Positions 1 through 40,558 of a stretch of 40,558 nt of DNA are shown here, one piece after another. The notes under the pieces are model-generated. The model did no database searches. It was given only the letters and a program-made list of their open reading frames with translations, and was not told the DNA's origin. The position numbers and the translations under genes are program-made. Numbering within the stretch: position 1 is the stretch's first letter; each line of letters opens with the position of its first letter. The DNA lies in contig CACWSW010000044.1 in the NCBI GenBank assembly GCA_902763655.1, forward strand, positions 1 to 40,558, read 5' to 3'. This DNA comes from an uncultured bacterium (lineage in GTDB: Bacteria; Verrucomicrobiota; Kiritimatiellia; RFP12; UBA1067).

Positions 1-2554
1 GGGAACCGAGCGTATCGAAGATCATCTGGTCGTTCATGTACACGGCCAGCGGCCACTGTTTCGGCGTACCGCCGAGTTCTGCGGCCACTGCGGCCGGGTC
101 GCCCGCACCCTGCCCCGTGATCTTGGACGTGTAGCGGAACGAGTAGTTCTCCGCCAGCTCCGGCGGCACCCAGAACTTGACGCTGGTCGTGCGCATGTGG
201 GATGCATAGTTTCCGCCCAACACCGCGCGCATGTAGCGCCTCCAGTTCCACTGGCCGGCCCACCCCCATGTCTGCGTACGCCCTTCCTGCGTGAACTCGC
301 CGTTGCCGTTGTTGGCCGTTCCGATCGCCGCCGAGCCATTCATCTCCACCACGTCGAACGAGATCGCGGACGCCGTGCCGCCCGTCCGCACGAGCCGCAG
401 CGTCGCCGCGCCCGATGCGAGCAGGCCCGCGGGGACGAACCACCGCTGGCTGCCGCCCGCCATGACGAGCTTGGAACCGAGCGCCCTTCCGTTCACGTAC
501 GGCATCAGCACCGTGTTCCCCGTCCCCGGCGCGGCCTTGACGTGCAGGACGTACGGGACGAGGTGCGAGTCGGTGCGGAGCGTGAAGTTGATCGTCACCT
601 CCGGCTTCGCCGCCGTGAGCGTGCCCCGGAAACGGTACCACGTGTCAAACTCGGCGTTCACGGCGTCCGGCGTCTCGTCCGCCGCGCCGAACTCGTCCTT
701 CGAGCCGTTCTCCGTGCCGAGGCGGAACAGCGGCGGCGCCTGCACGAGCGCCTCGCCGATCTCGTCGCGCGAAAGCACGCGCCGCCACACTGCGAGACGC
801 TGGATGCCGCCGTTGAAGCCCTTCGCGCCCTGTCCAGAATTGTCGCCTCCGCGATGCCAGCCGCCGATGTCCTCGCCGCCGATCTTGATGGTACGCGACG
901 CCTCCGTGTAGCGCGTCTCGTTCGTGAAGCAGCCCGCGTCCTGCTTGGCGACCTGGAACACGAGTCCTGTGTTGATCGTTCCGGAAAGGCAGGATTCCGC
1001 CACCGCAAACGTCGCGTCGGCGCGTCCGTTGCCGATTTTCCTGAGCGTGTAGGCGACGTCGTACCAGCGGTTCGTCCGGAGCGTGATCTGGTTCGCCGTG
1101 AATGTCTTGTTCCCCTGGATGCTGTAGGGCTGGCCGCTCCCGGTGAAGCCGAACTCGGAGCCGAACGCCCTGTTCCAGTCGAGCCCGTTGTTCAAGAAGA
1201 TGGACACGGAGTTGCCGAGGTTGTCAAACTTGAAGTTGCGCACGAAGACGCGCGCGACCACGGTCACCTCGCCGGTGAAGTTGCCGGGGAGGCTGAATCC
1301 GTTCCGCCAGGTGTTCGTGACGTTCGAGCGCTGCACGTTCGCGGGAAAGTCAAGGTAGGTGGCGGAGGCGTGCGTGAGACCGCGCGATGGCAGGGGGATG
1401 TCCGCCGTCTTCCACGCAAGCTTGTTGCAACCGTCCGGTGCGATGTACATCGTGTGGCCGAGGTTGACGGCGGAGCCGTTCTCGTTCGTGGAGCCGAAGT
1501 GGAGCGCATTGCGGATCTCGCCCTTCTGGACCGCGCCGTCGCCGTTGAGGTCGGTGCTGAAGTCGAAGAGGTAGGCGGCATCGCTCCACACGTCGCCCAT
1601 GCGCAGCTTCGCGAGGTGCACGAGATCGCCCGCCTCCGCGCCCGTCGCGTCCTTCCGCCCGCCCGCGCCGAACGCGCCCGTCCCGGGCGCATTGCCGATG
1701 AAGGCGTCCGTCGCCGTGTCCTTCACGCCCGCGACGCCCGCCTGCACGTACGGCACGTACGCGTGCGCGCCGGCCGAGGCGGTGGAGAGCGTGCCGCCGT
1801 AGAAACGGCCGTCCTGCATGAAGTAGCTGTACCCGCTTGACGTGCGCCCGCAGCAGAACGCCACCGTGAGCGTGCCGGTATTGGTGCGGGTGGTCGAGAC
1901 GGTGACCGTCTTGTACGGCTTGCCGCCGACTTCAAGCGTGATGCGGTTGTTGGGACCGTCGAACGTGGTGTGCGCGCGGCCCGCGTCCGGCGCGACGTCC
2001 AGCGAGGACCAGTTCCCCTGCGTGTTCTGGAAGCCCCACGCCCAGTATCCGTTGCCGTTGACGTAGGACGCGACGGTCAGGGCGTTGTCGGCCGTGCCGA
2101 ACGCGCGCTGCTGGACGACGAGGGGGTCGTTCAGCAGCACGTCGGCGGAGACGACGATCGAGGGCTCGGGCACGATGCCGGTGTCGAAGCCCTGCGACCC
2201 GGTCGTGACGAGGTAGTCCACGGCGTACGACTGCCCGGCGGGGAAGAGGAAGAAGCGCGCCACGCTGGCCTTCTTCGCACCGGGCGGCAGCTCGGACGTG
2301 ATGGCCGTCGCGCCAGCTGGCACGGTGCAGACGCGCTCGTTGTTCGGCCAGGCCGTGAAGGAGGATCCCTTGTCGGAGTCGCCCCACGCGCACCAGAGCT
2401 CGCGTGCGGACGACGCCGCGTTGACGGCGAACGTGGCCGTGCCCGGCACGTTGGGCGACCCCGTAAGCGACGTGAGCGTCACCGACGCCTGGAGCGTCGC
2501 GCCCATCGCGACCGCCACCATGCTCATAGCTGCGAACCTTGCAAACTGTCTCAT
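1..2554 (-). CDS. Large secreted LamG-domain surface protein, 5' part only
   Basis: The frame stays open from the ATG at 2554 to the window edge (about 851 codons), so the C-terminus is not visible. An AAGGAG ribosome site lies about 7 bases before the ATG. The first 25 residues (MRQFARFAAMSMVAVAMGAT) form a signal peptide, so the product is exported. Residues around 370-590 look like a concanavalin/LamG fold, ending in GGIQRLAVWRRVLSRDEI, the usual closing strand of LamG modules. Residues about 334-346 read DLNGDGAVQKGEI, a dockerin or EF-hand-like calcium loop. Further beta-rich sequence follows to the edge. LamG modules usually bind glycans or proteins, so a surface adhesin or glycan-binding role is inferred. 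Whether it ends in the Ile-Phe-Arg signature of the other surface proteins here cannot be seen. Confidence 0.8.
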   Translation of the reverse strand, partial: MRQFARFAAMSMVAVAMGATLQASVTLTSLTGSPNVPGTATFAVNAASSARELWCAWGDSDKGSSFTAWPNNERVCTVPAGATAITSELPPGAKKASVARFFLFPAGQSYAVDYLVTTGSQGFDTGIVPEPSIVVSADVLLNDPLVVQQRAFGTADNALTVASYVNGNGYWAWGFQNTQGNWSSLDVAPDAGRAHTTFDGPNNRITLEVGGKPYKTVTVSTTRTNTGTLTVAFCCGRTSSGYSYFMQDGRFYGGTLSTASAGAHAYVPYVQAGVAGVKDTATDAFIGNAPGTGAFGAGGRKDATGAEAGDLVHLAKLRMGDVWSDAAYLFDFSTDLNGDGAVQKGEIRNALHFGSTNENGSAVNLGHTMYIAPDGCNKLAWKTADIPLPSRGLTHASATYLDFPANVQRSNVTNTWRNGFSLPGNFTGEVTVVARVFVRNFKFDNLGNSVSIFLNNGLDWNRAFGSEFGFTGSGQPYSIQGNKTFTANQITLRTNRWYDVAYTLRKIGNGRADATFAVAESCLSGTINTGLVFQVAKQDAGCFTNETRYTEASRTIKIGGEDIGGWHRGGDNSGQGAKGFNGGIQRLAVWRRVLSRDEIGEALVQAPPLFRLGTENGSKDEFGAADETPDAVNAEFDTWYRFRGTLTAAKPEVTINFTLRTDSHLVPYVLHVKAAPGTGNTVLMPYVNGRALGSKLVMAGGSQRWFVPAGLLASGAATLRLVRTGGTASAISFDVVEMNGSAAIGTANNGNGEFTQEGRTQTWGWAGQWNWRRYMRAVLGGNYASHMRTTSVKFWVPPELAENYSFRYTSKITGQGAGDPAAVAAELGGTPKQWPLAVYMNDQMIFDTLGS

Positions 2555-2630
2555 TCCATGCTCCTTGCCTTCGGCGCGCACCGCTCACGCGGCGCGCAGA
2601 CTTCCTCTTCTTGCAGTTCTACTTGCGGGA

Positions 2631-2660
2631 ATCATATCACACTCCGGCCTTTTCCCGCAA
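2631..2660 (-). promoter_or_regulatory. Probable promoter of the LamG surface protein
   Basis: Read on the minus strand, TTGCGG (2660-2655) and TATGAT (2636-2631) are 18 bases apart, and TGA just upstream of the -10 gives an extended -10. It would start a leader of roughly 70 bases before the ATG at 2554. Confidence 0.45.
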
Positions 2661-2736
2661 GCCGAAACTCGGCAGGATCGGTCACTGTAACGCAGGGATT
2701 TGTTTTTGCCGTGTAGCCCGCGGGGAGGATGCCCTT

Positions 2737-5034
2737 CTACCCGTTGACGGTCAGCGTCATCTTGAAGTCGCGGCAGGTCGTGCCAGACTTCGTCACCCTG
2801 AATCCTTTGTCCAGGAAGTTCTCTCCCGCGAGACGGTCGAGCTCCTTCGTCCGGATCCTGAAGGAAAACTCGACGTCAAGCGCGCTGTCTTCCCCCACGT
2901 CGTTCACCAGAAGTCCGCCATCCTCCTCAAGCTGCTGCGAAAGCGTCATTTTCTCGACGGTCTGGCGAGATTGGACTTTCTCCAGCCCGGGACGCGTCTG
3001 CAGCTGACGGATGTTCCTGTGTCCACGGAACGTGATCTTCAGTCCATCCTTGCCGAGCTCGATCGAGGCGTGCTTGCTGTCCGACTTGGCGTCGCCGACG
3101 GCGACAAATGCAGGCAGGGTCTTGTCCTGCATGGGCTTGGAGCGTGCGGACGGCACGTCGAGCGCGAGTCCGGGGCCGTCGAACGCCGCCTGCGCGGTCC
3201 CTTGGGACAGGAGCGCCATGACGGTGTACACCTTGTTCTTCTCCTCCGCCGAAAGGGACTGGAAGTCCTTCTTGGAATCGTTGGCCACAAACGCGGCGAT
3301 CTGGTCCCGCGCGATCTTCGGGTCCTGCGAGAGCTTTACGTTGCCGGGCAACGTCACGACGGTGCCGCGGATGGCGTCCGCAAAATCGGCCATCCCCTTG
3401 CCTTGCGCAAACATCTTGCAGCCGTCGGCGACGCTCTTGCGGAGCATGCCCTTGATCGTGGCCTGGCAACGCTCCTGGATGGCCTCGCCCGTCTTGTAGG
3501 GCTGCACGTCCATGATCTTCCGCTCGAAGATGAAGCGCATCTCGTCGGCAGAGCGGCCCTTGCCCTTGACGGAACCTGAGATGAACGCCTTCTGGTCCGC
3601 CTCCATCTTCCCGAAAGCCTTGTCGGCGATGAATCCCATGGCTTCGAACTCGGGGTCGACCTCCGCCTGCACAAGCGGCTTCCCGTACGGCACGATGGGA
3701 CGGGGCTCGACGTCATTGCCGTCGCAACTCAGGTCCACAGCCTCCTTCAGCTGGTCCAGCAGCTTGAGCTGGGCATCCACCTCGTCCGCCATGCGCTGGC
3801 GCTGGCCGAGGCGAAGCTTGTCCGAGCGGGACGCCACCTGGACGGACGTTCCGTCAAAGCCACGGGTGTTGAAGTAGACGACTGTCTCGTCCTTCCCGCT
3901 CCGCAGAGCGGCCGCGCTGTCTACATAAAGCCGCTTCAGTTTCGAAGCCGTCCCCGTCTCAAGGGCAGACTGGACGTCCTTGACAGAGACGCCGTCGCCA
4001 AGCGCCTTCGCCAAGATCATGTTCGCGAGGAACATGCGGCAGTCCTCCTTCAAAGATGGAGTCGTGATCCGATCGACGCCGGAGGCGCGCATCGCCTTGT
4101 CCAGGAGCGCGGAGAAGCTGATGGCCGCCTTCTGGATGTCGCGCGCGGTGGCGTTCGGCGTGAGGAGGCCGACGTCTTTCACGTCCAGATCCATGACGGA
4201 CGCGACCATGCGGCTGATCGCCTCCGGCTCGAGGTTCCAGAACTTGTCCTCCTGCAGGAACCGCAATCCCTCCGCATAAACCTTCTGATTGCCATTGGCG
4301 GCATGCTGCAGCTCCCCGATGCACTCCGCCATAAAGCTGCACGCGCCCGGCTGCATGACCCTGCCGTTCTGCCGTCCGAGGAGTCTCAGTCCCTCCGCAT
4401 AGACGTCGGCATTGGTCCCCGCGGCCTGACGTAGCTCGTCGACATAGGCGACCATGGCCCGAACCCTGCCCTTGACGCTCTCGATCTTGTCGCTCACTTC
4501 ATACGAGCTCAAGGTCTTGTGCTCATATCTGAGCACGCCCGAAATGCACTTCGCCACGAGGTCGAGAACGTCCTGGTCGTCGATGCACGCGCCCACCGCC
4601 GCAAAGATCAGCTTTTTCATCGTATCGTTCAGCGGGATGTCCTCTTTTTCCGCAGCCGCCATCAGGGGTTGGGCCTTGGCGGCGAGAACATCATCCACCG
4701 CAGTCTTGACAGCCAGAATGCGGCGCGCGGTGAGCGGCTTGCCCTTTCCGTAGTCGTCAAGCTTCATCGCCGACTTGACCGAATCCGGCAGGTCTTCCAC
4801 GTCCTTCACGCCGAACATCCCCAGGATGGAATTCTTGAAGTCGCTTCGCACAGCGTCGTTCGCTGCCTTGGAAGCGGCGCTGCGCCCGATGTTGCCGACG
4901 AAGTCGAACTTCGACTTCGGGGCTACGCGCAGCCCGTGATGCTCTGTCGCGACGAGGGTCGTTTCTTTCGCGGCCCGCAAGGCGAAATCCGCGAACTGGT
5001 TGTACATCGACTGTGCCTGAACGTCTACTGCCAT
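2737..5034 (-). CDS. Hypothetical 765-residue helical protein with internal repeats
   Basis: I do not recognise this family. There is no signal peptide or membrane segment, and the composition is mainly helical, rich in Ala, Lys, Asp and Leu, unlike the beta-rich surface proteins nearby. A repeat of about 41 residues is visible: residues 200-219 (ELRQAAGTNADVYAEGLRLL) match residues 241-260 (ELQHAANGNQKVYAEGLRFL). The C-terminal 100 residues turn beta-rich and end in FKMTLTVNG. The ATG follows a run of seven A and a GGAAGG site. It stands alone, downstream of a strong promoter and a tiny leader ORF, and shares the divergent region with a surface-protein gene. A cytoplasmic structural protein or an effector exported without a cleaved signal are both possible; neither can be shown from the sequence. 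Confidence 0.75.
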   Translation of the reverse strand: MAVDVQAQSMYNQFADFALRAAKETTLVATEHHGLRVAPKSKFDFVGNIGRSAASKAANDAVRSDFKNSILGMFGVKDVEDLPDSVKSAMKLDDYGKGKPLTARRILAVKTAVDDVLAAKAQPLMAAAEKEDIPLNDTMKKLIFAAVGACIDDQDVLDLVAKCISGVLRYEHKTLSSYEVSDKIESVKGRVRAMVAYVDELRQAAGTNADVYAEGLRLLGRQNGRVMQPGACSFMAECIGELQHAANGNQKVYAEGLRFLQEDKFWNLEPEAISRMVASVMDLDVKDVGLLTPNATARDIQKAAISFSALLDKAMRASGVDRITTPSLKEDCRMFLANMILAKALGDGVSVKDVQSALETGTASKLKRLYVDSAAALRSGKDETVVYFNTRGFDGTSVQVASRSDKLRLGQRQRMADEVDAQLKLLDQLKEAVDLSCDGNDVEPRPIVPYGKPLVQAEVDPEFEAMGFIADKAFGKMEADQKAFISGSVKGKGRSADEMRFIFERKIMDVQPYKTGEAIQERCQATIKGMLRKSVADGCKMFAQGKGMADFADAIRGTVVTLPGNVKLSQDPKIARDQIAAFVANDSKKDFQSLSAEEKNKVYTVMALLSQGTAQAAFDGPGLALDVPSARSKPMQDKTLPAFVAVGDAKSDSKHASIELGKDGLKITFRGHRNIRQLQTRPGLEKVQSRQTVEKMTLSQQLEEDGGLLVNDVGEDSALDVEFSFRIRTKELDRLAGENFLDKGFRVTKSGTTCRDFKMTLTVNG

Positions 5035-5091
5035 TTTTTTGCCCTTCCTTGGATGTGTCTCCGCTTTGCCTACACGCCAGCGAAGAAGAAG

Positions 5092-5124
5092 TTACAACGC
5101 GTCGATCATTTCCTTGAATGCCAT
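5092..5124 (-). CDS. Possible 10-residue leader peptide ORF
   Basis: Between the promoter and the 765-residue gene lies ATG-MAFKEMIDAL-TAA. It is preceded by the strongest Shine-Dalgarno sequence in the window, AGGAGGAG at 5140-5133, eight bases before the ATG. An overlapping eight-codon frame (MNGWHSRK) starts only three bases after the same site. Such a strong site serving so short a frame suggests a translated leader that tunes the downstream gene, or the stump of a lost gene. No terminator or antiterminator pair was recognised, so the role is open. Confidence 0.35.
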   Translation of the reverse strand: MAFKEMIDAL

Positions 5125-5159
5125 CCGTTCATCTCCTCCTGTGCCGACCTGCCGCGCGC

Positions 5160-5188
5160 ATTATAAATGATTTCGCCGCCAGTGGCAA
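5160..5188 (-). promoter_or_regulatory. Promoter of the 765-residue protein gene
   Basis: On the minus strand, TTGCCA (5188-5183) and a perfect TATAAT (5165-5160) are separated by 17 bases. Transcription would begin near 5153, leaving a leader of about 118 bases that contains the small ORF. Confidence 0.6.
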
Positions 5189-5191
5189 GGC

Positions 5192-5220
5192 TTGACGGCG
5201 GGAAGCGGAGTTGATAGACT
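5192..5220 (+). promoter_or_regulatory. Promoter of the 1181-residue surface protein
   Basis: TTGACG (5192-5197), 17 bases, then TAGACT (5215-5220) with an extended TGA just upstream. Its -35 box lies only three bases from the -35 box of the opposite promoter, so the two polymerases would compete for the site or be controlled together. Confidence 0.55.
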
Positions 5221-5297
5221 TTCAACCGTACTCGCCCGGCCCCAAGCGGCCGGACGCGCCAGCGACTTCAAAACGACAAACGGAAAGGCCACACGAC

Positions 5298-8200
5298 ATG
5301 CAACCGAACGCATTTGGGACAATCGGGGGAATCCTGCGCCTTCTTGCCGCGGGACTGCTCCTGTGCGGACTCGCCGCCCGCGCCGAGACCTTCTACGCCA
5401 ACGGCGGCGGCACGAAGACCACCTACGGCTACGACTGGTACAACAAGGACAACTGGCAGGTGATGGATGCGGCGAGCAACCTTGTGGCTGCCTCCAGCGC
5501 CCCGCAGCAGGGCGACACCGTCATCTTCAACAAGTCGATCACCTGGATGTCCCTCCTCCCCGACAGTTCCGTCGCGCCCGGCCTGCAGAGGGTGCAGTTC
5601 AACGTGGCCAACACCATCCACCAGGGATACGTGAGCCTGCTCGCGGGCGGCGACGGCCTCGTCATGAACTGCACAGGCACGATGACCTGGTGGGCGGGAC
5701 TCCACCTCACGGGCGACGGCGAGGTGCCGATCGTCGTCCCCTCCGGCGCCACCTTCAACAACCAGAAAGGCGTCCGCGTGGTCGGCAACCCGATCCTCGT
5801 GAAGCAGGGCGCGGGGACATTCAACACCGCGAACGAGGGCGGCAACGAGTACAGCGCCAAAAAGACGCTCCTCCAGGGCGGAACGATCATCATGCGCGCG
5901 TCAAACACCGCAACGGGACACGAGTTCGTGTTCGACTCGAACGAGCCCGACCTGCGCCTGCGGTTCACCACGGCGAAGAACAACCCCCGCGACTGGACGA
6001 TCCAGAACGGCTCCTTCACCGAATGCGCCGAGGTCGACAACACCACGCATGGCCTCTCAAGCGATGCCGCCAACGGCCGCCTCTACTACCTGCGTCTCAC
6101 CGGCACGCCGAAGCTCGCCGAGCAGCGGTTCACGGGCCAGCTGTACGACACGGCGGGCATCGCGTTCCTGCCGGGCGCGAAGCAGGCGGGCGGCGACGAC
6201 TACGTGTTCACCTTCGCCAAGGCCGTCTCCGCGGCGGGCGGCGGCATCGCCGTGACGAACGGCACCGTGCGCCTCGCGGAGGGCGCGTCCTTCACCTACC
6301 TCCAGCGCCTGGACGTGGGCGCGACGGGCACCTTCAAGGTGGAGAGCGGCAGCGGCGCGAGATTCGTGTGCGCGAACCTGGACGTCGCCGCGGGCGGCAA
6401 GCTGGACATCGCCGCGGGCGTGAACCTCTCGTTCATGCAGGGCCGGGCGGGCGGCCAGACGCTCGCGACAGGAACCTACACCGCCACGGGCGCGAACGGT
6501 TCAACGGCGGCGGACTGGATCACGGGCGACGGGCAGGTGACCGTGGACCGCGCGCCGGCCATCGACCCGATCGTCCTCACCGTGGACGCGGGCACGTCCT
6601 ACCTGCCCGAGGCCCTTGCGGCGTACAACCTGGAGACGGGCGAGAACGTGACGTTCGCCTCGCTCAACGGCGGCGACGACAAGGCCCGCACGCTCGTGAA
6701 GCGCGGCGCGGGACAGCTGAGCCTCACGAACGCGATGGCATCCTACGAGGGCACGATCCGCGTGGAAGGCGGCGTTCTCTTCTCAAACGCCCAGAATGCG
6801 CTGGGCAAGACGCCCAACGACGAGCATCCCATCGCCGTCTTTCCGAACGCGCAGTACAGATGCGAGGCCAAGGCCAACAACCACAACGCAAACCGCATCT
6901 TCCGCATCCAGGGGCGCGGTCCCGACGGCACGGGCGCCCTGCACATCAACAACAAGACTGGCGGCAACAGCGGCGTGGGCCAAATCTACGGTCTTACCGG
7001 CATGGCCGGCAAGATGATCTACCTGGACGACGACGCGGCCGTCGGCGGCAACATCTGGATCTCCTATCCGTCCGTCAACCTCAACGGCCACGATCTCACG
7101 TTCGTCAGCACAAACCCCGAGAACACGTTCAACGTCGGCAACTTCATCGGCGACGGCAATATCTACGTCACGAACGCCGCCTTCCGCGTGGGAAGCAGCA
7201 TCGAATTCCTTAAGGCCACCGCCCCCCACACGCTCCACATCGGCAAGAACGCCCAGTTCCGCTTCGTGACCTCCGCGCTCGGCGGCGCGGCGCTGGACAA
7301 GTGGAGCGTCGAGTTCGCGGCCGACTGCAGCGACCTCTTCGGCGACTGGGGCTTCAACCGCCGCAACGAGACGCTCGACACGTTCAGCATTCCCGTGACG
7401 CTGAACAAGATGATCCATCTGCACGGGCAGATCGACCGCTGGTACGCCCACGTGCGCTTCACCTCGACCGTGACGGGCACCGGCGGCTTCGTGACCGCCA
7501 AAGACTACGGCAACAGGCGCCATTCCGGATGGCTCCACCTGAACAACCCCGCCAACTCCTTCACGGGCGGCTTCGAGTTCGACCGCGGCGTCATCTGGTC
7601 CTACTGCAACGGCGCGATCCCGGCCGACGGCGGCCCGGTGAAGCTCATGCGCAAGACCGCCACGGACACGGAGCGCTGCGTGTACGACGGCGTGGCGTTC
7701 CCCGCGCCGAACGAGGTTTACGCGCTGCCGGAGCTGCAGGTGAGCGGCACGCAGACCGCCCGCGTTCAGTGCGGCGAGGGCACGTGGAAGAAGATCGTGA
7801 AGGAAGGCGCGAACACGCTGGAATACTATTCGGAGGTGGGCGCGCCGCGCGTGGAGGTGAAGGCGGGCACGCTCAAGTTGCCGCGCGGCGCGGCGCCCGG
7901 CCTGTGGGAGGGCATCGCCACCTATTCGAGCGCCGCCAACGCCCAGAACGCCTTCAACGGCTCCGCCACGCCCACGAACTACGTCGTGCGCGGGCCGTAC
8001 ATGGCCAACGTCCGCGAGAAGGACAACGTGGCCGCCTGGTCGAGGAACAGCCTCGTCACCTACACGGGCTACATCTGGAACCGCACGGGCGCGCCCGTCA
8101 CGTGGACGCTCGCGAGCTCGGTCAAGGATCCGGTGACGGTGACCATCGACGGTTCCATCGTCCTTTCCGGCGGCGCCGCCGCGCTCGCCTCCGCCGACGT

Positions 8201-8843
8201 CACGCTCACGCCCGGCCCGCACGCGTTCGAGTGGCGCGCCTGGAACGGAGACGACGACACCACGGGACCGCACAAGCCGACGAACTGGGCAGACAACTTC
8301 GGCTTCGTCTACGACCCGCAGGGACGCGGCGACGTCTCCACGACGAACAACTTCGTCCTTGCCACGGACAACGGCGACGGCGCGCTCTTCACGCGCTACA
8401 CGAATGCCACCGCGCGCCTGCCCGCGTTCGGCACGCTGGCGTTCGATACGGGCACGACGCTCGACCTGAACGGCAACGCCTACGCGGCGAACGAGATCAT
8501 GGGCTGGCCCGTCGTGACGAACACGTGCACGGACGCCACGTCCGCCGCCGCGCTCACGATCACGAACTCGTTCACGATCGACGGCGCCGCCCTCGCGACC
8601 GGGCGTCAGCTCGTCTCGTCCGTGCCCGTCACCTTCGCGCCGGGCGCCACGGTCACGCTCACCAACTCGGCCCTGATCGCCCGCAACGGTCGGAAATCCT
8701 TCCCCGTCCTCACGGCCGCGACGCTGAACTGGAACGGGGCGAAGCTGAAGCAAGACGACAGGGGATGGATCGTCCGGCTCGACGGCGACGGAAAGACTCT
8801 CATCTTAGAGTACTGCGCGGGCACCACGTTCATCCTACGCTAG
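5298..8843 (+). CDS. Large secreted beta-strand-repeat surface protein with Ile-Leu-Arg end
   Basis: This is a 1181-residue exported protein. I chose the ATG at 5298 because a GGAAAGG site lies about ten bases before it and a clean signal peptide follows (LLAAGLLLCGLAARA, cleavage before ETFYANG). The upstream in-frame ATG at 5211 overlaps the promoter. The body is Gly/Thr/Asn-rich beta sequence. Around residues 466-500 it has the pattern of an autotransporter-associated beta-strand repeat: G-A-G-x-L-S-L-T-N, then Y-E-G-T-I-R-V-E-G-G-V-L. Around residues 890-1030 is a PA14-like segment. It ends GWIVRLDGDGKTLILEY then CAGTTFILR at the stop, matching the tail signature of the other surface proteins here. 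No outer-membrane barrel is visible, so it is not a classical autotransporter. A surface glycan-binding or adhesive role is inferred. Confidence 0.85.
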   Translation: MQPNAFGTIGGILRLLAAGLLLCGLAARAETFYANGGGTKTTYGYDWYNKDNWQVMDAASNLVAASSAPQQGDTVIFNKSITWMSLLPDSSVAPGLQRVQFNVANTIHQGYVSLLAGGDGLVMNCTGTMTWWAGLHLTGDGEVPIVVPSGATFNNQKGVRVVGNPILVKQGAGTFNTANEGGNEYSAKKTLLQGGTIIMRASNTATGHEFVFDSNEPDLRLRFTTAKNNPRDWTIQNGSFTECAEVDNTTHGLSSDAANGRLYYLRLTGTPKLAEQRFTGQLYDTAGIAFLPGAKQAGGDDYVFTFAKAVSAAGGGIAVTNGTVRLAEGASFTYLQRLDVGATGTFKVESGSGARFVCANLDVAAGGKLDIAAGVNLSFMQGRAGGQTLATGTYTATGANGSTAADWITGDGQVTVDRAPAIDPIVLTVDAGTSYLPEALAAYNLETGENVTFASLNGGDDKARTLVKRGAGQLSLTNAMASYEGTIRVEGGVLFSNAQNALGKTPNDEHPIAVFPNAQYRCEAKANNHNANRIFRIQGRGPDGTGALHINNKTGGNSGVGQIYGLTGMAGKMIYLDDDAAVGGNIWISYPSVNLNGHDLTFVSTNPENTFNVGNFIGDGNIYVTNAAFRVGSSIEFLKATAPHTLHIGKNAQFRFVTSALGGAALDKWSVEFAADCSDLFGDWGFNRRNETLDTFSIPVTLNKMIHLHGQIDRWYAHVRFTSTVTGTGGFVTAKDYGNRRHSGWLHLNNPANSFTGGFEFDRGVIWSYCNGAIPADGGPVKLMRKTATDTERCVYDGVAFPAPNEVYALPELQVSGTQTARVQCGEGTWKKIVKEGANTLEYYSEVGAPRVEVKAGTLKLPRGAAPGLWEGIATYSSAANAQNAFNGSATPTNYVVRGPYMANVREKDNVAAWSRNSLVTYTGYIWNRTGAPVTWTLASSVKDPVTVTIDGSIVLSGGAAALASADVTLTPGPHAFEWRAWNGDDDTTGPHKPTNWADNFGFVYDPQGRGDVSTTNNFVLATDNGDGALFTRYTNATARLPAFGTLAFDTGTTLDLNGNAYAANEIMGWPVVTNTCTDATSAAALTITNSFTIDGAALATGRQLVSSVPVTFAPGATVTLTNSALIARNGRKSFPVLTAATLNWNGAKLKQDDRGWIVRLDGDGKTLILEYCAGTTFILR

Positions 8844-8892
8844 CGCGGCGTGGCCTTGCCGTAGTCGACAGAGAACGTGCCGAACGCGGCAA

Positions 8893-9115
8893 CCGCCGCA
8901 TGGAAGGCGGCTTTCCCAGTTAGACCGCCGCCTGGAAGGCGGCTCCCCATTCGGGAGGGTCGCAATTTATTGCGACCGCAATTTCGGGCGCAACAAGTTG
9001 CGCCCCTCCCGTGGTAGGGCCGCCGTTCCATCGGCGGCCGCGCAGCAGCGCGGCCCTCCCGTGCGGTCGCAGTAAACTGCGACCCTCCCGCATGGGGAGC
9101 CGCCATCTTGGCGGC
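8893..9115. repeat. Array of nested palindromes between two convergent surface-protein genes
   Basis: Nearly the whole gap between two convergent stop codons folds on itself. Hairpins are: CCGCC/GGCGG 8893-8910; GCCGCC/GGCGGC 8927-8943; GGTCGCAAT-TT-ATTGCGACC 8958-8977; GGGCGCAAC-AA-GTTGCGCCC 8986-9005; GGCCGCCG-TTCCAT-CGGCGGCC 9018-9039; GCCGCGC/GCGCGGC 9037-9054; GGTCGCAGT-AA-ACTGCGACC 9065-9084; GCCGCCA-TCT-TGGCGGC 9099-9115. CCTCCCG spacers recur between them. The 40 bases at 8938-8977 are also the inverse complement of 9065-9104 with only three differences. Two of these are a compensating pair within the hairpin stem (A-T against G-C). It could act as a two-way terminator or be a REP-like element cluster. 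No transposase lies nearby. Confidence 0.9.
9013..9060. repeat. Copy A of the GGTAGGGC...TTCCAT...GGCCCT palindromic element
   Basis: This part of the array matches 24497-24542. Both begin GGTAGGGC, carry TTCCAT as the loop of the first hairpin, continue GCCGCG and close with GGCCCT. AGGGCCG near the start pairs with CGGCCCT near the end, giving a cloverleaf-like outer stem. Between the two copies, the stem pair at positions 9 and 24 changes from C-G to T-A, which keeps the pairing. Confidence 0.8.
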
Positions 9116-9136
9116 GCGGCCCTCCCAGGCGCCCGG

Positions 9137-12100
9137 TCAGCGGAAGATGACCTGGAAGCCAACGCCCTTGACCTGGATGGCGCCCGCGCCGGAGATGTGC
9201 CCGGGCAGGTTCGCCGCCGTATAGTGGCCGGAGAGCCGCCTTTCGCCGATCCAGCCCTCGGCGAACTTCTGCGTCATACCGGCGGGAATTTCGATCTTGC
9301 CGCTGTCCGCGAAGCGGATGACCGCGTGCTGCGGGTTGAACGTGTTCGCGGAGGTCAGCTTCAGCGTGCCGCACCCGGTCACATTCACGTTCGTGCCGTT
9401 GAGCCAGCTCGCGCCGTCGGTGAACGTGAGCGTGCCGTCGGAGACGGTGATGTCGCCGTACGACGCGAACGCGCGGCTCCTCAGCCGCTGCCAGCCGGAA
9501 CCGGACATCTCGATGGAGACGCGTCCCGAGAGGACGGACGTCAGGTTGGTGCTTGCGGTCGCGGCCTCGTTCAGGACGCCCTGCATGATCTCGAGGCAGC
9601 CGTCGCCCTCGATGGTCCCGGCGTTGTTCGACGAGTAGATGACCAGCCAGCGCTGGTGCGTGCCGTTCAGGCGCATCACGCCGTTCGCGGCGTTCATGTG
9701 CACGAGCGTGTCGTCGAAGGCGTCGTCCACGTGGAACTCGGCGACAAGCCCGGAATTGAGTCTGTACACCATCGCGGCCCTGTTCCCCGTGGTCTTGAAC
9801 ACGTGCTTTCCGTTGCTGCCGTTGACCTCGCGGTCCTTCCGAACCTGCACCATCGGCCCCTCGAACACGTAGGTGGCGTTGTGCGCCCCAAAGCCCGCGC
9901 CGCTGGTCATCGCATCCCTGTAGCCTTTCTCGAACACGACGGTCGCCGACACGCCCTCTCCGCTCAACGCCGTGGACGGCGTTTGCGTCACGACTTCCTT
10001 GAACACGTTCGTGGTGTTCGCTGCGGCGATGAAAAAGGTCGTAACGCCCGTCGCGCCGGCCATCTGCCCGCGTCCCTCCAGCGACACCGGCTTCCAGCAC
10101 GTCACGCCCTCGAAGCGCGTCACGCCCGTCTCGCACCAGCCGTCGTTGATGTTGCTGTTGTTGCGGTAGTCCCCGTAGCGGATCGTCAGCGGCTCGACGT
10201 CGCCCGGATTGCCGATCTGCCCCTTGAGGACGAGCGTGCCGCCTCCGGTGGTGTGCGTGATCGGACCCGACACGCGCGGATTCACCAGCTTGAGGACGCC
10301 GTTCGTCGAATAGTCCCACGCGAGGCCGCTCAGCTTCGTCCCCTTCAGCTCGATGCCGCACGTCGGGTCGCCGTCGATCCCGCCCGAGAACACGACCTCC
10401 GCGCCGTCCGCCGGCATCGTGATCGTCTGGCTGTCGCGGAGGAGGACGGGCGCGGCGACCTCGTAGCGCGGCATCGCGCCCAGTCCGGGATCGTCCACGC
10501 TCACGTTGCCGTACAGCTGGAGCGTGTCGTTGCCCGAAAGCGTGAACGCGGACACGCCGCCGAAGCCGAGCCCCAGGACGTTGCAGGTCGCCCCCGTGTC
10601 CAGGACGGCCGAAGCCGTCGCGGCCGTCGGCGAGGCGAAGATCGGCCGGCAGGTGGCCGTGGAGAAGTCCGGCGCGACGTCCCAGTTGCCCGCGGCCGAC
10701 GCGCTGGTCGAGGTCGCCCCGGTCCACGTCACGTCCGTCGGCGCGACGGACGGGCTCAACAGCACCTTCACGGAACCATACGGCAGCCAGGCGTTGTCGG
10801 CCGCCGCATAGACGCCGGGCGCGAGATACGCGCCGCCGACAGAGAGAGTCTTCACCGTGAGCGTGCGCCCGTCCGAACCCAGGTCAAGCACGGCCTCCGA
10901 TCCGAGAACCGGCTCGAAGCCACCCTGGTCGATGGCCGCGTCCGTCCCGGCGAACGTGAGGCAGCCGCGCACGTCGACCTTCCCGTAGATCGGCACCCCC
11001 GACGCCACGACGATGTTCGTGAACGCGCTCGGCGCCCCCGAGAAGAACACGCGGCCTCCGTTGACGGACAGCGACTCGGCGGACGACCCGCGCACCGAGA
11101 GCGTCCCGGCGCCTTCCTTCTCAACGGCCACGTTCGCGGTGCAGCGCGCGTTGAGCGTGGCGTTCACGTCCTGCGCGCCCAGCACGAGCGTGCCCGTGGC
11201 GGACGCGGTGTTCGTGACGATGCCGATGTTGGAACCCGTCCCCGTACTGGTGACGCTGTTCAGGTGCTGGCGCCGGCCGTACAGGTCCAGGCAGCAGTGG
11301 TGCTGGTTCTGGTTCGCGTTCCCCTCCGCGTAGCCCGCGTACCCGTTGTACTCCACCACCATGCCGCCGACGCCCGGCCCGTACGGCAGGACGTCGTCCG
11401 ACTCCGTGCGCAGCCACATGTTGCCCGTCAGGTGGATGTCGCCCGTGATCTCCCAGACGATGTTGTCCGAACGCATCAGCCTCCACGGACGGAAGTTCCA
11501 GCCGTTGCCCCACTGCGGAATGGCCCCCTCGTTGTGCAGCCGCACGTCGGTGCCGCGCATCCGCACCGTTCCGCCCAGCTGGCCGCTCATCTTGGCTTCG
11601 GCAAACTGCTTGCGCAGGCTGATCGGGTTGCCGTTGACGCCCTGGCAGATGATCTCGTGCCCCGTTTCGGGACTCAACGACGTGCCGTGGTCGCAGACGT
11701 TGTTGCGGAAGAGCACGCCGCCGTTGAAGAGGATGCGCGCCGGATAGGGGCTTTTGTTGTAGATGCAGGCGATGTCGGCATACGCGCCGGACTTGATCTC
11801 CAGAAAGTCGATCATGCCGGGCGCGTTCGTGGCGACGGAGCTTTCCACGAACAGCCACTCCGCCCAGAACGTGCCGAACACGTTGGCTCCGAAACCGGTG
11901 TCCTTCGTATAGTCCTCCACCACGAGCTTGGCGCGTCCGGTGGAGCCAGGCTCGCCCCCGGCGGTTCCGAGACGCACGCGCACGCGGGACGGTGCGGCCG
12001 CCCGGTCGCCGGGCGGGTCGATGCCGAGCGCCGTCCATTTCGCCGGCCCGTCCGAGTTCCTGTACGTGGTCGCGAACAGCGAATACCCCTTCACCGTGAC

Positions 12101-12379
12101 CGTCACGTCGTTCGCGTTCGTCGCGATGTAGAACTGCGGGTTGGTGTCGACGGAGGGCGTTCCGACGCCCGTCTGGTTCGCGCCCATGAAGCGCACGTAC
12201 GACCGCCCCTGCAGCGTGAAGTCGGCGAGGATCGACCCCACGTTCACGGGCGCGGTGTAGACGTTCGTCACGCCCGACCAGACGGTCGGCGACGTGATGA
12301 CCATCGACTCGTTCGTAACGACGCCGTATCCGGCCGCCGCCAAGGCCGCGCACACCATGCCAATCACGCGTTTCTTCAT
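9137..12379 (-). CDS. Large secreted beta-helix-like surface protein with Ile-Phe-Arg end
   Basis: This is a 1080-residue exported protein. The start at 12379 has AAAGGAG about eight bases upstream and gives a standard signal peptide (MKKRVIGMVCAALAAAGYG). The body is repetitive beta sequence rich in Gly, Thr, Asn and Val. It has passenger-type motifs such as KEGAGTLSVRGSSAESLSVN near residue 420 and repeated G-T-L-x-L strands towards the C-terminus. The protein ends SGAGAIQVKGVGFQVIFR at the stop, sharing the terminal Ile-Phe-Arg with its neighbours. No enzyme motif or membrane barrel is seen. It converges with the 1181-residue surface gene, the hairpin array filling the gap. Its own promoter lies just upstream, so it need not be co-transcribed with GH26. 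Surface adhesion or glycan binding is inferred. Confidence 0.85.
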   Translation of the reverse strand: MKKRVIGMVCAALAAAGYGVVTNESMVITSPTVWSGVTNVYTAPVNVGSILADFTLQGRSYVRFMGANQTGVGTPSVDTNPQFYIATNANDVTVTVKGYSLFATTYRNSDGPAKWTALGIDPPGDRAAAPSRVRVRLGTAGGEPGSTGRAKLVVEDYTKDTGFGANVFGTFWAEWLFVESSVATNAPGMIDFLEIKSGAYADIACIYNKSPYPARILFNGGVLFRNNVCDHGTSLSPETGHEIICQGVNGNPISLRKQFAEAKMSGQLGGTVRMRGTDVRLHNEGAIPQWGNGWNFRPWRLMRSDNIVWEITGDIHLTGNMWLRTESDDVLPYGPGVGGMVVEYNGYAGYAEGNANQNQHHCCLDLYGRRQHLNSVTSTGTGSNIGIVTNTASATGTLVLGAQDVNATLNARCTANVAVEKEGAGTLSVRGSSAESLSVNGGRVFFSGAPSAFTNIVVASGVPIYGKVDVRGCLTFAGTDAAIDQGGFEPVLGSEAVLDLGSDGRTLTVKTLSVGGAYLAPGVYAAADNAWLPYGSVKVLLSPSVAPTDVTWTGATSTSASAAGNWDVAPDFSTATCRPIFASPTAATASAVLDTGATCNVLGLGFGGVSAFTLSGNDTLQLYGNVSVDDPGLGAMPRYEVAAPVLLRDSQTITMPADGAEVVFSGGIDGDPTCGIELKGTKLSGLAWDYSTNGVLKLVNPRVSGPITHTTGGGTLVLKGQIGNPGDVEPLTIRYGDYRNNSNINDGWCETGVTRFEGVTCWKPVSLEGRGQMAGATGVTTFFIAAANTTNVFKEVVTQTPSTALSGEGVSATVVFEKGYRDAMTSGAGFGAHNATYVFEGPMVQVRKDREVNGSNGKHVFKTTGNRAAMVYRLNSGLVAEFHVDDAFDDTLVHMNAANGVMRLNGTHQRWLVIYSSNNAGTIEGDGCLEIMQGVLNEAATASTNLTSVLSGRVSIEMSGSGWQRLRSRAFASYGDITVSDGTLTFTDGASWLNGTNVNVTGCGTLKLTSANTFNPQHAVIRFADSGKIEIPAGMTQKFAEGWIGERRLSGHYTAANLPGHISGAGAIQVKGVGFQVIFR

Positions 12380-12425
12380 GCTGGATTCTCCTTTTCGATC
12401 ACATACATTGTCTTGTACGGCGCGT

Positions 12426-12434
12426 ATTATACCA
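12426..12434 (-). promoter_or_regulatory. Extended -10 promoter of the 1080-residue surface protein
   Basis: On the minus strand TGG-TATAAT (12434-12426) forms an extended -10 element. I see no convincing -35 box. Transcription would start near 12419, about 40 bases before the ATG. Confidence 0.45.
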
Positions 12435-12478
12435 AAACAAATCAACGCGTAGGACGGGAAATGCGTTTTTCTGGGCCG

Positions 12479-12595
12479 TCACCGGAAGATGAACAGCGTG
12501 CCCATCGGGATGTAGGTGAGCGCGAGCGACTTGGCGTCCGCCGAGAGGACGGCGTGCCAGCCGTTGGCGGGCAGGTCGACGAATATCCGTTTACA
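12479..12595 (-). pseudogene. Orphan C-terminal tail of a surface protein, in frame after the GH26 stop
   Basis: Directly after the GH26 TAA, 38 more codons stay open in the same frame to a TGA at 12481-12479. They read CKRIFVDLPANGWHAVLSAD then AKSLALTYIPMGTLFIFR. This matches the ends of the surface proteins here: compare GWIVRLDGDGKTLILEY with GWHAVLSADAKSLALTY, then the G-T-x-F-I-(F/L)-R close. There is no start codon or ribosome site. It may be the remnant of a surface gene lost or replaced by the operon upstream, or an extension of GH26 cut off by a nonsense change, or made by read-through of TAA. The frame match alone has a one-in-three chance of coincidence; the tail similarity does not look like chance. 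Confidence 0.65.
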
Positions 12596-13873
12596 TTACT
12601 TTTGCTGGTGTTTCCTGAAACCAGTCGTGGGTCCCGCCATCAGCACTTGCGGACGGCGCGCGAACGCGATCTCGTCCTGCTCGGACGCGGGCGTGTCGGG
12701 GACCGTGCCGTAGCAGCCGCCCCACGTGTCGACGAACGCGCACCGGACGCCCTCCGCCGTCAGGATGCCGTGGAGATGGACCCAGAAGTCGTCGCGCTTG
12801 TTCTTGCCGCCCGTCTCGGTGAGGGCGGCGACGTGACCGTGCGTCTTCGCGAAGTCGCTGATGAGCCGGAGCTTGCGCACCGTCTCGGCCTTGGCCTTCT
12901 CCACCTTCGCGTCGCTGTCGCAGCCGCGGGCGATGGAATAGTCGTCGAGGCCGACGACGTCCACGTACTTCTCGCCGGGGTAGTAGGCGAGGAACGTGTT
13001 GGCGGTATCGCCCTCCTTGCCGAAATCGTGCCAGGTGCGGTCCACCGTGTAGGCGAAGAGTATCTGCCCTTCGCCGCAGGCCGCGCGCAGGTAGTCTGCC
13101 GTCATGCGGCTGAACGCGCGGAACTCCGCCGGCTCGCACCAGGTGCGCCCCCACCAGAACCAGGCGCCGTCCATCTCGTGCCCGTAGCGCATGATGACGG
13201 GAATCTTCTCGCCCGTCTCCTCGTCGACGAGGCCGTTGAAGAAGTCGGCGATGTCCTTGAGAGAGGCCATGTACCACGCGCGCGGGTTCGGGAACGGCGG
13301 ACGGTAGTTTCGTCCCTCGATGCTCTCCGTGCCGCAGGGGCCGCCCGTGCCGTCGAGGATCTGGCGGATCACGTTGCGGTCGGCGCCGCTGGACTTGAAC
13401 CGATACGACGCCTGCCGGAAGCCGTTGGTGCAGTAGGGCTGGTCCATGTGCCAGCTGAACACCGTGATGCCGCCGTACTCGCGCCAGTGGCGCTTGATCG
13501 CGGCCGTGAGCGTGGCCCGGTTGGCGGCGTAGTACTGCGGCGAATGCCAGGTGCCGGCGACGGCGGCGAGGTCGGAATAGCCGATCGCGACGAGCCGACC
13601 GTCCGCATACTTCGAGTAGCCGCACGCGAGCGTGACCTTGTCGGTGGGCAGAGGCTCAAACCCCTTCTCCGTCTTCACGGCGTACCGCGCGTCGCCCTTC
13701 CGCTCCCAGGCGTTCATCCACGGATGCGTCCAGGCCCAGTAGTAGTTCGGCGAGTCCGCCACTTCCTTCAGACGCGCGAGCACGCGCTCGGCGTTCGACC
13801 CCAGCGCCGGCGCGGCCACGACCGGTAGAGCCGCAACCGCCAGCAGGAAAAGAAATATACGTTTATGTTTCAT
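12596..13873 (-). CDS. GH26 glycoside hydrolase (beta-mannanase family), secreted
   Basis: This 425-residue protein has a signal peptide (MKHKRIFLFLLAVAALPVVA) and sits in the periplasm or outside the cell. It carries the GH26 hallmarks. The acid/base glutamate is E233 in IPVIMRYGHEMDGAWFWWG. The nucleophile is E353 in ALTETGG. A substrate-cleft tryptophan pair is W106-type GTWH and VDTWGG. Family members cleave beta-1,4-mannan, and some cleave mixed beta-glucan or beta-1,3-xylan, so the exact substrate is open. Only five bases separate its ATG from the TAA of the metallophosphatase gene and no good ribosome site is visible, so translation is probably coupled. An in-frame surface-protein tail continues after its stop codon. 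Confidence 0.88.
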   Translation of the reverse strand: MKHKRIFLFLLAVAALPVVAAPALGSNAERVLARLKEVADSPNYYWAWTHPWMNAWERKGDARYAVKTEKGFEPLPTDKVTLACGYSKYADGRLVAIGYSDLAAVAGTWHSPQYYAANRATLTAAIKRHWREYGGITVFSWHMDQPYCTNGFRQASYRFKSSGADRNVIRQILDGTGGPCGTESIEGRNYRPPFPNPRAWYMASLKDIADFFNGLVDEETGEKIPVIMRYGHEMDGAWFWWGRTWCEPAEFRAFSRMTADYLRAACGEGQILFAYTVDRTWHDFGKEGDTANTFLAYYPGEKYVDVVGLDDYSIARGCDSDAKVEKAKAETVRKLRLISDFAKTHGHVAALTETGGKNKRDDFWVHLHGILTAEGVRCAFVDTWGGCYGTVPDTPASEQDEIAFARRPQVLMAGPTTGFRKHQQK

Positions 13874-13878
13874 GATCG

Positions 13879-14970
13879 TTAAAACCTGTTGTGGAAGACG
13901 CAGAGACGGTCGCAGGCCGGGCCGCCCGCCCCGACGCGGAAGATCTTGAACTCGCCGACGGACGGCTTGACGGCTACGATATCGAACAGCATGTTATTCG
14001 CGCGGCTGAACGACACCGTGCGCGCGCCCCACGGCTTGTTCGCGCGCCCCACGCCGCCGTACCCCTGGAAGATCGTCCAGTTCACGCCCCGCAGCTCCAT
14101 CTCGTTGTCGAAGTGGCTGTCGCCGCAGAAAAATCCCGCGAACGCATTCGGACGCTTCTTCACGAACGACTCGAGAGCGTCCATGAACTCCTTGCGGTGC
14201 TTGCACTCGAAGAGCGTCATGTTGGGATTCTTCCAGTGCCCGATCTCGCTGAACACGCAGTAGTGCCCGAACGCGGCGCCCGTCCAGCCCTCCGGCATCG
14301 TTTCCAGAGCCTTCTTGATGAAGTCGATCTGGGAGAGGGAGAAACCGTAGTAGCCGTCGTCGGACGTGTTGCAGAAGATGGCACGGAACTTCTTGCCGGG
14401 CACGTCGTAGTACCCCCAAGACTTGTTCTCGCCGAACACGAGCTTGAACCCGTGCTTCTCCGCCAGGCCGTTGAAGGTGTCGCCGAACAGCTCCGAGGAG
14501 ATGGGGCGCGGGGACTTCTTGTCGGCCGGGAACGAACCGTGGTCGTGGTTGCCGAGGCAGAAGAGCACGGGCTTGGCCGCATACCCTTCGTAGACGTGCC
14601 TGGTCACGGCCATGCGCTTCAGGGCGTCCTCCGGCGAGGGACGTCCGTTGTCGTAGTCGTGGTCGCCGCCGTCCACGAGGAAATCGCATCCTGCGCGGTC
14701 CGCCGTTGCCTGCGCGAAGAGCACGTGGTACCGTGAATTGGAGAAGTCCGGCTTCGGTGCGATTTCCAGCAGATGGGAATGGACGTCCGTCACGAACGTG
14801 AACGCCACCACCTCGTCCTTGCCCTTCCACGCGCGAAACCGCGCCACGGCCTCGTCGATCTTCTCCTCGGCCCACGGCGGCAGGTCGCCCTTCGCCTCCG
14901 CACCAAACGACCGCACCGCCGGCAGCGCCGCCGCCACCGACCCGAGCTTCAGGAATTCGCGTCTGTTCAT
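13879..14970 (-). CDS. Tat-exported calcineurin-like metallophosphoesterase
   Basis: This is a 363-residue protein starting MNRREFLKLGSVAAALPAVR, a twin-arginine signal that predicts export of the folded, metal-loaded enzyme. I prefer the ATG at 14970 to the one at 14979 because AGGA lies about eleven bases before it and the Tat motif then sits at the N-terminus. Metal ligands of the calcineurin-like fold are visible in order: DVHSH, VDGGDHDYDNG, CLGNHDHG, AFGHYCVF and CGDSHFDN. Substrates in this family range from nucleotides to phospho-sugars and phosphoproteins, and nothing here fixes one. It is the first gene of a tight two-gene operon with the GH26 glycosidase, which suggests a role in glycan degradation or scavenging of phosphate from its products. 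Confidence 0.85.
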   Translation of the reverse strand: MNRREFLKLGSVAAALPAVRSFGAEAKGDLPPWAEEKIDEAVARFRAWKGKDEVVAFTFVTDVHSHLLEIAPKPDFSNSRYHVLFAQATADRAGCDFLVDGGDHDYDNGRPSPEDALKRMAVTRHVYEGYAAKPVLFCLGNHDHGSFPADKKSPRPISSELFGDTFNGLAEKHGFKLVFGENKSWGYYDVPGKKFRAIFCNTSDDGYYGFSLSQIDFIKKALETMPEGWTGAAFGHYCVFSEIGHWKNPNMTLFECKHRKEFMDALESFVKKRPNAFAGFFCGDSHFDNEMELRGVNWTIFQGYGGVGRANKPWGARTVSFSRANNMLFDIVAVKPSVGEFKIFRVGAGGPACDRLCVFHNRF

Positions 14971-15026
14971 CGATACCATATCCTATCTTGAAATATGTCT
15001 CATTCCTCTTTTCAAGACTTGCCAAC

Positions 15027-15035
15027 ATCATACCA
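15027..15035 (-). promoter_or_regulatory. Extended -10 promoter of the phosphoesterase-GH26 operon
   Basis: On the minus strand TGG-TATGAT (15035-15027) is an extended -10 about 57 bases upstream of the chosen ATG. A -35 box is not clear. Confidence 0.35.
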
Positions 15036-15072
15036 TTTATGCCCCGCGTAGTCCATTCGCATTTTTCCGGCC

Positions 15073-15098
15073 GGGGGGCGCAATTCATTGCGGCCCCC
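15073..15098. repeat. Hairpin of the GGNCGCAAT family at the SWIM gene start
   Basis: Twelve bases (GGGGGGCGCAAT) pair with ATTGCGGCCCCC across a two-base loop, with a single G-G mismatch. The core GGGCGCAAT-NN-ATTGCG is that of the 9-2-9 hairpins at 8958, 8986 and 9065. It ends two bases before the SWIM ATG and so takes the place of the ribosome site; folding could limit translation. Confidence 0.7.
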
Positions 15099-15100
15099 AA

Positions 15101-15913
15101 ATGTCAAATCGCTTCGCGCTCGCGCGCACCGTCTGGTGGGCACGCAGGTGGATCGCCTCGCTGGAGGCGATGCGCCTGGGGCCGCGATTCGGGCGAGGGC
15201 GGCAATATGCCGTTGCGGGACAGGTGACCGAACTGGTGCTGGAAGGTCCGCACGTCGAAGCGACCGTCGTCGGCTCGCGCGAAGCCCCATACCGCCTCAC
15301 GCTAGACTTCACCACGCCAGACTCGGCGGCACGCGAACGGATCGCCGCCGCCATCGCCGCCGAACCGATGATGCTCGGCCGTCTCCTGACCGACGACCTG
15401 CCCACCGAGATCGAGTCCCTCTTCCGCACCGAAGGCATTCCCCTCTTCCCCCAAGCCGAACCGCTGGTATGGTCGCCGACCAAATCCGTCTACGACGTCA
15501 AGATGCACTGCTCCTGCCCGGACTGGGCACGTCCATGCAAGCACCTCGTCGCCGTCATGCTGCTGCTTGGAGAAGAGATCGCGCAGCGCCCCACCACCCT
15601 TCTCTCGCTGCGCGGCATAGAGGTGGAAGATCTGGTATTGAAGATTGAGGATTTGAGATTGAAGATTAAATCTTCCACCCCTCAATCTCCAATCCTCAAT
15701 CCTCAATCCTCAATCTTCAATCTTCAATCCTCAATCTTCAATCTTCAATCCTCAATCTCCAATCACCAATCCTCAATCCTCAAGCGTCTCGGTCCGATTC
15801 CTTTCTGGCGGGGAACGGTGCGGTGCGTGGACTCGCTTGCCCGCATCTACGGCCGTTGCCAGCCTGTCGCGGCGGATGCCTCGGCCGGCAAGTCCATCGA
15901 CTTGCGCGGCTAA
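15101..15913 (+). CDS. SWIM zinc-finger domain protein with repeat-derived linker
   Basis: This is a 270-residue cytoplasmic protein. The N-terminus (RTVWWARRWIASLE, then a GRGRQYAVAG stretch) is typical of bacterial SWIM proteins, which supports the ATG at 15101 although a hairpin replaces the ribosome site. The SWIM zinc ligands are C137, C139, C146 and H148 in HCSCPDWARPCKHL. SWIM domains are thought to bind DNA or protein and often sit beside an SNF2-type helicase; none is in this window. Residues 180-228 (KIEDLRLKIK..., then repeated QSSIFNL) are encoded by a heptamer DNA repeat inserted between the zinc finger and the conserved closing motif LGPIPFWRG. The frame is kept, so the protein may still work. 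The last 25 residues look unrelated to the family. Confidence 0.8.
   Translation: MSNRFALARTVWWARRWIASLEAMRLGPRFGRGRQYAVAGQVTELVLEGPHVEATVVGSREAPYRLTLDFTTPDSAARERIAAAIAAEPMMLGRLLTDDLPTEIESLFRTEGIPLFPQAEPLVWSPTKSVYDVKMHCSCPDWARPCKHLVAVMLLLGEEIAQRPTTLLSLRGIEVEDLVLKIEDLRLKIKSSTPQSPILNPQSSIFNLQSSIFNLQSSISNHQSSILKRLGPIPFWRGTVRCVDSLARIYGRCQPVAADASAGKSIDLRG
15637..15783. repeat. Heptamer repeat (CTCAATC variants) with inverted left arm, inside the SWIM gene
   Basis: About 15 head-to-tail seven-base units (CTCAATC, TTCAATC, TCCAATC) fill 15681-15783. Roughly four units in the opposite orientation (ATTGAAG, ATTGAGG, ATTTGAG) fill 15637-15667, giving a fold-back with a short centre. Three heptamers make 21 bases, so the protein repeats every seven residues. 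Gain or loss of one unit would shift the frame. Confidence 0.9.
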
Positions 15914-15936
15914 GGCAATATCCGTCCATTGATCCG

Positions 15937-16224
15937 TCACCACCAGTACCGAGGCGGGGGCGGAGGGGGAGGAGGTGGCGGCGGCGGCGTGTATCCCCAG
16001 ACCCGAGGCGGGGGTGGAGGAGGCGCATATCCCCAGTGTCGCCCACCATGGTAGTAGTGTCCCGAGCGATAGTGGCCCGGCGTGGGGCCACCCCAATGGC
16101 GGCCACCGTGATAATGGCCAATCCCACCGGCAGGGGCATGGGCAAATCCAGGAGCGGCAATGGCCGTACCGGCGAATGCGATTGCGCCCATGAGGGCCAG
16201 AATTGTCTTTGTCGTCTTGTTCAT
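15937..16224 (-). CDS. Small secreted His/Gly/Pro-rich protein
   Basis: This is a 95-residue protein with a signal peptide (MNKTTKTILALMGAIAFAGT, cleaved near AIA-APG) and a GAAGGTGA ribosome site. The mature part is low-complexity: HYHGGRHWGG-type repeats rich in His and Gly, then two proline runs (six, then twelve residues) and a closing RYWW. Histidine clusters suggest metal binding, and proline stretches suggest an extended cell-envelope spacer. I do not recognise a family. Similar short YXHGGRxW-rich proteins occur in many Gram-negative bacteria without known function. It stands alone, convergent with the SWIM gene. Confidence 0.7.
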   Translation of the reverse strand: MNKTTKTILALMGAIAFAGTAIAAPGFAHAPAGGIGHYHGGRHWGGPTPGHYRSGHYYHGGRHWGYAPPPPPPRVWGYTPPPPPPPPPPPPRYWW

Positions 16225-16322
16225 GATTCACCTTCACTTTCCTTTACGTGCAGGTCGCACATACGGGTAAGGAGATGACAACAAGCAAATCTGACGTCGT
16301 GATGAAATTATTTTTCGCTCGC

Positions 16323-16607
16323 CTATCGAGCCGCCGTTTCAAGCACCTTCACGGCGCGAAAACCGCCCCAGACGAACGGACGCCACGGACGGATATTTCG
16401 TACCGTCTTCACGACGCGGTCATGCCTGTCGTAGAAGGTGGCATCGATCGCAAAACGCATGAAGAATGTGTGGATGGCGTTGCAGCGCAGAATCAGGAGT
16501 CCCCGCCCTGGCGGCAGGCCGCGCCGCCCGATCAAGCCTTTCAGCCTAGCCCAGAAGCAACGCGCCACCTCGGCCGTCACGCCGCCGATCTCCACCGTCT
16601 CTGGCAT
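16323..16607 (-). CDS. DUF192 family protein
   Basis: This 94-residue protein matches the DUF192 (COG1430) pattern: WARLKGLIGRRGLPPGRGLL, then HTFFMRFAIDATFYDRHDRV, then a C-terminal VKVLETAAR strand. The family's role is unknown. Many members are exported lipoproteins; this one has no signal and would be cytoplasmic. The usual GxxLELPAG end is shortened to LETAAR, so it is a compact version. It starts nine bases after the PP2C phosphatase stop and is the last gene of the htpG-led run. Confidence 0.7.
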   Translation of the reverse strand: MPETVEIGGVTAEVARCFWARLKGLIGRRGLPPGRGLLILRCNAIHTFFMRFAIDATFYDRHDRVVKTVRNIRPWRPFVWGGFRAVKVLETAAR

Positions 16608-16616
16608 CGTCCCCCG

Positions 16617-17399
16617 TCACGCGAATGCGCATATCATCGTGAAGTTGTCGGCCGCACCGGCGTTCCGCACAGCCGCAGACAAGCTGGTGATGGCAGCTGG
16701 CGGCGCAGATGCGCCCTTCAACAGGGAGGCGATCTCGGCGTCCTCCAGCATGTCGTGTACGCCGTCTGAACAGAACAGGAAGCGGTCTCCTCGCTTGACA
16801 TCCGTCTCGGCCAGATCCGGACGGGCGCGCAGTTCCGTGCCGATGGCGCGAGTGAGGATGTGCGTTAGCGGGTTGCGGCGGCTCTGCAGGTCGGCCGCAC
16901 GCGCGGCGGCATTCTCGGAGAGCGCTCTCCCCAGCTCGTTCCCAACCGTATGGTCGCGCGTGAGCTGCTTCAGTTCGCCGCCACGCATGCGGTAGATGCG
17001 ACTGTCGCCTGCGTAGCAGATGAGCGCCCTGGCGGGATTCGCCACGTCCACCAGCATCAGCGCAATGGTGGCTCCCATCATCCGATAGCCGTTTTCCCGG
17101 GCGTACGCGCGTATCCGATCGTTGACGCGCTGAATCTCCCTGACGAGCGCAAACTGCTTGATCTCGTAGGCGGAATCCTTCTCCGCGTCCATCACCCCGG
17201 CGAAGGAGTCGCATATCCACCGGCTTGCCAGCGCACCGCCCTCGCCGCCGCCCATGCCATCCGACACGCAGAAGAACCCGTCCTCGTCCCTGCACAGCAT
17301 ACTGTCCTCGTTCGCCTTCCGGACAAAACCACGATCGGTCACCGTTGCCGACGCGAACGGGAACCTAGGTTTTTCGTTTCTGCCAAACAGGTTGAACAT
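16617..17399 (-). CDS. PP2C-type protein serine/threonine phosphatase
   Basis: This 260-residue cytoplasmic enzyme removes phosphate from phospho-Ser/Thr proteins, using two metal ions. The PP2C/Stp1 motifs appear in order: TDRGFVRKANEDS, CVSDGMGGGEGG (metal-binding D47), CYAGDSRIYRM, LTRDHT, LFCSDGVHDML and GAADNFT. The N-terminal MFNLFGRNEKPRFPFAS is a short extension. Bacterial members usually counteract a Hanks-type kinase; none is seen here. The gene lies 18 bases downstream of xseA and nine bases upstream of the DUF192 gene in the same operon, which gives no clue to its targets. Confidence 0.9.
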   Translation of the reverse strand: MFNLFGRNEKPRFPFASATVTDRGFVRKANEDSMLCRDEDGFFCVSDGMGGGEGGALASRWICDSFAGVMDAEKDSAYEIKQFALVREIQRVNDRIRAYARENGYRMMGATIALMLVDVANPARALICYAGDSRIYRMRGGELKQLTRDHTVGNELGRALSENAAARAADLQSRRNPLTHILTRAIGTELRARPDLAETDVKRGDRFLFCSDGVHDMLEDAEIASLLKGASAPPAAITSLSAAVRNAGAADNFTMICAFA

Positions 17400-17417
17400 T
17401 GGCTGCCAATTATACTA

Positions 17418-18728
17418 CTAGACGGCGACGGATGCAACCTCCCCTTCGGCCAGGCGCGTCGTAAGCCTGTCGCCGGACTTCACGGCATCCGCGCTTCGGA
17501 TCACGTGCCCGTCTGCGTCTGTCGTGATCGAGTAGCCGCGCGTCAGCACGGCGTATGGGTTGAGCAGGTCAAGCCGCGCCGCCTGCTCGCGCAACGCGCC
17601 TTCTGCTCGGTGAAGCGCCGTGGGGATCGGCTGCTCCAGCCGCAGCGCCGCCCGCTGGACGCGCATCTCCATGCGCGCGACCGTCTCCTTCAGCGCTGGC
17701 GCAAGGCGGGCAGACGCGTCGCGCAGGCGCCGCTCCGCGCGCACGGCAACGCCCTCCAGCGCCTTGCCGAGCCGTAGCGAAAGGTAGTCGAGCTGCTGGA
17801 CCTGCCCTTCCGCATGCTGCCGAGGCGCGCGGGAGAGGCGTGCGGCAAGGTCTGCCAGCTGGGCCGCAAGCTCCGCCTTCACCGGGACGGCACGCTCTGC
17901 GGCGATCGAGGGCGTACCCGCACGAAGGTCCGCCACGTGGTCGCACAGCGTGGTGTCCGACTCGTGCCCCACCGCAGAGATCACCGGCACGGCTGATTCC
18001 GCCACCGCCCGCACCACAGGCTCCTCGTTGAACGCCCATAGGTCCTCCACAGAGCCGCCACCGCGCCCGACGATGAGCACGTCGGGCCGCCAGCCGCTTG
18101 TCTGGAAGTACCGGATGCCGCCCACGATCTCGTTTGCTGCACCATCCCCCTGCACCTTCACGGGAAAGAGACGTATCTCTATGTTCGGGAAGCGGCGCGT
18201 GAGCACGTTGCACATGTCGTGGATCACGGCCCCTGCGGAAGACGTGACGATCCCGATGCGGTGAGGAAGCTTCGGCAACGGACGCCGAAGCTCCGGATGG
18301 TCGAGCTTGTTCAGGCCCTCCGCCTCCAGCTTCGCCTTTAGCGCGTTGTACTGCGCCATGCGGTCGCCCAGGCCGGAGAGCCGCACGCGCGTCACCTTGA
18401 ACGAGTACTGTCCGCGCGACATGTTGAGGTCCAGCTCGCCGGCCACCTGCACCTTCAGGCCGTTCAGGGCCTCGTCTCCCTCAGCGAGCTTACCGCGGAA
18501 GCCCTCGTCGCATCCGGTCACGCGGAACGAGAACAGCACGCATGAAATCTGCGCGTCCTTGTCCTTCAGCGTGAAGTAGCGGTGCCCCGAGGAGTAGGTC
18601 TTGAGGCCGCTCACCTCTCCCTCGATCCACACGCCGGCGAGCTTCGCGTTGTTGGCGAGCAGGTTCTTGCGTATGGAGAGGGTCAGCTTCCCGACGCTGA
18701 ATATCTTTTCTGGCGCGACTTCTGCCAT
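17418..18728 (-). CDS. xseA: Exodeoxyribonuclease VII large subunit
   Basis: This is the 436-residue catalytic subunit of ExoVII, which degrades single-stranded DNA from both ends. The N-terminal OB-fold (GVWIEGEVSGLKTYSSGHRY, FTLKDKDAQISCVLF) precedes the nuclease domain, with GIVTSSAGAVIHDM, VGRGGGSVEDLWAFNEE and SAVGHESDTTLCDHVADLRA. A coiled-coil region and the C-terminal LNPYAVLTRGYSI follow. I chose the ATG at 18728, four bases after the esterase stop. The longer version would begin at a TTG inside the esterase gene. The small subunit xseB, often adjacent, is not in this window. Confidence 0.95.
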   Translation of the reverse strand: MAEVAPEKIFSVGKLTLSIRKNLLANNAKLAGVWIEGEVSGLKTYSSGHRYFTLKDKDAQISCVLFSFRVTGCDEGFRGKLAEGDEALNGLKVQVAGELDLNMSRGQYSFKVTRVRLSGLGDRMAQYNALKAKLEAEGLNKLDHPELRRPLPKLPHRIGIVTSSAGAVIHDMCNVLTRRFPNIEIRLFPVKVQGDGAANEIVGGIRYFQTSGWRPDVLIVGRGGGSVEDLWAFNEEPVVRAVAESAVPVISAVGHESDTTLCDHVADLRAGTPSIAAERAVPVKAELAAQLADLAARLSRAPRQHAEGQVQQLDYLSLRLGKALEGVAVRAERRLRDASARLAPALKETVARMEMRVQRAALRLEQPIPTALHRAEGALREQAARLDLLNPYAVLTRGYSITTDADGHVIRSADAVKSGDRLTTRLAEGEVASVAV

Positions 18729-18732
18729 GTCG

Positions 18733-20247
18733 CTACTTCGAGGCGCTGCCAACCTGTCCGCGGAACGGCCCGAGCGGGAGCCCTGCCTCGTTCTTCAGGA
18801 ATCCGTGCACGCAGCTCCTGCGCATGTAGGCAACTTTCTTAGGCTCCATGCCATCCGGCACCACCAGATCGATAGACTTGACGTTGGACTTGATGACGCT
18901 CTTGACGGCGGCATACACGCCATTGGTCCCCGCCAGCTCGAATCTCGGCTCATACGTCCCCTTCATGCACCAGCCGTCGACATTGTGGAACGAGAGCGTT
19001 ACGCGCTTCCCGTCGGCGGAAAGAACCGCCTTGTCGAACACGGGCGCGTCGCACTTAAGGTTCTTCTTGCCGTATATCCTGTTCAGCGCGAGCGCCGCAA
19101 GTCGCGTGCCGACCGTGCGCTTGTCGCCGGGATGGATGCAGTCGAGCTCGCCGATGTCCGAAAGGATCGCGCAGCCGACGTTGTTGCCGTTGGAGCGTCC
19201 GAAGCGCTCCATCTCCTCGCGGATCTGCACTTCTCCGGGATCCGCCTCTTCCGTCTTGAAGCCGTAGCCATACGGCGTGATCTGGCAGAGGAAGAAAGGC
19301 ATGTCTGCCACTTCGAAACGCTTGGACCAGCCTGTCCTCAGCGCGGTCAGCATCTCGTAGTACTCCTTCCACCTCCCGCGGTTGGAGCAGCCCTGGTACC
19401 AGATCGCGCCCTCGATCCCGTAGGGCGCCAGCGGATAGATCATCGCGTTCCAGCAGGCCCTGGCCTGCTGGTGCAGCGAAGGCTTCCTGCCGGCCTTCTT
19501 TGCCTGTGCGACCTGTTCCGGAGTCGCCTCGGTGGCGATCTTGCGCGTGGCGAGCCCCTTGAAGTTCTCGCTCGCGAGATAGCCGTCAGACGGAATCCAC
19601 GTCTCGATGCAGCTGCCGCCCCACGCGGACTCGATGACGCCCACGGGTATCTTCAGCGCCTGGTTGAGGCGGACCGCGAAGTGCCAGGCCGCGCCCGAGA
19701 ACACCATGGCGTCCCTGGCATTCGCCGGGGTGAACGCGAACCACTTGAGCTTGGCGTGATCCTTTTCCTCCGCGCTCCAGCACTGGGGCATGTTCACGCC
19801 GCGGACGAGCGGCGCGTCCGTGAGCATGATGTCGTAGTATCCGTTCATCTCGCGTCCGGCGTGCGTGCCGATCCTCGGCTCGGGCCACATCGCGAACGTC
19901 ATGTTCGACTGTCCGCCGCAGAGCCACACGACGCCGACCAGCACGTCCTTGAGCACGACCTCCTCGTGCGCCGCCCCGTCGGCGGCGATCCGCATCTCGC
20001 GCGGATCGCACGACACCTCGAGAGGATCGAGATCGACCCGCCAGCATCCGGCCCCGTCCGCTTTCGCCTGCTTCTTCTGGCCGGCGAACTCCACCGTGAC
20101 GGCCGCGCCCGGATCCGCCTTGCCCCATACGGGAACCTTCTTGCCGCGCTGCAGCACGCAATGGTCGCTGAACAGCGTCGCCGGCGTCAACGCCGCATGC
20201 ATCGCAATGGCAGCGATGACGGCTGCAAGTGTCATAAGTTTCTTCAT
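18733..20247 (-). CDS. Secreted sialate O-acetylesterase-like SGNH esterase
   Basis: This 504-residue protein has a signal peptide (MKKLMTLAAVIAAIAMHAAL) and an AAAGGA ribosome site. An N-terminal beta domain (LFSDHCVLQRGKKVPVWGKA) is typical of the family. The SGNH hydrolase domain follows, with nucleophile S114 in CGGQSNM, the Gly block in ESAWGGSCIETW, the Asn block in IWYQGCSN (N289), and D369/H372 in DCIHPGDK. Family members remove acetyl groups from sialic acids or plant-type acetylated sugars, in the periplasm or on the surface. The substrate here is not defined. It sits oddly between housekeeping genes: 29 bases after an SDR gene and four bases before xseA. Confidence 0.88.
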   Translation of the reverse strand: MKKLMTLAAVIAAIAMHAALTPATLFSDHCVLQRGKKVPVWGKADPGAAVTVEFAGQKKQAKADGAGCWRVDLDPLEVSCDPREMRIAADGAAHEEVVLKDVLVGVVWLCGGQSNMTFAMWPEPRIGTHAGREMNGYYDIMLTDAPLVRGVNMPQCWSAEEKDHAKLKWFAFTPANARDAMVFSGAAWHFAVRLNQALKIPVGVIESAWGGSCIETWIPSDGYLASENFKGLATRKIATEATPEQVAQAKKAGRKPSLHQQARACWNAMIYPLAPYGIEGAIWYQGCSNRGRWKEYYEMLTALRTGWSKRFEVADMPFFLCQITPYGYGFKTEEADPGEVQIREEMERFGRSNGNNVGCAILSDIGELDCIHPGDKRTVGTRLAALALNRIYGKKNLKCDAPVFDKAVLSADGKRVTLSFHNVDGWCMKGTYEPRFELAGTNGVYAAVKSVIKSNVKSIDLVVPDGMEPKKVAYMRRSCVHGFLKNEAGLPLGPFRGQVGSASK

Positions 20248-20276
20248 GTCTGATTGTCCTTTGTTTAGGGATGATT

Positions 20277-21026
20277 CTACAGCACAGACGTCGAATCGTC
20301 AACTGGCAATTGGGCTAGGTTCTGGCCGGAGTCTACCGCAAGCACCTGCCCTGTCACGGCATCGGCCTCAAGGAGAAACGCGACAGCGGACGCCACGTCG
20401 GACGGCGTCGGACGGCGCGGCAGGAGGATGTCGCCGCCCTTCTCGCGGTTGGCGGGATCCGTCGGCGGCAGAACCGGCCCGGGCGCCACGCCATTGACGC
20501 GCAGCGTCGGAGCAAGGCGACGCGCCTGCTCCACGGTAGCCCTTGCCAGCGCCACCTTGCTCGCGGAATAAGGATCCAGCCCCTTCTCCCCAAGAATCTC
20601 CCGGCATTCCCGGTGGTCTCGGTGGTCCCGGTGGTCCCGGCTCCCACCCAAGATACGCGTGTCCAGGAGGTTCACCACGGTGCCTGCGGCGTGACGCGCC
20701 GCGAGATGCGCCGCAAGCAGCTCCGCCAGGCGGACCGGCACCGCCACGTTCACAGCCCAGAGTGCTTTTGCCTCATCCGGCGGCAGCTCGGCCGCCTTGG
20801 AGAACACGGCTGCGTTGTTCACGATCGCGCATAGGTCCGGCGCGGCCTCGAGCGCGGCGGCGAAAAGCCGATCTGCGGCCGTATCGCATCTTGAGAAATC
20901 CGATGACAGAGGATTCTCCGGATCGCGGGAATGCGACAGCACGTTCCAGCCGCGCGCCGACAGCTCCTCGCAGATCGCGAGGCCGATGCGGCGCGCGCCG
21001 CCAGTGACGAGAACGCTCCCCTTCAT
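20277..21026 (-). CDS. Short-chain dehydrogenase, pteridine-reductase-like, with repeat-coded insert
   Basis: This 249-residue Rossmann enzyme starts at 21026, eight bases after the htpG stop; longer frames run through htpG. LVTGGARRIG binds NAD(P)H, with Arg-Ile-Gly as in pteridine and dihydromonapterin reductases. NNAAVFS is the usual Asn motif. The catalytic residues appear to be D122 (NLLDTR) and Y153/K157 (PYSASK); Asp in place of the usual Ser also fits the PTR1/FolM group. D122 and Y153 are 31 residues apart instead of about 13. The extra 18 contain SRDHRDHRDHRE, coded by a nine-base repeat beside the active site. A folate or pterin role is inferred; activity may be altered. Confidence 0.8.
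   Translation of the reverse strand: MKGSVLVTGGARRIGLAICEELSARGWNVLSHSRDPENPLSSDFSRCDTAADRLFAAALEAAPDLCAIVNNAAVFSKAAELPPDEAKALWAVNVAVPVRLAELLAAHLAARHAAGTVVNLLDTRILGGSRDHRDHRDHRECREILGEKGLDPYSASKVALARATVEQARRLAPTLRVNGVAPGPVLPPTDPANREKGGDILLPRRPTPSDVASAVAFLLEADAVTGQVLAVDSGQNLAQLPVDDSTSVL
20602..20640. repeat. Nine-base tandem repeat inside the SDR gene
   Basis: The units CGGCATTCC, CGGTGGTCT, CGGTGGTCC and CGGTGGTCC, then CGG, run in tandem. Nine is a multiple of three, so copy changes keep the frame. The units encode the repeated Arg-Asp-His of the loop before the catalytic tyrosine. Confidence 0.85.
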
Positions 21027-21034
21027 CGGCCCGC

Positions 21035-22927
21035 CTACTTCAGCATGAGCGCCGTCAGAAGCTTCGTGAACCGTCCAGGATCGGGGATGGCCGAACCTTC
21101 CGCGATCAGCGCCTGGTCGTAGAGCAGCTCCACCGCGTCCTTCAGCTCGTCCCCGGAAAGGCCCTTCATCTTCTCCACAAGCGGATGCGCGGCGTTGATC
21201 TCCAGCGTGCGCTTCTCGTGCGGGACGTCCTGCTTCATGGCGCGGAGCATCCGCTCCATCGACGCGCTCATCGCGTGCTCGCCGGCCACAAGGCAGCACG
21301 GCGAGTCCGCCAGGCGCGTGGAGACGCGCACGTCCGCCACCTGCTCCTTAAGCTGCTCCTTCACAGCGTCGAGGAACGGCTTGAGGTCGGCGGACGCCTT
21401 CTCGTTCGCCTCCTTCTCCGCCTTCTGCTCCTCCTCGCTGCCGAACTGCACGTCGCCCTTCGCGATGTCAACGAGCTTCTTGCCCTCGTACTCGCGGAAG
21501 GAATCCACCAGCCACTCGTCTACGGGATCGACGAAGAACAGCACGTCGCAGCCGTGCTTGAGCGCCTGCTCGATCTGCGGCGAGTGGCGCGCCTCCTCCA
21601 GGCGCTCGGCGGCGAGGTAGTAGATGTCCTTCTGGTCCTTCGGCATCGCCTTCACGTACTCGTCGAGAGAGATCATCTTGCCCTCTTCCGTCTTCGCGCT
21701 CGGGTAGAGCGCCAGCTTCTTGATGCGGTCGGCGTTCTCCCAGTCGGTGTGGATGCCCTCCTTCACGATGCGGCCGAAGGCCTCGTAGAACTCCTTGTAC
21801 TTGTCGGCCTTCTTGTCCTTCATCTCCTGGAGAGTCGAGAGGATCTTCGAGGTGACGGCCGCCTTGATCTTGCGGATCACGGCGTCGTCCTGCAGCATCT
21901 CGCGGCTGACGTTGAGCGGCAGGTCGGACGAGTCCACCACGCCCTTCGTGAAGCGCAGGTACTCCGGGAGCAGCATCTCGAAGTCGTTGCCGATAAAGAC
22001 GTTGCGCACGTAGAGCGAAAGGCCGCGCTTCGTCTGCGGCATGTAGATGTCCATCCCCGCCCTCTTCGGCAGGAAGAGGAGCGCCTTGAACTCCACCTGC
22101 CCCTCGCCGGAGAAGTGGATCGTCTCGATCGGCTCGTCGTAGTCGTGCGTGAGGTGGCGGTAGAACTCGGTGTACTCCTCCGGCTTCACGTCCTTCTTCG
22201 GACGCTTCCAGAGGGCGACCATCGTGTTGAGGGGCTTGGGGGCCTCCGGCTCCTTCTTCTCGTCGTCCTTCTTGTCGTCGTCCTTCTTCTCGGGCAGGCC
22301 CTTGAAGTAGATCGGGTAGGCGATGAAGTCCGAGTAGCTCTTGACGAGCTCGCTTATCCGCCACTCGTCGAGGTACTCCTCGAACTCCGGGCGCAGGTGC
22401 AGCATCACGCTCGTGCCATAGGCGTCGCGCGCGCCGTCCTCCACTGAGTACGAGCCCGTGCCGTCGCTCTCCCACTGGTAGGCGGCGTCCTCGCCGCGCT
22501 TCTTCGAGACGACGCGCACCCTGTCCGCCACCATGAACGCCGCGTAGAAGCCGACGCCGAACTGACCGATCAGCTCGGGCAGGTTGGCGCCGCCCTTCTC
22601 CTTGAGCGCGGCGCGGAACGCCTTGGTGCCCGACGAGGCGATCACGCCGAGGTTCTTCTCGAGATCCTCGGCGTTCATGCCGGAGCCGTTGTCGGAGATC
22701 ATGAGGGTCTTGGCGTCCTTGTCGGCGACGATGTCGATCTGCCAGGTCGGGTTGTCGGCCACCAGCTCCGGCTGCGTGAGGCCCTGGTACTTCGCGCGGT
22801 CGATGGCGTCGGAGGCGTTGGACAGCAGCTCGCGCAGGAATATCTCCTTCTTCGAATAGAGCGAATTCACCACGAGATCGAGTATCTCCTTGATCTCGGC
22901 CTTAAACAGATGGTTCTTCTTTTCCAT
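21035..22927 (-). CDS. htpG: Chaperone HtpG (Hsp90)
   Basis: This is a 630-residue cytoplasmic ATP-dependent chaperone of normal length. The start MEKKNHLFKAEIKEILDLVV at 22927 has an AAGGAA site eight bases upstream. GHKL-type ATP-site motifs are present: LRELLSNASDAIDR, ISDNGSGM and GQFGVGFYAAFMVAD. The charged linker (KKDDDKKDDEKKEPEAPK) separates the N-terminal and middle domains. The middle domain has LPLNVSREMLQ, and the C-terminal dimerisation domain ends GRFTKLLTALMLK. It is the first gene of a tightly packed six-gene run. No CIRCE-like heat-shock operator was recognised upstream. Confidence 0.97.
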   Translation of the reverse strand: MEKKNHLFKAEIKEILDLVVNSLYSKKEIFLRELLSNASDAIDRAKYQGLTQPELVADNPTWQIDIVADKDAKTLMISDNGSGMNAEDLEKNLGVIASSGTKAFRAALKEKGGANLPELIGQFGVGFYAAFMVADRVRVVSKKRGEDAAYQWESDGTGSYSVEDGARDAYGTSVMLHLRPEFEEYLDEWRISELVKSYSDFIAYPIYFKGLPEKKDDDKKDDEKKEPEAPKPLNTMVALWKRPKKDVKPEEYTEFYRHLTHDYDEPIETIHFSGEGQVEFKALLFLPKRAGMDIYMPQTKRGLSLYVRNVFIGNDFEMLLPEYLRFTKGVVDSSDLPLNVSREMLQDDAVIRKIKAAVTSKILSTLQEMKDKKADKYKEFYEAFGRIVKEGIHTDWENADRIKKLALYPSAKTEEGKMISLDEYVKAMPKDQKDIYYLAAERLEEARHSPQIEQALKHGCDVLFFVDPVDEWLVDSFREYEGKKLVDIAKGDVQFGSEEEQKAEKEANEKASADLKPFLDAVKEQLKEQVADVRVSTRLADSPCCLVAGEHAMSASMERMLRAMKQDVPHEKRTLEINAAHPLVEKMKGLSGDELKDAVELLYDQALIAEGSAIPDPGRFTKLLTALMLK

Positions 22928-22963
22928 TGTGGTTCCTTGTGCTTGTTCGGATTTGAAGGCGAT

Positions 22964-22991
22964 ATTATACCCTTTTTCCCGCACGATGCAA
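22964..22991 (-). promoter_or_regulatory. Promoter of htpG and the genes after it
   Basis: On the minus strand TTGCAT (22991-22986), 16 bases, then TATAAT (22969-22964). This is a sigma-70-like promoter about 30 bases before the ribosome site. Confidence 0.5.
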
Positions 22992-23001
22992 GGTCACGGC
23001 C

Positions 23002-23018
23002 GCCGCCGTCTCGGCGGC
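23002..23018. repeat. TCT-loop hairpin of the dispersed palindrome family
   Basis: GCCGCCG-TCT-CGGCGGC is a perfect seven-pair stem with the same loop as 9099-9115 (GCCGCCA-TCT-TGGCGGC). The one difference is a compensated closing pair. It lies between htpG and the frameshifted Gfo gene; no T-run follows in either direction. Confidence 0.6.
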
Positions 23019-23085
23019 TTCGTTCCTCGGGGTCATGCCATGATATAATCCCATAACGGACGGCGGAACGGAAAACGCTTCGCGG

Positions 23086-24455
23086 TCAAGACAGGCCTTC
23101 GATCCCCCATCCCTTGCGGTACGAGGACTTGAGAAACGCGTTGGCGGCAATGCAGTCGAACACGCGGCTCTTCGGATCCCAGGCGAGCTTCGTGCCGGCG
23201 ACCCGCTCGGCGATCTCGCCGGCGAGGATCGTCTCCATCATCCAGGTCGTCCAGTCGAAGTCGGTGGAGGCCTTGCGTCCCTCCAGGCAGGCGTCCACGA
23301 ACTCGTGGTAGTGGGACGGCACGGCGGGAAGCTGCGGCGCCTTCATGGGCTTGCCGTCGTTGCGGACGAGCCGTCGCGGCACTTGATGGCCTTGCCCTCG
23401 TGCGGACGCTTCTTCGCGGGCGTCTGCTCGAAGAGACGCTCGACCTCGGCGGGCGGACGGAACTGCGCGGGCGCCAGGTTGTCCGGCTCGCTGCAACCGT
23501 CGAACCACTCCCATTCGAACGGCTTGCCGCCCGAGGCCGGCACGCCGGCGAACTTCCAGGTGATGTGCGTGGCCGTGGGCCAGACGATGTCCTTCACGTT
23601 GTCCTCGGCGTTCGTCTGCGTCTCGGCGACCACGGTGAGCGGCGCGGCCTTCCCGAGCGACATGCCTTTCCAGATAGCGGACATCAGGTGGCAGCCGATG
23701 TCGCCGATCCAGCCGGAGCCGAGGTCGCGCCACACGCGCCAGATGAGCGGATGGTAGACGTCAGGCGCATACGGACGGACCGCCGCCGTGCCGAGCCAGA
23801 GGTCCCAGTCCAGGTGCTCCGGCGCGGGCACTGACGCCGGCAGGTAGCGGCGGCGGCGGGAGAGGCCCTTGCGCGTGGAGAAGAAATAGACGCGCTCCAC
23901 CGGACCGAGTGCGCCCGTGCGCAACAGCTCGACCGTCTGCCGGTCCGCCATGAACGCCGTGTACTGCGCGCCCATCTGCGTGACGACGCCGTTCCGCACG
24001 GCGAGGTCGCGCAGGAGCGCCGCCTCGGCATGGCTCTTGCAGAGCGGCTTCTGGAGGTAGATGTGCTTCCCCTTCCGCATCGCGGCGGCGGCGACGATCG
24101 TGTGGTTGTGGTCCGGGATGGAGATGTTCATCGAGTCGATGGCGTCGCCTTCCTTCGCGAGCAGCTCGCGCCAGTCGCGGTAGAAGTGCGCCTTGGGGAA
24201 CTCCTTCTTCATGCGGTCGAGGAACTTCGCGTCCACGTCGCAGAACGCCGCCATCTCGATCTTCGGATGCGAGCGGAGGCTCTTGATGTCGCCGCCGGCC
24301 ATGTTGGCGGTGCCGATGCTGGCGTGGCGCAGCAGGCCGTTGGGACTACGCACGGCGGTGATCGCGGGGAATCCGCCGTCCCACGTGCTGCAGCCGGACG
24401 CGGCGAACGCCATTCCGAGCCCGATGAAATCTTTTCGGTTGATTTTCATTTTCAT
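23086..24455 (-). pseudogene. Gfo/Idh/MocA-family oxidoreductase lipoprotein, frameshifted
   Basis: The start at 24455 follows AAGGAG. The N-terminus MKMKINRKDFIGLGMAFAAS then GC carries both a Tat-like pattern and a lipobox cysteine, so the protein would be exported and lipid-anchored. The Rossmann part has ASIGTANMAGGDIKSL, AFCDVD and PDHNHTIVAAAAMRKGKHIY. The family's Glu-Lys-Pro is Gln-Lys-Pro (LQKPLC). The frame closes at 23343, while the missing C-terminal 90 or so residues (QLPAVPSHYHEFVDACLEGR to KGWGIEGLS) continue one frame over to 23086. The break lies at about 23365-23400. No slippery sequence is seen, so a real one-base lesion or a sequencing error is likeliest. Relatives oxidise sugars or act as glycosidases with NAD. 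Confidence 0.75.
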
Positions 24456-24496
24456 TTTCTTTCTCCTTGGAGGTGGATGCAAAACACCGACATTCT

Positions 24497-24542
24497 GGTA
24501 GGGCTGACGTTCCATCGCCAGCCGCGGACGGCGATGGCCCTA
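24497..24542. repeat. Copy B of the palindromic element, containing a stop codon
   Basis: GGTAGGGC, TTCCAT, GCCGCG and GGCCCTA occur in the same order as at 9013-9060. TAGGGC (24499-24504) pairs with GCCCTA (24537-24542), enclosing a GGCTGACG/CGCCAGCC stem with one mismatch. The last three bases of the palindrome, CTA, are the complement of the TAG stop of the triple-malectin gene. Confidence 0.8.
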
Positions 24543-27500
24543 TCGAAAGATGATCACAACACCCTTGACGGACGTATCCGTGAACGTCAGCTCGTCGAAA
24601 CCGTAATGGACGAGCGACGCGCCGGCGGTGTGGTGAGAGATGCTGCAGGGGCCCACGTAGACGTTCTCCACGTGCGCGACGGTCTGCGTGACCGCGTTCA
24701 CGCACGTCCCGTCCTCCAACGAGTAGGTCAGGACGTATCGGTCGTTCGCGCCCATGCGCTCGCGCGTCATCTTCAGCCTGAACGGCGGATTCGCAAGGTC
24801 GCCGACCGTCGAGGAATCCAAGGCGTAGCCGATCGAGAGAGTGCCGTCGTTTGGCGACAGGTCGCCGTAGCCGCGCATGGTGCCCTTATGCGTGCCGTCC
24901 ACTCCGCCGTAGAAAAAGAATCCGTTCGGATCGGCGGACGCGAGCGACGAACGCACGGCGATTCCGAACCGCGTGTTTTGGGAAAGGACCGGACCGCCGC
25001 ACTCCGTCACGCGGAACGAGCACTCGAACGGTCCCTTCCCCGCCGCACGGTAGAGGAACGTGGCGCAGTCCGTCCCGCCCCACATGTCCCGTCCCGACGC
25101 GGCCATCAGCCAGTTCGTGCCGGCGGCGGACGTCGCGCGCAGGAACGCGGGCGAGTCAGCGGCGCCGATCTGGATGAAGTGCCAATCCGACGGATACGAT
25201 AAGGTCTCCGGCGCCGCCATGAGGCACGACGAAAGGGCCGGAAGCGTCACGCCAGCGGCCGACCACGCCAGCTCGGAGGCGGCACCGCCCGACGGCAGAT
25301 GCTCCGCATAGATGTCGTGCGGGCCGCCCGCAAGTGCCACGGCGGCACCGCATTGCACGCGCTGGCCGTCGATCCACAGGTTGTACGTTCCCGTGGCGGT
25401 CTTCGTGAAAACGTAGTCGTCGGCCGCAGGCGCATACAGGCGCGCGTGCGCGAGGATACGCGGATGGTCCCCGGCGCCAGCCACGTCTGCCTCCGTCCAG
25501 GAGAAGGTCGTCAGGTCGCGCTCGGACACGAACGCCTCGGCGAGGTTGCCGGGCGCGGCGTCGTCCGCGTCACGCATCACGGCCAACCGCCCGGCGCCGA
25601 ACGGCGCCGACTTGACCGGCACGAACTCGATGCCGCGCAAAACCGGATTCTCCTTCCCGCGCATGACCGTCATGCGGATGACGCCGTCGGGGCCTGGCCG
25701 AACCTCTCCCTCAATGACGCCCGGTATCTTAGTTCCGCCGCAGACGTTGAACGGGTCGATGGCCGCAAGTGCATCCTCGCGCGCATTGTTGAAGGCCACG
25801 TCGAACATCCGGTTCGACACCGCCGTGAAGTACGACTCGAAGAGATGGAACCTCATGCGATACGTCTGTTGCGGGTCAAGTCCGGGAAACGCGAAGCGGT
25901 AGGATTCCGTCGATCCCCACTGGTCGCTGAAGAGCTGCGTCTGGTAGATGGCGTCCGGAGCCTGTTCAGGTACGGCATTCTGCGGCACGGCGGGAAACGG
26001 CTTGGCGGAATCCCTGAAAGAGCTTTCTTCGTGCCCCACGCGGAACGGCGCGTCGCTCACCCACCCGTCCGGCGTCTCGCTCGCCCAGTTCGCGGTAAAG
26101 TTGACACGCAGCGCATCCGCGAGGCCCCGTCCGGCGCGCATTCCGGCCTTCCAGGGCGACCAGGAACCCGTTTCGCCCCTGAAGGTTCCGCGCGCCCGGT
26201 ACCACCGCGTCGCACCGGCGGACACCGTCCTGTCCAGCATGCCGAACGCGGACACCGCCGTCGCAAGCGTCGTGACGGCCCCATCTTCCGAATCCTTGCA
26301 CTGGATCTCGTAGGAGAACTGGGCATGGCGCGTCTCCGGCACCACGTGGATGCCGTCGGCGAATTCCACGAGCCTCGTCTCCGGCACATCCCCGGACATC
26401 GGCTCGTCGGCGCGCGCAAGCACCTCGACGCCGCACAGTACCGCGTCTTGGGCGTCTTTGCCCAAGGCGATCTCGAGCCGCCCGTCTCCATCCGCGCACG
26501 CGGTGAGGTTCGTGTAGACCGCCGTGAACGGCACGTACCCGCCCGCCTTCGTGATGGGCCATGCGCCGGCCAGGACGCCGTTCGTCAGGATGTTGACCTG
26601 CCGCGCAGTTCTTTCGTTCGTGGCAGCGCTCCACGGCTCGACGGCGTGGAGGCAGACTTCATACTCGGCGTTTGCCGTGAGGTTCGAGAACACGAGCGCG
26701 ATCCGGTTCTTGCCGGCGTAGCCAATCTGGTAGCCGTACGTGCGGTAGAGCGCTTCAAGGCCCATGTACGGACCGTCCAGGCCGTTGACGGACTGCCCGG
26801 ACGAGATTGTCATGCTCCGATAGGGCGAAACGAGCGCGGCATTGGCCGGCACGAACCATCCGCACGCGGCCGACGTCTCTCCGATGTTCAGCGCGTACCG
26901 CACGCGCGGAGCATCTTTCAGATACGTCCGCACCGCGCTCGTCACCGTGCCGAGACCGTTCGAGGAGACGACCCGGTATTCCGTCCGCGCGTTTGCCGCA
27001 GGCGAAACGGCCAATGACCGCACCGACGAATCCAGCGTGGCAAGGGGCGTCCAGGCGCCGTCTCCCGTCCGGCTCTCGACGTAGTACGCCAACGTGTCCC
27101 GCGCTGCCCCCCAGCTCAACGTGCCGGCGCCTTCGCCCGACATCTTCAGCTCAAGGGCCGCAGCCGTCGGCAGGTTCGTGCCGGACAGCGTCGCCACGTT
27201 CAGCACCGGCTGGTCCTTGGCGAGCGGGAAAGAGAAAGAAATGGTGCCGTTCGCCTGAGCCGTCACGTTCGTGAACGCGAGCTTGCCGATGGTCTTGATG
27301 GCGTTTCCGCCAATCACGCCCGGATCGACCACCAAGTCGTCGCCGTTCGCATCCTTGACCGTCTCGCCGTTGATCTGCACCTTCTGTGCCCGCGTGTTCA
27401 GCTGCCAGGGTTCGTTGAGGTAGAACTCCAGCAGATAGTCGGCTCCTGGGGTCAGACCCGAAAACGAAAGTTCGTACGCGACAGTCTTTCCTCCATCGCA

Positions 27501-27857
27501 GAGGTAGGCCGTACGCTTGAACGCATCGGACGGGAGCGTGGCGAGCTCATCGGCATCCAAACGGCTTGTTGACGGCGTCGCGTCGCTGCCGGAACCGCGA
27601 TTCGCGTTCGCGTTCACCTGCCAGAGCGCGAGGAAAGGGAACTGCGGCGTCCGGGTCGTCAACGTGTAGTACATGCCGGCCACGCGCCCGCGCACGGGGT
27701 CTGCGTCCGCGTAGGAGCTTGTCGCGACCATGCAGGCCACCGCGCCGATGATTCCAGCCCCCCAGCGCGCGCCCCACCGCATCCTGGATGCGGTGGCACA
27801 CGAGCGTGCACGCCACCGAAACACGTCGAGTTTTCCCAGTTTTTGCAACGGACTCAT
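24540..27857 (-). CDS. Secreted triple-malectin surface protein with Ile-Phe-Arg end
   Basis: This is a 1105-residue protein. The ATG at 27857 has AAGGAAG upstream and gives an unusually long signal peptide: a basic stretch of about 30 residues, then GIIGAVACMVATSSYADA. Malectin-like carbohydrate-binding modules lie near residues 50-215, 317-480 and 580-750. The recurring core is LSFSGLTPGADYLLEFYLNE, LVFSNLTANAEYEVCLHAVE and FAFPGLDPQQTYRMRFHLFE. A fibronectin-III-like segment lies near 225-310, a PA14-like one near 752-880 and a concanavalin-like one near 880-1090. The end is TSVKGVVIIFR, matching the tail signature. Malectin modules bind di- and oligosaccharides, so surface glycan capture is likely. 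The Gfo/Idh/MocA lipoprotein gene follows 84 bases downstream. Confidence 0.85.
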   Translation of the reverse strand: MSPLQKLGKLDVFRWRARSCATASRMRWGARWGAGIIGAVACMVATSSYADADPVRGRVAGMYYTLTTRTPQFPFLALWQVNANANRGSGSDATPSTSRLDADELATLPSDAFKRTAYLCDGGKTVAYELSFSGLTPGADYLLEFYLNEPWQLNTRAQKVQINGETVKDANGDDLVVDPGVIGGNAIKTIGKLAFTNVTAQANGTISFSFPLAKDQPVLNVATLSGTNLPTAAALELKMSGEGAGTLSWGAARDTLAYYVESRTGDGAWTPLATLDSSVRSLAVSPAANARTEYRVVSSNGLGTVTSAVRTYLKDAPRVRYALNIGETSAACGWFVPANAALVSPYRSMTISSGQSVNGLDGPYMGLEALYRTYGYQIGYAGKNRIALVFSNLTANAEYEVCLHAVEPWSAATNERTARQVNILTNGVLAGAWPITKAGGYVPFTAVYTNLTACADGDGRLEIALGKDAQDAVLCGVEVLARADEPMSGDVPETRLVEFADGIHVVPETRHAQFSYEIQCKDSEDGAVTTLATAVSAFGMLDRTVSAGATRWYRARGTFRGETGSWSPWKAGMRAGRGLADALRVNFTANWASETPDGWVSDAPFRVGHEESSFRDSAKPFPAVPQNAVPEQAPDAIYQTQLFSDQWGSTESYRFAFPGLDPQQTYRMRFHLFESYFTAVSNRMFDVAFNNAREDALAAIDPFNVCGGTKIPGVIEGEVRPGPDGVIRMTVMRGKENPVLRGIEFVPVKSAPFGAGRLAVMRDADDAAPGNLAEAFVSERDLTTFSWTEADVAGAGDHPRILAHARLYAPAADDYVFTKTATGTYNLWIDGQRVQCGAAVALAGGPHDIYAEHLPSGGAASELAWSAAGVTLPALSSCLMAAPETLSYPSDWHFIQIGAADSPAFLRATSAAGTNWLMAASGRDMWGGTDCATFLYRAAGKGPFECSFRVTECGGPVLSQNTRFGIAVRSSLASADPNGFFFYGGVDGTHKGTMRGYGDLSPNDGTLSIGYALDSSTVGDLANPPFRLKMTRERMGANDRYVLTYSLEDGTCVNAVTQTVAHVENVYVGPCSISHHTAGASLVHYGFDELTFTDTSVKGVVIIFR

Positions 27858-27895
27858 GATTTTCTTCCTTATGCCAGCTTTTACAAAGCATTGCA

Positions 27896-27924
27896 AGTAT
27901 ACAGAATCCTACCTCAAAGCACAA
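27896..27924 (-). promoter_or_regulatory. Promoter of the triple-malectin surface protein
   Basis: On the minus strand TTGTGC (27924-27919), exactly 17 bases, then TATACT (27901-27896). The predicted leader is about 32 bases and includes the AAGGAAG site. Confidence 0.55.
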
Positions 27925-27972
27925 CATTGTCCTTCGCATAGACTTGAATTCAACGATTCAATGCCCTTGCGT

Positions 27973-29394
27973 CTATTCTGCTGCAAAAAGATCGTCTAGC
28001 GTAACCTCCGACTGGACACGAGACGAGTATTCGTTTCGGACAAGCCCGCTGGACGTGATCATCGTCAGGTGGATCGATTTCCGCGTTTTTGTCACATCGC
28101 GAAACACGCCAATCTTTTGCGCCAGTTTCGCGTCATACTCCTTGTCGATCCTGAACGGCTCCGCCGTGTACTTGCATTCGCAGATGTTGATGACATTGTC
28201 GGCCCTGTCGAAAAGCAAATCTATCTGTGCGCCGTCTGGACACATGTCGTCTGCCCGATGATGCCACGCGCAACACTCTACGAGAACGCCAACAATCCCA
28301 AGCGCCCTGCGTATCTGCGGCTGATGCAGGAGACAAAGCCGTTCAAAGGCCAACCCGCACCAGACTCTGTGGGAAGGCGAATCCACCGTCCGCAACCAGA
28401 AGTTGCCGTCTGACGACCTCCTGCCCGCAAGGTATCGGAAATGGAAGAGCGAAAACGCGTCGACAAGCTGAAACACCTGTTTGCTGATCCCTGAGCCGAA
28501 AGGATTGTACTTTCGGACAAAGCCGCTCACGGTCAACGCTTCAAGCGCGTCCGTCAATTTGCCGGATGCGGAAATGCCGAGCGCATGCGCGATGTCTTTC
28601 CGCGTCATGCCGGCGACCCTCCCGGCAAGTTCCTTCACGATCTTCCGGGGCATAGCCGAGTTGCGGAATAACGACGAGTAGAGCTCCACGAACTCGTCGG
28701 CGAGCGGAGCTCCGTCCTCGAAGAACATCCTGTCGAGATTCTGCGCGACCGAGAAGCGCTTGTCAAGGTATCGCCAGTAGTACGGGATTCCACCGAACGC
28801 CATGTAGCACTCGGCTATTTCCGACCGCGACATCACAAGGCCCCTTTCGCGGACAAAGCCTTCGCACTCGTTCAGCATAAACGGGTTCAGGCAGATTCGA
28901 CACGTGACGCGGTTATGAAGTCCCCCGCGATTTCGAAACAATTTCTTTGATATCCAGGAGGCGGCCGAACCGCAGACGATCAGCAGAATGTCCTTGCGCG
29001 CCGATGCCCACCCATTCCAGAATCCTTCTAGCGCCGACACGAAATTCGACCGCGGCGTGTCTAGCCACGGCATCTCGTCGATGAACACGACTTTCCTGCT
29101 GAAATCGCTCGCCTCAATAACCTCTCGAAGCATGACGAACGCCTCATCCCAATTCTTCGGCGTCCCATGTCCGGACAACCCAAACGACTTGAGAGAAACG
29201 GCGAAATTGGCAAGCTGGCGCTTCATTCCACCTTTCGCAAGACCAGAATGCTGAAACGTGAATTGCCCGTCAAACGTCTCTCGCACGAGATATGTCTTGC
29301 CTACGCGGCGACGTCCATAGATTGCGACGAACTCCGATTCATCGGATTCATACATCCGCATAAGCTCGCTTTGCTCAACCTTTCGTCCTATCAT
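27973..29394 (-). CDS. AAA ATPase with winged helix and DUF234-type nuclease domain
   Basis: This is a 473-residue cytoplasmic protein of the archaeal-type ATPase (ATPase_2/DUF234) group. Walker A is GRRRVGKTY (residues 27-35). Walker B is KVVFIDEMPWLD (D106/E107). A winged-helix stretch, MTRKDIAHALGISASGKLTD, lies in the middle. A PD-(D/E)XK-like nuclease core, AQIDLLFDRADNVINICECK, lies near the end. Members are common in archaea and anaerobic bacteria and spread by transfer; their role is unsettled, with toxin-like or DNA-mobility functions proposed. The AGGAG site best fits the ATG at 29394, though a GTG lies directly before it. The gene and its flanks are visibly richer in A and T than their surroundings, and an operator-like repeat set overlaps its promoter. 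Confidence 0.85.
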   Translation of the reverse strand: MIGRKVEQSELMRMYESDESEFVAIYGRRRVGKTYLVRETFDGQFTFQHSGLAKGGMKRQLANFAVSLKSFGLSGHGTPKNWDEAFVMLREVIEASDFSRKVVFIDEMPWLDTPRSNFVSALEGFWNGWASARKDILLIVCGSAASWISKKLFRNRGGLHNRVTCRICLNPFMLNECEGFVRERGLVMSRSEIAECYMAFGGIPYYWRYLDKRFSVAQNLDRMFFEDGAPLADEFVELYSSLFRNSAMPRKIVKELAGRVAGMTRKDIAHALGISASGKLTDALEALTVSGFVRKYNPFGSGISKQVFQLVDAFSLFHFRYLAGRRSSDGNFWLRTVDSPSHRVWCGLAFERLCLLHQPQIRRALGIVGVLVECCAWHHRADDMCPDGAQIDLLFDRADNVINICECKYTAEPFRIDKEYDAKLAQKIGVFRDVTKTRKSIHLTMITSSGLVRNEYSSRVQSEVTLDDLFAAE

Positions 29395-29419
29395 CACATA
29401 CTCCTTCCATGCCTTCGGG

Positions 29420-29516
29420 GTGCTAATATCCTACCAAATATCTTGATTTAGCACAAGTACAAGCGATTTCCAATTCAATTGGTGCTAAAATACATTACAG
29501 GATGCACTTTTAGCAC
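29420..29516. promoter_or_regulatory. Four GTGCTAA half-sites in two inverted pairs (operator-like)
   Basis: GTGCTAA at 29420-29426 faces TTAGCAC at 29448-29454. GTGCTAAAA at 29482-29490 faces TTTTAGCAC at 29508-29516. Centres are about 28, 34 and 27 bases apart. The first pair brackets the predicted ATPase promoter, one half-site overlapping the -35 box and the other the start point, as expected for a repressor site. No known regulator was recognised for this motif. Confidence 0.65.
29428..29456 (-). promoter_or_regulatory. Predicted promoter of the AAA ATPase gene
   Basis: On the minus strand TTGTGC (29456-29451), 17 bases, then TAGGAT (29433-29428). Transcription would start near 29421, inside the first GTGCTAA half-site and about 27 bases before the ATG. 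Confidence 0.5.
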
Positions 29517-29611
29517 TATTTCACGAACCGATCTAAAGGTTTCGCTCACCATAGCCACCCATTCTTCGCGCCATGCCGTTCTTTGCGGCTAAAAAACTGC
29601 GACGCTTAGGT

Positions 29612-32600
29612 TTAGCGGAAAATCACGGTGGTGCCGGTCGCCTTGACGAGATACCAGCTGTCGCCGTCACGCCAGAGCTTCCAGCTGGGCTGGGTCACGT
29701 TGTGGCCCGCGAAGTCGCCGGCGGCGTCGCCGGTCACGGACACCACCGTATGGCGGGTGGTCGGAGCGGCGCGGTCGTAGCCGTCCACCACCAGCGTCAC
29801 GCCCGCGCCGATGCGCAGGTCGCCGTCCACCGTGACGGTCTCCACCTCGCCATTCGCATCCACATGCACCACCAGCGTGCCGCTTTCGCCCAGGTCGAGG
29901 CCGCCCGCGAGCGTGACGCGCCCTTCGATCTCGAGCGAGCCGGTGCCGGTAAACGGCGAAGACGCCCCCGGTTCCGCGGCATGCCCCGCAATCGCCCACT
30001 TGTTCATCAGGTACGCCTCCACCTGCTGGATCTCCGCGTCCGAGAGCGCGTTCGTGTAGGCCAGCACCTCCGCTGCGCGGAAATTGGTGTTGCCGTTGCC
30101 GGTTTGGGCGCCCAGGGCGTCGGGGGTCCCGAAGATATGTTGCGTGCTGCCGCCATAATGCACCTCGTCCTCCGGGTGCGCGGCGTCGTCCAGCCGCACC
30201 ATGAAGCAGAACGGCGTCTTGCCGGGTTGCACATTTCCAGACATGTTCCGCTTCTCGCCGTTGAGCCGCACCGTGTCCTGCCCAAAGTAGTAGGAGACGC
30301 GCCCCAACGGCTGGAAAGTGGCTGTGGCGCCCGAGCCGCACCGGATGCTGCGGTCGATTCCCGCCTTGCCCCAGTAGCCGCCCGCGCCTTTGCTGGAGTT
30401 GCCGTCGTTCGCGGCCACCAGGAAGAGCGTACGCACGGACGTTCCGCCGCGGCTGAGCAACTGCTCCGTGGGGCCGTCCCTGAAATGCACCGTGCGCAGA
30501 CCGTTGATGCCGTCGGCCGCAGACGTGTAGGCCTTCGGCCCCGTCCCTCCGCTGAGCGCGCCGCTCATCCCCGACGCCCAGCTGAAAGCGGGAATCACGC
30601 CGGCCTTGCTGAGCCAGTTGGTCACCATGCCGTTCGCGTCGCACGCCACGGAGGACTCGTCGCTCGCGTCCAGCCAGTATGCGAGACCCGCCGTCGGCGG
30701 CGTGTTCGTATAGGCGACGATCCGCGCCGAGCCGCCGGCGAGGACGAGCCGGGCGCCGTCGGCCACCGCCACGTCGAAGTCATTCGCCCCGTCTCCGGCC
30801 GCAACGAGCCTCGTCCGTCCCGACAGCTCGCCCGCGAAGTCGCACGCCCCGGTCACCCGGAGCGTGGCGGGGTTCGTGGAGCTGTTCATCACCGTGCCGC
30901 AGCCGGAAAGCGACGCCACCGTCTGGTCCGCGCCCGCGAGGTCGAGGACGCCGCCGTATTCCAGCGTCAGGTCGGTCAGCGGCGAAAGCGTCTCCTCGTG
31001 CGCGACGCTCGCATGCGCCGCCACGCCCCGCCACTTCTCCGTGAGGTAGTTCTCCACCGCCTGCCGCTCGCCGTCGGTGAGCAGACGGTCGAACGCGATC
31101 GCCTCGGCGATGTCGCCCACCCAGCGACGCCCGTCGTTGTTGTTGTAGCCGCCCACTTCCGCCCGGAACGCCGCCGGCACCGTCGCGTACGCGGAGCTCT
31201 CGCCCTTGTAGTATTCGATGTCCTTCTGCAGCGTGAGGACGCTCATGCCTTGCGTCGTGGCCATAAAATTCGACGTTTTCTTCACGCCGTCCTGGTAGAC
31301 GTACCCCAGGGTGTTGAACTTCGAGGTGGAGATGTTGCGTTCCATGTATCCCGAAGCGTTGGCGCGGATGCCGGTGTCGCTACCATATCTCCCGAAGAGG
31401 CAGAAGAATTCGACGCCAGAGACGGCTCCCGCCCAGCGGTAGACCACGAATACCGTGCGCTGCGTGACGTTGGTGGGGGTCGCCAGGCCGCAGTGGGCGT
31501 CTGCGCCGAAGTTCACCACCCCCATGCCGTTCTCGAGCGTGGACCGCGTGGGTCGCGCACTGTTGTTCACGGGAACGAAGGACACGCCGTTCACCAGCGA
31601 CTGCCAGTTCGTCACCCCGCCGTTCGCGTCGCACAGCACGGTCTCGGGACGCGAGGCGTCGAGCCACCACGAGAGCGACGGCGACTCGAAGATGCTGCCC
31701 CGCAACCGCAGCGTGCCGCCCCGCACGACCGTCCGGCCGGTGTAGGCGTTGGTGGAGACGATCGCCGCCGTGCCGCCACCCTCCTTGACGAACGAGAGCC
31801 GTCCCGCGCCGTCGGCGAGCACCGGCCGCACCAGGAAGTCCTTCCCCGACGAGCCGACGGCGAGTTCGGCGTCCGCGCTCGCGCCCGCGATGACGCCCTT
31901 CCCGCCGCCGTTCACGCCCGAAAGGCTGCCCACGCGCACCGCGCCGGCGATGCCCACGGACGAACACTCCCGGGGACTGCTGTTGACGTCGACTGCGAGC
32001 GTGCCCGGGAAGTCCTGCGGTCCCTGGAGCGTCAGGCTGCTCTGGTCGATTCTGAGCGTGCCGTTCGCCGTGCCCGCCAGCGGCGTGGACACGACGTCGC
32101 CTGTCCGGTCGTGGAGATGCACCACGCCGGCGCTGACGGTCAGCGTGTTCGTGGGCAGCGCGCTGGAGGGCTCCACGGCAAGCGTGGCCCGGCTGCTCGT
32201 GACCGCGACCTTGCCGGAATAGCCTGCGGTGGATCCGGCGAGGACGTACGTCACCGCCTGTCCGCGGTCGCCGAACGAGATGTCGCCGGCGCCAACCAGC
32301 GGCCCCGCAAACGTCAGCGGGCCTTTGGCGCCCACTGTCAGCGCGTCGTCGACCGTCACCGTGCCGGACAAGGTGATCGCACCTGTGGTATCTCCCGCGA
32401 GGCCGGAATGTCCGTCCGTCGCATTGACGCCGGCCAGATGGAAATTCTGGCTGTACGTGCCGCCCACTTCGATGAAGAGCCCCGCCGCGTTCCCCCGGGC
32501 ACCGCCGCAAATGTACACGTCGCCGCCGAGGGGGAGGCTGTTCGTGGCGAGCAGCCAAGCCCGCGCGTTGTGGAAGTAGGTGGGGCCCGTCCAGCCGCAA

Positions 32601-33892
32601 CAACCGTCGTAGAAGCGGTAAAGCGTGGTCTTGTCGCCGTCCATCGGCCGCGACGCGAAGGTGACGCCCGCGCTGCCGGCAATCTTGCCGCGCACGTCGA
32701 GTCCGCGCCCGGCGGCTACAACAGGCGTGCCCTTCCAGATCACGCCGTGGGACGTCCCGAAGTCAAGCGTGCCGGCGAAGTTGAACTGCGAATAGGTGCT
32801 GTTGGCATCGGTCTGCTCGCGGAAGATCACGCCCGCCGGGTGCACGCCGTCGCCCACCGTGAGGGTCGCGCCGCTGGCGATCTTGAGGTTCGCGCGCTCG
32901 TTCACCACCAGCGCCGCCACCTGCCGGTCGGCGTCCACCGGCACGTCCGCGCCCATCGACGCGGGGTTGGCAACGGCGATATCCGAGCTGCCGGCCGAGG
33001 CGAGGTCCACGAGCGCCGATTCGGGATAGGGCGCGATGCCGTCCGCCGCCGTGTAGGAGAGGAAGGAGAACGGTCCGCCGGTGGTGGCGAGGTCGCGCGT
33101 GACGATGCGCGGATCCAGTATCCCGTTCACGAGTACGGGCGGCGAGGTAAAGAACAGCTTCTCGGTCGCGCCGATTCCCGACATGCCCGCCCCGCCGGTC
33201 ACCACCAGGGCGCCGCCGGGCTCGAACGCAAGTCCGGCCGCCGTCATGGTGACGCCGTTGTTGAGCTGCAGCACGCCGGCGCCGCGTCCGCCCACGAGCG
33301 TGCCCGGCAGGGACACGGCGGTCCCGGACGCCGAGGGGTTGTAGCGCGCAATGCCGCCCGCGATCTCAAACGCGCCCACGGTGCCATCGCCGAAGACTCG
33401 TCCGGACACGGCCTCGATCTGCTCCAGCGTGCCGTCCGCCACGCGCACGCGTCCGAATCCGGAGAAGTTCTTAAGCAGCCTGAGGCGTCCCGCCCCCTTC
33501 GTGGTGAGCGTGTCGCCCGCCGAGCCCTTCAGCGCCACGCCGAGCCGGATTCCGGTTCCCGTATGGGACGTGCGCACGAACGCGTCACCGGACATCGTGA
33601 CGTCCGACCCTCCGAACGCAGAGGTCTCAGCCGCTTGATATCCGTTCATGAAGTCGATGCCGCCGAGTGTCAAGCCCGACGGGAACTTGATGTTGCAGAA
33701 GCTGTTCGCCGAAAAAGAGGCAACACCCCCCTCGCCGGCCACCTGCGAGTCGATCCAGTACTGCCTGTCCTGATAGCGCATCTCCGCCGTCGGGGCCGGC
33801 GCGCCCAGCCACATCGTGCCGTCGACGGCACCGCATGTCCACGCCGCGCCCACGACAAACACCGTCACAAAAAACATACGCGTTCTTGCCAT
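29612..33892 (-). CDS. Very large secreted LamG and beta-strand-repeat surface protein with Ile-Phe-Arg end
   Basis: This is a 1426-residue protein. The ATG at 33892 has GAGGAG eight bases upstream and starts a signal peptide (MARTRMFFVTVFVVGAAWTC, cleaved near CGA-VDG). The N-terminal half is passenger-like beta sequence. One clear autotransporter-associated repeat lies near residues 700-730: GGGTAAIVSTNAYTGRTVV, then RGGTLRLRG. Two LamG-like modules follow, near residues 735-975 and 1067-1300. They share the opening WLDAS, D-A-N-G-x-V-T-N-W and the closing (S/T)DxE-(I/R)-Q-x-V-E-x-YL-x-x-KW. The C-terminal domain ends DSWYLVKATGTTVIFR. No barrel domain is present. A large surface adhesin or glycan-binding protein is inferred. 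It is divergent from the DUF1080 hydrolase gene. Confidence 0.87.
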   Translation of the reverse strand: MARTRMFFVTVFVVGAAWTCGAVDGTMWLGAPAPTAEMRYQDRQYWIDSQVAGEGGVASFSANSFCNIKFPSGLTLGGIDFMNGYQAAETSAFGGSDVTMSGDAFVRTSHTGTGIRLGVALKGSAGDTLTTKGAGRLRLLKNFSGFGRVRVADGTLEQIEAVSGRVFGDGTVGAFEIAGGIARYNPSASGTAVSLPGTLVGGRGAGVLQLNNGVTMTAAGLAFEPGGALVVTGGAGMSGIGATEKLFFTSPPVLVNGILDPRIVTRDLATTGGPFSFLSYTAADGIAPYPESALVDLASAGSSDIAVANPASMGADVPVDADRQVAALVVNERANLKIASGATLTVGDGVHPAGVIFREQTDANSTYSQFNFAGTLDFGTSHGVIWKGTPVVAAGRGLDVRGKIAGSAGVTFASRPMDGDKTTLYRFYDGCCGWTGPTYFHNARAWLLATNSLPLGGDVYICGGARGNAAGLFIEVGGTYSQNFHLAGVNATDGHSGLAGDTTGAITLSGTVTVDDALTVGAKGPLTFAGPLVGAGDISFGDRGQAVTYVLAGSTAGYSGKVAVTSSRATLAVEPSSALPTNTLTVSAGVVHLHDRTGDVVSTPLAGTANGTLRIDQSSLTLQGPQDFPGTLAVDVNSSPRECSSVGIAGAVRVGSLSGVNGGGKGVIAGASADAELAVGSSGKDFLVRPVLADGAGRLSFVKEGGGTAAIVSTNAYTGRTVVRGGTLRLRGSIFESPSLSWWLDASRPETVLCDANGGVTNWQSLVNGVSFVPVNNSARPTRSTLENGMGVVNFGADAHCGLATPTNVTQRTVFVVYRWAGAVSGVEFFCLFGRYGSDTGIRANASGYMERNISTSKFNTLGYVYQDGVKKTSNFMATTQGMSVLTLQKDIEYYKGESSAYATVPAAFRAEVGGYNNNDGRRWVGDIAEAIAFDRLLTDGERQAVENYLTEKWRGVAAHASVAHEETLSPLTDLTLEYGGVLDLAGADQTVASLSGCGTVMNSSTNPATLRVTGACDFAGELSGRTRLVAAGDGANDFDVAVADGARLVLAGGSARIVAYTNTPPTAGLAYWLDASDESSVACDANGMVTNWLSKAGVIPAFSWASGMSGALSGGTGPKAYTSAADGINGLRTVHFRDGPTEQLLSRGGTSVRTLFLVAANDGNSSKGAGGYWGKAGIDRSIRCGSGATATFQPLGRVSYYFGQDTVRLNGEKRNMSGNVQPGKTPFCFMVRLDDAAHPEDEVHYGGSTQHIFGTPDALGAQTGNGNTNFRAAEVLAYTNALSDAEIQQVEAYLMNKWAIAGHAAEPGASSPFTGTGSLEIEGRVTLAGGLDLGESGTLVVHVDANGEVETVTVDGDLRIGAGVTLVVDGYDRAAPTTRHTVVSVTGDAAGDFAGHNVTQPSWKLWRDGDSWYLVKATGTTVIFR

Positions 33893-33925
33893 TGCAGGTT
33901 CTCCTCTGGATGTTGAAGCGTGTCC

Positions 33926-33954
33926 ATTATGCCAAAAAACAGATTTGCCCACAA
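33926..33954 (-). promoter_or_regulatory. Promoter of the 1426-residue surface protein
   Basis: On the minus strand TTGTGG (33954-33949), 17 bases, then CATAAT (33931-33926) with an extended TGG. The predicted leader is about 27 bases. Confidence 0.5.
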
Positions 33955-34078
33955 GGGTGGAGATTGAATTTTCTGTTTTGCCACTTCCGCGCGCATGCGG
34001 CAAGTTGCCGGACGAGGCGCAGCCTATGCGCCGTTTAGGCGGCTCGCGCTTGACCGTAATCCACGCCATCAAGGAATA

Positions 34079-34087
34079 TGCTATACT
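34079..34087 (+). promoter_or_regulatory. Extended -10 giving a leaderless DUF1080 transcript
   Basis: TGC-TATACT is a near-perfect extended -10. Its usual start point, six to seven bases downstream, falls on or beside the A of the ATG at 34095. No Shine-Dalgarno sequence lies before that ATG, so a leaderless message is likely. Confidence 0.45.
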
Positions 34088-34094
34088 TTCCCGC

Positions 34095-35279
34095 ATGAAG
34101 AACAAGATGCTGTTAGCGGGGCTCTGCGGCGTGGCGCTGTGCGCCGGCGCGGCGGAGCGTGGTATATTCGGCCTGTACGGAGACACGCCCGACGCCAAGC
34201 ACGCCTGGGCGGTGCACGACCTCAACCGTCCCTACCCCAAGCAGGTGGAGACCCCTGAGGGCAAGCCGCCGTCCGACGCGATCGTCCTCTTCGACGGCAC
34301 GCAGAAGAGCGTGGACGAGAACTGGTGCGACCCGAACGGCAAGCCAACGAAGTGGCGCGTGAAGGACGGCACGTTCGTCTGCACGCCGCGCTCCGGCATG
34401 GCCTGCACGCGCCGGTCGTTCGGCGACGCGCAGTTCCACGTGGAATGGCTCAGCCCGCTCGAGGACGCGAAGCGGCACGGCCAGCTGGGAGGCAACTCCG
34501 GCGTGTTCCCGATGGGCAAGTACGAGATCCAGATCCTCAACTCCTACGATCCCGACCCCAACGCCAAGGTCGAGCGCAACTACCCCGACGGCATAGCCGG
34601 CTCCGCCTACGCCGAGAATCCGCCGCTCGTCAACGCCTCCCGCCCGGCCGGCGTGTGGCAGAGCTACGACATCGTCTTCCACCAGCCCATCTGGAAGGAC
34701 GGCAAGATCCTGCACCCCGGCACCGTCACCGTGTTCCTCAACGGCGTGCTCGTGCAGGACGCCTGGGAACTTGAGGGCATGAGCACGCACCGCGTGCGCA
34801 AGCCCCTGGTCCAGCACGAGACGAAACTCCCATGGAAGCTACAGGACCACGGCGACCCCGTTCCATTCCGGAACATCTGGATCCGCGAGATCCCATCGCG
34901 CTGGGACAACACCACGCACTCGCTCATGTCCGCCAAGGAAGAGGAAGTTGCGGCGTTGCGCGAGAAGACGGCCGCCGCGCTCTTCGCGAACGTCGATCCC
35001 TCGAAGCCGGATCCGAAGAACGTCAACGGCGCGCTCGAGGTCCTCTCCTACTCCAAGAAGCCTGAGTACGTGTCCGCCGCGAAGAAGCTCTGCGCCGGCT
35101 ACGAGGCTCGCCTGAAGTCGCTCTCTGGCAAGGACCTCGACGCCGAGCGCACCTTCGTGGTCGGCACGCTCAAGGGCTTCAACGTCCTCGTGCGCAACAA
35201 CGTCGTCGCTCCCGGCGACTTCACGCTCTACGCCACGCTCAAGAACATCGCCGACAGCCGGAAGTGGCCGGTGCGCTGA
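34095..35279 (+). CDS. Secreted DUF1080 (3-keto-disaccharide hydrolase) protein
   Basis: This 394-residue protein has a signal peptide (MKNKMLLAGLCGVALCAGAA). The DUF1080 concanavalin-like fold, about residues 60-290, has DAIVLFDGTQKSVDENW, KDGTFVCTP, HGQLGGNSGVFPMGKYEIQI and FRNIWIREIPSRW. DUF1080 proteins of Bacteroidetes and PVC bacteria cleave 3-keto-glycosides or bind glycans outside the cytoplasm. A C-terminal helical extension of about 100 residues (SAKEEEVAALREKTAAALFA onward) is an unusual addition. There is no ribosome site, but an extended -10 lies eight bases upstream of the ATG. RNase D follows after four bases in the same operon. Confidence 0.85.
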   Translation: MKNKMLLAGLCGVALCAGAAERGIFGLYGDTPDAKHAWAVHDLNRPYPKQVETPEGKPPSDAIVLFDGTQKSVDENWCDPNGKPTKWRVKDGTFVCTPRSGMACTRRSFGDAQFHVEWLSPLEDAKRHGQLGGNSGVFPMGKYEIQILNSYDPDPNAKVERNYPDGIAGSAYAENPPLVNASRPAGVWQSYDIVFHQPIWKDGKILHPGTVTVFLNGVLVQDAWELEGMSTHRVRKPLVQHETKLPWKLQDHGDPVPFRNIWIREIPSRWDNTTHSLMSAKEEEVAALREKTAAALFANVDPSKPDPKNVNGALEVLSYSKKPEYVSAAKKLCAGYEARLKSLSGKDLDAERTFVVGTLKGFNVLVRNNVVAPGDFTLYATLKNIADSRKWPVR

Positions 35280-35283
35280 CACA

Positions 35284-36384
35284 ATGGAACTGCCGCTCAT
35301 CATCCGCACGACCCCCGAGCTCAAGGAAGCATGCGCGCGCGCACGCGCGGCCGGAATGGTCGCGCTGGACACCGAGTTCGTCTGGACGCGCACCTACCGC
35401 CCGCGCCTCGGACTAGTCCAGATCGGCACGCCCATCGAATGCTGGGGCCTCGACTGCCTGCAGGGACTCGATCCGGCTGCGCTTGGCGAACTGATCGCGG
35501 ACGGTTCCGTCGTCAAGATCCTCCACGACGCGCATCAGGACCTGGAGATCCTCTGGCACTACACCGGCGCGAAGCCGCAGAACGTGTTCGACACGCGATG
35601 CGCCGCCGGATTCGCCGGGTTCGCCTCGACCATCGGCCTGCAGAAGCTTCTGCAGGATGCCGTCGGCGTCGGCCTCGCTAAGACCGAGACGTGCACCGAC
35701 TGGACGCAGCGCCCGCTCACGGACGCGCAGGTGCGCTATGCGCTCGACGACGTGCGCTACCTTGCCGAGCTTCGGGAGGAACTCGTCTCCCGCGCCGAAG
35801 GGCTCGGCACGCGCGACTGGCAGGCGGAGGAGCAGGGCAAGTACGACAACCCCGACTGGTATGCGGATCCAGCCCCGCAGAACGCATGGCTGCGCATCAA
35901 GACCGGCCGCGCCAGGTTCGAACCACGCGACTTCGCCGTTCTCCGCGCCGTCGCCGCGGTGCGCGAGGCGGCAGCCCAGGAATGGAACCTGCCGCGCAAC
36001 TGGCTCGGCGACGACCAGTCGCTCGTCGACATGGCCCTAAAGGGACGCGTCGGCTTCTTCCGCCACCGCCTGCACGGCGGCCAGCGGGACGCCGTCTCAA
36101 TGCGGTACGATGCCGCGATCAAGGAGGCGCGCAAGCTGACGCCGGAAGAATGTCCGTCCGACCCTCGCCAGCACTATCTCCGTGAGGTCACGGAGGCCGC
36201 GGACGCCGCGTTGGAGTGGCTGCGGACACGCGCCGAGGAGATCCATGTGGACGCGCCTCTAATCGCGAGCCGCGGCACCGTGACCGCCTTCATCGACAAC
36301 CCTGACGACGAATCCAACCCGCTGGCCTCCGGCTGGCGCTACGACGCCGTCGGCCGCGAGATGCTTGAGCTGTTTTCGGTGTAG
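35284..36384 (+). CDS. rnd: Ribonuclease D
   Basis: This 366-residue cytoplasmic 3'-5' exoribonuclease trims tRNA and other stable RNA ends. The DEDDy residues are visible: D29 and E31 in ALDTEF, D86 in HDAHQDLEIL, and Y152 with D156 in RYALDDVRYL. A C-terminal HRDC-like helical region, from about 210 (FEPRDFAVLRAVAAVREAAA), has the family's usual length and order. It starts four bases after the DUF1080 stop, so the two are probably translated from one message. Pairing with a secreted sugar hydrolase is not a known functional link. Confidence 0.93.
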   Translation: MELPLIIRTTPELKEACARARAAGMVALDTEFVWTRTYRPRLGLVQIGTPIECWGLDCLQGLDPAALGELIADGSVVKILHDAHQDLEILWHYTGAKPQNVFDTRCAAGFAGFASTIGLQKLLQDAVGVGLAKTETCTDWTQRPLTDAQVRYALDDVRYLAELREELVSRAEGLGTRDWQAEEQGKYDNPDWYADPAPQNAWLRIKTGRARFEPRDFAVLRAVAAVREAAAQEWNLPRNWLGDDQSLVDMALKGRVGFFRHRLHGGQRDAVSMRYDAAIKEARKLTPEECPSDPRQHYLREVTEAADAALEWLRTRAEEIHVDAPLIASRGTVTAFIDNPDDESNPLASGWRYDAVGREMLELFSV

Positions 36385-36445
36385 CCAGCCGCACGCGCTC
36401 CGCACGGGAATGTAAATGAGGATAAATTTGATGGTGCTCCACATT

Positions 36446-36542
36446 GCTTTCGCTACTGGGAGATTCGGAGGTTAGGAGTTTCGGAGAGAACTATAAAATT
36501 TCTCCAAGCCTCCTAAACTCCAAAACTCCCAGCAGCGAAAGC
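36446..36542. repeat. 97-base near-perfect inverted repeat between convergent genes
   Basis: GCTTTCGCTACTGGGAG (36446-36462) pairs with CTCCCAGCAGCGAAAGC (36526-36542), 16 of 17. Pairing continues inward through three eight-base units (TTCGGAGG, TTAGGAGT, TTCGGAGA) against their mirrored set, leaving a short A/T-rich centre. It lies between the ends of rnd and pbpC. It could be a two-way terminator or a miniature mobile element; target duplication was not seen. Confidence 0.85.
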
Positions 36543-36592
36543 AAGTAAGGGAAGTCACAAGGAAGTTACAGGCAAGCCGAAAAACCCACACA

Positions 36593-38812
36593 TCACTCTA
36601 CTCTTTTGACGGTGAATGCCGACGTCGCCGTCACCCCTTCCGCCGTGGCGCAAGTGACAGTGTGCTCGCCAAGCTCGGGCGTCCACACGAACGGAGCGTC
36701 GCCGCGTGTCTCGCCTAGCGGACGTCCGTCGATGAACCACCACAGGCGCCCGTCCGCCGTGTTGCCGGCCACCGTGCACACAACCCGCTGCTGGTCGATG
36801 CCCGGCACGAGGTGGAACTCGGCGCCGTCCGCAGGCTTCACTATCGCCAGCTGCGCCGCCTTCCTCGCCGTTCCCGCAAAGGCCGCGAGGAAGGCGTCCT
36901 GCCTAGTCTCCACCTTGCCGTCGATTCCGCGCCTGTGCATGCCGCAAGGAGCGGTGGATGAACGTCCGCGGAGCGCGCGCCCCTCTTCCGTCTCTGGGCA
37001 TTCTGGCGCGGCAGGCAGCCCGCTCTTAGAGCAGATGCGCCGAACGATCACCTCGTCAGACGGCGGGTACCACGGCCCGTTGTTCGCCGGATAGAGTCCG
37101 CGAGCCAGCTCCCAGGCGGACGGCGCCGCCGCGAGCGCGCCTACTACCGTCGTGTCGCCAAACCCGCCCTCCTTGTGTCCGCACCACACGCCCACCACGT
37201 ACTCGGGATTCCACATGACGGTCCAGGCGTCGCGGTATGCGGCCGAAGTGCCGGTCTTCCACGCGAAGCGGGACGCCCTCACGTCCGCCGAATGGCCCAG
37301 CGCCGTGGACGCGCGCTCCTCGCCCGAGAGGATGTCCGTCACGAGCGCACATGCGCCCTCGGAAAACACGCGCAGTGGCGGACGGTTCGTGGCGGCCTCC
37401 ACCTCCTTCGAGAGCGCGCAAGGCTCGATCCACGTGCCGCCACGCGCCAGGCAGCCGTACGCACCTACCAGCTCAAGCAGCGACACCTCCACGTTGCCGA
37501 TCGCCATGCCGAGGCCGAAGGTGGCGTCGGCGTCGGAAAGATGGTGAAGCCCTAGGCTCCTCAGGAGAGTGCCGAAGCGCTGCACGCCCGTCCGCTGCAG
37601 CAGCTGCACGAACGGCAGGTTGAGGGAGAGCACGAGCGCGTCGGAGAGCTTCACCACGCCGCGGTACGACGCGTCGAAGTTGGCGGGCGCGTAGCCACGG
37701 TACGCCTTCGGCACGTCCGCAAGGCGCTCCTCCGGCGTCACGAGCCCGCAGTCGAACGCGAGCGCCGCGAGGAACGGCTTGAGCGTAGAGCCCGCAGGGC
37801 GCGGCGCGAGCGCGGTGTTCACCTGCCCAGCCTTGGCGTCGAAGTAGTCGCCCGAGCACGCCAGCGCGCGGACGGCCCCAGTGCGCACGTCCATCACCAC
37901 TGCGGCAGCAGCAACGCCGCCGGCCGACGCGGTCTCGACGATCTGCCGCGCACGCGCCTGCATGTCGGCGTCCAGAGTGGTCCGCTCGTCGCCCCGCGCG
38001 ATCCCCGCGCGCTCGGCGCGCCGCTGCGCCCAGTCGCAGAAGAACGGCTCGCTGAACGGACGCGGACCGCGCCGTATCTCCGGCATGGCGGCCCGGGCGG
38101 CGGCGTGCTGGCTCGCGTCTATCATGCCGAGCGCGAGCATCCGCCCCAGCACGTACTCTCGCCGCTTCAGCGCGCGGTCGAGATGGCGGTCCGGGCGGAA
38201 CCGCGAGGGACACTGCACCATGCCTGCGAGAAGCGCCGCCTCCCCGATGCCGAGGTCCTTCGCGCGCTTGCCGAACCAGCCGTTCGCCGCCGCCTCCACG
38301 CCCACGAGGTTCGACCCGAACGGCGCGCGGTTTAGGTACTGGGACACGATCCACATCTTGTCGCGCGCACGTTCGGTCTGCATCGCACGGAACGCCTCCA
38401 CGTACTTCCAGGCGAGCGTGCGCGGATGCGGCAGGATGAGCCGCGTCGCCTGCATCGTGATGGTGGATGCGCCAGAGACGCGCCGGAGAGACGTGACGTT
38501 CTGCACGCATGCCCGCAGGACGCTGGGCACGTTCACGCCCCAGTGGTCGTAGAAGCGGCGATCCTCCGACGCGACGAGAGCCTTGACGATCCAGTCGTCA
38601 GGCGACGCGCGGTAGTATGGGCGGCAGTCGGTGTCGGCCGCGCCAAGCGAGACGCGCAGCACCGTCCCGGCGTCGTCGCGCAGCACGAGTCCGCCGGGAT
38701 AGTCGTCCGCCATCTCGAGGTGCGGGTCGATCAGCAGCCACGAGGCGGCGAAGACCACGATGCCGCATGCGGCAAGCGCGCACGCGGCGCGGAACGCACG
38801 AGACCGCAGCAT
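36593..38812 (-). CDS. pbpC: Penicillin-binding protein 1C
   Basis: This 739-residue inner-membrane enzyme makes peptidoglycan. The N-terminal membrane segment is ACALAACGIVVFAASWLLI. The glycosyltransferase (GT51) domain has catalytic E83 in VASEDRRFYDHWGV and SGASTITMQATRL. The transpeptidase domain has S342/K345 in PAGSTLKPF, SLN in VLSLNLPF, and KTGTS. The C-terminal 95 residues (LAIVKPADGAEFHLVPGID onward) are the BiPBP_C domain typical of PbpC. A partner alpha-2-macroglobulin gene is common beside pbpC but is not present here. It starts nine bases after the trpB2 stop, so it is probably co-transcribed with it. Confidence 0.93.
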   Translation of the reverse strand: MLRSRAFRAACALAACGIVVFAASWLLIDPHLEMADDYPGGLVLRDDAGTVLRVSLGAADTDCRPYYRASPDDWIVKALVASEDRRFYDHWGVNVPSVLRACVQNVTSLRRVSGASTITMQATRLILPHPRTLAWKYVEAFRAMQTERARDKMWIVSQYLNRAPFGSNLVGVEAAANGWFGKRAKDLGIGEAALLAGMVQCPSRFRPDRHLDRALKRREYVLGRMLALGMIDASQHAAARAAMPEIRRGPRPFSEPFFCDWAQRRAERAGIARGDERTTLDADMQARARQIVETASAGGVAAAAVVMDVRTGAVRALACSGDYFDAKAGQVNTALAPRPAGSTLKPFLAALAFDCGLVTPEERLADVPKAYRGYAPANFDASYRGVVKLSDALVLSLNLPFVQLLQRTGVQRFGTLLRSLGLHHLSDADATFGLGMAIGNVEVSLLELVGAYGCLARGGTWIEPCALSKEVEAATNRPPLRVFSEGACALVTDILSGEERASTALGHSADVRASRFAWKTGTSAAYRDAWTVMWNPEYVVGVWCGHKEGGFGDTTVVGALAAAPSAWELARGLYPANNGPWYPPSDEVIVRRICSKSGLPAAPECPETEEGRALRGRSSTAPCGMHRRGIDGKVETRQDAFLAAFAGTARKAAQLAIVKPADGAEFHLVPGIDQQRVVCTVAGNTADGRLWWFIDGRPLGETRGDAPFVWTPELGEHTVTCATAEGVTATSAFTVKRVE

Positions 38813-38821
38813 GCCAGCCCG

Positions 38822-40192
38822 TCAGACCTTCGGGAGCTTGGCGAAGCTGGCGGCCAGCTCTTCGTCCGAGGGGATGTAGTCGCCCATCTCGCGGTCGTTG
38901 TACTTCTGGTAGGCCACCATGTCGAAATACCCCGTGCCGGTGAGGCCGAAGAGGATCGTCTCCGCCTTGCCCTCTTCCTTGCAGCGCAGCGCCTCGTCGA
39001 TCGCCACGCGGATGGCGTGGCTCGACTCCGGCGCGGGCAGGATGCCCTCAACGCGCGCGAACTGCTCCGCCGCCGCGAACACGCTCGTCTGCTCCACCGC
39101 GCGCGCCTCCATGAGCTTCTGGTCGTACAGCTCCGAGAGCGTCGCGCTCATGCCGTGGTAGCGAAGGCCGCCGGCGTGGTTCGCGGACGGGATGAAGTCG
39201 TGTCCGAGCGTGTACATCTTCTGGAGCGGACACACCTTGCCCGTGTCGCAGAAGTCGTAGGCGTAGCGCCCGCGCGTGAACGACGGGCAGCTCGCCGGCT
39301 CCACGGCGATGAAGCGGTAGTCCGCCTCGCCGCGCAGCTTCTCGCCCATGAAAGGCGCGATAAGTCCGCCTAGGTTCGATCCGCCGCCCGCGCAGCCGAT
39401 GACGAGATCCGGCTTCACGCCCAGCTTGTCGAACGCCGCCTTCGCCTCGAGGCCGATGATGGACTGGTGCAGCAGCACCTGCGCGAGCACCGACCCGAGC
39501 ACGTAGCGGTAGCCGTCCTGCGTGACCGCCGCCTCCACTGCCTCGGAGATCGCGCAGCCGAGCGAACCGGTCGTGCCGGGATGCGCCTCGTTGATCGCGC
39601 GGCCGATCTTTGTCTTCATGGACGGCGACGGCGTCACGTCCGCGCCGTACGTGCGCATCACCTCGCGGCGGAACGGCTTCTGCTCGTACGAGCACTTCAC
39701 CATGTAGACCTGGCAGTCGAGCCCGAAGAACGCGCACGCCATCGAGAGGGCGGTGCCCCACTGGCCAGCGCCCGTCTCCGTGGTCACGCCCTTCAGGCCC
39801 TGCGCCTTCGCGTAGTAGGCCTGCGCCACGGCGCTGTTGAGCTTGTGCGAGCCGGACGTGTTGTTGCCCTCGAACTTGTAGTAGATCTTCGCGGGCGTGC
39901 CGAGCGCGCGCTCGAGGAAGTAGGCGCGGATGAGCGGCGACGGACGGAACATGCGGTAGAACTTCTGCACCTCGTCCGGGATCGGGATGAACTGCGTCGT
40001 GTCGTCCAGCTCCTGACGCACGAGCTCCTTGCAGAACACATGCTCCAGCTCCTCTGCGGTAACAGGCTTGAGCGTCCCCGGATTCAGCAGCGGCGCGGGC
40101 TTCTTCTTCATGTCGGCGCGCAGGTTGTACCAGGCTGTCGGCAGCTCGGCTTCGGTAAGATATGTCTTGTACGGCACTTCGTCAGTATTCAT
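38822..40192 (-). CDS. trpB: Tryptophan synthase beta chain, TrpB2 type
   Basis: This 456-residue cytoplasmic PLP enzyme joins indole and serine to form tryptophan. It belongs to the longer TrpB2 group, with the N-terminal PYKTYLTEAELPTAWYNLRA extension and RPSPLIRAYFLERAL. The PLP lysine is K117 in TSGSHKLNSA. The catalytic glutamate is E139 in TTETGAGQWG. The phosphate loop is GCAGGGSNLGG. The start MNTDEVPYKT at 40192 has AGGAG eight to nine bases upstream. There is no trpA or other trp gene here, as is common for TrpB2, which can act alone as an indole-salvage enzyme. Confidence 0.95.
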   Translation of the reverse strand: MNTDEVPYKTYLTEAELPTAWYNLRADMKKKPAPLLNPGTLKPVTAEELEHVFCKELVRQELDDTTQFIPIPDEVQKFYRMFRPSPLIRAYFLERALGTPAKIYYKFEGNNTSGSHKLNSAVAQAYYAKAQGLKGVTTETGAGQWGTALSMACAFFGLDCQVYMVKCSYEQKPFRREVMRTYGADVTPSPSMKTKIGRAINEAHPGTTGSLGCAISEAVEAAVTQDGYRYVLGSVLAQVLLHQSIIGLEAKAAFDKLGVKPDLVIGCAGGGSNLGGLIAPFMGEKLRGEADYRFIAVEPASCPSFTRGRYAYDFCDTGKVCPLQKMYTLGHDFIPSANHAGGLRYHGMSATLSELYDQKLMEARAVEQTSVFAAAEQFARVEGILPAPESSHAIRVAIDEALRCKEEGKAETILFGLTGTGYFDMVAYQKYNDREMGDYIPSDEELAASFAKLPKV

Positions 40193-40214
40193 CTCTTGTA
40201 CTCCTTGGGCTGAT

Positions 40215-40243
40215 ATGATACTACAAACAGAAACGCGGCGCAA
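40215..40243 (-). promoter_or_regulatory. Promoter of trpB2-pbpC
   Basis: On the minus strand TTGCGC (40243-40238), 17 bases, then TATCAT (40220-40215). The predicted start is about 16 bases before the ATG, just leaving room for the AGGAG site. Confidence 0.5.
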
Positions 40244-40258
40244 GTGCACCTGACAACT

Positions 40259-40558
40259 TCATGCCAATGGATGACGGCGGACCAGCACGGCGGCAAGCCC
40301 GAGGAGCGCCGTCGGCCAGGCGACAAGGTCCTCAAGCACAGTCCGCGCGAGCGCAGGCCACTCGATGCATCGTCCGGACGCAAGGTCGGACACTGGAGAC
40401 GGCGCCACGAACGATGCGGTCGCGAAGCTCACGCCGCGCGACAGCCAGAGCCCTATCCGGTTGGCAAACGATATCTCCAGCTCGTCAGGGAACTGTTCGA
40501 CCGCGCTTGGAACCATGAGCGCCACGGCAAGAAGGACAAGCGCGGTGAACACGGCCAC
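40259..40558 (-). CDS. C-terminal part of a membrane protein, probably ABC-2-type permease
   Basis: About 99 residues up to a stop at 40259; the start is beyond the window. Two membrane helices are visible: AVFTALVLLAVALMVPSAV at the left and LVAWPTALLGLAAVLVRRH at the end. Between them, APSPVSDLASGRCIEWPALA resembles the segment before the last helix of ABC-2-type (GldF-like) permeases. That is a pattern judgement, not proof. Its stop lies 66 bases before the trpB2 start, with a separate promoter between. Confidence 0.45.
   Translation of the reverse strand: MAVFTALVLLAVALMVPSAVEQFPDELEISFANRIGLWLSRGVSFATASFVAPSPVSDLASGRCIEWPALARTVLEDLVAWPTALLGLAAVLVRRHPLA

Follow-up and report, generated by a model that had tools for sequence, protein, structure and literature searches.

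REPs are high-copy, dispersed short palindromes that are usually described as extragenic. In the systems that have been studied, the RAYT transposase (TnpAREP) binds single-stranded REP DNA in its folded form, the tag has been implicated through A3G4 in the choice of the CT cleavage site, and a stem mismatch in S. maltophilia leaves cleavage impaired or nearly abolished (PMC8266576). Intragenic REPs are already known in Opitutus and Rickettsia, and CGTC repeats, including RPE-4 and RPE-6, apparently have no dedicated transposase (PMC3733652). Alternative complementary stem bases inside REP families have also been reported previously (PMC3733652), and covariation as such is not new.

Here we examined a hairpin array in a 40,558-nucleotide stretch of an uncultured gut bacterium (the window), which is contig C44 of a 4.5-Mb assembly of 465 contigs (G000, the own genome below). 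The array is an intergenic mosaic, a BIME-like cluster of several REP-like families, each with a directional tag and a hairpin. Taking the evidence together, we consider it very probable that these are mobile palindromes of the REP type, whose inverted doublet is probably the replicating form and would be processed, folded as single-stranded DNA, by the RAYT Y1 transposase of contig C163.

Layout of the array and its palindrome families

Eight hairpins were present at positions 8893-9115, where the preliminary description had placed them, and the three perfect 9-2-9 stems reported there lie at 8958-8977, 8986-9005 and 9065-9084. These 223 bases hold four non-overlapping perfect stems of at least 8 bp; in 1000 mononucleotide shuffles the mean was 0.047 and the maximum 1. 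The fold energy corresponded to z = -11.8 against dinucleotide shuffles. The motif CCTCCCG does recur as described, but its reading as a spacer could not be kept, as its reverse complement contains CGGGAG, a directional tag. The (C)GGGAG tag flanks the hairpins of the main family on one side only, and the loops are oriented in accordance with it.

The main family, F1, consists of the tag GGGAG and a 20-nt hairpin, with two subtypes whose inner stem starts with A (A-type) or with G (B-type). At the left end of the array, a degenerate F2-like palindrome (8893-8918, minus strand; CCGCC-8 nt-GGCGG, with TGGGAAA as minus-strand tag) is a direct repeat of the F2 unit at 8927-8948 (minus strand; tag GGGGA and GCCGCC-TTCCA-GGCGGC). 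The centre is occupied by a 60-bp head-to-head doublet with REPIN architecture, CGGGAG-hairpin-8 nt-hairpin-CTCCCG (8952-9011). It comprises an F1 A-type unit at 8953-8977 (plus strand; GGGAG and GGTCGCAATTTATTGCGACC), an 8-nt linker at 8978-8985 (GCAATTTC, or GAAATTGC on the minus strand, with a consensus near GAAATGGC) and an F1 A-type unit at 8986-9010 (minus strand; GGGAG and GGGCGCAACTTGTTGCGCCC). To its right are a GTAG-tagged F3 unit at 9013-9039 (plus strand; GGTAG and GGCCGCCG-TTCCAT-CGGCGGCC), whose family RAYT is found at G000:C45 (L212), and an F1 B-type unit at 9036-9060 (minus strand; GGGAG and GGCCGCGCTGCTGCGCGGCC), GGCC being common to the two. A further F1 A-type unit lies at 9065-9089 (minus strand; GGGAG and GGTCGCAGTTTACTGCGACC), followed by an F2 unit at 9094-9115 (plus strand; tag GGGGA and GCCGCC-ATCTT-GGCGGC). 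Directly beyond, 9116-9126 (minus strand) reads GCGGCCCTCCC, likely the remnant of a truncated F1 unit, and forms a direct repeat (D2) with the end of the F1 B-type unit.

Hundreds of further copies were found in the genome. Exact tagged F1 copies number about 350 (209 A-type and 142 B-type), so that F1 is a high-copy dispersed short palindrome, and the untagged core GGTCGCA..TGCGACC occurs in 127 exact copies, the control with the reversed pattern giving 0. These copy numbers are likely underestimates because the repeats probably break the assembly at arrays. The 8-nt linker is found in 12 of the 17 intergenic head-to-head doublets in the sampled part of the own genome, laid out as at the array centre, and 60 bp is the typical form; an inverted REP doublet with a spacer, as in REPINs, is thus a common unit. 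Concerning the tags, F2 (GGGGA and GCCGCC...) can also be read as GGAG and CCGCC.... F1 and F2 carry GGAG in place of the GTAG tetranucleotide of the GTAG-REP superfamily; F3 does carry GTAG. Because of this GGAG tag we filed F1 as a RAYT-associated REP and not as a GTAG REP.

Among members of the genus, the A-type and B-type counts range from 0/2 (G010) up to 67/443 (G006), and elsewhere in the family and order most genera have few F1 copies or none. A patchy distribution is typical of mobile DNA, and the F1 palindromes are probably mobile DNA. Several arrays were also observed at contig ends (G000:C261:4-79, C354:21-96 and C9:185-204), and in another genus of the same family B-type units form tandem ladders with spacings of about 97 and 120 bp (G031:C5:25-437 and G031:C8:3469-3972).

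Stem covariation and the RAYT genes

Within the array, changes at stem positions 3, 8 and 9 had been described as matched on the opposite arm, and this holds genome-wide. Among 98 unique A-type copies from the own genome, Watson-Crick pairs were formed at pair 3 in 87, at pair 8 in 97 and at pair 9 in 97, where independent arms would give 40, 63 and 48, respectively. For 48 distinct A-type and B-type sequences from the own genome and relatives the covariation score was 0.402; the shuffled mean was 0.141, with 0 of 500 shuffles reaching 0.402, and slid partners gave at most 0.177. All four bases occur at stem position 3, each with its complement. The 84 perfectly paired A-type copies display 9 different combinations of positions 3, 8 and 9, and the variants therefore amount to more than a couple or a trio of clonal subfamilies. 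Further copies and covariation, whose absence would have spoken against the preliminary description, are both present.

It had also been proposed to look for a RAYT gene elsewhere in the genome, and two were found, each with its own REP family. The own genome was searched with profiles built from REP-flanked RAYTs of relatives; alignment A1 (MPNHVH type) led to the gene on C45 and missed the F1 RAYT, and alignment A2 led to the gene on C163. The latter, the cognate RAYT of F1, lies at G000:C163:8307-8891 and is of the MPDHIHFF type (L037:1093-1842). Of its F1 doublets, one lies at the 5' end of the frame, three of 60 bp follow the gene in tandem, and two are internal and in frame, GGSQFIATETADATSCVPP and GGSQLAATATRGAATTDARQRVPP. 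The F3 RAYT at G000:C45:3269 is of the MPDHLHF type, and F3 units both flank it and lie within it. Each of the two genes thus stands beside copies of its own family. No cognate RAYT was found for F2, which is a point against the RAYT explanation, as are the F1 and F2 tag, GGAG instead of GTAG, and the situation in G031, where the REP type at the RAYT is A and the commonest type of the genome is B.

When typed with the REP inserts left out, RAYT cores matched the NCBIfam family NF047646 (REP_Tyr_transpos) in 6 of 6 cases and PDB 4er8 (TnpAREP) at 4.6e-15. The C163 RAYT carries an HIH motif and belongs with the RAYTs (TnpAREP) by its HUH motif, its Y1-transposase fold family and NF047646. A Pfam search of the native C163 protein gave no match, presumably because the domain is split. 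Being itself split by REPs, the gene may not be active, yet the frame is open and the core conserved: between G000 and G006 the core shows a dN of 0.041 and a dS of 0.334, values consistent with purifying selection. The copy in G003 has diverged further (dS 0.92) and may not be a strict orthologue of the G000 RAYT. The closest named relatives of one RAYT protein of the own genome come from rumen and gut MAGs, some of them labelled Kiritimatiellae, which makes this the probable taxon of the genome.

The sole Pfam Y1_Tnp match of the genome, L059 (G000:C278), was considered as the F1 source and rejected; it has TIRs and no directly adjoining F1 units, and looks like a TIR-type gene, not an F1 partner. 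This second type of transposase (L059:1429-2532, L070 and L074) is about 360 aa long, contains NHFHLLV and has long terminal inverted repeats around AAAACAGGTCTGACC. We also noticed whole RAYT domains with REPs lying in frame within other genes, each as one long open frame: L056:172-2562 (G001:C409), L094:1959-4148 (G003:C24), L088:2205-4442 (G003:C98), L208 (G022:C39) and L114:1947-5657 (G018:C160). The hosts, named by eye from sequence motifs, are an HsdR-like protein and, in two species each, a GlpB-like FAD protein and the glucuronate isomerase UxaC. Further RAYT-REP pairs were seen in sister species, namely L226 (G003:C126), L222 (G006:C178), L213 (G005:C614), L047, L048, L050 and L104, with differing palindromes and encoded peptides (GHAGRVTLP, GEGERPREP, AARVDARPP and others). 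Judging from these genomes, many REP systems coexist within one genus.

Based on sequence comparison, F1 is most likely mobilised by its RAYT. The replicating form would probably be the inverted doublet (REPIN), on which the cognate RAYT from contig C163 would act while it is folded as single-stranded DNA. A copy would be recognised only if it has both the tag and a paired stem; the GGAG tag retains A3G4. Unpaired stems would thereby be filtered from the spreading copies, with the identity of pairs 3, 8 and 9 left free, in agreement with the observed pattern, and compensated variants would arise because RAYT recognition leaves open which bases form some of the stem pairs, provided that pairing holds. 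The preliminary description had offered selection on structure or a copying mechanism; we favour recognition of single-stranded DNA by the transposase, together with replacement of whole hairpins in place, over selection on RNA.

Copies inside genes and differences at the same site

With genes called by a simple codon-usage gene finder, and hence approximately, 35 of 54 F1 units in 837 kb of the own genome lie inside predicted genes. Over all sampled loci, a set in which arrays are over-represented, 57 of 124 units lie within genes, or roughly half. Regardless of orientation, 50 of these 57 are in one reading phase (binomial p ~2e-9 even against one half). Same-strand units, as read from their sequence, contain no stop in any phase, and stop avoidance alone therefore does not explain the frame bias. 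In all 12 intragenic head-to-head doublets the linker is 2, 5, 8, 11, 14, 20 or 26 nt long, always 2 modulo 3.

Among the host genes are those for ManA, PurF, a PFL-family glycyl radical enzyme, an MFS sugar transporter, PfkB and GH20. As in Rickettsia RPEs, these are in-frame insertions in genes for functional proteins. For ManA and PurF, the two hosts checked in detail, insert-free orthologues exist in the same genus, and a dN/dS of about 0.12 outside the inserts between G000 and G003 indicates purifying selection on the hosts. With about half of a RAYT-linked family genic in one frame, the same 25 bases are under constraint from protein function, from stem pairing and probably also from recognition by the transposase. 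Loops with REPs in G000 were also seen to hold other in-frame extra sequence in relatives, some resembling other repeats (L138:9090, and the PurF loop in G007, G011, G012, G021, G022 and G023).

We compared G000 with the sister species G003 at 28 orthologous sites identified by flank matching, a few of them weak matches. Identical units were found, as were five hairpins with single unpaired changes. Two sites in coding genes display compensated double changes: one in ManA at pair 9 of L133:4995, which also replaces L by F and A by T, and the other at pair 8 of L139:3274. Some sites have no unit in G003 (for example L130:5533), so both empty and filled orthologous sites exist. Whole-type switches with pairing intact were found at L007:1790, L130:505, L130:2122, L153, L006 and the RAYT locus. 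The PurF and ManA sites carry B-type units in G006 and A-type units in G000 and G003; the internal RAYT site carries B-type doublets in G006 and G003 and mostly A-type doublets in G000. In the RAYT gene, the spacer between the two internal doublets is common to G000 and G006 while the doublets differ. Such filled, empty and type-switched orthologous sites allow the spread of REPs and the survival of their stems to be studied directly.

The simplest reading of the type switches is that a resident hairpin is replaced in place. Cluster sites persist, and the hairpins at a fixed site appear to be swapped as a block for other copies, through recombination between copies or replacement driven by the transposase. 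We infer both the single-stranded intermediate and this manner of replacement. Going further, and only tentatively, we suggest a RAYT-REP lineage that could live largely within conserved enzymes, as peptide inserts (GGSQLxAT...DAINCVPP and variants) that are translated and locked in frame. It would be homogenised in place, its own transposase gene included, with one type overwriting another at fixed sites, and would spread by replacement of residents and not only by new insertion.

Perfect stems might instead be kept mainly by mutation, with template switching during replication (quasi-palindrome correction) producing paired changes as single events and RAYT having merely seeded the copies. 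Template switching is documented as maintaining hairpins (PMC8794818), unpaired intermediates are very few at pairs 8 and 9, and the two compensated double changes in coding genes speak for it; nevertheless, both states of these two cases exist elsewhere in the population, and copying from another element fits them as well. Single mismatches have stayed uncorrected in the five same-site hairpins and in 11 of 98 copies at pair 3. Moreover, the whole-type switches alter the loop and inner stem together, and sometimes the linker length, which arm-to-arm copying cannot do. We thus regard this explanation as unlikely, although correction of the arms by template switching possibly contributes to the paired changes.

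That the type differences reflect repeated independent insertions into one target, rather than replacement, seems quite unlikely. The edges of the units cannot distinguish the two, as every type has the same tags and outer stems, and the loops do tolerate inserts, several relatives having unrelated extra sequence at PurF and L138:9090. On the other hand, positions agree to the exact base at many unrelated loci, and the two RAYT-gene sites have differing doublets around a non-REP spacer that G000 and G006 have in common. The choice among transposase copying, gene conversion and template switching is a question for REPs and for hairpin evolution generally.

In the window, the array lies between two convergent genes, one for a large exported repeat protein with a weak PATR (autotransporter-type) match (5298-8843, plus strand) and one for a large exported protein (9137-12379, minus strand). 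The first has counterparts of 91-97% identity in G004 and G005, with another gene and no array after their 3' ends; the second has one of about 97% identity in G006, next to which just the right half of the array is present and the sequence further on differs. The array, absent or halved beside conserved neighbours, is therefore a marker of a synteny break and not a conserved terminator. Compared with G004, G005 and G006, the stretch 8840-9140 coincides with a breakpoint of synteny; such REP clusters may be substrates of rearrangement. A preference for convergent gene pairs is not claimed, as the loci are too few and the window itself dominates them.

The array had been judged far more than a terminator needs, and it is indeed a dispersed palindrome family with compensated stems; a lone terminator was rejected, as no terminator-like U-tract was found at its own hairpins, and so was a known structured RNA, the best Rfam match of the array reaching 48.8 bits against a gathering threshold of 268. 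With about half of the copies in coding sequence as well, the suggested role for RNA structure at 8893-9115 found no support. That the array is kept as a bidirectional terminator or RNA stabiliser is very unlikely, for although it follows directly on the two stop codons and has strong RNA structure, its hairpins lack a U-tract, the same units occur inside genes, and it has not been conserved together with the genes beside it. It may help to end transcription of these two genes, although no such role is needed, and as a side effect this would be compatible with the RAYT explanation.

Comparison with known systems

In searches of the open literature we found no description of such elements in Kiritimatiellota, and none of frame-locked REPs, of REPs within their own RAYT or of same-site switching. 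There is a close likeness to the REP/REPIN-RAYT systems of Pseudomonas, Stenotrophomonas and Escherichia (PMC3116915, PMC8266576), with which F1 shares palindromes that carry a tag, inverted doublets separated by a spacer, doublets in tandem next to the RAYT, a single REP group for each RAYT and a RAYT of the NF047646/4er8 family. The 60-bp doublet with its 8-nt linker fits the REPIN description (PMC3116915). Unlike in those systems, the main family here is tagged GGAG, about half of the copies are coding in one frame, and the RAYT holds its own REPs in frame.

The GTAG REPs of Verrucomicrobia (Opitutus terrae; PMC3733652) are similar in their occurrence in the PVC superphylum, in having several families per genome and intragenic copies, and in their head-to-head dimers and alternative complementary stem bases. 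However, the F1 and F2 tag lies beyond the listed GTAG variants, and neither frame lock nor same-site type switching is described in PMC3733652. Rickettsia palindromic elements are likewise small palindromes, inserted in frame into genes whose proteins are apparently functional, whereas the elements here are shorter tagged hairpins with a RAYT; the likeness is one of insertion habit, and no RPE membership is claimed. Like a BIME, the array groups REP units of alternating orientation between genes, but at least three tagged families are mixed here, and similar mosaics occur in coding regions too (ManA site C). REP, REPIN, RAYT and intragenic REPs were thus already known; new here are the GGAG tag, the frame-locked coding inserts, the transposase that carries its own REPs and the in-place switching of type.

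Follow-up and report, generated by a model that had tools for sequence, protein, structure and literature searches.

The locus at the end of the malectin gene

The window analyzed here is a stretch of 40,558 nucleotides from an uncultured bacterium of the Kiritimatiellia. A minus-strand gene for a malectin-domain surface protein ends inside a short palindromic element of this window. The element begins with GGTAGGGCTGACGTTCCATCGCCAGCCGCGGACGGCGATGGCCCTA at position 24497, and its whole sequence, GGTAGGGCTGACGTTCCATCGCCAGCCGCGGACGGCGATGGCCCTATC, spans 24497-24544 and includes the CTA that gives the TAG stop. The features of the locus are as follows.

23343-24455, minus strand: gene for a GFO_IDH_MocA-type oxidoreductase, downstream neighbor of the malectin gene
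24497-24544, no strand assigned: degraded HH (head-to-head) GTAG-REP doublet of class A with GTAG-type tags pointing outwards, as judged against the intact doublet L003 (contig C54)
24497-24523, plus strand: left class-A half-unit, GGTAG-GGCTGACG-TTCCAT-CGCCAGCC, with one stem mismatch
24526-24544, minus strand: right class-A half-unit with 8 nt deleted and the tag degenerated to GATAGGG
24540-24542, minus strand: TAG stop codon of the malectin-domain gene, inside the right tag
24540-27896, minus strand: malectin-domain surface protein gene, product ending in GVVIIFR

The malectin gene has one Pfam malectin match above the cut-off. The CTA at 24540-24542 is indeed its minus-strand TAG stop, directly behind the GVVIIFR tail, as the initial annotation had it. 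The element itself had been called a full copy, which is incorrect. The intact relative L003, GGTAGGGCTGGCGTTCCATCGCCAGCCGCGGACGGCGGTGGAACGCCGTCCCTACC, consists of two inverted half-units with GGTAG tags outwards; compared to it, the window copy has one mismatch in the left stem, lacks 8 nt (AACGCCGT) of the right half and carries GATAG as the right tag. The folding energy is -43.8 kcal/mol (z -7.5) for the intact doublet versus -20.7 kcal/mol (z -1.7) for the window copy. Given the loss of 8 nt and of much folding energy, the window copy has probably become a relic and serves no selected role. Rfam gave zero matches across the window, and a search for intrinsic terminators (a hairpin followed by a T-run) found nothing resembling a terminator on either strand of 24497-24544. 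The element is a genuine repetitive extragenic palindrome (REP) doublet of the GTAG type, in a decayed state.

A REP array at a second site of the window

At least five REP units lie in an array at 8953-9089, between two convergent genes.

5298-8843, plus strand: gene with the end GTTFILR, convergent on the array
8953-8977, plus strand: class-B REP unit
8986-9010, minus strand: class-B REP unit
9013-9039, plus strand: class-A unit, left half of a hybrid A/B doublet
9036-9060, minus strand: class-B (GGAG-tagged) unit, right half of the hybrid doublet
9065-9089, minus strand: class-B REP unit
9137-12445, minus strand: tail gene with the end GFQVIFR, convergent on the array from the opposite side
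29612-33877, minus strand: third tail gene of the window, with the end GTTVIFR and no REP downstream, an internal counter-example

The copy at 24497 had been regarded as the same element as 9013-9060. This holds for the left half-unit, which shares its architecture with 9013-9039, whereas 9013-9060 as a whole is a hybrid A/B doublet. Likewise, of the two copies said to lie right at the 3' end of a tail gene, the one at 24497 does so, while 9013-9060 ends 77 bp from the stop of the 9137 gene with other units in between. Two further structures were seen in the window: a heptamer tandem tract, (TCAATCY)n, opposite its own reverse complement at 15620-15781, which could form a long AT-rich hairpin, and an inverted repeat of 44 nt (84% complementary, 13-nt spacer) at 36444-36544, between two convergent genes.

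The class-A REP family and its sister classes

Class-A units consist of a GGTAG tag, an 8-bp stem starting with GG, the loop sequence TTCCAY, the second stem arm ending with CC, and a trailing GC; they measure 27-29 nt with a 6-nt loop, within the 20-40 nt of GTAG-tagged REP stem-loops. The 4.5-Mb draft genome contains 40 exact and 47 one-mismatch half-units for GGTAGGGNNNNNNTTCCANCG, and the exact pattern, when reversed as a control, has no match in the genome, so the element is not a product of chance. With about 40 copies, class A is modest in size among REP families. Across 29 distinct units, 97.4% of the stem cells are paired and the stem covariation score is 0.317, versus 0.092 in shuffles and at most 0.106 for slid partners. 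The third stem pair occurs as CG, AU, GC, and UA, and changes on both sides are found at three pairs. The GGTAG tag is conserved among the aligned units, a conservation for which the search pattern itself selected.

Most class-A loci (25/32) are extragenic and seven are intragenic. The class occurs both as singletons, of which there are many, and as doublets. HH dimers with outward tags are found at L068/L003, L065, L072, and the window copy, and hybrid A/B doublets also exist. A structural scan identified the same architecture in class B (GGAG tag, GGGAGGGNCGC...GCGNCC) and class C (GGTAG tag, CGCG-rich stem), with 91 class-B and class-C units in 1.14 Mb of other genome stretches. Of the 59 genomes searched, 12 contained class A, most of them belonging to the same genus. 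A fourth palindrome, GGGAGCCGCCATCTTGGCGGC, was dropped together with its apparent link to tail genes, as it gave 115 matches versus 103 in shuffled sequence with two mismatches allowed. We regard class A as a new family of a known kind, the GTAG REPs, although it may equal one of the 24 published family consensuses.

A candidate transposase for class A

A profile match to NF047646 (REP-associated tyrosine transposase, RAYT) was found at 3287-3604 of contig C45. The predicted protein contains the HUH motif (PDHLHF) and the catalytic tyrosine motif (CYICNNPVRKGL, in an NPVRxGL context). Its activity is uncertain, because the match scores 72.2 bits, under the NCBIfam cut-off of 80, and the domain and reading frame are interrupted by REP-coded inserts. 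Nine class-A units at C45:2969-3902 surround and interrupt the gene, an anatomy that is that of a REPtron (PMC3733652). The sister species G003 has a homologous RAYT gene on C108, with ten class-A units around it. Since the arrangement is repeated in a second species, the likely mobilizing enzyme of class A has been identified. A second RAYT gene, on C163, is surrounded by class-B units.

Five RAYT genes, L223 (G000:C45), L232 (G003:C108), L213 (G000:C163), L212 (G003:C52), and L215 (G007:C65), carry their own REP class in frame, between the conserved motifs. The resulting peptides are GRDGVPSPTA and GADGDGTPSLPG for class A, GGSQFIATE and TDARQRVPP for class B, and GRAVAPRPP for class C. In the class-A and class-C RAYTs, which resemble each other, two shared insert positions are occupied by different REP classes; the number of inserts differs between G000 and G003. 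We found no paper describing RAYT genes with their own REP class in frame. Repeated in-frame peptides also occur in the RAYT-like genes L211 (G005:C614), L217 (G014:C39), and L222 (G003:C98); these peptides (GEGERPREP, ARVDARPP, NGRDARCPS, and TGETPVVP) look like translations of further repeat families.

A Y1_Tnp transposase on C278 was rejected as a partner of class A, having its own inverted repeat, AAAACAGGTC.GACCTGTTTT, behind the gene, and its nearest REPs being of class B and hundreds of bases away. The combination of a Y1 transposase gene and this adjacent palindrome is seen at L088 (C278, approximately 3537-3577) and also at L199, L202, and L208. At L208 the palindrome flanks the gene on both sides, as in a TIR-flanked RAYT relative, a type that has been described (PMC3733652). 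The C278 transposase has relatives in rumen and gut MAGs, of which several are named Kiritimatiellae, Lentisphaerae, or Verrucomicrobia, and a PDB sequence search with this protein gave no match.

The malectin stop and its REP-free relatives

According to the initial annotation, the element supplies the stop codon of the malectin gene. The TAG does lie inside the right REP tag, but the wording is misleading in view of two sister genes. The malectin gene of G006 (96.7% DNA identity) ends with ATCATCTTCCGG-TGA (CGGTGA) and that of G012 (95.0% DNA identity) with ATCTTGCGC-TAG (CGCTAG); both end at the same residue, are free of REPs and have a downstream gene other than the oxidoreductase gene found in the window. 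The protein end in the window thus predates the REP, and, judging from these genes, the element probably did not create the malectin stop. The ancestral stop could have been of either kind, as the sister stops are TGA and TAG.

A similar comparison is possible at a locus on contig C166. There, CGG-TAG or AGG-TAG leads directly into a class-A REP in G000, G003, and G004, and the REP-free relatives have AGA-TAG (G005), CGG-TAG (G008), and CGC-TAG (G010). With a REP-free TAG in three relatives, the stop at C166 is most likely older than the REP as well. In G006 the REP at this locus is without its tag, and the frame reads on beyond the old stop. An overlap with the stop codon is ordinary for GTAG REPs, whose termini often provide TAG stops (PMC3733652).

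Excess of REPs at the 3' ends of tail genes

The [VI]IFR-stop pattern has 36 matches in the genome versus none for the reversed pattern; nearly all of them close long open frames. The majority have G-[TM]-x-[IV]IFR in common. This C-terminal motif was noted on 36 genes, mostly large (9137, 24540, and 29612 in the window; L032-L061 and L089-L094), and resembles a sorting or anchoring signal of an undescribed kind. The tail pattern has 8 to 47 matches in seven genomes of the genus and is near background in others.

Class-A loci were compared with intergenic positions drawn at random from the same contigs, using distances and a breadth of the tail motif that were picked during the analysis. Six of the 32 loci lie within 200 bp of a strict tail 3' end (1.19 expected) and three within 50 bp (0.45 expected). 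For broad tail ends the count within 200 bp is nine (1.87 expected), and for non-tail ends there is no excess (10 versus 9.42 expected). With the window left out, four of 30 loci remain within 200 bp of a strict tail end (0.85 expected, P = 0.01). The bias toward tail-gene 3' ends that the initial annotation had suspected is therefore borne out. When all three classes are taken together, a REP is found within 250 bp of 8/33 called tail genes versus 17/773 other genes, the calls being those of a home-made gene caller and the background stretches coming from contigs without class-A units, which favors long contigs. The sister genome G006, which is not independent of G000 by descent, has REPs near 4/22 tail genes versus 5/159 others (P = 0.014); in G003 they are near 2/22 tail genes, a count without its own background. 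The excess is about five-fold, includes class B and is real in the present data.

That element and tail travel together, as had also been proposed, is not supported by these data. Three quarters of the tail genes lack a REP within 250 bp, and class-A REPs are absent from G001 despite its 22 tail matches, which argues against a shared traveling unit; moreover, sister species carry the same malectin tail gene free of the REP, and the distance from REP to stop varies from 0 to about 180 bp. Several REPs near non-tail ends sit at most 5 bp from the stop, in agreement with the closeness of REPs to gene ends reported in other REP-rich genomes.

Proposed history and alternative explanations

The element at 24497 is very probably a decayed GTAG-class REP doublet of a family that was mobilized in trans by the RAYT-type HUH/Y1 transposase on C45. 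The family would have been disseminated by the RAYT, inserted near gene ends and then decayed. We infer that the C45 enzyme also moved the 24497 copy, which would have landed beside an existing stop codon and subsequently lost 8 nt. Should the region be transcribed, the hairpin would hold the stop codon in its base and might slow termination or shield the mRNA 3' end, as REPs do in E. coli; from E. coli precedent (PMC12306157), the translation or mRNA stability of the malectin gene may be affected. The REP-free orthologous sites are consistent with mobilization by the RAYT. Since the downstream gene of the window is also variable among species, the element may owe its place to a rearrangement instead of a simple insertion. 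In a comparison of window 23343-34225 with G006:C135 (L282), the order of tail genes and oxidoreductase is rearranged, with one breakpoint at the window REP.

Candidate causes of the tail bias are survival in long spacers, which is weakened by stratification, a landing preference for Arg-TAG, seen at two loci, and REP-mediated cassette exchange, for which there is one junction, the window's own. The first, a by-product of insertion survival in long non-coding spacers beside large accessory genes, is conceivable, though we lean against it. REPs are restricted to longer spacers, and the spacers of tail genes are longer (median 92 versus 29 bp). However, the odds ratio remains 9.2 after stratification by spacer length and is 7.8 when the comparison genes are those of 400 aa or more, a group defined by size, and permuting positions within the spacers of the same contigs gives an excess for tail ends only.

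It is rather unlikely that the REPs are recombination joints that shuffle tail-gene cassettes and mark their boundaries. The downstream neighbor of the window tail gene differs from that in G006 and G012 with the junction at the REP, and several REP classes occur at tail 3' ends; on the other hand, the comparison covered one junction, no REP was found at the G006 counterpart (L282) and the insertion at C166 looks simple. A related and equally tentative idea is that REP insertion is aimed at, or retained at, G-x-x-[IV]IFR gene ends: units may land against Arg plus TAG, as CGGTAG and AGGTAG contain GTAG, and might then serve as exchange joints for tail cassettes.

Less likely still is a functional 3'-end signal, i.e., a terminator or a hairpin for RNA stability or translation control that is selected at tail genes. 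Intact copies with strong hairpins, the REP excess at tail 3' ends and the finding that E. coli REPs at most 15 nt from the stop can lower translation (PMC12306157) would fit such a role, but a REP of any class lies within 250 bp of only 8/33 strict tail genes, the sister malectin genes manage without one, the window copy is degraded, the element has no T-tract and the distances to the stop are variable. Finally, a chance palindrome or the gene's own sequence can be dismissed, since, even though the GC content of the window (65%) makes weak palindromes common, it is refuted by the 40 exact copies versus none in the control, the covariation and the RAYT linkage.

Comparison with known systems

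The preferred reading, a decayed doublet of a RAYT-mobilized family, brings in a REP/RAYT system of uncultured gut Kiritimatiellae, together with a candidate transposase; we found no paper that joins Kiritimatiellae and REPs. The REP-free orthologous sites indicate that a REP can come to lie against a TAG stop that was already there, without having created it. A further result is the measurable surplus of REPs next to surface-protein genes of one class.

The closest known system is the GTAG REP superfamily (Di Nocera et al., 2013, PMC3733652), which includes families of Opitutus terrae, where such REPs are abundant, and for which HH dimers and RAYT linkage have been described. Class A shares with this superfamily the GTAG tag, a perfect stem, covarying sub-families, HH and hybrid dimers, an intergenic 3'-end location with some intragenic copies, TAG stops formed by the tag, and the linkage to a RAYT. 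It differs in the loop TTCCAY, the trailing GC and the host, a gut Kiritimatiellae bacterium, while the parallel GGAG class in the same genome and the excess at one class of protein-tail genes also set the present system apart.

The inverted doublets of short GTAG palindromes and the dedicated HUH/Y1 transposase are also found in the REPIN/RAYT system of Pseudomonas (Bertels and Rainey, 2011, PMC3116915) and in TnpAREP of E. coli and Stenotrophomonas (PMC8266576). The mobile unit of a REPIN is the doublet and not the single REP. In contrast to these systems, class A has many singletons, the RAYT genes here carry their own REPs in frame, and the data are from sequence. With the rickettsial palindromic elements (RPE; in PMC3733652), class A has in common that palindromes occur inside coding frames (7/32 loci), whereas it differs from them in being mostly extragenic and linked to a RAYT.
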